Source of the DNA: Prorocentrum cordatum
Lineage: Eukaryota; Sar; Dinophyceae; Prorocentrales; Prorocentraceae
Length of the DNA stretch: 64,000 nt
Assembly (NCBI GenBank): GCA_963575745.1
Contig: CAUYUJ010015294.1
Span: 56,001-120,000, forward strand
Direction of reading: 5' to 3'
Position 1 is the first letter of the stretch. The number at the start of each line of letters is the position of its first letter. Of the stretch, positions 1-64,000 are shown one piece after another. The notes under the pieces are model-generated. The model searched no databases, was not told the DNA's origin, and saw only the letters and a program-made list of their open reading frames with translations. The position numbers and the translations under genes were made by a program.

Positions 1-435
1 ATTACCAGCCCTGTACCCCCCCCCTACAGCCCGAGTTAAGTGCAGAAAACGGACAGCACCTCTCAAGATGACTCGACGAATACGAATAGTTTTGCGAATC
101 TAGCTCGGGCAGTACACCGATTTCCGAGCTCTCGATTCGGCAGGCGGACGCGCCTGATGTCTTCGAATCGATTCCTGTGAGCACGAGCCCTGTAGCCCCC
201 CTACAGCCCGAGTTAAGTGCAGAAACTGTCAGCACCTCTCAAGATGACTCCAACAACACGCATAGTTTCGAGCAAAAGGTACCCGATCGAGCTGAGATCA
301 AGATGGCGAGCGGGAATAAGATCGAATATGGTGGGGAAAAATACTAGAGGTCAAACGAATTGTTGAATTTTGAGAACAAAGCAAAAGGTCCGTCGAGATT
401 TCTCTTGCGAACTACCTCTCCAGCGCGCCGGAATT
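1..435 (+). mobile_element. C-A-B element, 3' part (head lies left of window)
   Basis: Positions 1-273 hold about 1.5 copies of the 177-bp A monomer (the AGTTAAG landmark is at 34 and 211). Positions 274-435 are the B tail, recognised by the block starting AAAAGGTACCCGATCGAGCT and ending ...CGCCGGAATT, where the next element begins with ACT. No coding function is visible. Confidence 0.75.
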
Positions 436-986
436 ACTGGGCGCCGGCGGTAAACCATCAACCTTTCCTACCGCCGGGGACTCGTAGAGCTTCCTAAGCA
501 TATATAATGTCGAAAAAAATTGCAGAGAACGAATAGTTTTTCAGCCTAAGCGATTTCAGACCTCTCGATGCAACGGCCAAACGCCCCGCATGCTTCTGGA
601 TCGTTTTCTGTGCGCACGAGCTCCGTAGCTCTCCTACAGCCCGAGTTACGTGCGAAAATCGACAGCACCTCTCAAAATCACTCGAACAATACCAACAATT
701 TCGCAAATCTAGCTCGAGTATCAGACCGAGTTCAGACCTCTGAATGCAACAGGCAGACGCGCCTGCTGTCTCCGAATCGATTTCTGTGATTACCAGCCCT
801 GCAGCCCCCTTACAGCCCGAGTTAAGTGCAAACCGACAGCACCTCTAAACACGACTCGAACAATACGAATAGTTTCGCGGACCTAGCTCAGACAGCAGAC
901 CGAGCTCTTCCTTGCCAACTAGCTCTCCAGCGCGCCGGAATTACTCTTCAGCTTCCAGCAACTAGCTAAGGGAAGCTCTACGAGTT
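436..986 (+). mobile_element. C-A-B element, short copy
   Basis: Starts ACTGGGCGCCGGCGG at 436, inserted in the preceding B tail at GGAATT^ACT. It has the head hairpin, about two A monomers and a shortened B tail that closes with GGGAAGCTCTACGAGTT at about 986. The closing sequence is the inverted complement of the CTCGTAGAGCTTCC near the head. Confidence 0.75.
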
Positions 987-1107
987 ATTTTCAACCGACC
1001 AAAAGTCAGCAAAAGGTCCGTCGAGATTTTTCTTGCCAACTAGCTCTCCAGCGCGCCGGAATTACTCTTAAGCTTCCAGCAACTAGCTAAGGGAAGCTCT
1101 ACAAGTT
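987..1107 (+). repeat. B-tail remainder of another C-A-B element
   Basis: Resumes in mid B (ATTTTCAACCGACC...) and closes with GAAGCTCTACAAGTT. Its own head is not identifiable in the window. It is the host flank of the large nest that opens at 1,108. Confidence 0.6.
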
Positions 1108-1734
1108 ACAGGGCGCCGGCGGTAAACCGTCAACCTTTCTTACCACCGGGGGACTCGTAGAGCTTCCTGACAATATATAATGTCGAGAAAAAATTGCAGA
1201 GAACGAATAATTTTTCAGCCTAAGGGATTTCAGACCTCTCGATGCAACAACCCAACGCCCCCGATGCTTATCGATTGTCTTCTTTACAAGCTCTCTAGCT
1301 CTCCTACAGCCGAGTTACGTGCGTAGATCGACAGCACTTCTCAAGATGACTCGAACAAAACGAATAGTTTGGCAAACCCAGCTCGAGTCTTAGACCGAGT
1401 TCAGACCTCTGAATGCGACAGGCGGACGCGTCTGAGCTCTCTGAATCGATTTCTGTCATTACCAGCCCTGCAGCCCCCCTACAGCCTGAGTTAAGTGCAG
1501 AAAACCGACAGCACCTCTCAGGATCACTCGAACAATACGAACAGTTTCGCGACTCTAGATCTGGCAGTAGACCGAGTTCAGAGCTCTTGATTCGACAGTC
1601 AAACGCGACTGATGATTTTGAATCGATTTATGTAAGTATCAGCTCTGTAGCTGTCCTGTAGCCCGAGTTAACTGCAGAAAACCAACAGCACCTCTCAAGA
1701 TGACTCGAATAATGCGACTGGGTTTGCGTACCTA

Positions 1735-2126
1735 GCTCGACTAGCAGACCGAGTTCAAACCTCTGGATACAACAGCCGAACGCGCCTGATCATTCTGAAT
1801 CGATCAGGTGTGCTTACCAGCTCTGTAGCTGTCCTCTATCTCGAGTTAAGTCCAGTATACCGACAGCGCGAATCGAGATGACTCGAAACGGCCGATCCCG
1901 CCTGGACGCTTTTTGGCAGTAAAAGGTACCCGATCGAGCCAAAAAGCATCGCGGCGGGATCGGCTGTTTTGAGTCATCTTGATACGCGTTCTCGGTATTT
2001 TGTACTTAACTCGAGCTGTACGGCAGCTACAGAGGTCATTCTGGCAGAAATCGATTACGAATTATCAGACGCGTTCATCTGTTCCATCTAAAGGTCTGAA
2101 CTCGGTCTGCTGCCCGAGCTAGATGA
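1735..2126. repeat. Large fold-back: inverted A/B junction
   Basis: The end of the A array and start of B (to 1,917) is followed after a 20-nt spacer (1,918-1,937) by its inverted copy (1,938 to about 2,126). The inner 57 bp of the arms match with a few differences: GCCAAAAAGC...GGCGGGATCGGC... against the complement of the left arm. The outer parts align more loosely. It would extrude a long hairpin. Confidence 0.75.
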
Positions 2127-2244
2127 GATCAAATTGGAGAGCGGGAATAAGATCAAATATTACGGGAAAAAATACTGACTCTAACGAATGGTTGAATTTC
2201 GAGAACAAAATTTTCAACCTAGCAAAAGTCATCAAAACGTCGAG

Positions 2245-2636
2245 ACTGGCGCCGGCGGTGAACTGTCAACCTGGTCACCACAGGGAACCTCGTAGAGCTC
2301 TTTCCACGCGTAAGAGTGCCCAGAATCGAAGCATTGAACTTTGCAGTAGTTTCTTGAAATATCTAATTTCTAATTTTGTGTGTCAATCTGAGGTCAGGTT
2401 CCTGGGTTCGCTCAGAAGAATTTCTCGACGGAATGAGCTGAGAATTAGAGAGGCAACTTCTGTCATGCAAAACTTCGCTCTGCTTAATTATCAGCCCAAA
2501 CGAATGGTTAGAGCTATGAAATCGGCTGAGCCAGGCCGCAGATGGTATGATCGCGTCTCTTGAAATTTCGCGAACTAGCTCCACCCCGTTGCTGAATTCC
2601 TCTTGCTCTGTTAGCACGAGAGAGCTCTACGAGGTA
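2245..2636 (+). mobile_element. D-type element inserted in B at GTCGAG^ATT
   Basis: Starts ACTGGCGCCGGCGGTGAAC, has CCTCGTAGAGCTC soon after the head and closes with GAGAGCTCTACGAGGT at 2,636. The host B tail resumes immediately as ATTTTTCTTGCCA, exactly the sequence that follows GTCGAG in other B copies. The interior is diverged from other D copies. Confidence 0.7.
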
Positions 2637-2649
2637 TTTTTCTTGCCAA

Positions 2650-3046
2650 TGGAAACCGGCGGTAGACCGTCAACCAGGTTACCGCCGGGCACCTCCTAGA
2701 GCTCTTTCGTTGCACAGCCCCCCTCGGAAAACATGAAGGAAGCTTCTAAAGCGAGAGCCGAAAAAATCGAAAAATAACGATTTTTTGGTTTCCATGCAAA
2801 AGCGGTTCCTGCAAGTCTTTCGATAGTAATGTTCCACCTACGCACCTGAAAATTTAACTGGCAGACGCGGCATAACTCACTCCACGTGAGAAAAATATGG
2901 TGTCTCAAAATAAATTGTCAAATAACTTTCAAATCTTAGCACAACCGACCCAAAGTCACCACTCTGTCTCTTAAGGCCGGGTCGGCCAACTAGCTCCACC
3001 CCGCGCCGGAATTCCTCCAGCTCATCGATGCCGAGAGCTCTACGAG
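2650..3046 (+). mobile_element. E element
   Basis: Head variant ATGGAAACCGGCGG, then CACCTCCTAGAGCTCTTTCG, an interior with AAAAATCGAAAAATAACG and GTAATGTTCCACCTACGCAC, the signature AAATTGTCAAATAACTTTC, and the closing segment ACTAGCTCCACCCCGCGCC...GAGCTCTACGAGG. After it an extra copy of TTTTCTTGCCA appears before the host B resumes, so the right junction is not perfectly clean. Confidence 0.7.
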
Positions 3047-3140
3047 GAACTTTTCTTGCCAACTAGCTCTCCAGCGCCACGGAATCATGGGAACCAGCGG
3101 TAAACCGTCAACCAGGTCCGCCGGGCACCTCGTAGAGCTC

Positions 3141-4134
3141 GACAGCACCTCTCAAGATGACCGAAAAATACGAATAGTTTGGCAAACCTAGCTCGAGTAT
3201 CAGACCGAGTTCAGACCTCTGCATGCGACAGGCGGACGCGTCTGATGTCTCTGAATCGATTCCTGTGATTACCAGCCTGCAGCCCCCCTACAGCCCGAGT
3301 TCAATGGGAAACCGACAGCACCTCTCAGGATGACTCGAACAATACGAATAGTTTCGCGGACCTAGTTCGGGCAGCAGACAGAGTTCGGAGCTCTGGATTC
3401 GAAAGGCGGACGCACCTGATGTCTCCGAATCGAATCCAATGATTATCAGCCATGCAGCCCCCCACAGCCCGAGTTGAGTGCAGAGAACCGACAGCATCTC
3501 TGAAGATGACTCGAACAATACGAATAGTTTCGCGATTCTAGATCGGGCAGCAGACCGAGTTCAGAGCTCTGGATTCAACAGACAACGGCCACTGATGGTT
3601 CTGAATCAGATTCTGTACGCATCAGCTCTGTAGCTGTCCTGTAGCTCGAGCTAAGTACAGAAAACCGAGAGCGTCTGTCAAGATGACTCAAATAATACGA
3701 ATAGGTTTGCGGACCTAGCTCGGCTAACAGACCGAGTTCAGACCTCTGGATTCAACAGGCGAACGCGCCGAACCATTCTACATCGATTAGCTGTGCTTAC
3801 CAGCTCTGTAGCTGACCTGAAGCTCGAGTTATCTTGAGAAAACCGTCATCGCGTGTCAAGATGACTCGAAACGGCCGATCCCGCCTGCCTGCTTCTTGGC
3901 AGTTAAATGTACCCGATCGAGCTCAGATCAAGATGGCGAGCGCGAAAAATATCGAATATCATGGGAAAAAATACTAGAGCTCAAACGAATCGTTGAATTT
4001 CGAGAACAAAATTTTCAACCGACCAAAAGTCACCAAAAGGTCCGTCGAGATTTTTCTTGCCAACTAGCTCTCCAGCGCCCCGGAATTACTCTTAAGCTTC
4101 CAGCAGTAACTTGCTGAGGGAAGCTCTACGAGTT
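3141..4134 (+). mobile_element. Headless C-A-B element
   Basis: About four A monomers (3,141-3,860) and a complete B tail with the terminal hairpin AGCTTCC...GGGAAGCT and closing ACGAGTT. The expected C head is missing at the 3,140/3,141 junction, where an E head runs directly into A sequence. This looks like a deletion or recombination product. Confidence 0.7.
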
Positions 4135-5970
4135 ACTAGCCACCCCGCGCCGGAACTGGGAACCGGCGGTAAACCGTCAACCTGGCTACCGCCGGAAATC
4201 TCGTAGAGCTCTTTTCTTGCACGGCGATCGTCGAAACACATGAAGGAAGCTTCTAGAGCGAGAAACCAGAAACTCGAAAAATCACGTTTTTCTGTTTTTA
4301 TCCAACGTCGGTTCCGCCAAGTGTTTTCATAATAATACTGCACCTATGGGCCTGAAAATTTTACGGGCGGACGCGTCATAACCCACTACAGGTGCGAAAA
4401 ATCTGCTTTCTCAAAATGAATTGTCAAATATCCTTCAATTTTTCGCAAAACCACCCAAAAGTTACCACTTTGTCCTTTCTGGCCGGGTCGGCCAACTGGG
4501 CGCCGGCGGTAAACCGTCAACCTTTGCTACCGCCGGGGGACTCGTAGAGCTTCCTGACAACATATAATGTCGGAAAACATTACACCGAAAAAATAGTTTT
4601 CCAGCCCAAGCAATTTAAAACCTCTTGAATGCAACAGCCGAACGCCCCCGATGCTTCTGGAATGTCTTCTGTACGAGCTCTGTAGCTCCTCTACAGCCCG
4701 AGTTACGCGCGTAAATCGACAGCACCTCTCAAGATGACTCGAACAATACGAATAGTTTGGCAAACCTAGCTCGAGTATCAGACCGAGTTCAGACCTCTGC
4801 ATGCGACAGACGGACGCGTCTGATGTCTCTGACTCGATTCCTGTGATTACCAGCCCAGCAGCCCCCCTACAGCCCGAGTTATGTGCAGGAAACCAACAGC
4901 ACCTCTCAGGATGACTCGGACAATACGAATACTTTCGCGGACCTAGTTCGGGCAGCAGACAGAGTTCGGAGCTCTGGATTCGAAAGGCGGACGCGCCTGA
5001 TGTCTCCGAATCAATTCCAGAGATTACCAGCCATGCAGCCCCCCTACAGCCCGAGTTTAATGCAGAGAACCAACAGCATCTCTGAAGATGACTCGAACAA
5101 TACGAATAGTTTCGCGATTCTAGATCGGGCATCAGACCGAGTTCAGAGCTCTGGATTCAACAGACAACGGCCACTGATGATTCTGGATCAGATTCTGTAC
5201 GTATCAGCACAGAAAACCGAGAGCGTCTGTCAAGATGACTCAAATAATACGAATAGGTTTGCGGACCTAGCTCGGCTAGCAGACCGAGTTCAGACCTCGA
5301 GGTTCAACAGGCGAACGCGCCTGATCATTCTGAATGAATTAGCTGTGCTTACCAGCTCTGTAGCTGGCCTGAAGCTCGATTTATCTTGAGACAACCGTCA
5401 ACGCGTGACGAGATGACTCGAAACGGCCGATCCCACCGGAACGCTTTTTGGCAGTAAAAGGTACCCGATCCAGCTAAGATCAAGATGGCGAGCGGGACTG
5501 AGATCGAATATCACGAGAAAAATACTAGAGCTCTAACGAATGGTTGAATTTCGAGAACAAAATTTTCAACCGACCAAAAGTCACCAAAAGGTCCGTCGAG
5601 ATGTTTCTTGCCAACTAGCTCTTCAGCGCCCCGGAATTATGGGAACCGGCGGTAAACCGTCAACCAGGTCACCGCCGGCGCCCTCGTAGAGCTCTTCTTG
5701 CACACGGCGCTCCTCAGTAAGCATCAAGGAAACGTCCAGGGCAAGATCTGAGAAATTCGAAAAATCACATTTTTCTGTTTCTGTCCAACGTCGGTTCCTC
5801 CAAGTGAACTAATACTAAATCTGGCTCTAGAGAGCTGAGATGCTCAGGAAACGAAGTTTATATCCCAATGCTGAAAATCTGTTTTCTCAAAATGGATTGT
5901 CAAACATCTTTCAAATCTTAGCTAAAACGGACAAAAGTTATCACATCTTCTTTTCTGGTCGGGTCGACCA

Positions 5971-6000
5971 ACTGGCGCCGGCGGTGAACCGTCAACCTGG
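5971..6000 (+). repeat. Truncated D head
   Basis: ACTGGCGCCGGCGGTGAACC and a few further bases, then the D sequence stops and unrelated sequence follows at 6,001. Confidence 0.75.
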
Positions 6001-6366
6001 TTTTTTGGGGTTTTCGGACCGATGCTCCAGCTGGGTCAACTGGCGGCCAGAATCTGTTGCGCCAAATGCACAACAGCGCTAGTAAGCGCCTCAGCAGCAC
6101 TAAGTTCGGCGTCGGTTATCGTAGCACCCTCCAGGCACCACGCGGCTTCGCACACATCCCTCCAAACGAGAGGCATATTAGAGGACACGGAATAGGGGGA
6201 GGAGGAGGGGAGAGGAGAACACGAGATACACTTATTACAATCATATCTGTGATTGATGAAACCCACTTGAAGCCAAAAGCCGCACCCCGTTCCTTTGCTG
6301 CAAACTCCCCCATCGTATCCACCACGACAGGCGATAGGTTGTAGAAAGTCCTCAAAGCTAAACTTG
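6001..6366 (-). other. Unique segment inside the nest, possible captured coding fragment
   Basis: About 365 bp with no similarity to any repeat family here. The minus strand has two overlapping open frames, 6,116-6,355 (79 codons; includes VVVDTMGEFAAKERGAAFGF) and 6,036-6,407 (includes ITDAELSAAEALTSAVVHLA). Both stretches have ordinary protein-like composition, unlike the surrounding repeats. The frame change near a CTCCTCCTCC tract at about 6,200 could be an intron or a frameshift. I do not recognise the protein. Confidence 0.35.
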
Positions 6367-8252
6367 GACGCGTCTGATGTCTCTGAATCGATTCCTGTGA
6401 TTACCATCCCTGCAGCCCCCCCCCCCTACAGCCCGAGTTAAGTGCAGGAAACCATCAGCACCTCTCAGGCTTACTCGAAGAATACGAATAGTTTCGCAGA
6501 CCTAGTTCGGGCAGCAGACAGAGTTCGGAGCTCTGGATTCAAAAGGCTGACGCGCCTGATGTCTCTGAATCGATTCCAGTGATTACCAGCCATGCAGCCA
6601 CCCTGCAGCCCGAGTTAAGTGCAGAGAACCGACAGCATCTCTCAAGATGACTCGAACAATACGAATAGTTTCGCGATTTTAGATTGGGCGGCAGACCGAG
6701 TTCAGAGCTCTGGATTCAAAAGACAACAGCCACTGATGATTCTGAATCAGATTCTGTGCGTATCAGCTCTGTAGCTGTCCTGTAGCTCGAGTTAAGTACA
6801 GAAAACCGAGAGTGTCTGTCAAGATGACTCGAATAATACGAATAGGTTTGCGGACCTAGCTCTGCTAGCAGACCGAGTTCAGACCTCTGGGTTCAACAGG
6901 CGAACGCGCCTGATCATTCTGAATCGATGAGCTGTGCTTACCAGCTCTGTAGCTGGTCTGAAGCTCGAGTTATCTTGAGAAAACCGTGACCGCGTGACAA
7001 GCTGACTCGAAACGACCGATCCCGCCCGTGTGCTTTTTGGCAGTAAAAGGTACCCGATCGAGCTGAGATCAAGATGGCGAGCGGGAATGAGATCGAATAT
7101 CACGGGAAAAAATACTAGAGCTCTGACGAATGGTTGGATTTCGAGAACCAAATTTTCAACCGACCAAAGGTCAGCAAAAGTTCCGTCGAGATTTGTCTTG
7201 CCAACTAGCTCTCCAGCGCGCCGGAATTACTGGGCGCCGGCGGTAAACCGTCAACCTTGGTTACCGCCGGGAGACTCGTAGAGCTTCCTAGCTCGACTCG
7301 AGTTGAGAAAACCGACAGCACCTACCAACATTCCGACTCATAGTGAATATTTCTTCACCTCTGAATGTGACAGGCGACGCGTCTGATGTCTGCGAATCGA
7401 CTCCTGTCATTATCAGCCCTGCAGCCCGCCCTACAACCTGAGTTAAGTGCAGAAAACCGACAGCACCTCTCAGGATGACTCGAACAATACAGTAGCTTCG
7501 CAGACCTAATTCGGGCAGCGGACCGAGTTCCGAGCTCTGGATTCGACAGGCGAACGCGTCTGATGTCTTCAAACCGATTACTGTGACCACCAGCACTGTA
7601 GCCCCTCTCAGCGCGAGTTGAGTGCAGAAAACTGAGAGCACTTCTTAAGATGACTCGACCAATACGAATAGTTGCGCGATTCCAGATCGGGCAGCAGACC
7701 GAGTTCAGAGCTCTGGATTCAACAGACAAACGCAACTGATGATTCTGAATCCGGCTCTGTAAATATCAGCTCTGTAGCTGTCCTACAGCTTGAGTTGAGT
7801 ACAGAAACCGAGAATTCCTGTCAAGATGACTCGAATATAGACCGAGTTCAGACCTCTGGGTTCAACAGGCGAACGCGCCTGATCATTCTGAATCGATGAG
7901 CTGTGCTTACCAGCTCTGTAGCTGTCCTAAAGCTCGAGTTATGTTTAGAAAACCGTCAGCGCGTATCAAGATGACGCAAAACTGCCGATCCCGCACAGTG
8001 CTTTTCGATAGTAATATTAACCCGATCGAGCTAAGATTTAGATGGCGAGCGGTAATAAGATCGAATATGACGGGAAAAAATACTAGAGTTCAAACGAATT
8101 GTTGAATTTCAACCGACCGAAAGTCGGCAAAAGTTCCGTCGATTGCCAACTAGCTCTCCGGCGCGCCGGAATTACTCTTAGCTTCCAGCAATAACTTGCT
8201 AGGGGAAGCTCTGAGCTTCCAGCAATAACTTGGTAAGGGAAGCTCTAGAGTT
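6367..8252 (+). mobile_element. C-A-B element, head missing, hosting another C-A-B
   Basis: A monomers 6,367-7,008 and B tail 7,009-7,228, cut at CGCCGGAATT. Two successive terminal hairpins at 8,180-8,252 (both with CTTCCAGCAATAACTT) are best read as the closings of the inner element and of this one. Confidence 0.6.
7229..8212 (+). mobile_element. C-A-B element
   Basis: Head with a perfect dyad, CCGGCGGTAA and TTACCGCCGG around 7,236-7,270, then CTCGTAGAGCTTCC, nearly four A monomers (7,311-7,975) and a B tail closing with GGGGAAGCTCTGAG. Inserted at GGAATT^ACT of the preceding B tail. Confidence 0.7.
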
Positions 8253-8589
8253 ACTGGCGCCGGCGATGAACCGTCAACCTGATCACCGCCGGGAACCTCG
8301 CAGAGCTCCTAGAACGCGTAAGAGTGCTCAGCATCAAAAGAGAGGGCTTCTGGAAGCATTTCCCGAAAAAAGAGAAATCACGATTTTTTCATGTCGACAT
8401 AAAGTTGGTTTCGCCAAGTGTTTTGATAGTAAAAGTACATCCAGAGAGCTTATATTGAGACGCAGAGGCCCTCATAACCTTCTACAGGTGCGAAAAATCT
8501 GCTTTCTCAAATGAATTGTCAAATATCTTTCAAATTGTCCGCATGGCCAGAATTCTCTGGCTCATTGCTGCCGAAGAGCTCCTCGAGGT
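8253..8589 (+). mobile_element. D/E-type element
   Basis: Head ACTGGCGCCGGCGATGAACC, CTCGCAGAGCTCC, interior with GTCGACATAAAGTTGG and AATTGTCAAATATCTTTC, closing GAAGAGCTCCTCGAGGT. The left dyad arm carries one uncompensated change. Confidence 0.65.
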
Positions 8590-8871
8590 GCTCCACCCCG
8601 CGCCAGAATTACTTTAGCTCATCGATGCCGAAAAGCGGTACTCTTAAGCTTCCAGCAATAACTTGCTGAGGGAAGCTCTACGAGCTACTAGCTCCATCCA
8701 CGCCGGAATTTTTCTAGCTCATCGATGCCGAGAAGCTCTACGACGTATTCCTCTAGCTCATCGACGGCGAAGAGCTCTACGAGGTACTCTTAAACCTCCA
8801 GCAAGAACTTGCTGAGGGAAGTTCTGCAAGTTACTAGCTCCACCCTGCGCCGGAATTCTTCTAGCTCATCG
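8590..8871 (+). repeat. Run of six closing segments of interrupted elements
   Basis: Consecutive pieces end at 8,639 (E type), 8,686 (C type), 8,746 (E), 8,785 (E) and 8,832 (C), with a sixth (E/D type) interrupted at 8,871. Each begins at a different internal site of its family, not at a family start. I read them as closing brackets of the elements opened at 5,639, 4,495, 4,155, 3,087 and 1,108. Confidence 0.7.
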
Positions 8872-9004
8872 ACTGGGCGCCGGCGGCCGGAGGAGCTTTC
8901 GCCAAGCTTCGACGCGTGCCTACACGCGTGCAGACACGCGTGAAAGCGATTCTGGCAGCGCTGCAGCAGCGTTGCAGGTGTGTATGTTCCTCTTTGATCT
9001 CCGG
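8872..9004 (+). repeat. C head scrap fused to a G-family fragment
   Basis: ACTGGGCGCCGGCGG is followed directly by GC-rich G-like sequence containing GACGCGTGCCTACACGCGTG and CAGCGCTGCAGCAGCG. It joins the forward nest on the left to inverted material on the right. Confidence 0.6.
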
Positions 9005-9060
9005 CTACCTCGTAGGGCTCTCAACTCGTAGCGCTCCCCTTAGCAAGTAATTGCTGGGAG
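9005..9060 (-). repeat. Inverted closing segments of an E and a C element
   Basis: ACCTCGTAGGGCTCTC (9,007 on) and AACTCGTAGCGCTCCCC followed by TTAGCAAGTAATTGCTGGGAG are reverse complements of E and C closings. They mark the start of a nest in minus orientation. Confidence 0.65.
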
Positions 9061-9640
9061 CCACTGTATGAAAACCGAAAAATCTTCATTTTTTCGAATT
9101 TTTCGGCTCTCGCTTCAGAAGCGCTTCACGTGCTCGGAGCAGCGCTGTGTAAGAAGAGAGCTCTACGAGGTGCTCGGCGGTAACTGGGTTGACGGTATAC
9201 CGGCGGTTGCCAGTTTTCGCGTTATGCAAAATTTTGAAGTTCGTTTTCAGAAGTGGGATTTTCATTCCCTGTAGTTTGATATGACGCATGTGCTGGTTGA
9301 ATTATTATGACTCTAGGTGCAGTATTACTATCGAGACACTTGTAGGAACTAAAAATGTGTTTCTCTGCGTAATCTGATAAGCTCTTTCGGTGAACAGGCA
9401 GCAGAAGAGTGGAAGGAGAGTCGGTTATGCCGCGTGTGTCAGTCAAATTTTCAGATCTGTAGGTCATCACACTTGAAGGAACTGATTCGATGAAAACCGA
9501 AAAATCGAGTTTTTTGCAGGTTGTCTGCCTCTCGCTTTAGAATCTTCCTTTATGTGTTCCGAGGAGCGCTGTGCAGGAAAAAAGCTGTACGAGGTGCCCC
9601 CGGCGGTAACCTAATTCACGATTTACCGCCGGTTCCCAGT
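9061..9640 (-). mobile_element. Two inverted E elements in tandem
   Basis: Each ends with the reverse complement of an E head: near 9,206-9,214 and at 9,631-9,640 (GGTTCCCAGT), with AGCTCTACGAGGT or AGCTGTACGAGGT just before. Both carry the inverted E interior (AAAACCGAAAAATC). The part between 9,222 and 9,480 is diverged. Confidence 0.65.
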
Positions 9641-9828
9641 CATTCCGGGGCGCTGGAGAGTAGTTGGCAAGAAACATCTCGGCGGACCTTTTGGTGATTT
9701 TTGGTCGGTTCAAAATTCCGTTCTCAAAATTTGAACATTCGTTAGAGCTCTAGTTTTTTTCCCATGATATTCGATCTTACTCCCGCTCGCCAACTTGATT
9801 TCAGCTCCATCGGGTAGCTTTTACTTCC
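9641..9828 (-). mobile_element. Inverted B tail, host of an F insertion
   Basis: Reverse complement of B: AGTTGGCAAGAAACATCTCG, GGTCGGTTCAAAATT, TTTTTTTCCCATGATATTCG and CCATCGGGTAGCTTTTACTT. It continues after the F element as AAAAAAGCAGGCAGGCGGGATC. Confidence 0.75.
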
Positions 9829-10237
9829 ACTTGTAAGCGTCCAAAACCCGGATAGCGAAGCCAGGCGCGGAGCGCGAAGCGCTCCAAAACGCCGCACGGG
9901 GATCTCTGCCGTGCCGCTTGAAACGATGCGCGGGACGCTGGAAACCTCGCAGGAGACGCTTGCAGGGGCGCCGTTTACGATGCGTGGGGCCCTGCAAAGC
10001 GCACAAGGAAGATCTGCCTAGGAGCCTGGAAGAACTGCCGAAGCTCTTCCGAAGCTCTGCCGAAGCGCTTTGCGCACCCTGGAGCCACGCGCATTGGGAA
10101 ACGCCAGGAAGCCACGCTCCCGGACCCGCTGCAACCTCCGGCAACTCGCTGCGAGGATCGTGGACCGGCAGAAGTGGGCGTGTCCCTACCTCGGGCTTCT
10201 TCTCTGAAACCCTTAGCTCTCCAAGGAGCTATCCGGG
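9829..10237 (+). mobile_element. F element, complete, 409 bp
   Basis: Begins ACTTGTAAGCGTCC, then CCCGGATAGC, and ends with a subterminal hairpin AGCTCTCCAAGGAGCT and GCTATCCGGG, the inverted complement of CCCGGATAGC. Uninterrupted copies of the host read TACTGCCAAAAAGCAGG; here the element sits between TACTTCC and AAAAAAGCAGG, so insertion was immediately 5' of the A run. Overlapping frames on both strands are open but are not shared by other F copies. Confidence 0.8.
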
Positions 10238-10515
10238 AAAAAAGCAGGCAGGCGGGATCGGCCGTAGCTTCAGGACAGCTACAGAGCTGGTAAGCACAAC
10301 TAATCGATTCAGAATAATCAGGCGCGTTCGCCTGTTGAATCACGAGGTCTGAACTCGGTCTGCTAGCCGAGCCAGGTCCGCAAACCTATTCGTATGATCT
10401 GAGTCATCTTGACAGACGCTCTCGGCTATCTGTACTTAACTCGTGCTACAGGACAGCCACAGAGCTGATACGTACATAATCTTATTCAGAATGATCAGTA
10501 GCCGTTGTCTGTCGA
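10238..10515 (-). repeat. Inverted B start and A monomers
   Basis: GCGGGATCGGCC followed by inverted A monomers (GAACTCGGTCTGCTAGCC, CTGTACTTAACTCG). Cut at GTCTGTCGA by the next forward element; inverted A resumes at 11,536. Confidence 0.75.
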
Positions 10516-11535
10516 ACTGGGCGCCGGCGGTAAACCGTCAACCTTGGTTACCGCCGGGGAACTCGTAGAGCTTCCAAGCGACTGAAGTTGAGAAAACCGA
10601 CAGGACCTACCAACATTCTGACTCATAGTCAATATGTTTTGACCTCTAAATGCGTCTGCTGTCTGCGAATCGATTCCTGTCATTACCAGCCCCGCAGCCC
10701 CCCAACAGCCCGAGGTCAGTGCAGAAAACCAACAGCATCTCTCGATGACTCGAACAGTACAATAGTGTCGCGAACCTAGTTCGGGTAGCAGACCGAGTTC
10801 CGAGCTCTGGATTCGACAGGCGGACGCGCATGATCTCTTAAAATCGATTCATATGACAACCAGCACTGTAGCCCCCTCTCAGCGCGAGTTGAGTCAAGAA
10901 AACCGAGAGCACTTCTCAAGATTACTCGACCAATACGAATAATTTTGCGATTCTAGATAAAGAAGAAGACCGAGTTCAGAGCTGTGGAGTCGACGAACAA
11001 ACGCAACTAACGATTCTGGATCAGTTTCTGTAAATATCAGCTCTGTAGCTGTCGTACAGCTCGAGTTAGTACAGAAAACCGAGAGTTTCTGTCAAGATGA
11101 CTCGAATAATACGAACAGGTTTGCGGATCTAGCTCGGCTCACAGACCGGGTTCAGACCTCTGGGTTCAACAGGCGAACGCGCCTGATCATTCTGCATGCA
11201 TTAGCTGTGGTTACCAGTTCTGTAGCTGCCCTAGAGCTCGAGTTATGTTCATAAAAGCGTCAGCGAATATCAAGATGACTCGAAACGGCCGATCCCGCCA
11301 GAGTGCTTTTTGGCCTTCAAAGTTACCCGATCGAGCTGAGATCAAGATGGCGAGCGGGAATAAGATCGAATATCATGGGAAAAAATACTAGAGCTCTAAC
11401 GAATGGTCAAATTTCGAGAACAAATTTTTCAACCGACCAAAAGTTCCGTCGAGATTTTTCTTGCCAACTAGCTCTCCAGCGCGCCGGAATTACTCTTAAG
11501 CTTCCAGCAACTAGCTTAGGGAAGCTCTACGAGTC
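10516..11535 (+). mobile_element. C-A-B element inserted in inverted A sequence
   Basis: Head ACTGGGCGCCGGCGG at 10,516, about four A monomers (10,621-11,285), B tail 11,286-11,535 with the terminal hairpin and closing GAAGCTCTACGAGT. The inverted A host continues on both sides. Confidence 0.75.
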
Positions 11536-11703
11536 ACTCGATCTGCTGCCCGATCTAGAATCGCGAAACTATTCGTATTGCTCGAGTCATCTTGAGAGAC
11601 GTTGTCGTTTCTCTGCACTCAACTTGGGCTGTAGGGGGGCTGCTGGTAATCATTGGAATTGATTCGGAGCCATCAGGCGTTCGCCTTCCGAATCCAGACG
11701 AAA
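11536..11703 (-). repeat. Inverted A monomer, host remainder
   Basis: CTGCTGCCCGATCTAGAATC, TTGAGAGACGTTGTCG and GGGCTGTAGGGGGGCTGC are the reverse complement of an A monomer. It continues the inverted host cut at 10,515. Confidence 0.7.
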
Positions 11704-13369
11704 TACCTCGTAGAACTCTTCGGCATCGATGAGCTAGATTGGTCGACCCGGCCAGAAAGGACAAAGTGATAACTTTTGGGTGGTTTTGCATTTTTTTGAA
11801 AGATATTTGACAATTCATTTTAAGAATGGAGACTGGGCGCCGGCGGTAAACCGTCAACCTTTGTTACCACCGGGGGATCGTAGAGCTTCCTGACTCGTAG
11901 GGATGTGCGTAAAAATCCGAAGAACTACTAGTTTTTCAGCCCAAGCGATTTCAGTCCTCTCAAGACGACTCTAGCAAAAAAACGAACAACTCCAATAATA
12001 GAATTGTTTCGCAGACCTAATTCGAGCAGCAGACGGAGTTCCGAGCTCTGGATTCGACAGACAGACGCGTCTGATGTCTCAGAATTAATTTCCGTGACCA
12101 GCAGTACTGTAGCACTCCCTAGCACGAGTTAAGTGCGCAATACCGAGAGCACTTCTCAGAATAACTCGAACAATACGGATAGTTTTGCGAACCTAGCTGG
12201 GGCAGAGGGCCGAGTCCAGAGCTCTCGATTCGACGCACGAACGTGCCTGATGATTCCCAATCGATTTATGTGACTATGAGCTCTGTAGCTGCCCTAGAGC
12301 TCGAGTTGAGTACAGAAAACCGAGGGCGTCTGTGAAGATGAACAAAATGATACGAATATCTTTGCGGACCTAGCTCGGCTAGCAGAACGAGTTCAGACGT
12401 CTAGATTCAACAGGCGAACGCGCCTAATGATTCTGAATGCGATAGGCGTGCTTACCAGCTCTGTAGATGTCCGGTAACTCGAGTTAAGTACAGAGAACCG
12501 AGGGCGTCTATCAAGATGACCCAAATAATACCAATAGATTTTCAGACCTAGCTCGGCTACTAGACCGAGTTCAGACCTCTAGATCCAACAGGCGAACGCG
12601 GTTAATGATTCTAAATGCGATAGCTGTGCTTACCAGCTCTCTAGATGTCCTGTAGCTCGAGTTGAGTACAGAGAACCGAGCGCGTCTATCAAGATGACCA
12701 AATAATACCAATAGGTTTGCAGACCTAGCTCGGCTAACAGAACGAGTTCAGACCTCTAGATTCATCAGGCGAACGCAGTTAGTGATTCTGAGTGCGATAG
12801 GTGTGCTTACCAGCTCTGTTGCTGCTCTACAGCTTGAGTTAAGTACAAAATACCGATAACGCGTATCAAGATAACTCGAAACGGCCGATCCCGCCGACTG
12901 CTTTTTGACAGTGAAAGCTACTCGATCGAGCTGAGATCAAGATGGCGAGCGGGGATGAGATCAAATATCACGGGAAAAAATACTAGAGCTCTAACGAATG
13001 ATTGAATTTCGAGAACAATATTTTCAACCGACCAAAAGTGAGCAAAACTCCCGTCGAGATTTTTCTTGCCAACTAGCTCTCCACCGCGTCGGAATTACTG
13101 GAACCGGCGGTAAACCGTCAACCAGATTACCGCCGCGGCCCTCGTAGAGCTCTTTTCTAGCACGGCCCTGATCGGTACATATGCAGGTAGAGTCTGGAAG
13201 AAAATCCCAGAAAGAATCGAAAAATGAAGTTTTTATGTTTTTATCCGAAGATGGTCTCGCCAAGTGTTTTGATAGTAATACTACACCTCCAGACCTTATA
13301 ATTCATTGACGAACGCGAAATGACCCACTACAGGTGCGAAAAATACCAGATCTTAAAACGAATGTTCAA

Positions 13370-14490
13370 ACTGGGCGCCGGCGGTAAACCGTCAACCTTC
13401 CTTACCGCCGGGGGACTCGTAGAGCTTCCTGACAATATATAATGTGGAAAAGAATTTCAGAAAACGACTAGTTTTTCAGCCCAAGCGAATATAGACCTCT
13501 CAAGATGACACTAACAAAACAAACGAACAGTGTTCCAATCGAGCTCCAGTATGAAACCGAGTTCAGACCTCTGAATGCGACAGGCGGACGCGTCTGATGT
13601 CTGCGGATCGATTCCTGTGATAACTAGCTCTGCAGCCCCCCATACAGCCTGAGTTAAGTGCAGAAAACCGAGAGTACCTCTCAGGATGACTCGATTAACA
13701 GAACAGTTTCGCGGATCTCGTTCGAGCAGCAGACCGAGTTCCGAGCTCTCGGTTCGACGAACGGACGCGCCTGATGTCTCGAAATCGATTCCTGTGACCA
13801 GCAGCACTGTAGCCCTCCCCCAGCACGATTTAAGTACAGAAAACCGAGAGCACTTCTCAAGATGACTCGAACAATACCAATAGGTTCGCGAACCTAGCTC
13901 GGGGAGCAGGCCGAGTTCAGAGCTCTTGATTCAACAGACGAACGCGCCTGATGATTCTCAATCGATTTCTGTGATTATCAGCTCTGCGGCTGCCCTACAG
14001 ATCGAGTTAAGTACGAAAAATCGAGAGCGTCTGCTACAATGACTCGAATAATACGAATAGATTTGCGACCCTAGCTCGGCTAGCAGACCGAGTTCAGACC
14101 TCTAGATTCAACAGGCGAACGCGCCTGATCATTCTGAATGCATTAGCTGTGCTGACCAGCTCTGTAGTTGTCCTGAAGCTCGAGTTATCTTGAGAAAACC
14201 GACAGCGCGTATCAAGATGACTCGAAACGGCCGTTCCCGCCTGCCTGCTTTTTGGCCTTCAAAGTTACCCGATCGAGCTCAGATCAAGATGGCGAGCGGG
14301 AATAAGATCGAATAGCATGGGAAAAAATACTAGAGCTCTAACGAATGGTCAAATTTTGAGAACAAAATTTCCAACCGACCAAAAGTCACCAAAAGGTCCG
14401 TCGATATTTTTCTTGCCAGCTAGCTCTTCAGCTACCCGGAATTACTCTAAAGCTTCCAGCAATAACTTGCTAAGGGAAGCTCTACGAGTT
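13370..14490 (+). mobile_element. C-A-B element 'gamma', complete
   Basis: 1,121 bp from ACTGGGCGCCGGCGG to GGGAAGCTCTACGAGTT, with the dyad head, GGACTCGTAGAGCTTCC, about four A monomers, B tail and terminal hairpin. Flanks are GTTCAA on the left and ATCTCTC on the right, with no duplication. Confidence 0.8.
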
Positions 14491-14965
14491 ATCTCTCACG
14501 AAGTTTGTCCAACCGACCCAAAGTTCGCACATTGTCCGTCGGGGCCGGGTCAGCCAACTGGGCGCCGGCGGTAAACCGTCAACCTTGGTTACCGCCGGGG
14601 GACTCGTAGAGCTTCCTAACTCGACTTAAGCTGAGAAAACAGACAGCACTTACCAACAATCTGACTCATCGTGAATAGTTTTTGACCTCTGAATGCGACA
14701 CACGGACGCGTCTGATGTCTGCGAATCGACTCCTGTCATTACCAGCCCTGCAGCCCCCCTACAGCCCGAATTAAGTGCAGAAAACCGACAGCACCTCTCA
14801 GGATGACTCGAACAATAGGAATAATTTCGCAGAGCGAGTTCGGGCAGCAGACAGAGTCCAGAGCTCTGTATTCGACAGGCGGACGCGCCTGATGTCTTCA
14901 AATCGATTCCAGTAATGACCAGCCATGCAGCCCCCCTACAGCCCGAGTTAAGTCCAGATAACCGA

Positions 14966-15338
14966 CATTATCTCGCAACCCGATCCGAGACTGCCACCCG
15001 CAGGGCCGGTCCCGGAACCGCTACTCGCACCAGGCCAAGCGGGAGCGGGAGCGAAACACTGGGACGCAACTTGCGTCCCAGTGGCGTCGGCCTCCATGCC
15101 TGTGTTCTCGCCCGACTTCTTTGGAGGTGACGCTTTGCTTGGAGATTTTGCCAAAGCTGCTTGCACTTCGGCGCGACGATTATTGAGACGCGCACTCTGC
15201 TGAGCAAGAACACCAGTCGTCGCAGCGCTGGATGAAGCCATGACTGAAACTGGGAGAAACTTGGAGGTATGCCCCAACAGGAGCTCACTCAATCGATGGG
15301 ATAGCAGGTGCTGGCCGGCCGCCCCGGCGACAGGCAGC
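14966..15338 (-). other. Unique segment, possible captured protein N-terminus
   Basis: On the minus strand an ATG at 15,239-15,241 opens a frame running to 14,948. It reads as a plausible soluble N-terminus rich in Ala, Ser and Lys (MASSSAATTGVLAQQSARLN, then KSPSKASPPKKSGENTGMEA). The frame runs into A-monomer sequence and stops, so it would be only a fragment. Base composition and complexity differ sharply from the host repeat. No homologue is recognised; an ORF1-like retroelement protein is one possibility. Confidence 0.4.
15057..15083. repeat. 27-bp odd palindrome
   Basis: Thirteen-base arms CACTGGGACGCAA and TTGCGTCCCAGTG around a single C, inside the unique segment 14,966-15,338. It could be a very tight hairpin or a dimer-binding site. 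Confidence 0.85.
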
Positions 15339-15866
15339 GACTCGAACGATACGAACAGTTTTGCGATTCTAGATCGGGCAGTAGGCCAAGTTCAGAGCTC
15401 TGGAGTCGACAGACAAACGCAACTGATGATTCTGAATTGGTTCCTGTGAATATCAGCTCTGTAGCTGTCCTACAGCTCGAGTTAAGTGCAGAAAACCGAG
15501 AGTTTCTGTCAAGATCACTCGAATAATACGAACAGGTTTGTGGCCCTAGCTCGGCTCGCAGACCGAGTTCAGACTTCTGGATTTAACAGGCGAACGCGCC
15601 TGATCATTCTGCATGCATTAGCTGTGCTTACCAGCTCTGTAGCTGCCCTAGAGCTCGAGTTATGTTCAGAAAACCGTCAGTGCATATCAAGATGCCTCTA
15701 AACGGCCGATCTCGCCACAGTGCTTTTCGATACTAATATTCACCCGATCGAGCTGAGATCGAGACGGCGAGCGGGAATAAGATCGAATATCACGGAAAAA
15801 AATACTAGAGCCCTAACGAATGGTCAAATTTTGAGAAAAAATTTTCAACCGAGCAAAAGTAGTCAA

Positions 15867-15940
15867 AAGTTCCGAGTTCAGACCTCTGAATGCGACAGAC
15901 GGACGCGTCTGATGTCTGCAGATCGATTCCTGTGATTATT
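15867..15940 (+). repeat. A-monomer fragment inside a B tail
   Basis: AGTTCAGACCTCTGAATGCG through GATTCCTGTGATTA is A-monomer sequence placed between ...AAAAGTTCCG and TTCCGTCGAG of B. TTCCG is present on both sides, suggesting end joining at microhomology or a 5-bp duplication. Confidence 0.7.
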
Positions 15941-16248
15941 CCGTCGAGATTTTTCGAGCCAACTAGCTGCGGGGCGCGCCGGAATTACTCTTAGCTTCCA
16001 GCAATAACTTGCTAAGGGAAGCTCTACGAGTTACTAGCTGCGCCCCGCGCCCGAATTTCTCTAGCTCATCGATGTCGAAGAGCTCTACGAGGTACTCTTA
16101 GCTTCCAGCGATAACATGCTAAGGGAAGCTCTACGAGTTATTTTTCGCACCTGTAAACGACTATGAGGTTTTCTCTCTCTTAGTATGAGCTGTGTAGGCG
16201 CTCTGTTACGATCAAAACACTTGGCGGAACCATCTTTATGTTGATACA

Positions 16249-16597
16249 AAATGTAAGCGTCCAAAACCCGGATAGCGAAGCCAAGCGCGGAACGCCGCAC
16301 GGGGACCTCTGCCAGGCCGCCTGAAACGAAAACTTGTAAGCGTCCAAAACCCGGATAGCGAAGCCAAGCGCGGAACCCTGCAGGGGAATCTCTGCCAGGC
16401 CGCCTGAAACGATGCGCGGGATGCTGGAAACCTCGCAGGAGACGCTTTCAGAGGCGCCGTTTACGATGCGTGGGGCCCTGCAAAGCGCGCAAGGAAGATC
16501 TGCCTCGGAGCCTGGAAGAACTTGTAAGCGTCCAAAACCCGAATGGAGAAGCCAAGCGCGGAACGCCGCACGGGGACCTCTGCCAGGCCACCTGAAA
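16249..16597 (+). mobile_element. Three stacked, truncated F elements
   Basis: F starts (TTGTAAGCGTCCAAAACCC) occur at about 16,252, 16,336 and 16,523. The third begins where the second reads GCCTGGAAGA and other F copies continue ACTGCC, so it was inserted before that A. All three lack their 3' ends here. Confidence 0.75.
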
Positions 16598-16937
16598 GTG
16601 GGAACCGGCGGTAAACCGTCAACCAGGTTACCGGGCACCTCGTAAAGCTCTTTTCTTGCACAGCGATCCTCGGAAAACATGAAGGCAGCTTCTAAAGCGA
16701 GAGGCGAAAAATTCAAAATATTACGATTTTTCGGTCTCCATCCAAAAGCGGTTCCTGCAAGTCTTTCGATAGTAATAATATTGCAGCTACGCACCTGAAA
16801 ATTTGACTGGCAGACGCGGCATAATCCACTACACGTGAGAAAAATCTGTTTTATCGAAATGAATTGTCAAATATCTTTCAAATCTTACCAAAACCGACCC
16901 AAAGTCATCGCTTTGTCTCTTAAGGCCGGGTCGACCA
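16598..16937 (+). mobile_element. E element, 5' part
   Basis: Head GTGGGAACCGGCGGTAAACC, ACCTCGTAAAGCTCTTTTC, interior through CTTAAGGCCGGGTCGACCA, cut by the next head. Inserted within an F sequence after CACCTGAAA. The right dyad arm is shortened (GGTTACCGGGC). Confidence 0.7.
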
Positions 16938-17921
16938 ACTGGGCGCCGGCGGTAAACCGTCAACCTTTGTTACTGCCGGGGGACTCGTAGAGCTTCCTGA
17001 CAACATATACTGTCGGAAAAAATTGCAGAGAACGAATAGTTTTTGAGCCCAACTCGAGTATCAGACCGAGTTCAGACCTCTGAATGCGACAGACGGACGC
17101 GTCTGATGTCTCCGAATCGATTCCTGTGATTACCCGCCCTGCAGCCTCCCTACAGCCCGAATTAAGTGCAGAACGCCGACAGTAGCTCTCAAGATAACTG
17201 GAAGAATGCGAACAGTTTCGTGATTCTGGATCGCGCAACAGACTGAGTTCAGAGCTCTGGATTCAACAGGCGAACGCGCCTGATCATTCTGAGTGCGATA
17301 GGTGTGCTTACCAGCACTGTAGCTGCCTACAGCTCGAGTTAAGTAGAAAATACCGAACGCGTATCAAGAGGACACGAATAATACGAATAGGTTTGCGGAC
17401 CTAGCTCGGCTAGCAGACGAGTTCAGACCTCTGGGTTCAACAGGCGAACGCGCCTGATCATTCTGAGTGCGATACGAGTGCTTACCAGCACTGTAGCTGC
17501 CCCACAGCTCGAGTTAAGTAGAAAATACCGACAACGCGTATCAAGTTGACTCGAATAATACAAACAGATTTGCGGACCTAGGCTGACAGACCGAGTTCAG
17601 ACCTCTGGGTTCAACAGGCGAACGCGCCTGATCATTCTGCATGCATTAGCTGTGCTTACCAGCTCTGTAGCTGCCCTGAAGCTCGAGTTATCTTGAGAAA
17701 ACCGACAGCGCGTATCAAGATAACTCGAAACGGCCGTTCCCGCCAGAGTGCTTTTTGGCAGTAAAAGGTACTCGATCGAGCTGAGATCAAGATGGCGAGC
17801 GGGAATAAGATCGAATATCACGGGAAAAAATACTAGAGCTCTAACGAATTGTCAAATTTCGAGAACAAAATTTTCAACCGAGCAAAAGTCATCAAAAGTT
17901 CCGTCGAGATTTTTCTTGCCA
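16938..17921 (+). mobile_element. C-A-B element up to its interruption
   Basis: Head at 16,938, about four A monomers (17,051-17,735), B tail to CTTGCCA at 17,921, where an E element enters. Its closing segment is not identified with certainty. Confidence 0.7.
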
Positions 17922-18283
17922 ACTGGGAACCGGCGGTAAACCGTCAACCAGGTTACCGCCGGGGACCTCGTAGAGCTCTTTTCTTGCCCAGCGCTTCTCG
18001 AAACACATCAAGAAAGCTTCTGAAGCGAGAGCCGGAAAACTCGAAAAATCACGATTTTTCGGTTTACATCCAAAATCGGTTCCTGCAAGTCTTTCAGTAG
18101 AAATATTGCAGCTACGGACCTAAAAATTTTACTGGCAGACGCGGCAGAACCCAATTCACGTGAGAAAAATCTGGTTTCTGAAATGAACTGTCAAATATCT
18201 TTCAAATCTTTGCAAAACCGACCCGAGGTCATCACATTGTCTCTTAACGTCCGGTTGGCCAACTAGCTCTACCCCGCGCCCGA
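17922..18283 (+). mobile_element. E element up to its interruption
   Basis: ACTGGGAACCGGCGGTAAAC head with an intact dyad (CCGGCGGTAA, TTACCGCCGG), GACCTCGTAGAGCTCTTTTC, E interior, then GGCCAACTAGCTCTACCCCG up to CGCCCGA where a C head begins. Confidence 0.75.
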
Positions 18284-19331
18284 ACTGGGCGCCGGCGGTA
18301 AACCGTCAACCTTTCTTACCGCCGGGGGACTCGTAGAGCTTCCTGACAATGTATAATGTGGGAAAGAATTTCAGAGAACGACTAGTTTTTCAGCCCAAGC
18401 GATTATAGACCTCTCAAGATGACTCTAACAAAACGAACGAACAGTTTTCCAATCGAGCTCGAGTATGAAACCGAGTTCAGACCTCTCAATGCGACAGGCG
18501 GACGCGTCTGGTGTCTGCGGATCGATTCCTGTGATTACCAGCTCTGCAGCCCCCCATACAGCCTGAGTTAAGTGCAGAAAACCGAGAGTACCTCTCAGGA
18601 TGACTCGAATCGTACAACGGTTTCGCGGATCTCGTTCGAGCAGCAGACCGAGTTCCGAGCTCTCGGTTCGACGAACGGACGCGCCTGATGTCTCGAAATC
18701 GATTCCGGTGACCAGCAGCACTGTAGCCCTCCCCCAGCACGATTTAAGTACAGAAAACCGAGAGCACTTCTCAAGATGACTCGAACAATACCACGAGGTT
18801 CGCGAACCTAGCTCGGGGAGCAGGCCGAGTTCAGAGCTCTTGATTAACAGACGAACGCGCCTGATAATTCTCAATCGATTTCTGTGATTATCAGCCCTGT
18901 GGCTGCCCTACAGATCGAGTTAAGTACGAAAAACCGAGAGCGTCTGCTACAATGACTCGAATAATACGAATAGGTTTGCGACCCTAGCTCGGCTAGCAGA
19001 CCGAGTTCAGACCTCTGGATTCAACAGGCGAACGCGCCTGATCATTCTGAATGCATTAGCTGTGCTGACCAGCTCTGTAGTTGTCCTGAAGCTCAAGTTA
19101 TCTTGAGAAAACCGACAGCGCGTATCAAGATAACTCGGAACGGCCGTTCCCGCCCGTGTGCTTTTTGGCCTTCAAAGTTACCCGATCGAGCTGAGATCAA
19201 GATGGCGAGCGGGAATAAGATCGAATATCATGGAAAGAAATACTAGAGATCTAACGAATGTTCAAATTTTGAGAACAAAATTTTCAACCGACCAAAAGTC
19301 AGCAAAAGGTCGGTCGAGATTTTTCTTGCCA
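18284..19331 (+). mobile_element. C-A-B element up to its interruption
   Basis: Head, about four A monomers (18,391-19,150) and B tail to CTTGCCA. Its A monomers appear in the same order of variants as in gamma, the copy at 19,332 and the copy at 26,723, showing amplification of whole elements. Confidence 0.75.
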
Positions 19332-20442
19332 ACTGGACGCCGGCGGTAAACCGTCAACCTTTCTTGCCGCCGGGGCACTCGTAGAGCTTCCTCACAATAT
19401 ATAATGTGGAAAAGAATTCAGAGAACGACCTGATGACTCTAACAAAACAAAGCGATTATAGACCCCTCAAGATGACTCTAACAAAACAAACGAACAGTTT
19501 TCCAATCGAGCTCGAGTATGAAACCGAGTTCAGACCTCGAAATGCGACAGCGGACGCGTCTGATGTCTGCGGATCGATTCCTGTGACTACCAGCTCTGCA
19601 GCCCCCCATACAGCCTGAGTTAAGAGCAGAAAACCGAGAGTACTTCTCAGGATGACTCGAATAATACAACAGTTTCGCGGGTCTCGTTCGAGCAGCAGAC
19701 CGAGTTCCGAGCTCTCGCTTCGACGAACGGACGCGCCTGATGTCTCGAAATCGATTTCTGTGACCAGCAGCACCCATCTCCCAGCACGATTTAAGTACAG
19801 AAAACCAAGAGCACTTCTCAAGATGACTCGAACAATACCAATAGGTTCGCGAACCTAGCTCGGGGAGCAGGCCGAGTTCAGAGCTCTCGATTCAACAGAC
19901 GAACGCGCCTGATTAATTCTCAATCGATATATGTGATTATCAGCTCTGTGGCTGCTCTACAGATCGAGTTAAGTACGAAAAACCGAGAGCGTCTGCTACA
20001 ATGACTCGAATAATACGAACAGGCTTGCGACCCTAGCTCGGCTAGCAGACCGAGTTCAGACCTCTGGATTCAACAGGCAAAGACGCCTGATCATTCTGAA
20101 TGCATTAGCTGTGCTGACCAGCTCTGTAGTTGTCCTGAAGCTCAAGTTATCTTGAGAAAACCGACAGCGCGTATCAAGATGACTCGAAACGGCCGTTCCC
20201 GCCTGCCTGCTTTTTGGCCTCCAAAGTTACCCGATCGAGCTGAGATCAAGATGGCGAGCGGGAATAAGATCGAATAGCATGGGAAAAAATACTAGAGCTC
20301 TCACAAATTATCAAATTTGATAACAAAATTTTCAACCGACCAAAGTCAGCAAAAGGTCCGTCGAGATTTTCTTGCCAACTAGCTCTCCGGCGCGCCGGAA
20401 TTACTCTTAGCTTCCAGCTTTTACTAGCTAAGGGAAGGTCCG
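19332..20442 (+). mobile_element. C-A-B element inserted at GCCA^ACT of a C-A-B
   Basis: Head ACTGGACGCCGGCGG, about four A monomers, B tail with a terminal hairpin variant (CTTCCAGCTTTTACTAGC) ending GGGAA, then fused to GGTCCGTCGAG of another B copy. The closing GCTCTACGAGTT is missing at this fusion. Confidence 0.7.
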
Positions 20443-20506
20443 TCGAGATTTTTCTTGCCAACTAGCTCTCCAGCTCCCCGGAATTACTCTTAAGCTTCCA
20501 GCAACT
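20443..20506 (+). repeat. B-tail remainder
   Basis: TTTTTCTTGCCAACTAGCTC through TTAAGCTTCCAGCA. Probably the resumed tail of the element opened at 18,284, cut by an F start. Confidence 0.5.
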
Positions 20507-20546
20507 TGTAAGCGTCCAAAACCCGGATAGCGAATCCAAGCGCGGA
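20507..20546 (+). mobile_element. F element 5' scrap
   Basis: ACTTGTAAGCGTCC, CCCGGATAGCGAATCC, GCGCGGA, then cut by a C head. Uninterrupted F copies continue ACGCCGC here, so the cut is again 5' of an A. Confidence 0.75.
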
Positions 20547-22307
20547 ACTGGGCGCCGGCGGTAAACCGTCAACCTTTGTTACCGCCGGGAGACTCGTAGA
20601 GCTTCCTGACAACATATACTGTCGGAAAAATAGAGAACAAATAGTTTTTCAGGCCAACTCGAGTATCAGACCAAATTCAGACCTCTGAATGCGACAGACG
20701 GACGCGTCTGATGTCTCAGAATCGATTCCTGTGATTACCCGCCCTGCAGCCTTCCTACGGCCCGAATTAAGTGCAGAATGCCGACAATAGCTCTCAAGAT
20801 GACTGGAAGAATACGAACAGTTTCGTGATTCTGGATCGCGCGACAGACCGAGTTCAGAGCTCTGTATTCAACAGGCGAACGCCTGATGATTCTGAGTGCG
20901 GAAGTAGTGCGTACCAGCACTGTAGCTGCCCTACAGCTCGAGTTGAGTAGAAAATACCGGCATCAAGTTGACTCGAATAATACACACAAGTTTGCGGACC
21001 TAGCTCGGCTAACAGACCGAGTAAAGACCTCTGGATTCAATAGGCAAATGCGTCTGATCATTCTGAGTGCGATAGGAGTGCGCACCAGCACTGTGTAGCT
21101 GCCCTACAGATCGAGTTCAGTAGAAAATACCGGCAACGCGTAGCAAGTTGACTCGAATAATACAGACAGGTTTGCGGACCTAGCTCGGCTGACAGACCGA
21201 GTTCAGACCTCTGGGTTCAACAGACGAACGCGCCTGATCATTCTGCATGCATTAGCTGTGCTTACCAGCTCTGTAGCTGCCCTAGAGCTCGAGTTATGTC
21301 CAGAAAACCGTCAGCGCATATCAAGATGACTCGAAACGGCCGATCCCGCCACAGTGCTTTTTTGCCTTCAAAGTTACCTGATCGAGCTGAGATCAAGATG
21401 GAGAGCAGGAATAAGATCGAATATCACGGGAAAAAAAACTAGAGCTCTAACGAATTGTCAAATTTTGAGAACGAAATTTTCAACCGAGCAAAGTCAGCAA
21501 AAGTTCTGTCGAGATTTTTCTTGCCAACTGGCGCCGGCGGTGAACCGTCAACCTGGTCACCGCCGGGAACCTCGTGGAGCTCCTTGAATCCGTGAGAAAG
21601 CTCAGCATTAAAGCGGGAGCTTCTGGGAGCCTCTAGGTCACCCATAGATCGATATAAATTAGAAAAAAATCATCCGACACAAAAAATACAAAATTGTACA
21701 AATCGATATGTTTCATTGATTTTGAAAATTCTAATCAATTGGGGCACTCTCGAGGCTCCCATTCGATGTCTCGCATGTCGCTACTTCGATTGGAATGTAC
21801 CTGGCATGCATAGCATGCACTCAGCTCGAATTATCATCGAAACACCGTTCGCAACACGCATACATAGAGACAGTATTTCGAGCATAACTCCTGACTCAGC
21901 CATTTCTAGGAACTCAGCTTCCAGTATGACGCGCCAGATCATTCTGCATCGACTGGTGTGCGTGAGAGGTCTGTAGCTTGCTGACAGCTCGAGTTAAGTA
22001 AAGCCAACCACCGTTACCTGCCAAACTGCACTGCAGGCAAAGTCGGTTCCTGCAAGTCTTTTGACAGTAATATTGCCTCTAGAGCCCTGAAAATTTTACC
22101 AGCAGGTGCGCCATAGCTTACTGTGAGAAAAATCCGTTTTCTGAAAACGAATTGTCAAATCTTGCACAAAGTTTCAAAAACCGACCCCAGGTTAACACAT
22201 TGTCTCTTTTGGTCGGGTCGCCCAACTAGCTCCACCCTGCGCCCGAATTCCTCTTAGCTCATCTCGTCGAAGAGCTCTACGAGGTACTAGCTCTCCAGCG
22301 CGCCGGA
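20547..22307 (+). mobile_element. C-A-B element interrupted by a D-H element
   Basis: Head at 20,547, about four A monomers (20,651-21,345), B tail 21,346-21,526. It resumes after the D-H element as ACTAGCTCTCCAGCGCGCC (22,286-22,307), exactly the B sequence following GCCA, then is cut again at GCCGGA by the next D. Confidence 0.8.
21527..22285 (+). mobile_element. D-H element, internally deleted
   Basis: D head ACTGGCGCCGGCGGTGAACC with dyad arms CCGGCGGTGA and TCACCGCCGG, then AACCTCGTGGAGCTCC. The D part jumps at about 21,635 to the H part (AGATCGATATAAATTAG...) and closes GAAGAGCTCTACGAGGT. It lacks the hairpin segment present in the longer copies. Confidence 0.8.
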
Positions 22308-23385
22308 ACTGGCGCCGGCGGTGAACCGTCAACCTGGTCACCGCCGGGAACCTCGTAGAGCTCCTTGAATCCGTGAGAAAGCTCAGCATCAAAGCGGGAG
22401 CTTCTGGGAGCTTTTCTACAAAAACTTCAAGTTGAGATTTTTTCGGAGTCAACATGAAGTCGGTTCCTTCAAGTGAACTGGTACTGAAAATGACTCTAGA
22501 TGGCCGAGCTGATCAGGGAACGAAGTTTATATCTCAATGCTCGGAGTAAAAATCTGCTTTTTCAAAATGAATTGTCAAATATCTTTCAAAAAATTGCAAA
22601 ACCACCCAAAAGTTGTCACATTGTCCGCCTCGGCCGGCTGGACCAAAGTTCTCACTCCCAGCGAAGCTATTCATATGAAGTCTCGCGCTCTCAGTGAGAG
22701 CGCGAGACCATTCTGCGTCGACAAAAATGCACCAGAACTCTCTAGGTCACCCATAGATCGATATAAATTAGAAAAAAATCATCCGACATAAAAAATGTAA
22801 AATTGTACAAATCGATATTTTTCATTAATTTTGAAAATTCTAATCAATTTGGGCACTCTCGAGGCTCATTCGATGTCTCGCATGTCGCTGCTTCGATTGG
22901 AATGCACCTGGCATGCATAGCATGCACTCAGCTCGAATTATCATCGAAACACCGTTCGCAACACGCATACATAGAGACGGTATTTCGATCATAACTCCTG
23001 ACTCAGCCATTTCGAGGAACTCTCGAGCTTCCAGTGTGACGCGTCAGATCATTCTGCATCGACTGGTGTGCGTGAGAGGTCTGTAGATTGCTGACAGCTC
23101 GAGTTAAGTAAAGCCAACCACCGTCACCTGCCAAACTGTACTGCGGGCAAAGTCGGTTCCCGCAAGTCTTTTGATAGTAATATTGCTTCTAGAGCCCTGA
23201 AAATTTTACCAGCAGATGCGCCATAGCTTATTGTAGGTAGGAAAAATCCAACTTATGAAAACGAATTGTCAAATCTTGCACAATGTTCCAAAAACCGACC
23301 CCAGGTTAACACATTGTCTCTTTTGGTCGGGTCGGCCAACTAGCACCACCCTGCGCCCGAATTCCTCTTAGCTCATCTCGTCGAA
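22308..23385 (+). mobile_element. D-H element, long form
   Basis: About 1.05 kb: D head, CCTCGTAGAGCTCC, CGGAGTCAACATGAAGTCGG, a 29-bp hairpin at 22,680, AT-rich H part, a degenerate A-like piece (ACAGCTCGAGTTAAGTA) near 23,096, and a closing segment that breaks at CTCGTCGAA before GAGCTC. Short overlapping frames exist but stop early in the sister copies. Confidence 0.8.
22680..22708. repeat. 29-bp hairpin in D-H, identical in three copies
   Basis: Arms GTCTCGCGCTCTCA and TGAGAGCGCGAGAC around one G. The same hairpin is at 24,706-24,734 and 28,479-28,507. Confidence 0.9.
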
Positions 23386-23518
23386 AGTAAGGCAAGGTAA
23401 AATAAGGTCAAATAAGGTAAGGTAAAATCGCAAAACTACCCAAAAGTTATCACATTGTCCGCCTCCGCCGGGTGGGCCAACTAGCTCCACCCCGCGCCGG
23501 AATTCCTCTAGCTCATCG
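23386..23518 (+). repeat. AAGGTAA-rich tract and D remainder
   Basis: A short AAGGTAA/AAATAAGGT simple repeat (23,386-23,445) followed by the 3' part of a D element (CGCAAAACTACCC to TAGCTCATCG). Confidence 0.7.
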
Positions 23519-24333
23519 ACTGGCGCCGGCGGTGAACCGTCAACCTGGTCACTGCCGGGAACCTCGTAGAGCTCCTTGCACGCGTAAGAAAGCTCAGGAT
23601 CGAAGCGAAGAGCTTATTGGAGCTTTTCTAGAAAAACGTAAAATTGAGATTTTTCGGAGTCAACATGAAGTCGGTTCCCGGAAGTCAACTGATACTAAAA
23701 CTGCCTCTAGAGAGCTGAGCTGCTGAGGAAACATAGTTTATATGCCAATGCTCGGCGTAAAAATCTGCTTTCTCAAAATGAATTGTCAAATATCTTTCAA
23801 AAAATCGCAAAACCACCTAAAAGTTGTCACATTGTCCTTTCTGGCCGGGTGGGCCAACTGGCGCCGGCGGTGAACCGTCAACCTGGTCACCGCCGGGAAC
23901 CTCGTAGAGCTCCTTGAATCCGTGAGAAAGCTCAGCATCGAAGCGGAAGCTTCTGGGAGCTTTTCTACAGAAAAAATCAAGTTGAGATTTTTCGGAGTCA
24001 ACATGAAGTCGGTTGCTCCAAGTGAACTGGTACTGAAAATCACTCTAGAGAGCTGAGCTGCTCAGGGAACGAAGTTTATATCTCAATGCTCGGAGTAAAA
24101 ATCTGCTTTCACAAAATGAATTGTCAAATATCTTTCAAAAAATTACAAAACCACCCAAAAGATACACTTTGGTCCAGCCCCGGGTCCAGCCGGGGGTGGG
24201 CCAACTAGCACTACCCCGCTCCGGAAACTCCTCTATCTCAATCGATAACGAAAGCTCAACTACTACGAGGTACTAGCACCAACCCGCGGCCCGAATTCCT
24301 CTTAGCTCATCTCGTCGAAGAGCTCTACGAGGT
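23519..24333 (+). mobile_element. D element hosting another D element
   Basis: Segments 23,519-23,856 and 24,272-24,333 join at GGCCA^ACTAGC to give one complete D element ending GAGCTCTACGAGGT. Inserted at CTCATCG^A of the preceding D remainder. Confidence 0.8.
23857..24271 (+). mobile_element. D element nested in a D element
   Basis: Starts ACTGGCGCCGGCGGTGAACC and closes ACTACTACGAGGT. The host continues as ACTAGCACCAACCCG, giving a clean same-family nest with no duplication beyond the ambiguous ACT. Confidence 0.8.
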
Positions 24334-25313
24334 ACTGGCGCCGGCGGTGAACCGTCAACCTGGTCACCGCCGGGAACCACGTAGAGCTCCTTGAATCCGT
24401 GAGAAAGCTCAGCATCAAAGCGGGAGCTTCTGGGAGCTTTTCTACAAAAACTTCAAGTTGAGATTTTTTCGGAGTCAACATGAAGTCCGTTCCTTCAAGT
24501 GAACTGGTACTGAAAATGACTCTAGATGGCCGAGCTGATCAGGGAACGAAGTTTATATCTCAATGCTCGGAGTAAAAATCTGCTTTTTCAAAATGAATTG
24601 TCAAATATCTTTCAAAAAATTGCAAAACCAACCAAAAGTTGTCACATTGTCCGCCTCGGCCGGCTGGACCAAAGTTCTCACTCCCAGCGAAGCTATTCAT
24701 ATGAAGTCTCGCGCTCTCAGTGAGAGCGCGAGACATTCTGCGTCGACAAAAATGCACCAGAACTCTCTAGGTCACCCATAGATCGATATAAATTAGAAAA
24801 AAAATCATCCGACACAAAAAATATAAAATTGTACAAATCGATATTTTCATTGATTTTGAAAATTCAAATCAATTTGGGCACTCTCGAGGCTCCCATTCGA
24901 TGTCTCGCCATGTCGCTACTTCGATTGGAAATGTAACCTGGCATGCATAGCAAAGCACTCAGCTCGATATCCATCATCGAAACACCGTTCGCAAACGCAT
25001 ACATAAGACCAGTATTTCTAGCATAACACCTGACTCACGACAGCCATTATCCTTTCTATCTAGGAACTCTCGAGCTTCCAGTGTGACGCGCCAGATCATT
25101 CTGCATCGACTGGTGTGCGTGAGAGGTCTGCAGCTTGCTGACAGCTCGAGTTAAGTAAAGCCAACCACCGTCACCTGCAAAACTGCACTGCAGGCAAAGT
25201 CGGTTCCTGCAAGTCTTTTGACAGTAATATTGCCCCTAGAGCCCTGAAAATTTTACCAGCAGGTGCGCCATAGCTTACTGTAGGTAGGAAAAATCCAACT
25301 AGTGAAAACGAAT
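24334..25313 (+). mobile_element. D-H element, long form, second copy
   Basis: Near-identical in order to 22,308-23,385, with the hairpin at 24,706. Cut at GAAAACGAAT by a degenerate D; its text resumes at 25,713 as TATAGTCAAATCTGCAC, where sister copies read TTGTCAAATCTTGCAC. Confidence 0.75.
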
Positions 25314-25712
25314 ACTGCGTGATGGTGATGATCCGACAACCTATCATGAGTCTGATCCATCGTAGAGCTCCTTTCACGCCTAAGATTCTTCAGATTCGAA
25401 AGAGAGAGCTCCTGGAAGAATTTCTCGAAAACGGGGAAAATTGATTTTTTCGCGTCGACGTGAAGATGGTTCCTCCAAGTGTTTTGATAGTAAGATTGCG
25501 CCTACGGAGCTCATACTAAGAACGAGAGGCCGTCATAGTCGTTTACAGGTGCGAAAAATCTGCTTTCTCAAAATGAATTGTCAAATATCTTTCAAAAAAT
25601 TGCAAAACCACCCAAAAGTTATCACTTTGTCCTTTCTGGCCGGGTGGGCCAACTAGCTCCACCCCGCGCCGGAATTCCTCTAGCTCTCGATGCCTAAAGA
25701 GCTCTACGAGGT
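25314..25712 (+). mobile_element. Diverged D/E element
   Basis: The head dyad is decayed, but CATCGTAGAGCTCC, GTCGACGTGAAGATGG, AATTGTCAAATATCTTTC and the closing GAGCTCTACGAGGT at 25,712 are clear. Confidence 0.7.
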
Positions 25713-26032
25713 TATAGTCAAATCTGCACACTGGAGCCACGGTGAACCGTCACCTGGTCACGACCCGGAACCTCGTAGAGCTCCCTGAATCCTTGAGAAA
25801 TCTCAAGCCCCAACAAAGCGGGAGTTCTGGGACTTTTCAACATAAAAAAATCAAAGTAAAAATTTTCGTGGCGAACATGAAGTCGTTGCTCCAGTATGCG
25901 AAACCGAACTTGCTAACTGAAAGTCCACTCTAGAGAGCTGAGTCTGCTTTCTCAAAAAAAGTTTATATCTCAATGCTCACGAAGTGTAAAAATCTGCTTT
26001 CCTCAAATGAATTGTCAAATATCATTCAAAAA
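25713..26032 (+). repeat. D-H remainder and degenerate D element
   Basis: A short resumed D-H piece, then a D element with a decayed head (ACTGGAGCCACGGTGAACCG at 25,730), interior matches and internal rearrangement (GTTTATATCTCAATGCTC). It is cut near 26,033 by another D head. Confidence 0.6.
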
Positions 26033-26360
26033 ACAGCACCGGCGGTGAACCGTCAACCTGGTCACCGCCGGAAACCTCGTAGAGCTCCTCGCAACCGTGA
26101 GAAAGCTCAGGATCAAGCTTCTGGGAGCTTTCTACAGAAACTTCAAGTTCAGATTTTTCGGAGTCAACATGAAGTCGGTTCCTCCAAGTGAACTGGTACT
26201 GAAAATGACTCTAGAGGGCTGAGCTGCTCAGGGAACAAAGTTTATATCTCAATGCTCGGAGTAAAAATCTGCTTTCTCAAAATGAATTGTCAAATATCTT
26301 TCAAAAAATTACAAAACCACCCAAAAGTTATCACATTGTCCGCCTCCGCCGGGTGGGCCA
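26033..26360 (+). mobile_element. D element up to its interruption
   Basis: ACAGCACCGGCGGTGAACC head with intact dyad, typical D text, cut at GGTGGGCCA by a C head. Confidence 0.75.
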
Positions 26361-26722
26361 ACTGGGCGCCGGCGGTAAACCGTCAACCTTTCTTACCGCC
26401 GGGGGACTCGTAGAGCTTCCTGACAATATATACTGAGGGAAAAATCTCCAAAGAACGACTATTTCTCAAGCCCAAGCGATTTCAGACCTCTCAAGATAAC
26501 GCTAACCAAAAACAAACAGTTTCGCAACCCAGTTCGAGTATCAAACCGAGTTCAGACCTCTGAATGCGACAGGCGGGCGCGTCTGATGACTGCCAACCCA
26601 CTCATGTGATTCCAGCCCTAAAGCCCCCCTACAGCCCGAGTTAAGTGCAGAAAACCGACAGTATCGACTCGAATAATATAATAGTTTTGCGAACCTAGTT
26701 CGAACCTCCGCCGGGTGGGCCA
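26361..26722 (+). mobile_element. Truncated C-A element plus D scrap
   Basis: C head, about 1.5 A monomers, then an abrupt join at about 26,703 to CCTCCGCCGGGTGGGCCA of a D element. The same D text precedes the head at 26,361, so this piece may be one unit of a local duplication. Confidence 0.65.
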
Positions 26723-27765
26723 ACTGGGCGCCGGCGGTAAACCGTCAACCTTTCTTACCGCCGGGGGACTCGTAGAGCTTCCTGACAATATATAATGTGG
26801 AAAAGGATTTCAGAGAACGACTAGTTTTCCAGCCCATAGACCCCTCACGATGACAGTTTTCCAATCGAGCTCGAGTATGAGACTGAGTTCAGATCTCTGA
26901 ATGCGACAGGCGGACGCGTCTGATGTCTGCAGATCGATTCCTGTGATTACCAGCTCTGCAGCCACCAATACGGCCTGAGTTAAATGCAGAAAACCGAGAG
27001 TACCTCCCAGGATGACTCGAATAATACAACAGTTTTGCGGATCTCGTTCGAGCAGCAGACCGAGTTCCGAGCTCTCGGTTCGGCGAACAGGCGCGCCTGA
27101 TGTCTCGAAATCGGTTTCTCTGACCAGCAGCACTGTAGCCCCCCCCCCCAGCACGATTTAAGTACAGAAAACCGAGAGCACTTCTCAAGATGACTCGAAC
27201 AATACCAATAGTTTCGCGAACCTAGCTCGGGGAGCAGGCCGAGTTCAGAGCTCTTGATTCAACAGACGAACGCGCCTGATAATTCTCAATCGATTTCTGT
27301 GATTATTAGCTCTGTGCCTGCCCTACAGATCGAGTTAAGTACGAAAAACCGAGAGCGTCTACTACAATAATTCGAATAATACGAATAGGTTTGCGACCCT
27401 AGCTCGGCTAGCAGACCGAGTTCAGACCTCTGGATTCAACAGGCGAACGCGCCTAATCATTCTCAATGCATTAGCTGTGCTGACCAGCTCTGTAGTTGTC
27501 CTGAAGCTCGAGTTATCTTGAGAAAACCGACAGCGCGTATCAAGATGACTCGAAACGGCCGTTCCCGCCCGTGTGCTTTTTGGCCTTCAAAGTTACCCGA
27601 TCGAGCTGAGAACAAGATGGCGAGCGGGAATAAGATCGAATATCATGGGAAAAAATACTAGAGCTCTAACGAATGGTCAAATTTTGAGAACAAAATTTTC
27701 AACCGACCAAAAGTCACCAAAAAGATCAAGAGTTATTCTTTCCAAAACAAGCTCTCCACTGCTCC
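26723..27765 (+). mobile_element. C-A-B element up to its interruption
   Basis: Head, about four A monomers (26,831-27,555) and a B tail that decays after CAAAAGTCACC and is cut at CTGCTCCGG. A poly-C run lies at about 27,140. Confidence 0.7.
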
Positions 27766-28102
27766 GGACTGGCCGCCTCGGTGAAACCGTCAACCGGTCA
27801 CCGCCGGTGAACCACGTAACTCCTCTTACTAAAAAGTAACAGAGCATCGACACAGAATCGAAAAATTGAGATTTTTCGAAAATCTTCAAATTCGATTTTT
27901 TCGATATTCATATTCGCTCAGTTCCTGGAAGTCAGCTCATACAAAAATGCATCGAGAGAGCTGAGCTGCTGTCAGAGAGAAGTTCATATGCCAGTACTCG
28001 GCGTAAAAATCTGCTTTTTGAAAATAAATGGTCAAATATCTTTCAAATTTTTGCAAAACCATCCAAAAGTTGTCACATTGTCCGTTCTGGCCGGGTGGGC
28101 CA
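27766..28102 (+). mobile_element. Diverged D element
   Basis: Head ACTGGCCGCCTCGGTGAAAC (decayed), interior with GTTCATATGCCAGTACTCGG, cut at GGTGGGCCA by the next D head. Confidence 0.65.
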
Positions 28103-29158
28103 ACTGGCGCCGGCGGTGAACCGTCAACCTGGTCACCGCCGGGAACCTCGTAGAGCTCCTTGAATTGAATCCGTGAGAAAGCTCAGCATCAAAGCGGGAG
28201 CTTCTGGGAGCTTTTCTACAAACACTTCAAGTTGAGATTTTTTCGGAGTCAACATCAAGTCGGTTCCTTCAAGTGAACTGGTACTGAAAATGACTCTAGA
28301 TGGCCGAGCTGATCAGGGAACGAAGTTTATATCTCAATGCTCGGAGTAACAATCTGCTTTTTCAAAATGAATTGTCAAATATCTTTCAAAAAATTGCAAA
28401 ACCACCCAAAGTTGTCACATTGTCCGCCTCGGCCGGCTGGACCAAAGTTCTCACTCCCAGCGAAGCTATTCATATGAAGTCTCGCGCTCTCAGTGAGAGC
28501 GCGAGACCATTCTGCGTCGACAAAAATGCACCAGAACTCTCTAGGTCACCCATAGATCGATATAAATTAGAAAAAATCATCCGACATAAAAAATGTAAAA
28601 TTGTACAAATCGATATTTTTCATTAATTTTGAAAATTCTAATCAATTTGGGCACTCTCGAGGCTCATTCGATGTCTCGCATGTCGCTGCTTCGATTGGAA
28701 TGCACATGGCATGCATAGCATGCACTCAGCTCGAATTATCATCGAAACACCGTTCGCAACACGCATACATAGAGACGGTATTTCGATCATAACTCCTGAC
28801 TCAGCCATTTCGAGGAACTCTCGAGCTTCCAGTGTGACGCGTCAGATCATTCTGCATCGACTGGTGTGCGTGAGAGGTCTGTAGATTGCTGACAGCTCGA
28901 GTTAAGTAAAGCCAACCATCGTCACCTGCCAAACTGTACTGCGGGCAAAGTCTGTTCCCGCAAGTCTTTTGATAGTAATATTGCTTCTAGAGCCCTGAAA
29001 ATTTACCAGCAGATGCGCCATAGCTTATTTTAGGTAGGAAAACTCCAACTTATGAAAACGAATTGTCAAATCTTGCACAATGATCCAAAAACCGACCCCA
29101 GGTTACCACATTGTCTCTTTTGGTCGGGTCGGCCAACTAGCTCCACCCTGCGCCCGAA
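28103..29158 (+). mobile_element. D-H element, long form, third copy
   Basis: Same order as 22,308-23,385 with the hairpin at 28,479. Ends abruptly at CGCCCGAATTC where F sequence begins, so the closing segment is missing and the nest structure is broken here. Confidence 0.8.
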
Positions 29159-30512
29159 TTCGAGTTGCTCCAAGGATCGTGGACCGGCGCGTGGGCGTGT
29201 CCTCCTTACCACCCACAGCCGGCTTCTTATCTGAAACCCTCTGCTCTCAAGGAGCAATCCGGGAAAAACCCGGATGGCGAAGCCAAGCGCGGAGCGCCGC
29301 ACGGGGACCTCTGCCAGGCGGCCTGAACGATGCGCGGGACGCTGGAAACCTTGCAGGAGACGTTTGCAGGGGCGTCGTTTACGATGCGTGGGGCCTGCAA
29401 AGCGCGCAAGGAAGATCTGCCTAGGAGCCTGGAAGAACTGCCGAAGCTCTTCCCTGCGCCGAAGCTTCGCGCACCCTGGAGCCACGCGTATTGGGAAACG
29501 CTGGGAAGCCACGCTCCCGGAACCGCTGCCGGTTCCGGCAACCTGCTGCGAGAACCGTGGACCGGCGGAGGTGGGCGTGTGCTCCTCACCACCCACCGCC
29601 GGCTTCTTATCTGAAACCCTCAGCTCTGCAAGGAGCTATCCGGGAAATTTGTAAGCGTCCAAAACCCGGATAGCGAAAGCCAAGCGCGGAACGCCGCACG
29701 GGGTTCTCTGCCAGGCCGCCTGAAACGATGCGCGGGACGCTGGAAACCTCGCAGGAGGCGCTTTCAGGAGCGCTGTTTACGATGCGTGGGGCTATTTCGC
29801 GTGCGTGGAGACGCTGGAAACGACGCGTGACGGAGCTCTGCGGACGCTGGACACGATCCCTGATACCCTTGCACGCTTTCCCGCACACGTGCAGGCACGC
29901 CTGCACGCGTGCCTGGACGCTGGACACGATCCCTGATACCCTTGCACGCTTTCCCGCACACGTGCAGGCACGCCTGCACGCGTGCCTGGAGCACCCCTGA
30001 GCTGCTGCCAGCGACGCTTCCACGCGTGCCTGCACGCGTGCAGGCACGCGTGGACGCGTGCATGGAGAGCCCCCGGAACACGCTGCCGGGACCGGCAACT
30101 TCCGCCGAGAATCGTGGAGCGGCAGAGGTGGGCTTGTGCTCCTCACCACCCACCGCGGGCTTCTTATCTGAAACCCTCAGCTCTCAAGGAGCTATCCGGG
30201 AACTTGTAAGCGTCCAAAACCCGGATAGCCCAAGCACGGAACGCCGCACGGGGACCTAGGCCGCCTGAAACGATGCGCGGGACGCTGGAAGAACTGCCGA
30301 AGCTCCCTTCCGAAGCTCTGCCGAAGCGCTTCGCGCACCCTGGAGCCACGCGTATTGGGAAACGCTAGGAAGCCACGCTCCCGGACCCGCTGCAAGTTCC
30401 GGCAACCTGCTCCGGGGATCGTGGAGCGGCGGAGGTGGGCGTGTGCTCCTCACCACCCACCGCCGGCTTCTTCTCTGAAACCCTCAGCTCTCCAAGGAGC
30501 TACCCGGGAAAA
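29159..30512 (+). mobile_element. F element array
   Basis: An F 3' end (to about 29,262, GAGCAATCCGGG) followed by three further F units ending at about 29,645 (GAGCTATCCGGG), 30,202 (GAGCTATCCGGG) and 30,512 (GAGCTACCCGGG). The unit starts present read TTGTAAGCGTCC. Many overlapping open frames on both strands reflect high GC and are not conserved among units. Confidence 0.75.
29846..29991 (+). repeat. 73-bp tandem duplication inside an F unit
   Basis: GCTGGACACGATCCCTGATA starts at 29,846 and again at 29,919; both copies contain GCACACGTGCAGGCACGCC. It is next to the ACGCGTGC-rich palindrome of 30,020-30,060. Confidence 0.85.
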
Positions 30513-31299
30513 AAGAGCGCAGCGAGCCTTTGGGGACGGGAAATCTTTCCTGAAGAGCCCCGGGAAGCTCTCTGCAGCGCTGCCGAAGCGCTGGTAGAAC
30601 CGCTTCCGTGCGTGCCTGCACGTGTGCAGGCACGCGTGGAAGCTTGCCGGCAGCTCCCCCGGACACCTCTTGTTGTCCAAAACCCGAGTAGCGAAGTGAG
30701 AGACGCGCGCGCACGGGCCGCGCGCACTTCTGTCCGCCTGCTCCGCACGCTGCGTGCGCACACCTCTTGGACGTGCGCGGAGGTGCCAGCTTCTGAAGCG
30801 CTCGCTGCTTGCAAACGTGCGTGGTGGCGATGGAAAGCTCGCCTGAAGCGCTCCTGAAGGGCAGCAGACGTGCGTGGTGGCGGTGGACAGCTCGCCTCAA
30901 GCGCTCCTGAAGGGCAGAGAGCGACGCTTCCACGCCTGCCTGCACGCGTGGGCGCTCGCTGCCCGGGAAGCTTCGCGAGGCCTCTGGTGCACGTTCGCGA
31001 GGCCTCCGGGGCACGTTCTACTGGAACGTATTGGAACAGACGCTCCGGGACACGCTGCGGAACCCGAACCCTCACGGAAGGGCACGTGGAGCGGTGGGCG
31101 GAAGGGTGCGGCGGCGTGCGCGCACCGGCCAGCTTCTTCTCTAACAACCCTACGTAGCCCACGCGGCTATCCGGAAACGTTTCCGGTTCACCGGAGCTGC
31201 TGCGAGGCCTGTGGGCCGCCGTGGAGGAGCTTATGGCAGGCGCCACCACCGTCCGGCTTCTAATCTTAAACCCTTTAGCTCTCAGCGAGCTCTCCGGGA
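30513..31299 (+). mobile_element. G/F-related mixed units
   Basis: G-like start (TTTGGGGACGGGAAATC), a palindrome-related segment near 30,607, then TGTCCAAAACCCGAGTAGCG and a diverged unit ending GCGGCTATCCGG. An internal 53-bp duplication begins at CGTGCGTGGTGG (30,816 and 30,869). Confidence 0.6.
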
Positions 31300-33789
31300 G
31301 CTTGGCAGCGTCCACTTGGTGGCGTCCAAAACCCGGAGAGCAAAGAGAACACGCACCGGAAAGCTGTCCTGGCAAGCCCACGGAAGCTCTCGTGAAGTTT
31401 TCCCCGGGGCTTTGGAGGCTTCCCTGCAGCGTCTCTGAAGCGCTGCCAGGAACGCTTCCACGCGTGCCTGCACGCGTGCAGGCACGCGTGGAAGCTTGCC
31501 GGAAGCTCTCCCGGACCCGCTGCGAGGTTTTACAGGGCGCTGCGGGGATCGTGGAGCGGCGGAGATGGGCTGCTGGCGGGCACCACCACCGCCCGGCTTC
31601 TAATCTTAGGCCCTCTAGCTCTCAGAGAGCTCTCTGGGAAAAACCCGAAGAGCGAAGAGACCCTCGGGGACAGGAAATCTTTCCTGGAGAGCTCTGGAAA
31701 GCTTCCCTGCAGCGTTGCCGAAGCGCTGCCAGAAACGCTTCCATGCGTGCCTGCGCGCGTGCAGGCCCGCGTGGAAGCTTGCCGGAAGCTCTCCTGGACA
31801 CGTGGCCGGCTCAAAAAAGCCCTTGCGGGGATTCTGGAGCGCCGCCGGCTTCTAATGTAAAACCCTTTAGCTCTCAGCGAGCTCTCCGGGATAAACCCGG
31901 AGAGAAGAGACCCTTTGGGGACGGGACAGCTTCCATGGGGGGCTCTGGGAAGCTTCCCTGCAGCGCTGCCGAAGCGCTGCGAGAAACGCCTCCACGCGTG
32001 CCTGCACGCGTGCAGGCACGCGTGGAAGCTTGCCGGAAGCTCTCCCGGACCCATTGCCGGTTCAGGCGAGTCGCTGCGAGGATTCTGGAGCGTCGGAAAG
32101 GAGCTCCTGGCGGGCACCACCACCGTCCGGCTTCTTATCTTAAACCCTTTAGCTCTCAGCGAGCTCTCCGGGAAAAACCCGGAGAGCAAAGGAGGCCACG
32201 CACCGGGAAGCCTTCCTGGCAAGCCCACGGAAGCTGTCGAGAAGCTCTTCTGGGGCTCTGGGGGCTTCCCTGCAGCGTCTCTGAAGCGCTGCCAGGAACG
32301 TTTCCACGCGTGCCTGCACGCGTGCAGGCACGCTTGGACGCTTGCCGGAAGCTCCCCCGGACCAGCTGCCGGGTCAGGCGAGCTGCTGCGGGGACCGTGG
32401 AGCGGCGGAGATGGGCTGCTGGCGGGCACCACCACCGCCCGGCTTCTACTCTAAAACCCTCTAGCTCTCAGAGAGCTCTCTGGGAATTACTCTTAAACTT
32501 CCAGGTGCTAGCTGAGGTAAGCTATACGAGTCACTGGCGGCGTCCAAAACCCGGAGAGGGAAGAGAACTTGGCAGCGTCCAAAACCTGGAGAGCGAGAAG
32601 GAATCTTTCCTAGAGAGCTCCCTGGGGCCGTCTTGAAGCGCTTCGAAGGCACTGCCAGGCGCGCCCCCATGCGTGCCTGCACGCGTGCCGGCACACGTGG
32701 ACGCGTGCATTGCTGCAATGCTCTGTCACACCCTCCTGGGGCGCCTGCAAAGCTCTGTCGACCCTTTCTGAAGCGATCCTGCATTGCTGCGGACCCGCTG
32801 CCGGGCCGGGCGAGTTGCTGCGGGGCTCGTGGACCGGCGGAGATGGGCTGCTGGCGGGCACCACCACCGTCCGGCTTCTAATCTAAAGCCCTCTAGCTCT
32901 CAGAGAGCTCTCCGGGAACTTGGTTGCGTCCAAAACCCGGAGAGCAAGAAGGACACACACCCGAAAGCCTTCCTGGCGAGCCCTCGGGAGCTCCCCTGAA
33001 GCGCTTCCGGGGCTCTGGGGGGCTCCCCTGGAGCGCTTCTGAAGCGCTGCCGGGAACGCTTCCACGCGTCCCTGCACGCGTGGACTACCGGCAGCTCTCC
33101 CGGACACGCTGCCGGGTCAGGCGAGGCGCTGCGAGGATCGTGGAGCGGCGGAGATGGGCTGCTGGCGGGCACCACCACCGTCCGGTTTCTAATCTAAAAC
33201 CCTCTAGCTCTCAGAGAGCTCTCCGGGAATCTTGGCAGCGTCCAAAACCCGGAGAGGAAAGAGAATCTCGGGGACAGGATATCTTTCCTGGAGAGCCTTG
33301 GGGGGGCCCCCCTGGAGCGCTGCGGAAGCGCTGCCAGAAACGCTTCCATGCGTGCCTGCACGCATGCAGGCACACGTGGAAGCTTGCCGGAAGCTCTCCC
33401 GGACGCGCTGCTGGGCCGCCGGAGTTTCTGCGAGGCCTGTGGACCGCCGTGGAGGAGCTCCTGGCAGGCATCGCCACCGTCCGGCTTCTAGTCTTAAACC
33501 CTTTAACCCTCGGCGAGCTCTCCGGGAATCTCGGGGACGGGAAATCTTTCCTGGAGAGCCTTGGGGGGCGTCCCTGGAGCGCTGCGGAAGCGCTACCAGA
33601 AACCTTTCCATGCGTGCCTGCACGCATGCAGGCCCGCGTGGAAGCTTGCCGGAAGCTCTCCCGGACCCGTTGCCGGGCCGCCGGAGTTTCTGCGGGGAAC
33701 GTGGAGCGCCGTGGAGGAGCCCCTGGCAGGCACCACCACCGTCCGGCTTCTAATCTTAAGCCCTTTAGCTCTCAGCGAGCTCTCAGGGA
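31300..33789 (+). mobile_element. Tandem array of about eight G elements
   Basis: Units of about 250-370 bp end in GAGCTCTCCGGG or variants at about 31,638, 31,890, 32,174, 32,484, 32,916, 33,226, 33,527 and 33,789. Unit layout: GCGTCC, CCCGGAGAGC, a central palindrome, GGCGGAGATGGGCTGCTGG, CACCACCACCG, AGCTCTCAGAGAGCT and GCTCTCCGGG. CCCGGAGAGC and GCTCTCCGGG are inverted complements. A short B-tail scrap lies at 32,488-32,536. Confidence 0.8.
31454..31495. repeat. 42-bp perfect palindrome in a G unit
   Basis: Arms GCTTCCACGCGTGCCTGCACG and its exact complement. CACGCGTG occurs three times at 12-bp spacing (31,459; 31,471; 31,483). Similar palindromes, often 34-40 bp or slightly imperfect, occur in most G units from 31,300 to 42,400. 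Confidence 0.9.
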
Positions 33790-34032
33790 AAAAGTCAGCA
33801 AAAGGTCCGTCGAGATTTTTCTTGCCAACTAGCTCTCCAGCGCCCCGGAATTACTCTTAAGCTTCCAGCAAGAACTTGCTAAGGGAAGCTCTACGAGTTA
33901 CTAGCTCCATCCCGCGCCGGAATCCCTCTAGCTCATCGATGACGAAGAGTTCTACGAGGTATTACTTTTAAGCTTCCAGCAACTAGCTAAGGGAAGCTCT
34001 ACGAGTTATTCCTCTAGCGCATCGACGCCGAA
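33790..34032 (+). repeat. Run of closing segments (C, E, C, E)
   Basis: B remainder closing GCTCTACGAGTT at about 33,898; E-type ACTAGCTCCATCCC to TTCTACGAGGT at about 33,958; C-type from ATTACTTTTAAGC to CTCTACGAGTT at about 34,009; then ATTCCTCTAGCGCATC, cut by a G fragment. Same logic as 8,590-8,871; I could not match the openings. Confidence 0.6.
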
Positions 34033-35384
34033 AGATGGGCTGCTGGCGGGTACCACCACCGTCCGGCTTCTAATCTAAAGCCCTCTAGCTCTCAGAGAGC
34101 TCTCCGGGAACTAGCTCCACCCCGCGCCGGAATTCCTCTAGCTCATCGACGCCGAAGAGCTCTACGAGGTATTGGTAGCGTCCAAAACCCGGAGAGCAAA
34201 AGGACCTTCTGGAACGGGAGAGAAATCTTTCCTGAAGAGCTCTGGGGAGCTCCCCAGAAGCGCTTCTGAAGCGCCACCAGGACGCTTCCACGCGTGCCTG
34301 CACGCGTGCAGGCTCGCGTGGACGCGTGCTGGAAGCGCCCCCGAACCCGCTGCCGGCCCGGGCGAGTCGCTGCGGGCAGCGTCCAAAACCCGGAGAGCGA
34401 AGAACCTCTGGGACGGGACATCTTTTCTAAAGAGCTTTGGGGAGCTTCCCAGAACGCTTGTGAAGCGCTGCCAAGAACGCTTCCACGCGTGCCTGCGCGC
34501 GTGCAGGCACGCGTGGACGCGCGCTGGAAGCGCTCCCGAACCCGCTGCCGGCTCGGGCGAGTTGCTGCGAGGATCGTGGAGCGGCGGAGATGAGCTGCTG
34601 GCGGGCACCACCACCGTCGGGCTTCTTATCTAAAACCCTCTAGCTCTCAGAGAGCTCTCCGGGAATCTGGGCAAAACCGACCCAAAGTCACCACTTTGTC
34701 CTTTCTGGTCGGGTCCACCAACTAGCTCCACCCCGCGCCGGAATTCCTCTAGCTCATCGAAAACGAAGAGCTCTACGAGGTACTAGCTCCGCCCCGCGCC
34801 GGAATTCCTCTTCGATGCCGAAGAGCTCTACGAGGTACTTTGTCCTTTCTGATCGGGTCGACCAACTGGCTCCACCCCGCGCCGGAATTCCTCTAGCTCA
34901 TCCATGCCGAAGAGCTCTACGAGGGATATTCGCAAAACCACCCACTTGGTAGCGTCCACAACCCGGAGAGCGAAGGCACCTTCCGGGACGGGAAATCTTT
35001 CCTGGTGAGCTCTTGGGGGCCCCCGGAAGCGCTTCGAAAGCACTGCCAGGCGCGCCCCCATGTGTGCCTGCACGCGTGCAGGCACGCGTGGACGCGTGCC
35101 TTCCTGCAGAGCTCTGTCACACCCCCCTGGGGCGCCTGCAGAGCTCTGTCAAACCCTTCTGAAGCGATCCTACATTGCTGCGGACCCGCTGCCGGGCCGG
35201 GCGAGGCGCTGCGGGGATCGTGGACCGGCCGAGATGGGCTGCTGGCGGGCACCACCACCGTCCGGCTTCTGATCTAAAACCCTCTAGCTCTCTGAGAGCT
35301 CTCCGGGAAAAAAATGTCACTTTGTCCTTTCTGGTCGGCTCGACCAACTAGCTCCACCCCGCGCCGGAATTCCTACGAGGTACG
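34033..35384 (+). repeat. Segmental duplication, copy 1
   Basis: G fragment, E-tail segment, two G units (34,172-34,666), E pieces (34,667-34,943), a G unit (34,944-35,308) and an E piece. The same order recurs about 1,528 bp downstream. Confidence 0.7.
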
Positions 35385-35560
35385 GGAGAGAAATCCTTCC
35401 TGAAGAGCTCTGGGGAGCCCCCCAGAAGCGCTTCTGAAGCGCCACCAAGACGCTTCCACGCGTGCCTGCACGCGTGCAGGCTCGCGTGGACGCGTGCTGG
35501 AAGCGCCCCCGAGCCCGCTGCCGGCCCGGGCAAGTCGCTGCGGGGATCGTGGAGCGGCGG

Positions 35561-36945
35561 AGATGGGCTGCTGGCGGGTACCACCACCGTCCGGCTTCTA
35601 ATCTAAAGCCCTCTAGCTCTCAGAGAGCTCTCCGGGAACTAGCTCCACCCCGCGCCGGAATTCCTCTAGCTCATCGACGCCGAAGAGCTCTACGAGGTAT
35701 TGGTAGCGTCCAAAACCCGGAGAGCAAAGAGACCTTCTGGAACGGGAGAGAAATCCTTCCTGAAGAGCTCTGGGGAGCTCCCCAGAAGCGTTTCTGAAGC
35801 GCCACCAGGACGCTTCCACGCGTGCCTGCACGCGTGCAGGCTCGCGTGGACGCGTGCTGGAAGCGCCCCCGAACCCGCTGCTGGCGCGGGCGAGTCGCTG
35901 CGGGCAGCGTCCAAAACCCGGAGAGCGAAGAACCTCTGGGACGGGACATCTTTTCTGGAAAGCTTTGGGGAGCTCCCCAGAAACGCCTCTGAAGCGCTGC
36001 CAGGAACGCTTCCACGCGTGCCTGCACGCGTGCAAGCACGCGTGGACGCGCGCTGGAAGCGCTCCCGAACCCGCTGCCGGCTCGGGCGAATTGCTGCGAG
36101 GATCGTGGAGCGGCGGAGATGGGCTGCTGGCGGGCACCACCACCGTCGGGCTTCTTATCTAAAACCCTCTAGCTCTCAGAGAGCTCTCCGGGAATCTGAG
36201 CAAAACCAACCCAAAGTCACCACTTTGTCCTTTCTGGTCGGGTCCACCAACTAGCTCCACCCCGCGCCGGAATTCCTCTAGCTCATCGAAAACGAAGAGC
36301 TCTACGAGGTACTAGCTCCGCCCCGCGCCGGAATTCCTCTAGCTCATCGATGCCGAAGAGCTCTACGAGGTACTTTGTCCTTTCTGATCGGGTCGACCAA
36401 CTGGCTCCACCCCGCGCTGGAATTCCTCTAGCTCATCGATGCCGAAGAGCTCTACGCGGGATATTCGCAAAAACCACCCACTTGGTAGCGTCCAAGTCCC
36501 GGAGAGCGAAGACACCTTCCGGGACGGGAAATCTTTCCTGGTGAGCTCCTGGGGGCCCCCGGAAGCGCTTCGAAAGCACTGCCAGGCACGCCCCCATGCG
36601 TGCCTGCACGCGTGCAGGCACGCGTGGACGCGTGCCTTCCTGCAGAGCTCTGTCACACCCCCCTGGGGCGCCTGCAGAGCTCTGTCAAACCCTTCTGAAG
36701 CGATCCTACATTGCTGCGGACCCGGTGCAGGGCCGGGCGAGGCGCTGCGGGGATCGTGGACCGGCGGAGATGGGCTGCTGGCGGGCACCGCCACCGTCCG
36801 GCTTCTGATCTAAAACCCTCTAGCTCTCTGAGAGCTCTCCGGGAAAAAATTGTCACTGTGTCCTTTCTGGTCGGCTCGACCAAATAGCTCCACCCCGCGC
36901 CGGAATTCCTCTAGCTCATCGATGCCGAAGAGCTCTACGAGGGAA
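35561..36945 (+). repeat. Segmental duplication, copy 2
   Basis: AGATGGGCTG at 35,561 matches 34,033; GCAAAACC at 36,200 matches 34,671; the G unit at about 36,480 matches 34,944. Offsets are 1,528-1,536 bp. A partial third G unit lies at 35,385-35,560. Confidence 0.7.
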
Positions 36946-38395
36946 GCTTTCCTGGCAAGCCCACGGAAGCTCTCGTGAAGCTCCTCTGGGGCTCTGGGGG
37001 GCTCCCCGGCAGCGCTTCCGAAGCGCTGCCAGGAACGCTTCCACGCATGCCTGCACGCGTGCAGGCACGCGTAAACGCTTGCCGGAAGCTCCCCCGGACC
37101 CGCTGCGAGGTTTTTCAAGGCGCTGCGGGGATCGTGGACCGGCGAAGATGGGCTGCTGGCGGGCACCACCACCGTCTGGCTTCTAATCTAAAACCCTTTA
37201 GCTCTCAGAGAGCTCTCCGGGAATCTCTAGCTCATCGATACCGAAGAGCTCTACGAGGTACTAGCTGCACCCCGCACCCGAATTCTTGTTGCTCATCGAT
37301 GCCGAAGAGCTCCACGAGGTACTCTTAAGCTTCCAGCAATAACTTGCTAAGGAAGCCCTACGAGTTATTTGGTAGCGTTCAAAACCCGGAGAGCAAAGAG
37401 AGCACACACTAGAAAGCTTTCCTGTCGAGCCCTCGGACGCTCCTGTGAAGCGTTTCCGGGGCTCTGGGGGGCACCCCTGTAGCGCTCCTGAAGCGCTACC
37501 AGGAACGTCCCCACGCGTGCCTGCACGCGTGGACGCTTGCCGGAAGCTCTCCCGGACCCGCTGCCGGGACGGGCGAGGCGCTGCGAGAATTCTGGACCGG
37601 CGGAGATGGGCTGCTGACGGGCACCACCACCGGCTTCCAATCTAAAACTTTCTGGCTCTCAGAGAGCTCTCCGGGAATTTCAGCTAGGGACTTGAAAATT
37701 GGGCAGACGCGGCGCCCCCGAACCAGCTGCCGGCTCGGGCGAGGCGCTGCGGCGGACGTGGAGCGCCGTGGAGGAGCTCCTGGCGGGCATCACCACTGTC
37801 CAGCTTCTAATCTAAAACCCTATAGCTCTCAGAAAGCTCACCGGGAAAAACTCGGAGAGTAAAGAGACGCTCGGGCTGGGAAGCTTTCCTCGGGAGCTCT
37901 GGGGACTTCTGCTGAAGCTCCTCTGAAGCCCTGCCAGGCACGCTTCCACGCGTGCCTGCACTCGTGCAGGCACGCGTGGACGCGTGCCGGAAGCGCCCCC
38001 GGACCAGCTGCCTGGACAAGCAAGCCCCTGCGGGGATTCTGGAGCGGCGGAGATGGGCTGCGGGCGGGCACCACCACCGTCCGGCTTCTAGTCTGAAGCC
38101 ATATAGCTCTCAGAGTGCTCTCCGGGAAAAACCCGGAGAGCGAAGAGAGTCTCGGGGACGGGAAATCTTTCCTGGAGAGCTCTGGGGCTCCCCTGCAGCG
38201 CTTCTGAGCCGCTGCCAGGGACGCTTCGCACGTGCAAGCACGCGTGCCAGCGTGCCGGAAGCGCCCCCGGACCAACTGCCGGCACGGGCGAACCTCTGCG
38301 GGGATCGTGGAGCGGCGGAGATGGGCTGCTGGCGGGCACTACCACCGTCCAGCTTCTAATCTGAAACCCTCTAGCTCTCAGAGAGCTCTCCGGGA
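36946..38395 (+). mobile_element. G elements with tail segments
   Basis: G units end at about 37,223, 37,674, 37,845, 38,128 and 38,393. Tail segments of C and E type lie at 37,226-37,370. Between 37,845 and 38,128 the next unit starts at AAAACCCGG or AAAAACTCGG directly after CCGGG, so its ACTTGG start is absent. Confidence 0.7.
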
Positions 38396-38590
38396 ATATC
38401 TTTCAAATCTTCGCAAAACCGACCCAAACTTACCACATTGTCCTTTCTGGCCGGGTCGATCAACTAGCTCCACCCCGCGCCGGAATTCCTCTAGCTCATC
38501 GATGTCGAAGAGCTCTACGAGGTACTAGCTGCACCCCGCGCCGGAATTCCTCTAGCTCATCGTTGCCGAAAGGCTCTACGAGGTACCTCC
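38396..38590 (+). repeat. E remainder and two tail segments
   Basis: Resumes at AATATCTTTCAAATCTTCGC after a G end, continues to GAGCTCTACGAGGT, then a second copy ACTAGCTGCACCCCGCGCC...GGCTCTACGAGGT. Confidence 0.75.
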
Positions 38591-39778
38591 ACCCTGCGCG
38601 CGCTCGGAAACTCTCCTGATGCGCTTCTGAAGCGCCGCCAGGCACGCCCCCACGCGTGCCTGCGCGCATGAACGCATACCTGGACGCGTGCCGGACCACC
38701 CCCGGACCTGCTGCCGGCTTGAACAGGCCGCTGTGGGGGTTCTGGAGCGGCAAAGATGGGCTGCTGGCAGGTACCACCACCGTCCGGCTTCTAAGCTTCA
38801 ACCCTACAGCTCTCAAAGAGCCCTCCGGGACTAACGGCAACTCTGGAGAGCTTTTCCTGGCGGGCCTGGGAAAGCTCCCCTGAATCGCTTCTCGAGCCCC
38901 CCCACGCACACTTCAACGCGTGCCTGCACGCGTGGACGCGTGCCGGAAGCGCTCCCGGACCCGCTGCCGGGACAAACAGGCCTCTGCGACGATTCTGGGC
39001 TGGCGAAGATGGGCTGCTGGCATGCACCACCACCGTCCAGCTTCGAATCTGAAACCCTATAGCTCCCAGAGAGCTCTCCTGGAATAGCCACGACTCTGGA
39101 AAGCTTTCCTGGCGAGCCTGGGGGCGCCCGCCTGAATCGCTGCTCAAGCGCTCCCACGCGCACTTCCACGCGTGCCTGCTCGCGTGCAGGCACGCGTGGA
39201 CGCGTGCCCGAAGCGCTCCTGGACCCGCTGCTGGGATAAACAAGCCCCTGCGACGATTCTGGGGCGGCGAAAATGGGCTGCTGGCAGGCATCACCACCGT
39301 CCGGTTTCTAATCTAAAACCGTACAGCTCTCGGAGAGTTCTCGGGGAAACTAGTTCCACCCCGTGCCAGAATTCTCCTAGCTCGTCGATAACGAAGCGCT
39401 CTACGAGGTACATGGCAGCGTCCAAAACCCGGAGAGCATTGAGGCAACTCGGGGAAGCTTTCCTGGCGAGCTCGGGGAAGCTCCCCTGGATCGCTTCCAA
39501 GCGCTCCCACGCACACCTCCACGCGTGCCTGCTCGCGTGCAGGCACGCGTGGGCGCGTGCCGGAAGCGCTCCCGGACCCGCTGCCGGGACAAACTGACCC
39601 CTGCGACGATTCTGGAGCGGCGAAGATGGGCTGCTGGCAGGCAACACCACCGTCCGGCTTCTAATCTAAAGCCCTGTAGCTCTCAGAGAGCTCTCCGGGA
39701 ATACAGGCAACTCAAGAAAGCTTTCCTGGCGAGCTCGGGGAAGCCCCCCTGAATCGCTTCTCAAGCGCTCCCACGCAC
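38591..39778 (+). mobile_element. G elements, diverged subgroup
   Basis: Units end near 38,829, 39,074, 39,345 (degenerate) and 39,699. These carry CGACGATTCTGG and TGGGCTGCTGGCA in place of the commoner GATCGTGGAGCGG form. A tail segment lies at 39,350-39,410. Confidence 0.65.
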
Positions 39779-41195
39779 ACTGGGCGCCGGGGGTAAACCG
39801 TCAACCTTTCTTACCGCCGGGAGACTCGTAGAGCTTCCTTGCCATATATTGTGTCCAAAGAATTGGCAGATAACAAATAGTTTTTCAGTCCGAGTGCTGA
39901 TAGCAGACTGATCTCAAGCTTCTAGATACATGTCACTATTCCCCCGATGGTTCCCTCCCCATCGCTGTGCTGGACAGCTCTGTAGCTCATCTGCAGCACG
40001 AGTAAAATCAAGAAAAACAATGCCATTTCCGAGGAAGTAGCAGAGTATGAATCGGTGTTCAAGCCTGGCGCTAATAGCAGACTGAGCGCGGGTGTCTAGA
40101 TACTTTCAAAAAGCGCGCATGATGATTCGCTTCTCATTTCAATGCCTAAGAACTTTCAAGCTCATTTGAACCTCGAGTTCAGTCAGGAAACGAATTCCAT
40201 CACTAGAAAAAAAAACAGAGTATGACTAGTTGTTCGGCGTCTGCGCTCATACCAGACCCAAGCCAAGCGTCTCGATACTTCAGACTAGCGCGCCTCATGA
40301 TTTTCTTCTGATCTTCTGATTTCTGTGCGGGGGAGCTCTCAAGCTTATCTGCAGCTCGAGTTAAGTGAAGAAATTCACCATCATTTCGGCAAAAAATGAA
40401 TCGAAAACGAATAGTTTTGCGGACCTAGCTCGAGTAGCAGACTGAATTCAGAGCTCTAGATGCTTTAGCCGAACGCTTCTGATGATTCTAAATCGACTAC
40501 GTGTGCGTAACAGCTCTGTAGCTATGCTGCAGCTCGAGTTAAGTACAGAAAACCGACAGCGCATGTCAAGAACAGTCGTGCAATACGAATAATTTCGCGG
40601 AGATAGCTCGAGTAGCAGACCGAGTTCAGACCTCTCGATGCAACAGACGAACGCGCCTGATGATTCTGAATCGGTTTCTGTGCGTACCAGCTCTGCAGCT
40701 CTCCTACAACCCGAGTTAAGTACAGAAAACCGACTGCACCTGTCAAGATGACTCGAAGAATATGAATAGTTTCGCGGACCTAGCTCGAGTAGCAGACCGA
40801 GTTCAGACCTCTGGATGCAACGGACGAACGCGCCTGATGATTCTGAATCGGTTTGTGTGCGTACCAGCTCTCTAGCTCTCCTAAATCTCGAGTTAAGTAC
40901 AGAAAACCGTCAACGCGTGTCAAGATGGCTCGAAACAGCCGATCCCGCCTGGACGCTTTTTGGCAGCAAAAGGTACCCGATCGAGCTGAGATTGAGACGG
41001 CGAGCGGGAATAAGATCGAATATCACGGGAAAAAATACTAGAGCTCAAACGAATTCAGGAATTTCGAGAACCTAATTTTCAACCGAGCAAAAATCAGCAA
41101 AAGGTCCGTCGAGATTTTTCTTGCCAACTAGCCCTCCAGCGCCCCGGAATTACTCTTAGGCTTCCAGCAACTAGCTAAAGGAAGCTTTATGAGTT
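39779..41195 (+). mobile_element. Complete, uninterrupted C-A-B element in a G unit
   Basis: 1,417 bp from ACTGGGCGCC (slightly changed head, GCCGGGGGTAAACC) to GGAAGCTTTATGAGTT. It holds about six diverged A monomers (39,880-40,930) and a B tail. The G host reads CTCCCACGCAC on the left and ACTTCCACGCGTGCC on the right; sister G units near 38,905, 39,160 and 39,510 show comparable uninterrupted sequence. Confidence 0.8.
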
Positions 41196-42168
41196 ACTTC
41201 CACGCGTGCCTGCACGCGTGCAGGCACGCGTGGACGCGTGCCGGAACCTCTCCCGGACCCGCTGCTGGGACAAACAGGCCCCTGTGACGATTCTGGAGCG
41301 GCGAAGATGGGTTGCTGGCAGGCACCACCACCGTCCGGCTTCTAATCTAAAGCCCTATAGCTCTCAGAGAGCTCTCCGGGAATTACTCCCCTAGCTTCGC
41401 CGCTAACGCTCTTAGGGAAGCTCTACGAATCACCAGCTCTACCCTGCGCCCGAATTCCTCTAAGCTCAGCTTGCCGGAAAGCTTTCCTGAAGAGCTCTGG
41501 GGGGCTCTCCTGAAGCGCTTCTGAAACGCTGCCAGGCGCGCTTCCACTCGTGCCTTCTCGAAGGAACGTGGGGCGCCGTGGAGGAGCTGCTGGCAGGCGC
41601 TACCACCGCCCGGCTTCTAATCTAAAGCCCCATAGCTCTCAGAGAGCTCTCCGGGAAAAACCCCGAGAGGGAAGAGGGAGCTCTTCTGAAGCGCTGCCAG
41701 GCACGCTTCCACGCGTGCCTGCGCGCGTGCAAGCACGCGTGGACGCGTGCCAAAAGCGCCCCCAGACTGGCTGCCGGGACCGGCACCTTTCTGCGACGAT
41801 TCTGGGGCGCCGTGGAGGAGCTGCTGGCAGACACCACCACCGTCCGGCTTCTAATCTAAAACAATATAGCTCTCAGAGATCTCTCCGGGAACTTGGCAGC
41901 GTCCAAAACCCGGAGAGCAACGAGGCACTCACACTGAAAAACTCTCCTGGGAAGCTCTCCTGAAGCGCTGCCAGGCGCGCTTCCACTCGTGCCTGCGCGC
42001 GTGCACGCACGCGTGGACGCGTGCCCGAAGCGCTCCCGGATCCGCTGCGACCTCGAACGAACAAGTTGCTGCGACGATTCTGGTGCGGCGAAGTTGGGCT
42101 GCTGGCAGGCGCCGCCACCGTCTGGCTCCTAATCTAAAACCCTACAGCTCTCAGAGAGCTCTCCGGGA
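41196..42168 (+). mobile_element. G elements and closing segments
   Basis: The G host remainder ends at about 41,381, a C-type closing and an E piece follow (41,382-41,470), then further G units end near 41,658, 41,890 and 42,166. Confidence 0.65.
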
Positions 42169-43425
42169 ATATACCATCTCCAAAGAAATAACAGAGAACG
42201 GATAGTTTTTCCCGGAGAGCTCTCTGAGAGCTAAAGGGTTCTAGATCAGAAGCCGGACGGTGGTGTTGCCTGCCAGCAGCCCATCTTCGCCGCTCCAGAA
42301 TCGTCGCAGGGGTCAGTTTGTCCCGGCAGCGGGTCCGGGAGCGCTTCAGGCACGCGTCTACGCGTGCCTGCACGCGTGCAGGCACGCGTGGAAGCGTGCC
42401 TGGCAGCGCTTCAGAAGCGCTTTAGGAAAACTTCCCAGAGCTCGCCCAGATAGCTTTCCGGTGTGAATGCCTCTTTGCTCTCCGGGTTTTGGACGCTACC
42501 AAAGTCGGCCCGAGCGCTGATAGCGGACTGATTTGAGCCGTCTAGATACATTTAACTAGCGCCCCTGATGATTTCCTTCCCATTGCTGTGCTGAACAGCT
42601 CTGTAGCTCATCTGCAGCACGAGTAAAACCATGAAAACCAATACCATCTCCAAGAAATTAGCAGAGTACGAATAGTTGTTCAGCCTGAGCGCTGATCGCA
42701 GACTGATTTCAGGTGTCTGGATACTTTCAAATAGCGCGCCTGATGATTCTCTTCCGATTGCTGTGCCTAAGAGCTCTGGAGCTCATCTGCAGCTCGAGTT
42801 AAGTCAAAGAAAACAAATTCCATCACCAACAAAATAGCAGAGTATGACTAGTTGTTCGGCTTATGCGCTCATAACAGACCCAATTCAAGCGTCTAGATAC
42901 TTCAGACTAGCGCGCCTGATGATTTTCTTCCGATTGCTGTGCCGAAGAGCTCTCAGGCTCATCTGCAGCTCGAGTTAAGTGAAGAAACTCATCAGTATCT
43001 AGAAAAAAATTGTATAATACGAATATTTTCGCGGACCTAGCTCGAGTAGCAGACCGAGTTCAGACCTCTGGATGTTCAGACGAACGCGTCTGATGATTCT
43101 GAATCGATTACGTGTGCGTACCAGCTCTGTAGCTCTCCTACACCTCGAGTTAAGTACAGAAAACCGACAGCACCTGTCAAAATGACTCGAAACAGCGATC
43201 CCGCCCGGAGGCTTTTTGGCAGTAGTAGATACCCGATCGAGCTGAGATTAAGACGGCAAGCGGAAATAATATCGAATATCGCGGGAAGAAATACTAGAGC
43301 TCAAACGAATTGTTGAAACTCGAGAAAATAATTTTCAACCGGGCAAAATTCAGCAAAAGGTCCGTCCAGCGCGCCGGAATTACTCTTGAGCTTCCAACAA
43401 CTAGTTAAAGGAAGCTCTACGAGTT
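42169..43425 (+). mobile_element. C-A-B element lacking its head, split by an inverted G
   Basis: ATACCATCTCCAAAGAAATA to GATAGTTTTT (42,210), then CGGCCCGAGCGCTGATAGC from 42,506, A monomers to 43,195 and B tail to GAGTT at 43,425. Its monomers resemble those of 39,779-41,195. Confidence 0.7.
42211..42505 (-). mobile_element. Complete G element in inverted orientation
   Basis: Reverse complement reads ACTTTGGTAGCGTCC, CCCGGAGAGC, a palindrome centre, and AGCTCTCAGAGAGCTCTCCGGG split over the end. Host text on that strand joins as GGGCCG then AAAAACTATCC, matching related uninterrupted copies, so it defines the G boundaries. Confidence 0.8.
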
Positions 43426-43503
43426 ATTGTCCACCCGGGCCGGGTCGGCCAGCTAGCTGCACCCCGCGCATTCCTCTAGCTCATCGATGCCGAAGAGCTC
43501 TAG
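43426..43503 (+). repeat. E closing remainder
   Basis: ATTGTCCACCCGGGCCGGGTC to GATGCCGAAGAGCTCT, ending before the usual ACGAGGT where diverged F-like sequence begins. Confidence 0.65.
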
Positions 43504-44240
43504 TTCCAGGGTCGCATCCCTCCCCGGATCGCGACCCCGGCTGCGCGTCTATGCGCGTCTAAACGGCGCGCGCTCACGCGTGCGTGGAAGCGACCAAAGC
43601 TCGCATGCAAGCGTGCGCGGTAGCGCCCCAAGCGCGTGTGGAACGCTTTGGCGCGCGCGTGATGACGACGCCCTTCAGCATGCTTGACAGTCTGCGAAGC
43701 CCGCTTGATGCGCTTCCAGCAACGCTTCGACTCGTGCCTGAAGTTCTGCGAAGCGCCCCTGAAACGCTTCCAATATTCTTCGCAGCGTGCCTGAAGCGCT
43801 GCGAAGCGTGCTTGAAGAGCTCCGGGACGCACAGCAAGATCTGGCGACTCGCTGCGAGAATCGTTAACCGGCAAGCGTTTGCCTCCGGCCCAACTTGCAA
43901 CCGCGCCGGCGTACTCTCTGAAATCCTTCCCAGCCCACAAGGACCTACCCGGGAACCTGGGAATCCGGGAAAGCGACGCTTCGGAAGCTGGGACACGACG
44001 CCCCGGGGAGCTTGCACACGACGCTTGCGCAGCCCTGCATCAGCGCTTCGTGCATCCTGGAACCACGCGCAATGGGAAATGCTAGGAAGGCACGCTCCCG
44101 GACACGCTGCTAGCTCGAGCAAGCTCCTGCGGCGATTTTGGACTGGCGAGCTCGGGAATTGGGCCCTCGCTCCCCACCTCCCGGCTTCTTCTTCCCTCGA
44201 ACTCTCTGCTGCAAGCTGCTATCCAGGAAATTCTCAAGCT
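43504..44240 (+). mobile_element. Strongly diverged F-family element
   Basis: Retains the F order GAAGCGCTGCGAAGCG, CACGCTCCCGGACACGCTGC, CCGGCTTCTTC and CTGCTATCCAGGAA at the end, but is longer and much changed. Overlapping frames on both strands have no recognisable product. Confidence 0.5.
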
Positions 44241-44471
44241 GATGCCGAGGAGCTTTACAAGGTATTACTCTTTATTTTCGCTGCTCCGCGCTTAGAGAAG
44301 CGAGTCACTGTCTAGCCTCGCAGCTTCGCTTTAAGGGAAGCGCGGCGAGTCGTTCCTCCCGCCCATCGATGCCAAAAAGCTCTACGTGGTATTCTGGATC
44401 GGCGGGGGTGTGCTGCGAGCTTGCATGACCATCGTTTGGCTATGTAGTTCCTAGGAACTGCCCAGGAGGAA

Positions 44472-44502
<31 letters not shown>

Positions 44503-45094
44503 CTCTGCGCGGATCGCAGGGCGCCGAAGGGCCCGGCAAATCATGCCTGCAGGGCCTGGGGGGGCGCCCGAGAAACTTTCTGGAGAGCTTCCCGGCTCGC
44601 GCGTTGGGAAGCGCTAAGAAACGCTTTCGGGGCGCGCTGCGGGCTCAAGCAAGGCGCTGCGGGGATTTTTGAGCGCCGTGGGGGGGCTGTTGGCTGGCAG
44701 CACTTCCGTGCGGCCTCCAATATGTTGCCCTCTTAGCTCTCCCAAGAGCCTCCAGGGACTTTCCTCGTCTCCGAGGATCCTTGTCCGGCAGCCTCGCAGC
44801 GCCTTGCTTGACCCCGCAGCGGGTCGCCAAAAAGCGTCTCCCTACTCGTTCCCAACGCGCGCGCCTCCACGTCCCCCTGCTCGTTCCCAGCACGCGCCTC
44901 CGAGCTCTCCAACGGGTCCTTCGCACTTTTTGGAAGCTCGTATCTGGAATTTGACAGCCCCCAAGCATGGTTTCCAGCGCCCCGGCATGTGTCTCCAACA
45001 TTCGTTTTTCAAGCTTGCCGACTCCCTGGGCATAATTTCTGGTCCTCTCGCGAATAATTTGCTGACCCTTTCCTCGCCGTTTGGGCGCCCTGCT
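44241..45094. repeat. Fossil fragments of tail, F and G sequence
   Basis: Contains decayed closings (GAGCTTTACAAGGT; GAAGCGCGGCGAGT), a TG microsatellite at 44,471-44,497 and G/F-like pieces ending TCTCCCAAGAGCC. A plus-strand open frame at 44,669-45,229 runs straight into inverted B sequence and is not a gene. Confidence 0.45.
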
Positions 45095-46330
45095 ATCCGG
45101 GCTTTAAACTATCTTATTCCCGCTCGCCGTCTTGATCTCGGGGCGATCGGGTGGATACTACCATCGAAACGCACCTCGGCGGGATCGGGTGTTGAGTGTC
45201 ATCTTGGCTCTAGGTTTTCCGAGCTTTAATCGAGCTGCGGAAGAGCCGCGGAGCTGTTCGGCACAACAATCGACAGGAAATGACCAGGAGCGCCAGTCGA
45301 AAGTATCTAGACGGCCGAGATCGGTCTGCTACCAGAGCTGGGACCAAACAACTAATCGTACTTTGCTGATTTTTTGCGAGATGATGTTCGTTGTCTCTAC
45401 TTTATTTTTGCTGTAGGCCGGCTACGGAGCTGGGAAGCACGCCGCCTGTGATCGGTCTGCTACCAGAGCTGCGACCAAGTAGCTACTGGCACTCTCTCAT
45501 TTTTTGAGCGACGGTTTTCTTTTTCTACTTCATTCGAGTTGTAGGCTAGCTAGGGAGCTTGGGAGCACATCGTTCAACAGGTCTGACACATTCGCCTGCA
45601 GTATCGGTACGCATGAGATTGGTCTGCTACCAGACGTGCAACCGAACAACTATTCGCACTCTGCAATTTTTTGTGTGAGATGATGATTGTTTGTTGCACT
45701 TAATTCGAGCTGTAGGCTAGCTGCGGAAATCATATATACACCATTCGACAGAAAATGCTGAGAATCGCTCGTCTAAAGCATTTAGACGGCTGAGATCGGC
45801 CTGCTACCAGAGCTGCGACTAAAAAGCTGTTTGCGCTCTCCAGATTTTGGATCGGCGGTGTTGGTTTTCTCTACTTGATTCGTGCTGTAGGCAAGCTACG
45901 GAGCTGGAAAGCAGACTGTTCGAATGGAAATGATCACGAGCGCTAGTTTGCAGTATCGAAGCGTTTGAGATCGGTCTGCTACAAGAACTGCGACGGACGA
46001 ACTATTTGTGCCGTGCGAACAGCTACCAAGCTCGCGTGCTTTACGCGTGACGAGAGCTTCTGGAGATTTACATATATTTAAACATCTGTTCAGGTTATGT
46101 CGTGTACTTTCTTGCGTGGGTGTTCGTCTCAACTGAACTCGTGCTGTGGACAAGCAAGGAACTGTCGAGCGCATTTCTATGAAACCGCGCACCTTCGCGC
46201 GCGGTGAATGCGAGATTGCCGCGCTCGCATGCCATTCGTGTGTGTGTATATATATATATGGCAAAGAAACTCTACGAATTCCCGGCAGTAACCAAGGTTG
46301 ACGATTTATCGCCGGCTTCCAAATTAAAAC
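45095..46330 (-). mobile_element. Fossil C-A-B-like element, inverted
   Basis: Reading the minus strand: head 46,262-46,325 (CCGGCGATAAATCGTCAACC, GTTACTGCCGGG, AATTCGTAGAGTTTC), about five decayed A monomers (GATCGGTCTGCTAC on the plus strand at about 45,319, 45,451, 45,618, 45,797 and 45,967) and a B start at 45,118-45,190 (CTCGCCGTCTTGATCTCGG on plus). The same architecture as the young copies, much older. Confidence 0.6.
46238..46259. repeat. GT/TA microsatellite
   Basis: GTGTGTGTATATATATATAT directly beside the fossil head at 46,262. Confidence 0.9.
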
Positions 46331-47290
46331 CCTTCGAGCTCTCCCGGGAAAGGCCGGAGAGCAAGGCGCCCAAAGGATTTGGAGAGCTTCCGAAAGACCT
46401 TCTGGAGAGTTTCTGGGCACGCGTATTGGGGAACGCTTGGAAAAGGCCCGCGGGGGCACGCTGCCAGCTCAAGCAATGCGCGCGGGGGGGCCTGCGCCAC
46501 CGCTGAAAGGAACCCCGGGGCTACCCTGCGGCTCCGGCTTCTTAATCTGAGCCCCCCGAACTCTTTGCGAGCTATCCGAAAATATTCACCGGAGAGAATC
46601 ATGTTTTTCGCGTGAAAAGCTCCCACGGAAGACTTCAGAGGGCGCTGGGAGGATGCTTTGAAGGCTTGCAAGCCCTGGAATGGAAAAGGAACGGAACTGC
46701 CATGGAGTTTCAAAAGAGCTGTGGGGGGGCTCCACGGGTGGGCTCCAGGCGCGCATATAAGGAACGAGTAAGGAAACGCTTCCCGGGAGACGCTCAAGGT
46801 GAAGAAGCCTGCTGCGAGGGTGCCTGGCTGGTTTGCCCTGCTGGCCGGCTTCTTCTCTAACAATCCTTTTAGCTCCAAGTAAGAGCTTCGGGGAACGTCA
46901 AGCAAGCCGTCCCGGGCATGCTTGCCCAGGGCCTTGGAGAGGAGCTGGCGAAGCCTCCCTGCCTGCCGACTTCTAATCTGAAGCCCTCTTAGTTCTCCCA
47001 AGAGCTACCAGGGAATTGGAACCTCCCATGGGTGGCGGTTGCAAAGGCGATGGACAGCTTGCTTTGCGACTTGCATTCTTTTAGACGTGAGCTTCCAGGG
47101 AGCTTCGAAGAACGTCCTGGACACCTTCGAGGCCCGCGTGCTGGAACGAATATATGAAGTGGTCTCTGGGGACTTACTGCGAAGATGCCTGCCCAGCAGC
47201 CTTAGAAAAAGACCCCCCGTAACCCTGCCTGCCGACTTCTACTCTGGAGCCGCTTTTGCTCTCCAGAGAGCTATCTGGGAATGGAGCTTC
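46331..47290 (+). repeat. Fossil G/F units
   Basis: GGCCGGAGAGCAAGG, CACGCGTATTGGGGAACGC, CGGCTTCTTAATCTGAGCCC, CGAGCTATCC and similar units ending near 46,580, 46,895, 47,013 and 47,278. Identity to the young families is weak but the order is kept. Confidence 0.5.
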
Positions 47291-48980
47291 GTCGGACCCC
47301 CGATTGGCGTTGTGGAGAGCCTCTGGGCGCGCGGGTTGGGGACGAATCGGATAATTTCTTGTGATGCCGTTTGTGATGACAATATGCTAACTCGCAAACG
47401 TGTTCTATATTGCGAAGAGCGGGCGCGGGGTGTACAATCACATACGGGTGTACAAACTATCGCCGCATGCGGGGGCACATATCGGGGAAGCGGCTCATCC
47501 TAGGCCAACCAAACTGCAAAAACGCTGTGGGTGTGTCTGGCAATCCGCATGCTACCAACAATAAAGGCATCGACCTATACGTCGGCGAAAAATTACAAAT
47601 CTCGACGCGCCGTCGGCGTCCATCTCGACTCGAGCGGCTATTTTTTGATTGTGAATATTCGGGACGGTCAATGCACACGGCAAGGATTTACGGCAATGGA
47701 GGTGGGGTAATGCTTGACTATTTGGGTTTGGTTGGTTCTGATCGCGCGGGTATAGACTGCCGTATGGCATGTGCACTCTACTGCCTATTGCGCCTCTCTG
47801 CGTCTTCTTGTGGGGCGTTCAAACCAAACATTTCAACGCATCGCGCTTGGACATGCGCCAATACGGTGATCATAATTGCTTTGGCGGAATCTGTGGTTTT
47901 ATGTCGGTATCGCTCTATATACAAGCGGATCGCTTCGCCCACGCTCCACCATCTTCCATGCCGGTTTTTGCCGCATGCTGCGGTGCGGATCGGGAAAGCG
48001 GCACATCCAAGTCCACCGTGTTCGACAATGCGTTGCAACTCGGTAAGCTCGGACCAGCTGATGCGAGAACTACGGCAACCGAGCGGCGCATACGACAATC
48101 TCAACGGCAACGACTTCCAAATCCACAACCAACGATGGTATCATCCGTTCCCATCACGCCGACTCTTGGACTCGGGAAATCGCGCCTCCGACTTCAGCTC
48201 CGACTCTGGCTTTGGGCGAAGACAGAACGCACGCGAGGAATCTCCGAAGAGGCCGAGCTAGGCGGGCTATCGGGACTTCAGCGGCCGCCCCCACAACGAA
48301 GTACACAAGAACATTAATGGCTCTACCTCATGTGTATGCGCTTGCACTGCTCACATTCGTGCTATTTGCGGAGATTTCGGGTTCAATGTCGAATCTGGCT
48401 CAGAAACAGGCTTTGCGAAGTGCGTGGGCCGATACAACATCAACGCCATCCCCAAACTTCACATGCAAATATTACTATGTCGGTCCGTATTATATTCTGG
48501 AGTAAGACTTGGCGAGGACAATAATCTAGGGCCTCCACCTGACCTGCGCAGAAAACGGCATTGTGCGCTAGAAACCCTTGGAACACTGGGCTTCCGCACA
48601 AGATCGCCACCTCAACAGTCTGGGGTAAATGGGTTGCTACAGTCGCTTGTGAGCGGTCTACGTTGGCCCGTTTGTACAATCCCGACCCCTCCCGCAGTTC
48701 CCATCGTCTACACATCGCCTGGTGCAGGGGCAAGAACGCACCAACAAAATAGTGTGGGCATTACGGCAATGCAATATGAGACGGTGAACACTATCGATGT
48801 GAAAAAACCCTACCACAAAACAAATCCGAATTCGGACCACATCCGGTTCGACGGAATGAATTCCCCCTGGGCCAGAACTACCTGGGCATATGGATTACCC
48901 TCCAGCCCCGGATTTTTTCCACACTCCTCTTCGACCTGTTCTTATTACCGAATTACCGACTCATTTTTTAACTCGCTGTA
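47291..48980. other. Unassigned region
   Basis: No repeat family of the left side is seen. Open frames overlap on both strands (plus 47,410-48,261 without an ATG start, plus 47,769-48,317, minus 47,778-48,128). None is recognisable. CCGCATGCGG-like sequence followed by GGAAGCGGC or GGAAAGCGGC occurs at about 47,463 and 47,970. The right edge may be the decayed upstream part of the retroelement that follows. Confidence 0.3.
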
Positions 48981-50180
48981 GGGGACAATGTTCCAGTTGG
49001 CATCCTTCTCAACAGACTCAAACCAGGAGGCGCAGAAGAAGTTCTGAGGGAGTCACCACATGGTTTCAGGCCTCAGCGTGGCACTAGCGACGCATTATTT
49101 TGGCACGCAGGCTGATCGATGCGACAATTGCTGATAAATATGGTAAGCTATTACGTTTGTTTTTGGACTGGAGCAAAGCGTTTGATCGCATCAACCCTGC
49201 AGGACTCGTGCACGCGCTGCAAGAATTTCGAGTTCCATCGGCGATGGTCGAGATGATCAAGGGTATGTACAAAACGCGGAAGTTCGTTGTGCAAGACTGG
49301 GACACGGTGACGACGCAGAAGACGCAATCAGCTGACATCGCTCAAAGATGCCCGTTGTCACCACATTAGTATTTTTTATTGTTATGTTCATCCTTCTGGG
49401 AACGGTTGACAGACAGTTGGAAGAAGAAAAACTGAACAGGCCAAGCAGACCGTACTTGATCACAAAGGACGTCCTGTACGCAGATGATACCACGCTTGTT
49501 GCCAGGGAACCGAATGTATTACAAACTCACCTGGATTTGGTAATTAACGTCGGGAATAATTACGGCTTGGAGCTACACGCAAGGCAACCTATTTTGTTTG
49601 CCCAAGATACGATCAAATGGGTCTGTCCATGGACCAAATGGCAACGCTATAATATGCAAGGAAAACGCAACATATATGGGTGGACTCTTGAGCGTGGACG
49701 GGAGACCCGGAGCAGAGCTAACACGACGACTTGGAAAGGCCAATGGCGCATTCAAAAATCTTTGCGTTGTTTGGAACCGTGCAAACTTGAACAAACTCAC
49801 AAACAACGAGTCCTTGAAACACGTGTCTTTTTCCGTAACTTTTGTACGGGCTGGAATCCTGTATGCTTTTACAGGCAGACTGGAACCGGCTCGATGCTTT
49901 CCAAGCGAATTGCTTACGCCAAATATCAAAAATATCATCTGTTTACGTATCAAGAGCGTGCGCAAACCCGGCCAATAAACTGCAGATCTACTGGAAAGGC
50001 AACTCAAATTGCACGGCAAACTCGACCAGAACAGCACCACCAGCTTACCAAGAGCCATACTTTTTGAAAATGGTCCTATGCATGGGTTGTTGCCTCGGAG
50101 GTGGAACGTGCCCCGGTCGAGAGGCAGGCCCCGTCTGCAATGGGCAACTTATTTGCACGCTGATGCACCGTCCGTGGCGC
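48981..50180 (+). pseudogene. Non-LTR-type reverse transcriptase, multiply frameshifted
   Basis: The RT motifs appear in order but in changing frames: LLNRLKPGGAEEVL and HGFRPQRGTSDALF (stop after WHAG at about 49,111), then FLDWSKAFDRI (motif A, about 49,157-49,190) and DIAQRCPLSPH (motif B region, stop at 49,369), then in another frame LYADDTTLVA with catalytic YADD at 49,477-49,488. Past the RT core follow YMGGLLSVDGRPGAELTRRL, LQADWNRLDAFQANCLRQI and RGRPRLQWATYLHADAPS in three frames. The order and wording fit non-LTR elements that I know as abundant in dinoflagellate genomes. At least four frame breaks make it inactive. The N-terminal endonuclease is not recognised and may be lost or lie left of 48,981. 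The family assignment is from memory, not from a search. Confidence 0.8.
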
Positions 50181-50393
50181 TCGACGACCCACACACATCC
50201 CCGTCCTTCTCCCTCCCTTCGCCCTTCTCCTTGCCCACCCAGATTGCGCAGCTCCCCCTTCGCACCTCGTTGGAAGCAAAAGCTACAACGATGGTTCCCG
50301 AAACACTGTGCAATCTTGCGCTTGTTCTGCATGCCGCACGTATGTGCTCAACACTTCCGCTTTGTTTGCAAATGCTCTGTCAGGGCGAGGCTT

Positions 50394-50416
50394 CTGTCTG
50401 TCTGTCTGTCTGTCTT
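50394..50416. repeat. (CTGT)n microsatellite
   Basis: Five to six repeats of CTGT ending in CTTCG. Confidence 0.9.
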
Positions 50417-50892
50417 CGACCTATTGGGGATATCGCTTGGGCTTTGTCATCGATCTTGCGGCTTGTGGGCCATATTCCCTGGCAAGGCTCACTAGATGAA
50501 ATCTTGGATGCAGTTCGAGAGCAGAGAAAATCAGCATACAACGTTTCAATGATTTGGGCCGCTGCTGGAGATAACGATGACCTACCATTCCTTCTTTGGT
50601 TATGTTGTTTTCTTCAACGAACCCTCAACAACTGCCAACCGCAGATCCGAGCCCTCCCGCCCGTCCTCCAGCGGCTGAGGTGATTCTTCCAGGAATAGCG
50701 CTGCTCCCGAACAATTGGCACTACCTTCAAACAATTGACGCAAATGCCGACCTTCGACGGCGTACGCGAACAATGACAAATGCGCCGAAATGTACATGGG
50801 GACTGTTTTTGAGAATTCTGACGCAATGCACGGTGTCAATTTAATCGGGATACCGACGCGGTGATGCACGGTATCACAACACTACTCAATGC

Positions 50893-50927
50893 GTGTATAT
50901 ATATATATACATATATATATATATGTA
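50893..50927. repeat. TA-rich near-palindrome
   Basis: GTGTATATATATATATAC followed by ATATATATATATATGTAC, capable of forming a hairpin. Confidence 0.9.
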
Positions 50928-51199
50928 CTTCCTATTGTTGCACCGCCTGCTCCTTCCGAGTGCTACGGCATTTTGAAAAATGGGACTGGGGCAAAGACAA
51001 GTCACGACGAATCGACAACAAACACACTCCTCTGCGGCAAGATCCTGAAACGATTCGCCAACAACGCATGTCTACTACAATCTGCAGGAACAACTGAAGG
51101 TTCTGAACGCACACTTAATGAACTTCGAACCCCCCACCTCCGTCCCAAACATCCTTCATAAACGATTCCTCCCGCTGTATACGAATTCAACTTGGGAAA

Positions 51200-53135
51200 A
51201 CACTTGGAACTAAACAAAAACATCTTCGCTGAACTTTCACGGAAAGCACGCCGGGGGTTGAGTTCAGGCATGCTGGGCAACAAATGCGAATAAACACAAA
51301 TGTTTGGACGACGAACGGGCCTTTGACGCGCCGTTCCACATAGCCCAGCGCCTCGCGCAAGCGAAATTCCTCAAGACATCATCAATACGGTAAAAATGTC
51401 GTCCCTCATAGTTTTGGAAAATCATCAACCAAATGCGAGGTACATCATCGGGGGACACATTCCGGCGGCTCGTTGCCAAGAACTTAGCGCGGCCATTCCA
51501 AGAAGATCTCCGAACATCAATTTTCTCATCGAATCTTGGTCTGTGCAACAGGTGCGGCATCGACACGGCCATCCACCTACTGCAATATCTCACCGACTCC
51601 GACTCCAACATAACAATTCCCAACATCGACAACGTGGGGACTTTCGGCCATGCATCCCGGGCGCGCATGTTTGAGCAAGTATTAGCAAACCCACGATTCT
51701 CTAAATTAGTACCCTTTGTGCGGCACAAGTACGGCACCCAACCAAGATTCAGCTGGCAAGATAATCCACATCGGTTCACTTTTTGCCTTGCTCTTCACCC
51801 TGCAGTGCAAGAACTGGACCCAAGCTTCCCCAACGCGACTACTCTACTAACATATTTGGATGACATCTACGTGGCGTGCACAATGCACCATGCAACACAC
51901 CTTACAACGCTTACGGAACAAACTATACGAGACGTTTGCCTCATCAACATTAATGTGAACTCGCTGGGTATGTAAAACGATTGTGCCTTCTCCTGGGGAA
52001 ATCGGCAGATATCAGGCACATTTCTGGAAAACTGACACATCCCCAGAATAGCAAGGAACACGGATCTTGGGGGCACCATTTGGGTGTGATGCATACGCAT
52101 CGCAAGCTGGCACAAGCAATCCCTGAGCTCCCTTCGTTGCACATCGCCAAGGAAATGATGCGCCTCCGAAGGCTGGCATGAACCGTCACGCTGGATTGAT
52201 ATTGCAGCTGGTCTTGGACCCCCGCCCCCAAAAGCAATACAACTTAGGCGATGCTTAAGAAAACCTAAGTTTTCGGCCAGAGTCTCGATTATTCTTAACG
52301 TTTCAATGTGAATCTTGAGATTTTCATGGAAACGTTGGGTGTTTATTCAAGTTCTGAGACTATGAATTTCTTAACCCATGATTTCTTAAGCATTTCGCAG
52401 GGTGTACAACTCACGATCGGGGAATGGCAACATGGATGGCACTTCCATGCCTCCGACGCGGCCGAACGGGCAACTCGGACTGACCTCTTCGTCCTGCTGG
52501 CAGGTCCCGGGGCACGCCAGAGTGCAGCTGCAGTCGGCAAAACACTGTTGCGCTCGTGCTCGGGACCACTTGCTGCCGCTTGGTTGACAGTGCACCGATG
52601 TTACACTTCGGTAATCTGGAACTGCAATGTGCGATGCGGCGGCGACTGAATCTGGCTGTATGCTACGATGGAACTGACACACATGGGCACTATCGCACTA
52701 TCGTATAAACGACAGCCGGGGCGCCAGGTGGAAAGCACGGCATATAACTGTACTGGAAACTTGGAGGCAAGTGTTTATTGAAGCAGGGGGTCTTATCCTG
52801 GACAGAAACGTGGAACGACAACTGCGCAATACTCAACTGCCATATTCCCCCAAATGACGAACACATAATTTACATAATCGTGGCTTGCCTCAACGGCGGC
52901 AGGGGTCTGGCTTTGCGATACATCTGTGATTTCACCAAATCCCCGCACTGGTCGACCGCGCTCTGGGACGAGCAATCAAAACGGACGATTGTTGGAAATC
53001 GCTGAGCGTGACAATGCCAACACACATTGGGAGGTGGAAGAACTCGGGCCTTGGAGCGCTGTTTTGCCTTGGGGTGGAAACCTATGGAAGATGGAGCAAG
53101 CAACGTGCAGATTTATGCCCACATATGTAGTTCGG
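51200..53135 (+). pseudogene. Second reverse-transcriptase lineage (YLDD type), decayed
   Basis: Conserved blocks in order: LDDERAFDAPFHIAQRLAQ (51,304 on), then MRGTSSGDTFRRLVAKNLAR (51,433, after a frameshift), a motif A-like IDNVGTFGHASRARM in which the usual second Asp is Gly, FVRHKYGTQPRFSWQDN, then a gap removing the expected QGEGGEQGDPLMP-like block, ALHPAVQELDPSFPNATTLL and TYLDDIYVAC with YLDD at 51,853-51,864. After a stop at 51,973 and a 143-bp fold-back insertion the C-terminal blocks follow: WQHGWHFHASDAAERATRTD, AMRRRLNLAVCYDGTDTHGH, VFIEAGGLILDRNVERQLRN and RPRSGTSNQNGRLLE. This Pol type with the GxxxHAS and RRRL blocks is one I know from dinoflagellate genomes. Frameshifts, deletion and insertion make it inactive. 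Confidence 0.75.
52251..52393. mobile_element. 143-bp fold-back element inside the RT pseudogene
   Basis: Exact 12-bp ends ATGCTTAAGAAA and TTTCTTAAGCAT. Further inward the halves are roughly inverse (AGTCTC on each arm; AACGTTTC against GAAACGTT). It interrupts the reading of the RT between ...PPPKAIQLR and the WQHGWHFHAS block. Looks like a small MITE; no certain target duplication. Confidence 0.65.
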
Positions 53136-53920
53136 CATATGCATACAGCATACAACTTGTATCACGTATGCAAATTTACCGCATTCCCGAACGTTTTTAT
53201 GTGTAGAAGACTCGGTATGCGAATCTCTGTATCTCTGTATTGCACGGGAAACATGCGGACCAATATCTGTCCATTCCGAATCGGTACCTGGCTCCGCTTT
53301 CGAACAATATCTGCGAAAACCATGTTCGGTTGATTTATTGATCCGGGAAGCGTACATACTGATCCAACATACGGATGTATACTGATCCAGAATTCGATCC
53401 GTGCAAACCTCTTGCGTATACTGATCCGAAACACGGGTGTGTAAAACAACGGAAGTCCGATTGCGCTCGTATTTCGTTTGTTCTCTTCGAAACCAACGAT
53501 GATTTTTCGCGCTTTGTGCGGAAACCGAATCCATCGTATTCCCGTGACGGCGAACACCATTGGCACGTGTCCTGGTTTCGGATTGCGCAATCGTTTCGGT
53601 TATGTTAGAAAGAAATTGAAGCCGCCCCGTATGAGCAAGACCATCCGCGTAAAATGACAAGACGCATTCAGAACATAACATACTCACTCGTTGGTAATAT
53701 CGGCGCGACTGCAGTCGGTGCGGCACGGTGTCCGTCAGATAGTATGCATCCTATGTGGTTCTCTGGAGCCACCGCTGGAACGTAGAGGCGGTACAAAACC
53801 ATTCAAAAACGCCAGAGACACGGAGGAGCAATGCCAGGCACAACCAAAATTACCCTGGCGACGTACCCAACCCCTGCGCAAAAGCGGGGCGCAAATAGTT
53901 TAGGATACTTTATAAGGGGG
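53136..53920. other. Region without recognised genes
   Basis: Three or so copies of an ATACTGATCC word at about 53,355-53,430. Frames on both strands are shadows of each other; nothing recognised. Confidence 0.5.
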
Positions 53921-54054
53921 CGATGACGGAGCGAGGGTTACATATGTCTGCAGACGGAATTCGGGAGACTCGCAGGACACTGGCTACAGGAAAAGGGCTT
54001 GATAAAGCTGATGATTTACAATTCCTGAGCACTCCTAGCCACTTCGAAAACGGG

Positions 54055-54515
54055 GATCACAGCAGGCCTCGAAAGTGGCGACAGGTTCACAGATCGCAGC
54101 CCCGCAGGGACGGCGAGGTCTCATTTGAATCTGCCCGTGGCCCTCACTGTGCTGGGCCCCCCAGCAGGCCTCGAAAGTGGCGACAGTTTCACAGATCGCA
54201 GCCCCCCAGGGAGGGCGAGGTCTAATTTGGATCTGCCGCGATTACCCTCTATGCTGGACCCCCCAGCAGGCCTCGAAAGTGGCGACAGTTTCACAGATCG
54301 CAGCCCCCCCCCCCCCAGGGATGGCGAGGTCTAATTTGAATCTGCCGCGATTACCCTCTATGCTGAGCCCCCCAGCAGGCCTCGAAAGTGGCGACAGTTT
54401 CACAGATCGCAGCCCCCCAGGAATGGCGAGGTCTAATTTGGATCTGCCGCGATTACCCTCTATGCTGGACCCCCCAGCAGGCCTCGAAACTGGCGACAGT
54501 TTCACAGCCCCCCGC
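54055..54515 (+). repeat. 102-bp satellite, five copies
   Basis: AGCAGGCCTCGAAAGTGG starts at 54,061, 54,163, 54,265, 54,374 and 54,476. Spacings are 102, 102, 109 and 102; the longer one holds an expanded C run. Each copy has GGCGACAGTTTCACAGATCG and GGCGAGGTCTAATTTG. Because 102 is a multiple of three, frames stay open across copies, but no conserved protein is apparent. Confidence 0.9.
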
Positions 54516-54814
54516 AGGCAAGACAGAAAGAGGCAGGAAAGAGGCGGGAGGCGGGAGGAGGAAGGACGCGACCACACTGCTCTATTCAAAACGAATACCC
54601 AACCAAGGAGGGTTGGGAATAATCCGAAACAAATAACCCAACACCGACTTTTGTTCTTTGCGCCAGCGCGGCTGGCATAAGGCGCTAAAGTCCAAGGTCC
54701 TTTAGACTGGGAGCTCCGTTTGGAACAAGCACTTGTGGGGCACGATTGGTCTGTGAAAGGAAGAAGCTGTTATAATTTATTCTTGAGCCCACTTCTCAAC
54801 AAACAGCGTGGCTC

Positions 54815-55850
54815 ATGTTCTACTTTTGCGCCGTACCCAAAATCAACCAGCTACTTTGGACGTTGCCGCCGCGCCTGGCACGCGTCGCTACGGCGTCCTA
54901 CCACAACAACATCTCGGAAACGTCCCGATTCTTGGTTGGGATCTCCGGACCCGACGCTTGGTGTTTCGATCTGCGCACGGTGTCTCGTACGATAATTAAG
55001 CCGCGCAAGCGCTGCTCCCGTTGAGGCTCGGGGCCGTGGGCCTGCGGAGCTCCGAAAGGACTGCGCCCGCAACATTCTGGGCGACTTGTGCTGGTTCGCT
55101 TCCTGAACTGGTACAATGATTTCCAACCGTAAGCCACGACGCGCACTTTGGTTTTCGACCCGACGACAACTCAAGGCACTCTGGCAAGACAACCACCACG
55201 TGGCCCTGCGTTTTTCGTGGACGCGGAACAGGCCGGTAGGCATGTGATATTGATGGGAGGAGTGACCGGCCTACGTGGCACGATATTGCTGCCGGGGCTC
55301 GGTATCCCGAGCCTCCAGATCCAGCCGCGCATCCCCCCGCTGTAGAAGAATGGGCTCACGGACGGCAGTTTCATGCGTCCAAAGGTTTGGAAACAGCTGC
55401 GCAGCAACAGCTCCAACGGGAACTCCCAGCACAATAATTCTGGGTGAAGGCTGTGTCTCCTTGTAAGGCACGACTGCGGGCGTGTGGCGTATAATGTGCC
55501 TGTCGACTCCAGCCACGACGTCCAGCAGTGAATATTGCAGATGTGCAATTCGACGTCGTTTGGGGCTGGCTGTGGTATGTGATGCGCTGGATCCGCATGG
55601 TTTCTCCAGGCTGGCAGACAACGACGGGGCTCGCCTCCACGCGCGGCATGCAACCATGGTCGCCGCATGGAGAAAAATCCGGACGGAGGCGGGCGGGGCA
55701 ATACCAGACCGTAGTGTCGAACGTTTTCTGCGGGATACCCATGCCCCGCTGGCGACCTGCGGCGCCTGCATAGTAGTTTTGAAACTATCGGTAGCTCACG
55801 GTGTGCATCTGTTTCGTGATGTGTGTGTGTGTGTGTGTTTGTGTGCGCGA
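54815..55850 (+). pseudogene. C-terminal half of a third YLDD-type retroelement protein
   Basis: Blocks in order and in several frames: FYFCAVPKINQLLWTLPPRL and RFLVGISGPDAWCFDL (54,815 on), LLPLRLGAVGLRSSERTAPA and GSLPELVQ followed by a stop (about 55,010-55,127), a WxxGRQFHAS-like block near 55,345, then CRCAIRRRLGLAVVCDALDP (55,540 on), NDGARLHARHATMVAAWRKI, GGAIPDRSVERFLRDTHAPL and SVAHGVHLFRDV. The same architecture as the C-terminal part of 51,200-53,135 but from a different copy. The RT core itself is not present upstream. The end runs into a GT microsatellite that replaces the following coding sequence. Confidence 0.7.
55820..55846. repeat. (GT)n microsatellite
   Basis: About 20 bases of GT followed by TTGTGTGCGC, at the end of the RT fragment. 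Confidence 0.9.
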
Positions 55851-56039
55851 AGACTTTTCGTAGCCACCTGGCTCATGCCACTCTGGCTCGAGGGGAGCCG
55901 CAGCGGCTGGCGTCGAGGGGCCAGTGGTCGCTTGACCGCCGGCTTGCCTGGGATGGGGCTTTGGAGAAATTCCCTCCCGTCACGCCTCCCCCCTCCGTGC
56001 CCATGGGGTCCCGCTCTACATTGCGCCGAAACGCTCCGC

Positions 56040-57002
56040 TAGCGCCTGAGCTGCCGTCGGCTGCTCTCGCGGTGGTCGCCCCGTGCGGCGCGGCTTCGGA
56101 CGCGGCGGCCTAAGCCGCCGCTGCTGGCCTCGGGGCCGCCCTCGCGCCTGGCGACGATGGCCCTGCGGGCGGGCGCCGCGACTGCCGCCGCGGGTGCCGG
56201 GGCCCGCGCTGGTGGCGCGGCCGACGGCGCCGCGGCCTCGGCGCTCGCTGGCGTCACCTCGGCGGCTGCCGACGCTGCCGTCGCCGTGACCGCCGCGGCC
56301 CTGCTGGGGCCACTCGACCTGCCGTGGTCGCTGTGGCCTTCTCTGCGGCCCTGGCCTCCGCGTCCCGTTTAGTCGCAGATATTACCACTGCCGCTCAGGC
56401 CGCTGGAGCGGCCAGAATAGTGCTGGGGTTTCTGGAGCGGCTCGTGCAACCGGTCCTTACCCGTCGACGGCGACGGCCGCAGGGCTGACGGGTACGGACC
56501 TCCTCTCCGAGGCTGCCGCGGCGGCCGCTGCTGCTGCCGGGGGGGTCTCTGGCGACGCCGGCGCGGCGGCTTCGGCTGCGGCCGCCGAACCGCTGTGCTC
56601 CGACGACGCTGCCGCCTGCGCCGATGCCGCGGCCGCCTGCGAGACTGCGGCTGCCGTCGGCCTCTGGCCAGCCGCCGCGCTGCCAGACTTGCGGTGCCGG
56701 CGGCCGGTGCGGCTGCTGTTACGGCCTGGCCGCGGACGGCGGCGGCGGGCAGCCGGGTGGGCGCCGCGGCTGCTGACTGCCTGGGCGCTGCCGCTGCTAG
56801 TGCGGGCCCCGCCTCGGCCGCCGCCGCCGTCGCCTTTCGCGGGCCGCCGGCCCCGACGCCATGGCTGGCATCGCGGCTGCTGCTACTGCCGCCGCCGCCG
56901 CTGCCGCTGTCGCTGCTGGCTCCCCGCTGGCGGTGGCGGCGGCAGACGGCGCGCTGGCCGGTGTCGCGGCGGCCTCAGGATCGCCACTAGCGGGCTCAGG
57001 GG
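56040..57002 (+). other. Alanine-rich, GC-rich block with shifting frame
   Basis: Very high GC. Successive frames give Ala-rich text: AGAATAAAGAGARAGGAADG (from 56,157), AGLTGTDLLSEAAAAAAAAA and ADAAAACETAAAVGLWPAAA (from about 56,480), AAAADCLGAAAASAGPASAA (in the 56,595-56,990 frame) and MAGIAAAATAAAAAAAVAAG (from 56,861). It could be a decayed Ala-rich coding exon or GC simple sequence; the frame changes argue against an active gene. Confidence 0.4.
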
Positions 57003-57221
57003 GTGCTGGGTGTGAAGCTTGGGCCCACGATCGTCTGCTCCAACACCCCGATCAGCGTCTGCGAAAAAGACAGGCGGGGGCAGTGGCAGCCGGCCCTGGC
57101 GCTACCCAGCGAAATGCTGGGATCGAAAGTGGAGACCACCCTCATGTGCAACAACGCCCCGATCAGGGCGTGTGAGGCAAACGTGCACAGCGAGATGCTT
57201 GCTGAGGAGAAACATCATATA
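57003..57221 (+). pseudogene. Pentatricopeptide-repeat (PPR) protein fragment
   Basis: One and a half PPR motifs are readable: IVCSNTPISVCEK, GQWQPALALPSEM, then LGSKVETTLMCNNAPIRACE and HSEMLAEE. PPR motifs are about 35-residue helix pairs that bind organellar RNA. The ISxCEK...QWQxALALxSEM wording is one I know as typical of dinoflagellate PPR proteins. The second motif is deleted in its centre (ACE joined to ANVHSEM). No ATG start is seen; the frame begins inside the alanine-rich block and stops at 57,251. With so few motifs it is probably a gene remnant. Confidence 0.65.
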
Positions 57222-58400
57222 CGTAACTCCGTCGGTACGTTGGCGTTGTAAGGCAATTCAATGGTTGATGATTGTGGATGGTACTCGCATCGCAAGGGTT
57301 CTGGCTAGGCCGCCAAGTCCCCGTTGCAGCGCGGCGGCTGGTTGTGGTGGAATCGTGAATCCAGTATTTACGTTCAGGCAAGCGCGAACTTCGCGAAATA
57401 ATTTGTGGAAGAGAACGTTGCCTGGAGGGTCACAAACAAAAAAAGGCCCCTCGGTACGTGTTTCGTCCAAGACCTCCCCGTTGCGTGTATCCGACCGCTA
57501 GTCCCAAACACACCCATATGATATAAAAACTGTGACCTCGATGTAATGCATGTTAATGCCAATGTTCGTGGTGTCGTGGTCGACGTGTGTGTTCGTAAGC
57601 GGATGCGTCTGTCAGTCCTTTTTTGTTGTGAACCGGTGTGGCCGCCAACCTTCGGGATAGGTGCTGGGTGCGTGTTGGTATTTTGCACCTGTCCGCGCTG
57701 TGGGGGGATGGAGTGGGTTAGGGAGTTACCAATTGGTTGGTGGCGGGTAGGAGCGTAGTGGCTTATAGCCGTGGCATACACGTGTAAGCCAACGTGGCCG
57801 TCGGTAGATGATGCCACGTGTAGGCCAGCTTCCTGGCTCTGATCCCCGAAAGGGGAACTGGCGCAATAGAGTGTACCAACTTAGAAGAAATCCGTCATTC
57901 TGTGCCGTGGAATATGGGAATTCGGCTTCGAGCCAACCACTCTGCTACCCAATTGACAATGGTATAGTGAGCCGTACTACACACTACGATTTAAACGTGC
58001 CACAGCATCCCATGACTATTCCATACTGTAGGTTTGAGCGGGCAGGCGAGAGATAAGGCGTCGGACATGTGAGTGCATCGTCGAAGGAAGTGGACGTATC
58101 CTTTTCCGTTGCTCGGATGAGATGGTGCCTCACGGACGAGACAGGTCAAGCCGAACGGCGCCGCTCGAGCCGAGCGGCGTCGGGACGCGAGCGCGCACCT
58201 CTGACCTCCGCTCAAAGTCGTTGTGCCCAAGAAATGCCCAACATGGTCACAGCTACGTTTACACTGTGCCCCACGGCACCCCCATACGGCCCCGAGTGGC
58301 CACGAAGCCCTTCAAGGATTCTCACAAGAAACCCAAATCCTTTGGCAACCTGAAGGAAACCAATGCTCTTGATCTTTCCGCATGATCGCTTCACATTGCC
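57222..58400. other. Region without recognised genes
   Basis: Short frames only. A tRNA-like word (GGGTAGCAGAGTGGTTGGC on the minus strand near 57,930) does not extend into a cloverleaf. Nothing else is supported. Confidence 0.4.
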
Positions 58401-58735
58401 TTCTGAGGCCTCATGATGACTCCAACATGGCCTGACAGAGCTCCAAGAGGAGCCCAATACGGCCCCTAGACCGCCCAAGAGCCCCCCCCCCCAAAAGACA
58501 TGTGTTCGGCCCAGGGGATCAGCATCCGTTCTTTTCTTGATGGTTGCCAAGATGACTCCAAGATGCCCCTCAAGACCCCAATCAAGTTCCAAGAGAGCAC
58601 CAATGGGGGCCGACGAGGGGCCCACGGGAGCCCCAGAGGCCTGCAAAATCACCCCAAGAAGGACCCAAACGCATCCAACATTGCCCCAAGAGGGCCCCGT
58701 AATGTTCACAAGGCTCCCAGGGCGAACGATCCGCA
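58400..58735. repeat. Degenerate CCAAGATGRCTCC-type repeat
   Basis: Repeated short words such as CCAAGATGACTCCAAGATGC, CCAAGAGG and CCCAAGAAGG without a fixed period. Related text recurs at 62,530-62,650. Confidence 0.55.
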
Positions 58736-58740
58736 GAGGT

Positions 58741-58848
58741 TTACTCTGGTCGTCGTAGTCATCGTAGTAGTCGTCATCGTCGTCGTCATCGTCGTCGTGG
58801 TCGTCGTCGTTGTCGTCGTCGTCGTCCTTGTCGTCTCCGTCTTCCCCC
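58741..58848. repeat. (TCG)n/(GTC)n triplet array
   Basis: GTCGTCGTAGTCATCGTAGT and similar, about 108 bp, imperfect. Confidence 0.9.
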
Positions 58849-58861
58849 CCATAATCTTCCT

Positions 58862-58980
58862 GAATTCTTCTTCTTCTTCTTCATCCTTCCTCCTCCTCCT
58901 CCACCTCCTCCTCTCCTCCTCCCCTCCTCTCTACCTCCCTCCTCCTCCAGCTCCGTTTCGTCCTCCTTCCTCTCCATCTT
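58862..58980. repeat. Pyrimidine tract (TTC/TCC)n
   Basis: TTCTTCTTCTTCATCC passing into TCCTCCTCCTCC and CTCCCC repeats. Confidence 0.9.
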
Positions 58981-59267
58981 TTCAATGTAACCGCTGCCCC
59001 CCTTCTTGTTCCGCTGCGCGCTGCTACACTTCCCTGATCAGGGGGACTCGCCTAGCCTTTGTTTTTAGATGGGCTGACGGGAATACGCAAGGCATCAAGA
59101 GCTTCGTCTCTCCCCCAAATTCTCACACCTCATCAAGTTGTGCTGAGGCAAGAACACTAGGACTCAATCACAATCCTCTGGAGGTCTGCATAGTGCCATC
59201 GGGTCTGGCGGTCGGAAGCTGCCCCCCGCATCCATTCTGGGTTGCGCTATGACAACGACTTCGACGA

Positions 59268-59515
59268 GGAATCCACCAGCGGCGACGGGAAGCGTCCTGC
59301 AGGCCCCAGGGAGCTCCCACAGCGCTGCGAAACCCTGATCCTCGGACTTCGATCTTCTGACAAAAAAATCGAGAAGGAATCCACCAGCGGCGCCGGGAAA
59401 CGTCTCCTAGGCCCCAAAGAGCTCCCACAGCGCTCCAAACCCTGATCCTCAGACCTCCATCTTCGAACTTTTCGCAGCGCGCGTGGAAACCCTTATCCTC
59501 AGACCTCGATGTTCG
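59268..59515. repeat. Direct repeats of 108 bp and about 48 bp
   Basis: AATCCACCAGCGGCG starts at 59,270 and 59,378 (108 bp). The end part CTGATCCTCGGACTTCGATC recurs in changed form about 59,442 and 59,490, together with TTTCGCAGCGCGCG. Confidence 0.8.
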
Positions 59516-59666
59516 AACCTTTCGCAGCGCGCGAGGCCCGCACGAACAGCGGCGACGGCCCTCGGTCAACAACAACAGCAACCGCCGCGGGGCAAGGCAC
59601 TTGGCGCCGGCGGCCGGCTCGGCTGGGCGGCGAGAGCTGGGGAGTCGCACGAATGACAAGGGAGGT

Positions 59667-59860
59667 GAAGAGGAGGAGGAGGAGGAGGAGGAGGAGGAGG
59701 AGGAGGAGGAGGAGGAGGAGGAGGAGGAGGAGGAGGAGGAGGAGGAGGAGGAGGAGGAGGATCAGGAGGAGGAGGAGGAGGAGGAGGAGGAGGAGGAGGA
59801 GGAGGAGGAGGATCAGGAGGAGGAGGAGGAGGAGCAGGAGAAGGAGGAGGAGGGGGTGTA
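59667..59860. repeat. (GGA)n purine array, about 195 bp
   Basis: AGGAGGAGG repeats broken twice by GATCAGGA. All frames are open (poly-Glu, poly-Arg, poly-Gly; minus strand poly-Leu, poly-Pro), so the long frames here are artefacts of the repeat. Confidence 0.95.
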
Positions 59861-59953
59861 GGTGGGAGGGAAAAGTGGGACGAATTACAACCAACTGGGA
59901 CAGATTCCAGCCATTTCGGTCCCAACACCAACCGACTGGGACCAATTACAACC

Positions 59954-60510
59954 ACTTGTTAAGCTTCTGAGCTTTTAAGCTTTCTTCGAAGTTCCTTCTG
60001 GAGGCTCCTAGGAGGCTCCTTGCAGGCTACTTAAAGACTCCTTAAAGGCTCCTTCGAGATTCCTGATGGAGGCTCCGTAGAAACTCCTTAGAGATTCCAT
60101 CGAGGTTTCCTTACAAGCTCCTAAGGGGCTCTTTAGACGTTTCCTTTGAGGCTCCTTAACGGTTTCCGTAGTGGTTGCTCATGCGTTTCCGTAGAAGCTC
60201 CTTAGGGGCTTCTTAAAAAGATGTCCTTCGAAACTTCTGACACATGTCTTTACGATTTCCTCCGGGGTTTTCTAAAACAAGGTTCCTCATAGGCTTTCTT
60301 AGATGTTCCCGTGGATAAGATCTCCTGAGAAACTTCCTGAGAGGCTTCCTTAGAGGCACCGTGGAGGCTTCCAGAGAAGCTCCTTAAAGGCTCTTTGGAG
60401 TTTCCTTAGAGGCTCCCAGGGGGCTTCTGAAAGGTTTCATTCGAGGCTCCTTCGAGATTCTTTTTGGACGCTTCCTTAGGCGCTCCTCCTTAGAGGCTCC
60501 TGCGTCGTGT
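59954..60510. repeat. Degenerate GGCTCCTTAGA-type array
   Basis: Words such as GAGGCTCCTTAGAGG, GGCTCCTTAAAGGCTCC and AGATTCC recur every 11-16 bases in a variable pattern for 550 bp. Confidence 0.8.
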
Positions 60511-60655
60511 GCCCACATGCAAATTGCTCGTTGCGCGAATTCCACACGCTGCGCGTCGCCCCACCAGCCCCTCCAAAAACTATGCTTGACAACTTGCCCT
60601 GCTAATAGTTGCCAGAAAGCACGCGGTCCAAAAAAAAAGGCGTGTGGAGGACGAT

Positions 60656-61068
60656 GGGGGAGGAGGAGGAGGCGGAGGAGGAGGAGGATCAGGGGGAGGA
60701 GGAGGAGGAGGAGGAGGAGGAGGAGGAGGAGGAGGAGGAGGAGGAGGAGGATCAGGAGGAGGAGGAGGAGGAGGAGGAGGAGGAGGAGGAGGAGGAGGGG
60801 GGGAGGAGGAGGGGGGGGAGGAGAGGAGGAGGAGGAGGAGGAGGAGGAGGAGGAGGAGGAGGAGGAGGAGGAGAAGGAGGAGGAGGAGGAGGAGGCGGAG
60901 GCGGAGGAACATCAGGGGGAGGAAGAGGTGGAGGAAGAGCAGGAGGGAGGAGAAGAAAGAGAAGGACGAGGAGGAGGGGGAGGAGGAGGAAGAAGGGGGG
61001 AGGAAGAGGAGAAGGAGGATGAGGAGGAGGTGGAGGAGAAAAAGGAGGAGAAAGGGGAGGAAGATTGC
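60656..61068. repeat. (GGA)n purine array, about 410 bp
   Basis: The longest triplet tract, with GATCAGG breaks and G-run interruptions. Almost pure purine on the plus strand. Confidence 0.95.
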
Positions 61069-61379
61069 TGGGATTTCTTCGAGGCGATCGCGGCTGACGC
61101 GCCTGTCTCGCGCAACACTGGATGAGCTATACTGCGGCACTCAACCTGCTGTTTGGGGTCTGTTCTCGCTCGCCCGCAACGCACCGCGGGCGCGAGGGCG
61201 GATTTGCCCAACCCTAGTGGATGGAAGTGGCTAGGGCGTGCAGGCCGTTGGAAGCTGCACCAGCAGGGCGGGTAGGAGTTCTTCGCAGCTTGGGCGCGGA
61301 CAGAATGGGTTTGGAAACCGACTGCGTTTCCTCATCAATTTGAACAGGGCTCGCTGTCGGTGTCGCCGCGGACATTGTC

Positions 61380-62245
61380 CATTCCAGAACCCCGTGGGCG
61401 ACGCTTTCCCATGGGCGCGTTCCGTGCCTTCGGAAGTTCGTGCCTTCGGAGGTTCGCGGTGCCCCCGAAACCATGAGGAGGGATACCGTGGCCGAGCGAT
61501 TCAATTTGCCCTTCGCCGCCGCCGCCGAGCCACTCGGCCCCCGTTTCCTCTCCCGCCGGCGCGGGGTCTCCGGGCTCCGAGGGCGACGTCTCCAAACGAA
61601 GCGTCTCGCGCCTTCGGGGCCTCGGTGAACCCCCGAACCCATGGGGGTGGGAGAGGGGGGGGGCGAGCGGTCACTTGGCCCATCGCCGCCGTCGCCGGAT
61701 CTTTCGGTCACCGCCTCCTTTCTTGTGGGCGCGGGATCTCCCGAGCACCCGAGGGCGATTCTTCCGATGGAAGCGTCTCGCGCCCTCGGAGGTTCGCGGG
61801 GACTGAACCCGTGGGGAGGGGCGAGGGCGGCCGAGCGAGTCGCCCTGCTCTCCGCCGCCGCCGCCGGGGCGTTCGGCCCCCGCTGCCTTTCTCGCGGGCG
61901 CGGGGTCCCCTGGGCCCCCGAGCGACACTCCCAGTGGAAGCGTTTAATGCCCTCGGGGGTTCAGGGGGCCCCCGAACCCATGGGGGCGGAAAGCGTGGCC
62001 GAACAATTAATTCACTTTGCCCTATGCCGCCGCCTCCGAGCCGTTCGGCCCCCGTCTCCTTTCCTGCGGGCGCGGGGGTTCCCCTGGTTCCGAAGGCGAC
62101 GCTTCCAACGAAAGCGCCTCGTGCCGTCGGGGGTTCGGGAGACCCCCGGATCCGCGGGGCGGGAGAGCGTGGCCGAACGAGTCGCCTTGCCCCTCGCCTC
62201 CGCAGCCGAGTCGTTTTTCAGCCCTGCTCGGCTAGAGGCTGTCGG
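61380..62245. repeat. 170-bp GC-rich tandem repeat, about five units
   Basis: The landmark CCCCCGAAACCATGAGG (61,473), CCCGAACCCATGGGGG (61,641), GAACCCGTGGGG (61,811), CCCGAACCCATGGGGG (61,980) and GGATCCGCGGGG (62,154) gives spacings of 168, 170, 169 and about 174. Each unit has GTGGCCGA, CCGCCGCC, TTCGGCCCCCG and CGGGCGCGGGG. Frames of up to 397 codons (61,238-62,431) cross the units, but each unit is read in a different frame, so a real protein is unlikely. Confidence 0.85.
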
Positions 62246-62306
62246 GAGGTATCCTCGGCCATGCTCAATTGTCTTGATCGACTTCGAAACTGTTTTGAGG
62301 CGCGCA

Positions 62307-62385
62307 GGAAGAGGAGGAGGAGGACGAGGAGGAGGAGGAGGAGGAGGAGGAGGAGGCGGAGAAGAAGAAGGAGGAGGAGGGGGGG
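62307..62385. repeat. (GGA)n purine array, short
   Basis: AAGAGGAGGAGGAGG with GCGGAGAAGAAGAAGG and a final G run. Confidence 0.95.
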
Positions 62386-62529
62386 GACCTCCGAATTTTA
62401 TGTTTATGTCATCGTTTGTTCCCATAACTGAGCGACACAGCTTGCGGCGTTCGGTTGGGCACTTGACCCCGCTCCGTACATTCTCCCTTGGTTCTGGACG
62501 GGGTGTGGGGACGCGGCGCTTTTGGGCGT

Positions 62530-62650
62530 CCAAAATGGCCTCAAGATGGCCTCCAGCATAGCCCAGGCTTGCCTCCAATACGTACAGGAGAGTTCAAGAT
62601 GATGGCCTCCAGCATGCCTCCAAGAGGCCCCAAGACGGCTCCAAGTTGCA
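62530..62650. repeat. Degenerate AAGATGGCCTCCA repeat
   Basis: CCAAAATGGCCTCAAGATGG, CCTCCAGCATAGCCC, GATGGCCTCCAGCATGCCTC and similar. Resembles 58,400-58,735. Confidence 0.7.
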
Positions 62651-62985
62651 CTTGAGTCTACGTGCAGAGGATATTCCCGAGAGATATGTGTTGGGCTGGG
62701 CCCTCGCTTTGAATCCGCAGCGCCGCGCGTCTCACTCCTTTTTCTCCTGGCCCTCCTCTCTCCTCGCCCCCGACTTCTGCTCTCCGCGCGTCCATTTCGG
62801 CCAACCTCTTACACGCTCGGTCGCCCCATAGGGAGCTTCACCCTCGACCTCAACGACGGCACCACTATGGCACACCCGCCCCCGTTTTGATGCAAATCGA
62901 GCGCTTCGTTGCCCCATGGCCACCACGGGTCGAAGCCTCCAAACACGGCGAAATCAAATCCAGATCGGGATTGGACTGCACCTAC

Positions 62986-63066
62986 GCTGGACCCCCTCCC
63001 GGAGACCACGAAAGTGGCGACAGTTTCGGAGTTCGTAGGCTTCCTCCCAGGGAGGGCGAGGCAGGC
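62986..63066 (+). repeat. Dispersed, diverged copy of the 102-bp satellite
   Basis: GCTGGACCCC, CACGAAAGTGGCGACAGTTT and CCCAGGGAGGGCGAGG match the 54,055-54,515 unit, 8.5 kb away, as a single copy. Confidence 0.75.
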
Positions 63067-63109
63067 GGCAGGGCAGAAGGCGGGTCGGAGATAAGAAGCA
63101 ATAGAACGG

Positions 63110-64000
63110 ACAGAGAGGGCAACGGCGACGCATGGCACCACCGCGCCCCATTTCGGCTCATCCCTCACGAGGATCGTGGCCCCGTGTGGAACTCCACTCA
63201 CGGTCTCACTGTGCACCGATGCATGGCGCCATTGTCCCAATTTCGGCACACCCATCGCGCGGATCGTCTACCGCGGGTTCGTCTCGTGTCGACCTGGGCG
63301 TTTGTTCCTGACACCGCGGGGATCGTTCAATATTGAGCGATCGGCCGTTTCAGAAACGTCGGATCGTTCAACAGCGGCCGATTCTGGGTCGCCGGCGGCG
63401 TTCAACGTTGAACGGCGGCGGTAGAGTCGCCGCCGGTCGACACGACGCGAACCTACCGTACGGTCTCAGAGGGCGCCAGCGCATGGCGTCACCGCGCACA
63501 TTTCGGCACACTTCTCAGGAGGATCGTGGCACCATAGTTGGGCAGCTCCACCTGCGGGTCCAGCGGCAAGGTCCTCGCTTGGGCGCTGTCGACATCGTGG
63601 CTCCGCAGGGGACTCCACCAACGGCCCCCGTTGCAAGGTCCGCATGGCGGCGCCGCCCAATTCGGTGCACCCCCCATGAGGATCGTAGGGAGCCCCACCG
63701 ACGGCCCCATTGTGAGGACCGCATGACCGCGCCGTCCGTTTTGGCGCACCCCCCACGAGCATCACGGCCGCACAGGGAGCTCACTCTTCGGATCCTGTGC
63801 CAAAGTCTGTATGGTGGCGCCGCCCATGTCAGCGCACCTCGCACGAGGATCGTGACCTCCGCATGCGGCCCGAGTGGGAGGGCCCTCACGGCGGCGCCGC
63901 CGATGTCGGCGCAACACCTCACACGTTCCATTGTTCCCATCGGGAACCACCTACTGCCCCTGCGTGGGGACCCACGTGACAGCACTGCCCATTTCGGCGC
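63110..64000 (+). repeat. Degenerate 80-90-bp satellite running off the window
   Basis: GCATGGCNNCNCCGCCC followed by ATTTCGGCNCACC and ACGAGGATCGTGGC recurs at about 63,131, 63,222, 63,480, 63,641, 63,720, 63,808 and 63,895; the window ends within another copy (GCCCATTTCGGCGC). Units vary and are interrupted at 63,270-63,470. Confidence 0.75.
63276..63453. mobile_element. 178-bp terminal-inverted-repeat element in the satellite
   Basis: Ends GGTTCGTCTCGTGTCGACC (63,276-63,294) and GGTCGACACGACGCGAACC (63,435-63,453) are inverted complements with two mismatches in 19. TACCG stands at 63,269-63,273 and 63,454-63,458, a possible target duplication with a 2-bp offset on the left. Internal palindromes: 63,321-63,342 (one mismatch pair), CGTTTCAGAAACG at 63,346, GTTCAACGTTGAAC at 63,400. 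Confidence 0.65.

Follow-up and report, generated by a model that had tools for sequence, protein, structure and literature searches.

Title: A Russian-doll nest of non-coding, probably Helitron2-like elements in the genome of the dinoflagellate Prorocentrum cordatum

Results

Architecture of the locus

The window, here the whole 64,000-nucleotide stretch of contig CAUYUJ010015294.1 that was analysed, comes from a 4.13-Gb dinoflagellate assembly (Prorocentrum cordatum, GCA_963575745.1) and carries non-coding repeats of 0.3–1.2 kb that belong to five families (E, F, C, C2, and D). Its left part is a Russian-doll nest, in which later elements have inserted into earlier ones in the same orientation throughout, and which is eight elements deep as counted by hand from the parse (from the outermost to the innermost, F_0 > C_a > E_x > E_y > C_b > E_z > X_w > C2). 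The pieces are as follows, with positions inside an element given after the family letter:

987..1108, +, closing piece of C_up (C 1099-1222), whose opening lies within F_0 to the left of the window
1109..2245, +, first part of C_a (C 1-1137); the core piece at 1940-2123 is inverted
2246..2636, +, F element within C_a at C 1137|1138
2637..2649, +, C_a (C 1138-1150)
2650..3049, +, E element within C_a, with a 13-base direct repeat on its flanks
3050..3087, +, C_a (C 1138-1175), cut after GGAATCA
3088..3140, +, first part of E_x (E 2-56; E 57-340 deleted)
3141..4135, +, C element within E_x (C 223-1222; first 222 bases deleted)
4136..4155, +, E_x (E 341-362), cut after CCGGAA
4156..4495, +, E_y (E 1-340), cut after GGCCAA
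4496..5639, +, C_b (C 1-1175), cut after GGAATTA
5640..5971, +, E_z, a diverged E/F element, cut after GACCAA
5972..7229, +, X_w: 30-base F start, unassigned 6002-6365, C body at 6366-7229 (C 317-1175), cut after GGAATTA
7230..8212, +, C2, the innermost element, without its last 8 bases
8213..8253, +, closing piece of X_w (C about 1181-1222)
8254..8589, +, F_v, a complete F at the X_w tip
8590..8640, +, closing piece of E_z (E 344-401), with short deletions
8641..8687, +, closing piece of C_b (C 1176-1222)
8688..8747, +, closing piece of E_y (E 341-401)
8748..8786, +, closing piece of E_x (E 363-401)
8787..8833, +, closing piece of C_a (C 1176-1222)
8834..8872, +, second part of F_0 (F 338-376 / E 341-379)

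The opening of the outermost element, F_0, lies 3.8 kb to the left of the window (locus L043), and at 8872 a 14-base C start interrupts F_0 a second time. The boundary between the C_b and E_y closing pieces was placed at 8687/8688 by reading the sequence, and a scar in E_x at 3140/3141 marks the loss of E 57-340 together with the first 222 bases of the C element. A 34-base tandem repeat lies at 8175-8246. The earlier note on this DNA had described a nest at least five deep; the nesting is real, though its depth was understated, with the two additional insertions in C_a (F at 2246-2636 and E at 2650-3049) absent from that account and the enclosure of C2 by X_w, as well as the outer F element closed by 8834-8872, adding depth beyond it.

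Closure of the nest at base resolution

The severed ends of the nested elements stand in mirror order at 8213-8872 because successive insertions of the same orientation were made into earlier elements. The opening order C, E, E, C, E with closing pieces reversed, as first read in the earlier note, was returned within a few bases by a parser that places consensus pieces with free jumps and has no knowledge of nesting built in; all statistics rest on a stricter parse with a higher jump cost. Automatic excision alone left the stack of five pairs uncollapsed, and the pairs were worked out manually on the basis of the parse. When the inner elements were removed by script, in the test proposed in the earlier note, the rejoined outer elements aligned through their junctions to consensus sequences derived from complete copies found elsewhere, so that what resembles a small tandem tail repeat is a stack of closing brackets. 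The closing pieces resume exactly at the cut points of their partners in four of the five pairs, C_a (GGAATCA^CTCTTAAA), E_x (GCCGGAA^TTCCTCTAG), E_y (GGCCAA^CTAGCTCC), and C_b (GGAATTA^CTCTTAAG), while the E_z junction (CCA^GCTCC) has lost 3 host bases at the joint. Opening and closing parts cover separate stretches of their element. Against the consensus, rejoined E_y is identical at 379 of 400 aligned positions (2 gap columns), C_b at 1126 of 1190 (32 gap columns), and E_z, with a diverged middle, at 291 of 349 (82 gap columns); the tails of C_a and E_x match at 75/85 and 57/59 positions, the latter with 2 gap columns.

The mirror order is not a product of chance, as the earlier note had also argued. 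Five random closings fitted five random openings in 4 of 2,000,000 draws, and an estimate for the five pairs from closing frequencies gave 2.8e-5. Two orphan closings led to a written prediction that their two partners lie left of the window, and both were found, at -3496 and -529, cut as predicted. An opening C', cut at 438, had no closing piece. Nested transposons in general are common, although here every level can be closed at base resolution, and it is for this reason that the relative order of events can be read without molecular dating.

Nesting elsewhere in the window and at other loci

A second nest is probable at 23520..34837 (+), where openings cut at 23859, 26030, 26363, 27768, and 28105 are followed by closings that start at 33901, 33962, 34111, 34666, and 34783, in mirror order. 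Over 16-44 kb as a whole, the mirror order was not significant (longest common subsequence, 7 vs 5.8; p = 0.12), and a strict mirror run of five had p = 0.014, or 0.008 minus a duplicated block, a statistic that was picked after the looser test. The wider sample consisted of the window and 20 loci chosen as the best matches to one E copy, and is thus not a random sample. Sandwiched insertions in this sample had a host that resumed at the cut in 31 of 40 cases (30 of 36 outside the window), against a chance level of 4.8% obtained from mismatched pairs, with the remaining nine not continuous; one locus (L020) yielded a resolved stack of four elements. Inserts were nearer the consensus than their hosts in 21 of 31 cases (p = 0.035), but when both belonged to one class this held in 8 of 16, which lends no support to younger inserts within a class.

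Termini and insertion sites

Four of the five families (E, F, C, and C2) fit the terminal layout of Helitron2/HINE elements if read on the minus strand. In this reading each has an inverted repeat of 14-16 bases that is asymmetric and subterminal, as in Helitron2/HINE, spaced 1-2 nt from the 5' end on one side and 41-44 nt from the 3' end on the other, as well as a hairpin with a 10-base stem 6-7 nt from the 3' end (z against shuffles, -2.39 for E and -1.86 for C) and a hairpin with a 5-7-base stem near the 5' end. The E terminal hairpin was not better than shuffles (z, -0.82). Family D is atypical, with no 3' hairpin and an inverted repeat of just 11 bases, 5 and 57 nt from the ends. The elements terminate in CTGG/CTTGG and GGTA/GTTA/GTCA/GGAA, or their complements, and the 5'-TC and CTRR-3' termini of canonical Helitrons (Helitron1) are not present in them.

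There is no target-site duplication, with an offset of 0 at 27 of 31 junctions (5, 5, 1, and -3 at the others). In the plus-strand sense the bases at the 27 offset-0 junctions are A|T (13), A|C (10), A|A (2), A|G (1), and C|T (1), so an A stands on the left in 26 of the 27 and the other strand reads mostly R|T; across the sampled loci 263 of 295 starts follow an A. This insertion base appears to differ from that of canonical Helitrons (A|T), with the T invariant on the other strand, and differs from that of Helentrons (TT); the T-rich or TT site of Helitron2/HINE elements was not seen at the 27 junctions. Taken together, the termini suggest rolling-circle transposons of the Helitron2 type, for which the minus strand is the proper direction of reading; the closing pieces would then be 5' ends. 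The transposon-like character given to the elements in the earlier note is thereby retained and amended in its probable class and polarity.

Search for an autonomous partner

The genome encodes Helitron proteins (151 Helitron_like_N matches from 150 scored of 1,615 candidates), and RepHel genes are abundant in it, though no autonomous element with the termini described here was found among the four RepHel families read; the ends of these were not reached, since further copies remained alike in their flanks up to the edges. The four RepHel loci (L031-L034) contained no E or C heads or tails, only D-tail matches with 6-7 errors, and four query proteins found no RepHel pieces in the window or the loci. 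The ends that would define a matching partner are 5' TACCTCGTAGAGC or TAACTCGTAGAGC and 3' CCGGCGGTAA..TTACCGCCGG plus CCCAG. The exact head 20-mer occurs in no viral contigs and in one of the genome contigs, Rfam gave no match within the window, and the literature matches listed held no account of these elements or of such nests in a dinoflagellate.

Insertion into resident termini

At the sampled loci, insertions cluster in the terminal 65-75 bases of E, F, and C elements already in place, where they always share the orientation of the resident. With the terminal zone defined as one terminal 65-75 bp of the host element, the E/F/C/C2 hosts of the 20 loci received 81 hits in 11,643 terminal bases vs 61 in 149,419 body bases, a 17-fold difference, and those within the window 19 in 3,405 vs 3 in 26,976. 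The terminal stretch of family D was not preferred (1 of 15 hits). All 101 terminal hits lie in the orientation of the host and none opposite, while body hits divide into 78 same and 16 opposite; because orientation is biased in bodies too, terminal targeting alone is insufficient to account for it.

Discussion

The nested elements are probably Helitron2-like (HINE-like) rolling-circle transposons without coding capacity, whose 5' termini form the closing brackets and serve, in the resident copy, as the target. The transposase may recognise the 5' terminus of a resident element and nick it there, whereupon the incoming element would be joined to the resident end; nests of this kind would grow inwards, since every insert supplies a fresh terminus. 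A broader and more tentative proposal is that the 5' terminus of the elements' own resident copies is a preferred, orientation-locked landing site, recognised by the transposase as if for the start of transposition and joined there to the incoming element, such that inward growth is unlimited and helps to inflate a multi-gigabase dinoflagellate genome. If true, a self-renewing target would offer dinoflagellate genomes an uncomplicated path to runaway expansion. The nests also furnish a ready set of sites with and without an inserted rolling-circle element, and the dense, same-orientation terminal hits would render its target choice directly testable.

Orientation could instead be set by the locus, for example by the direction of the replication fork, rather than by recognition of a resident terminus. 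The same-orientation excess in host bodies (78 vs 16) is consistent with this, which makes it the alternative to be taken most seriously, yet it is doubtful given that none of the 101 terminal hits is opposite, compared with 16 of the 94 body hits, and that the 17-fold difference in density needs a separate cause. It is improbable that the elements are cut-and-paste MITEs or introners, although they are short and non-coding and introners with inverted repeats are enriched in Prorocentrum cordatum introns, according to the part of that report consulted (PMC10666404). The target duplication and the terminal inverted repeats at both ends expected of that class were not found; 27 of 31 junctions lack a duplication, and the inverted repeats are asymmetric, terminal on one side but set 41-44 nt inward on the other.

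Rolling-circle end bypass, by which a read-through element gained several termini and moved as a composite, so that the stack was partly not built in place, is slightly less plausible again. Composites in Fusarium oxysporum (see below), the chimeric make-up of X_w (F start, unassigned DNA, C body), and the 13-base repeat flanking the E element at 2650-3049 all point towards it, but bypass alone leaves unexplained why each extra terminus has, on the opposite side, an opening from its own family that was cut at the matching base. A tandem tail repeat formed by slippage or unequal exchange, with an accidental mirror order, has next to nothing left in its favour, for while short tandem tail arrays without nearby openings do occur at 34.1-38.6 kb of the window and the 34-base repeat lies within the nest, the units alternate between unrelated families, and begin at their partners' cut points, only 4 of 2,000,000 random draws fit, and two absent partners were predicted and then found, so that for the five pairs it is refuted on the assembled order. 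An assembly artefact is just as improbable despite the highly repetitive region, as the joins are base-exact and in an order that misassembly does not yield, and like nests occur on other contigs.

Close parallels exist among known rolling-circle elements. The FoHeli elements of Fusarium oxysporum, which are non-canonical Helitron2 elements, share asymmetric terminal inverted repeats and the lack of a target duplication, with hairpins at both ends in some groups, and form composites, ascribed to self-insertion, in which a single 3' terminus is accompanied by several short 5' termini; in the portions of that study consulted, however, the insertion point of groups 1 and 2 lies between TNAT and A or T, as opposed to A|Y here (R|T on the other strand), and one nested case is reported, in contrast to deep stacks of a single orientation with every level matched (PMC5148889). 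HINE / DINE-1 elements, the non-autonomous Helentrons, are described in the sections seen as high-copy and non-coding, with inverted repeats in subterminal position (2-4 nt away at the 5' end, about 38-60 bp away at the 3' end), a 3' palindrome, and central tandem repeats, but they insert at TT, and the elements here differ further in having no known autonomous partner (PMC4067079). Maize Helitrons likewise tend to insert near each other, and nested intermediates have been proposed for their multiple termini, though these are canonical TC/CTRR elements and the nesting, as far as the excerpt goes, is a hypothesis of two or three steps (PMC3288121). Outside the rolling-circle elements, the Zepp LINE clusters of green algae also target existing copies and are rich in one element end, but Zepp is a retrotransposon with 5' truncation and centromeric clusters, for which the text available to us describes no matched pairs with exact resume points (PMC8226300).

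Element families and loci

The window comprises bases 56,001–120,000 of a 1.07-Mb contig, in an assembly of 4.13 Gb and 21,875 contigs. Consensus sequences for five families of non-coding repeat elements were built from complete copies in the window and in 20 loci of ~10 kb each, which were the best 20 matches to the E copy at 4155–4494 with the window itself set aside. C is the element called C-A-B in the earlier note, and its core is a tandem repeat with a unit of 176–178 bases. Genome-wide, E candidates number in the thousands (6,190 at first look, 40 of them scored); the peridinin-chlorophyll protein family, which is not known outside dinoflagellates, has 63 matches.

Consensus sequences of the element families
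E, 401 bases, from 20 copies
F, 398 bases, from 16 copies
C, 1222 bases, from 14 copies
C2, 1045 bases, from 4 copies
D, 295 bases, from 12 copies

A nest deeper than first described

The mirror-ordered nest of at least five elements claimed in the earlier note is real, and its depth is greater than claimed. Based on jump-penalised alignment to the family consensus sequences, a method blind to nesting, elements open from left to right as C_a, E_x, E_y, C_b, E_z, X_w and C2, and their severed end pieces (closings) follow in the order X_w (8213–8253), E_z, C_b, E_y, E_x and C_a (8787–8833). Once the elements are rejoined, continuous alignment crosses the joints, and the five outer elements rejoin through their cuts; 3 bases are missing at the E_z joint, and ~5 at that of X_w. 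In E_x a loss takes in E 57–340 and also the first part of a C element. One complete element lies at the tip of X_w:

8254–8589, F_v, complete F element

Within X_w, the stretch 6002–6365, which separates the F start from the C body, is not assigned to any of the five families and is possibly captured sequence; a Pfam search with its 123-aa minus-strand frame gave no match. An inverted C-core piece lies within C_a (1940–2123). Elsewhere in the window, a ~1.5-kb block containing pieces of D, E and F is present as a tandem pair (34109–36940), its copies (34109–35310 and 35637–36845) corresponding piece by piece.

With a chance rate drawn from 108 closings and 171 openings at the other loci, a single closing and opening match by chance at 0.085, and five of five pairs were matched in 4 of 2,000,000 random draws. 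For complete elements with cut pieces on both flanks (n = 40), the host resumes at the cut in 31 (window, 1/4; 20 loci, 30/36; mismatched pairs, 4.8%). The five pairs of the earlier note are not among these 31, because automatic excision was stopped by their scars; at another locus (L020) it resolved a four-element stack in which E encloses F, F encloses D, and D encloses another E.

Two closings lack a partner inside the window (8834–8872 and 987–1108). A prediction written before the left flank was examined placed two partners to the left: an E or F interrupted at CCAA, with a C start coming next, and a C cut near 1098–1101. The next 10 kb in that direction were then searched. At −3496 an F element (F_0) is cut after GACCAA with a C start (C_up) directly after it, and this C is cut in turn after ACAAAA at −529. 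Rejoined, F_0 aligned at 301/364 positions (25 gap columns) and C_up at 219/229 (10 gap columns). With F_0 counted as the outermost, eight elements stand in one line, more than the stated minimum of five. No closing piece was found for C', a C element that opens at −528 and is interrupted at 438; a candidate explanation is that two neighbouring 47-base tails collapsed into one.

Junctions, orientation and target choice

At 27 of the 31 junctions, no host base has been gained or lost. A one-base A duplication would be indistinguishable from an element ending in A. In 263 of the 295 starts, an A precedes the element. An E element (2650–3049) flanked by a 13-base direct repeat (C 1138–1150) at 2637–2649 and 3050–3062 departs from the duplication-free rule. 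At locus L043, a C element is split exactly where consensus base 33 meets base 34 by a stretch of 1,876 bases (6538–8413) not assigned to any of the five families.

Of the 295 starts, 179 lie within a same-orientation host and 16 within an opposite-orientation host. A further 43 directly abut the tip of an element facing the same way, 56 have no recognised upstream element, and one is at an edge. Taking the terminal stretch as the last 65 (E, F), 75 (C, C2) or 40 bases (D), insertions there were 101 in the same orientation and none in the opposite, compared with 78 and 16 outside it. Separately, at L043 (2831–4052), a complete C copy lies in opposite orientation, away from the terminus, in the core of another C. 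Excluding D, insertion density per base was 17-fold higher in the terminus than in the body at the 20 loci and 50-fold higher in the window; the D terminus is not preferred (1 of 15 hits). Sites with A to the left and a pyrimidine to the right number 5–6 in the terminal stretch versus 30–134 in the body, so site number does not account for the terminal concentration. Since the same-orientation excess also occurs in host bodies, some additional polarity, perhaps replication, may be at work.

Coding matches and related contigs

Helitron_like_N genes are abundant in the genome, on many contigs, and none was linked to nest-element termini among the RepHel loci, nests and flanks examined. Their open frames recur at equal length (e.g., 1,797, 1,316 and 1,099 aa), and the copies compared (L031/L035–L038 and L032/L039–L042) are >99% identical. 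A frame at 49348–50067 of the window has a weak reverse transcriptase match, under the curated cut-off. Several similar element starts occur in DUZG01000080.1 (5,397 bases, 43% GC), a contig filed under a marine Nitrospinota MAG; it may be protist DNA, bearing related elements, that was wrongly assigned there.

Termini, proposed mechanism and known systems

Read on the minus strand, E, F, C and C2 have a 14–16-base repeat starting 1–2 nt from the 5' end, an inverted copy of it ending 41–44 nt from the 3' end, and a hairpin with a 10-base stem 6–7 nt from the 3' end. Single-strand folding backs the hairpins of C and, in E, the one at the head of the plus-strand reading; the E hairpin at the tail folded no better than shuffles. 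On this reading of the sequence, the closings would be 5' termini.

In Helraiser, the left terminal sequence is indispensable, and the 3' hairpin serves as a terminator (PMC4778049). A transposase might bind a resident 5' terminus and nick there, and the incoming single strand would be joined at the nicked terminus, always with the same polarity. Such joining would yield same orientation, terminal concentration and no duplication.

The terminal layout of E, F, C and C2 on the minus strand is that described for HINEs (PMC4067079), and is close to that of FoHeli (PMC5148889), where composites carry several short 5' termini, which fits the closings read as 5' termini. The parts of the nest are of known kinds; the nest is set apart by how dense, deep and polar its self-insertion is.
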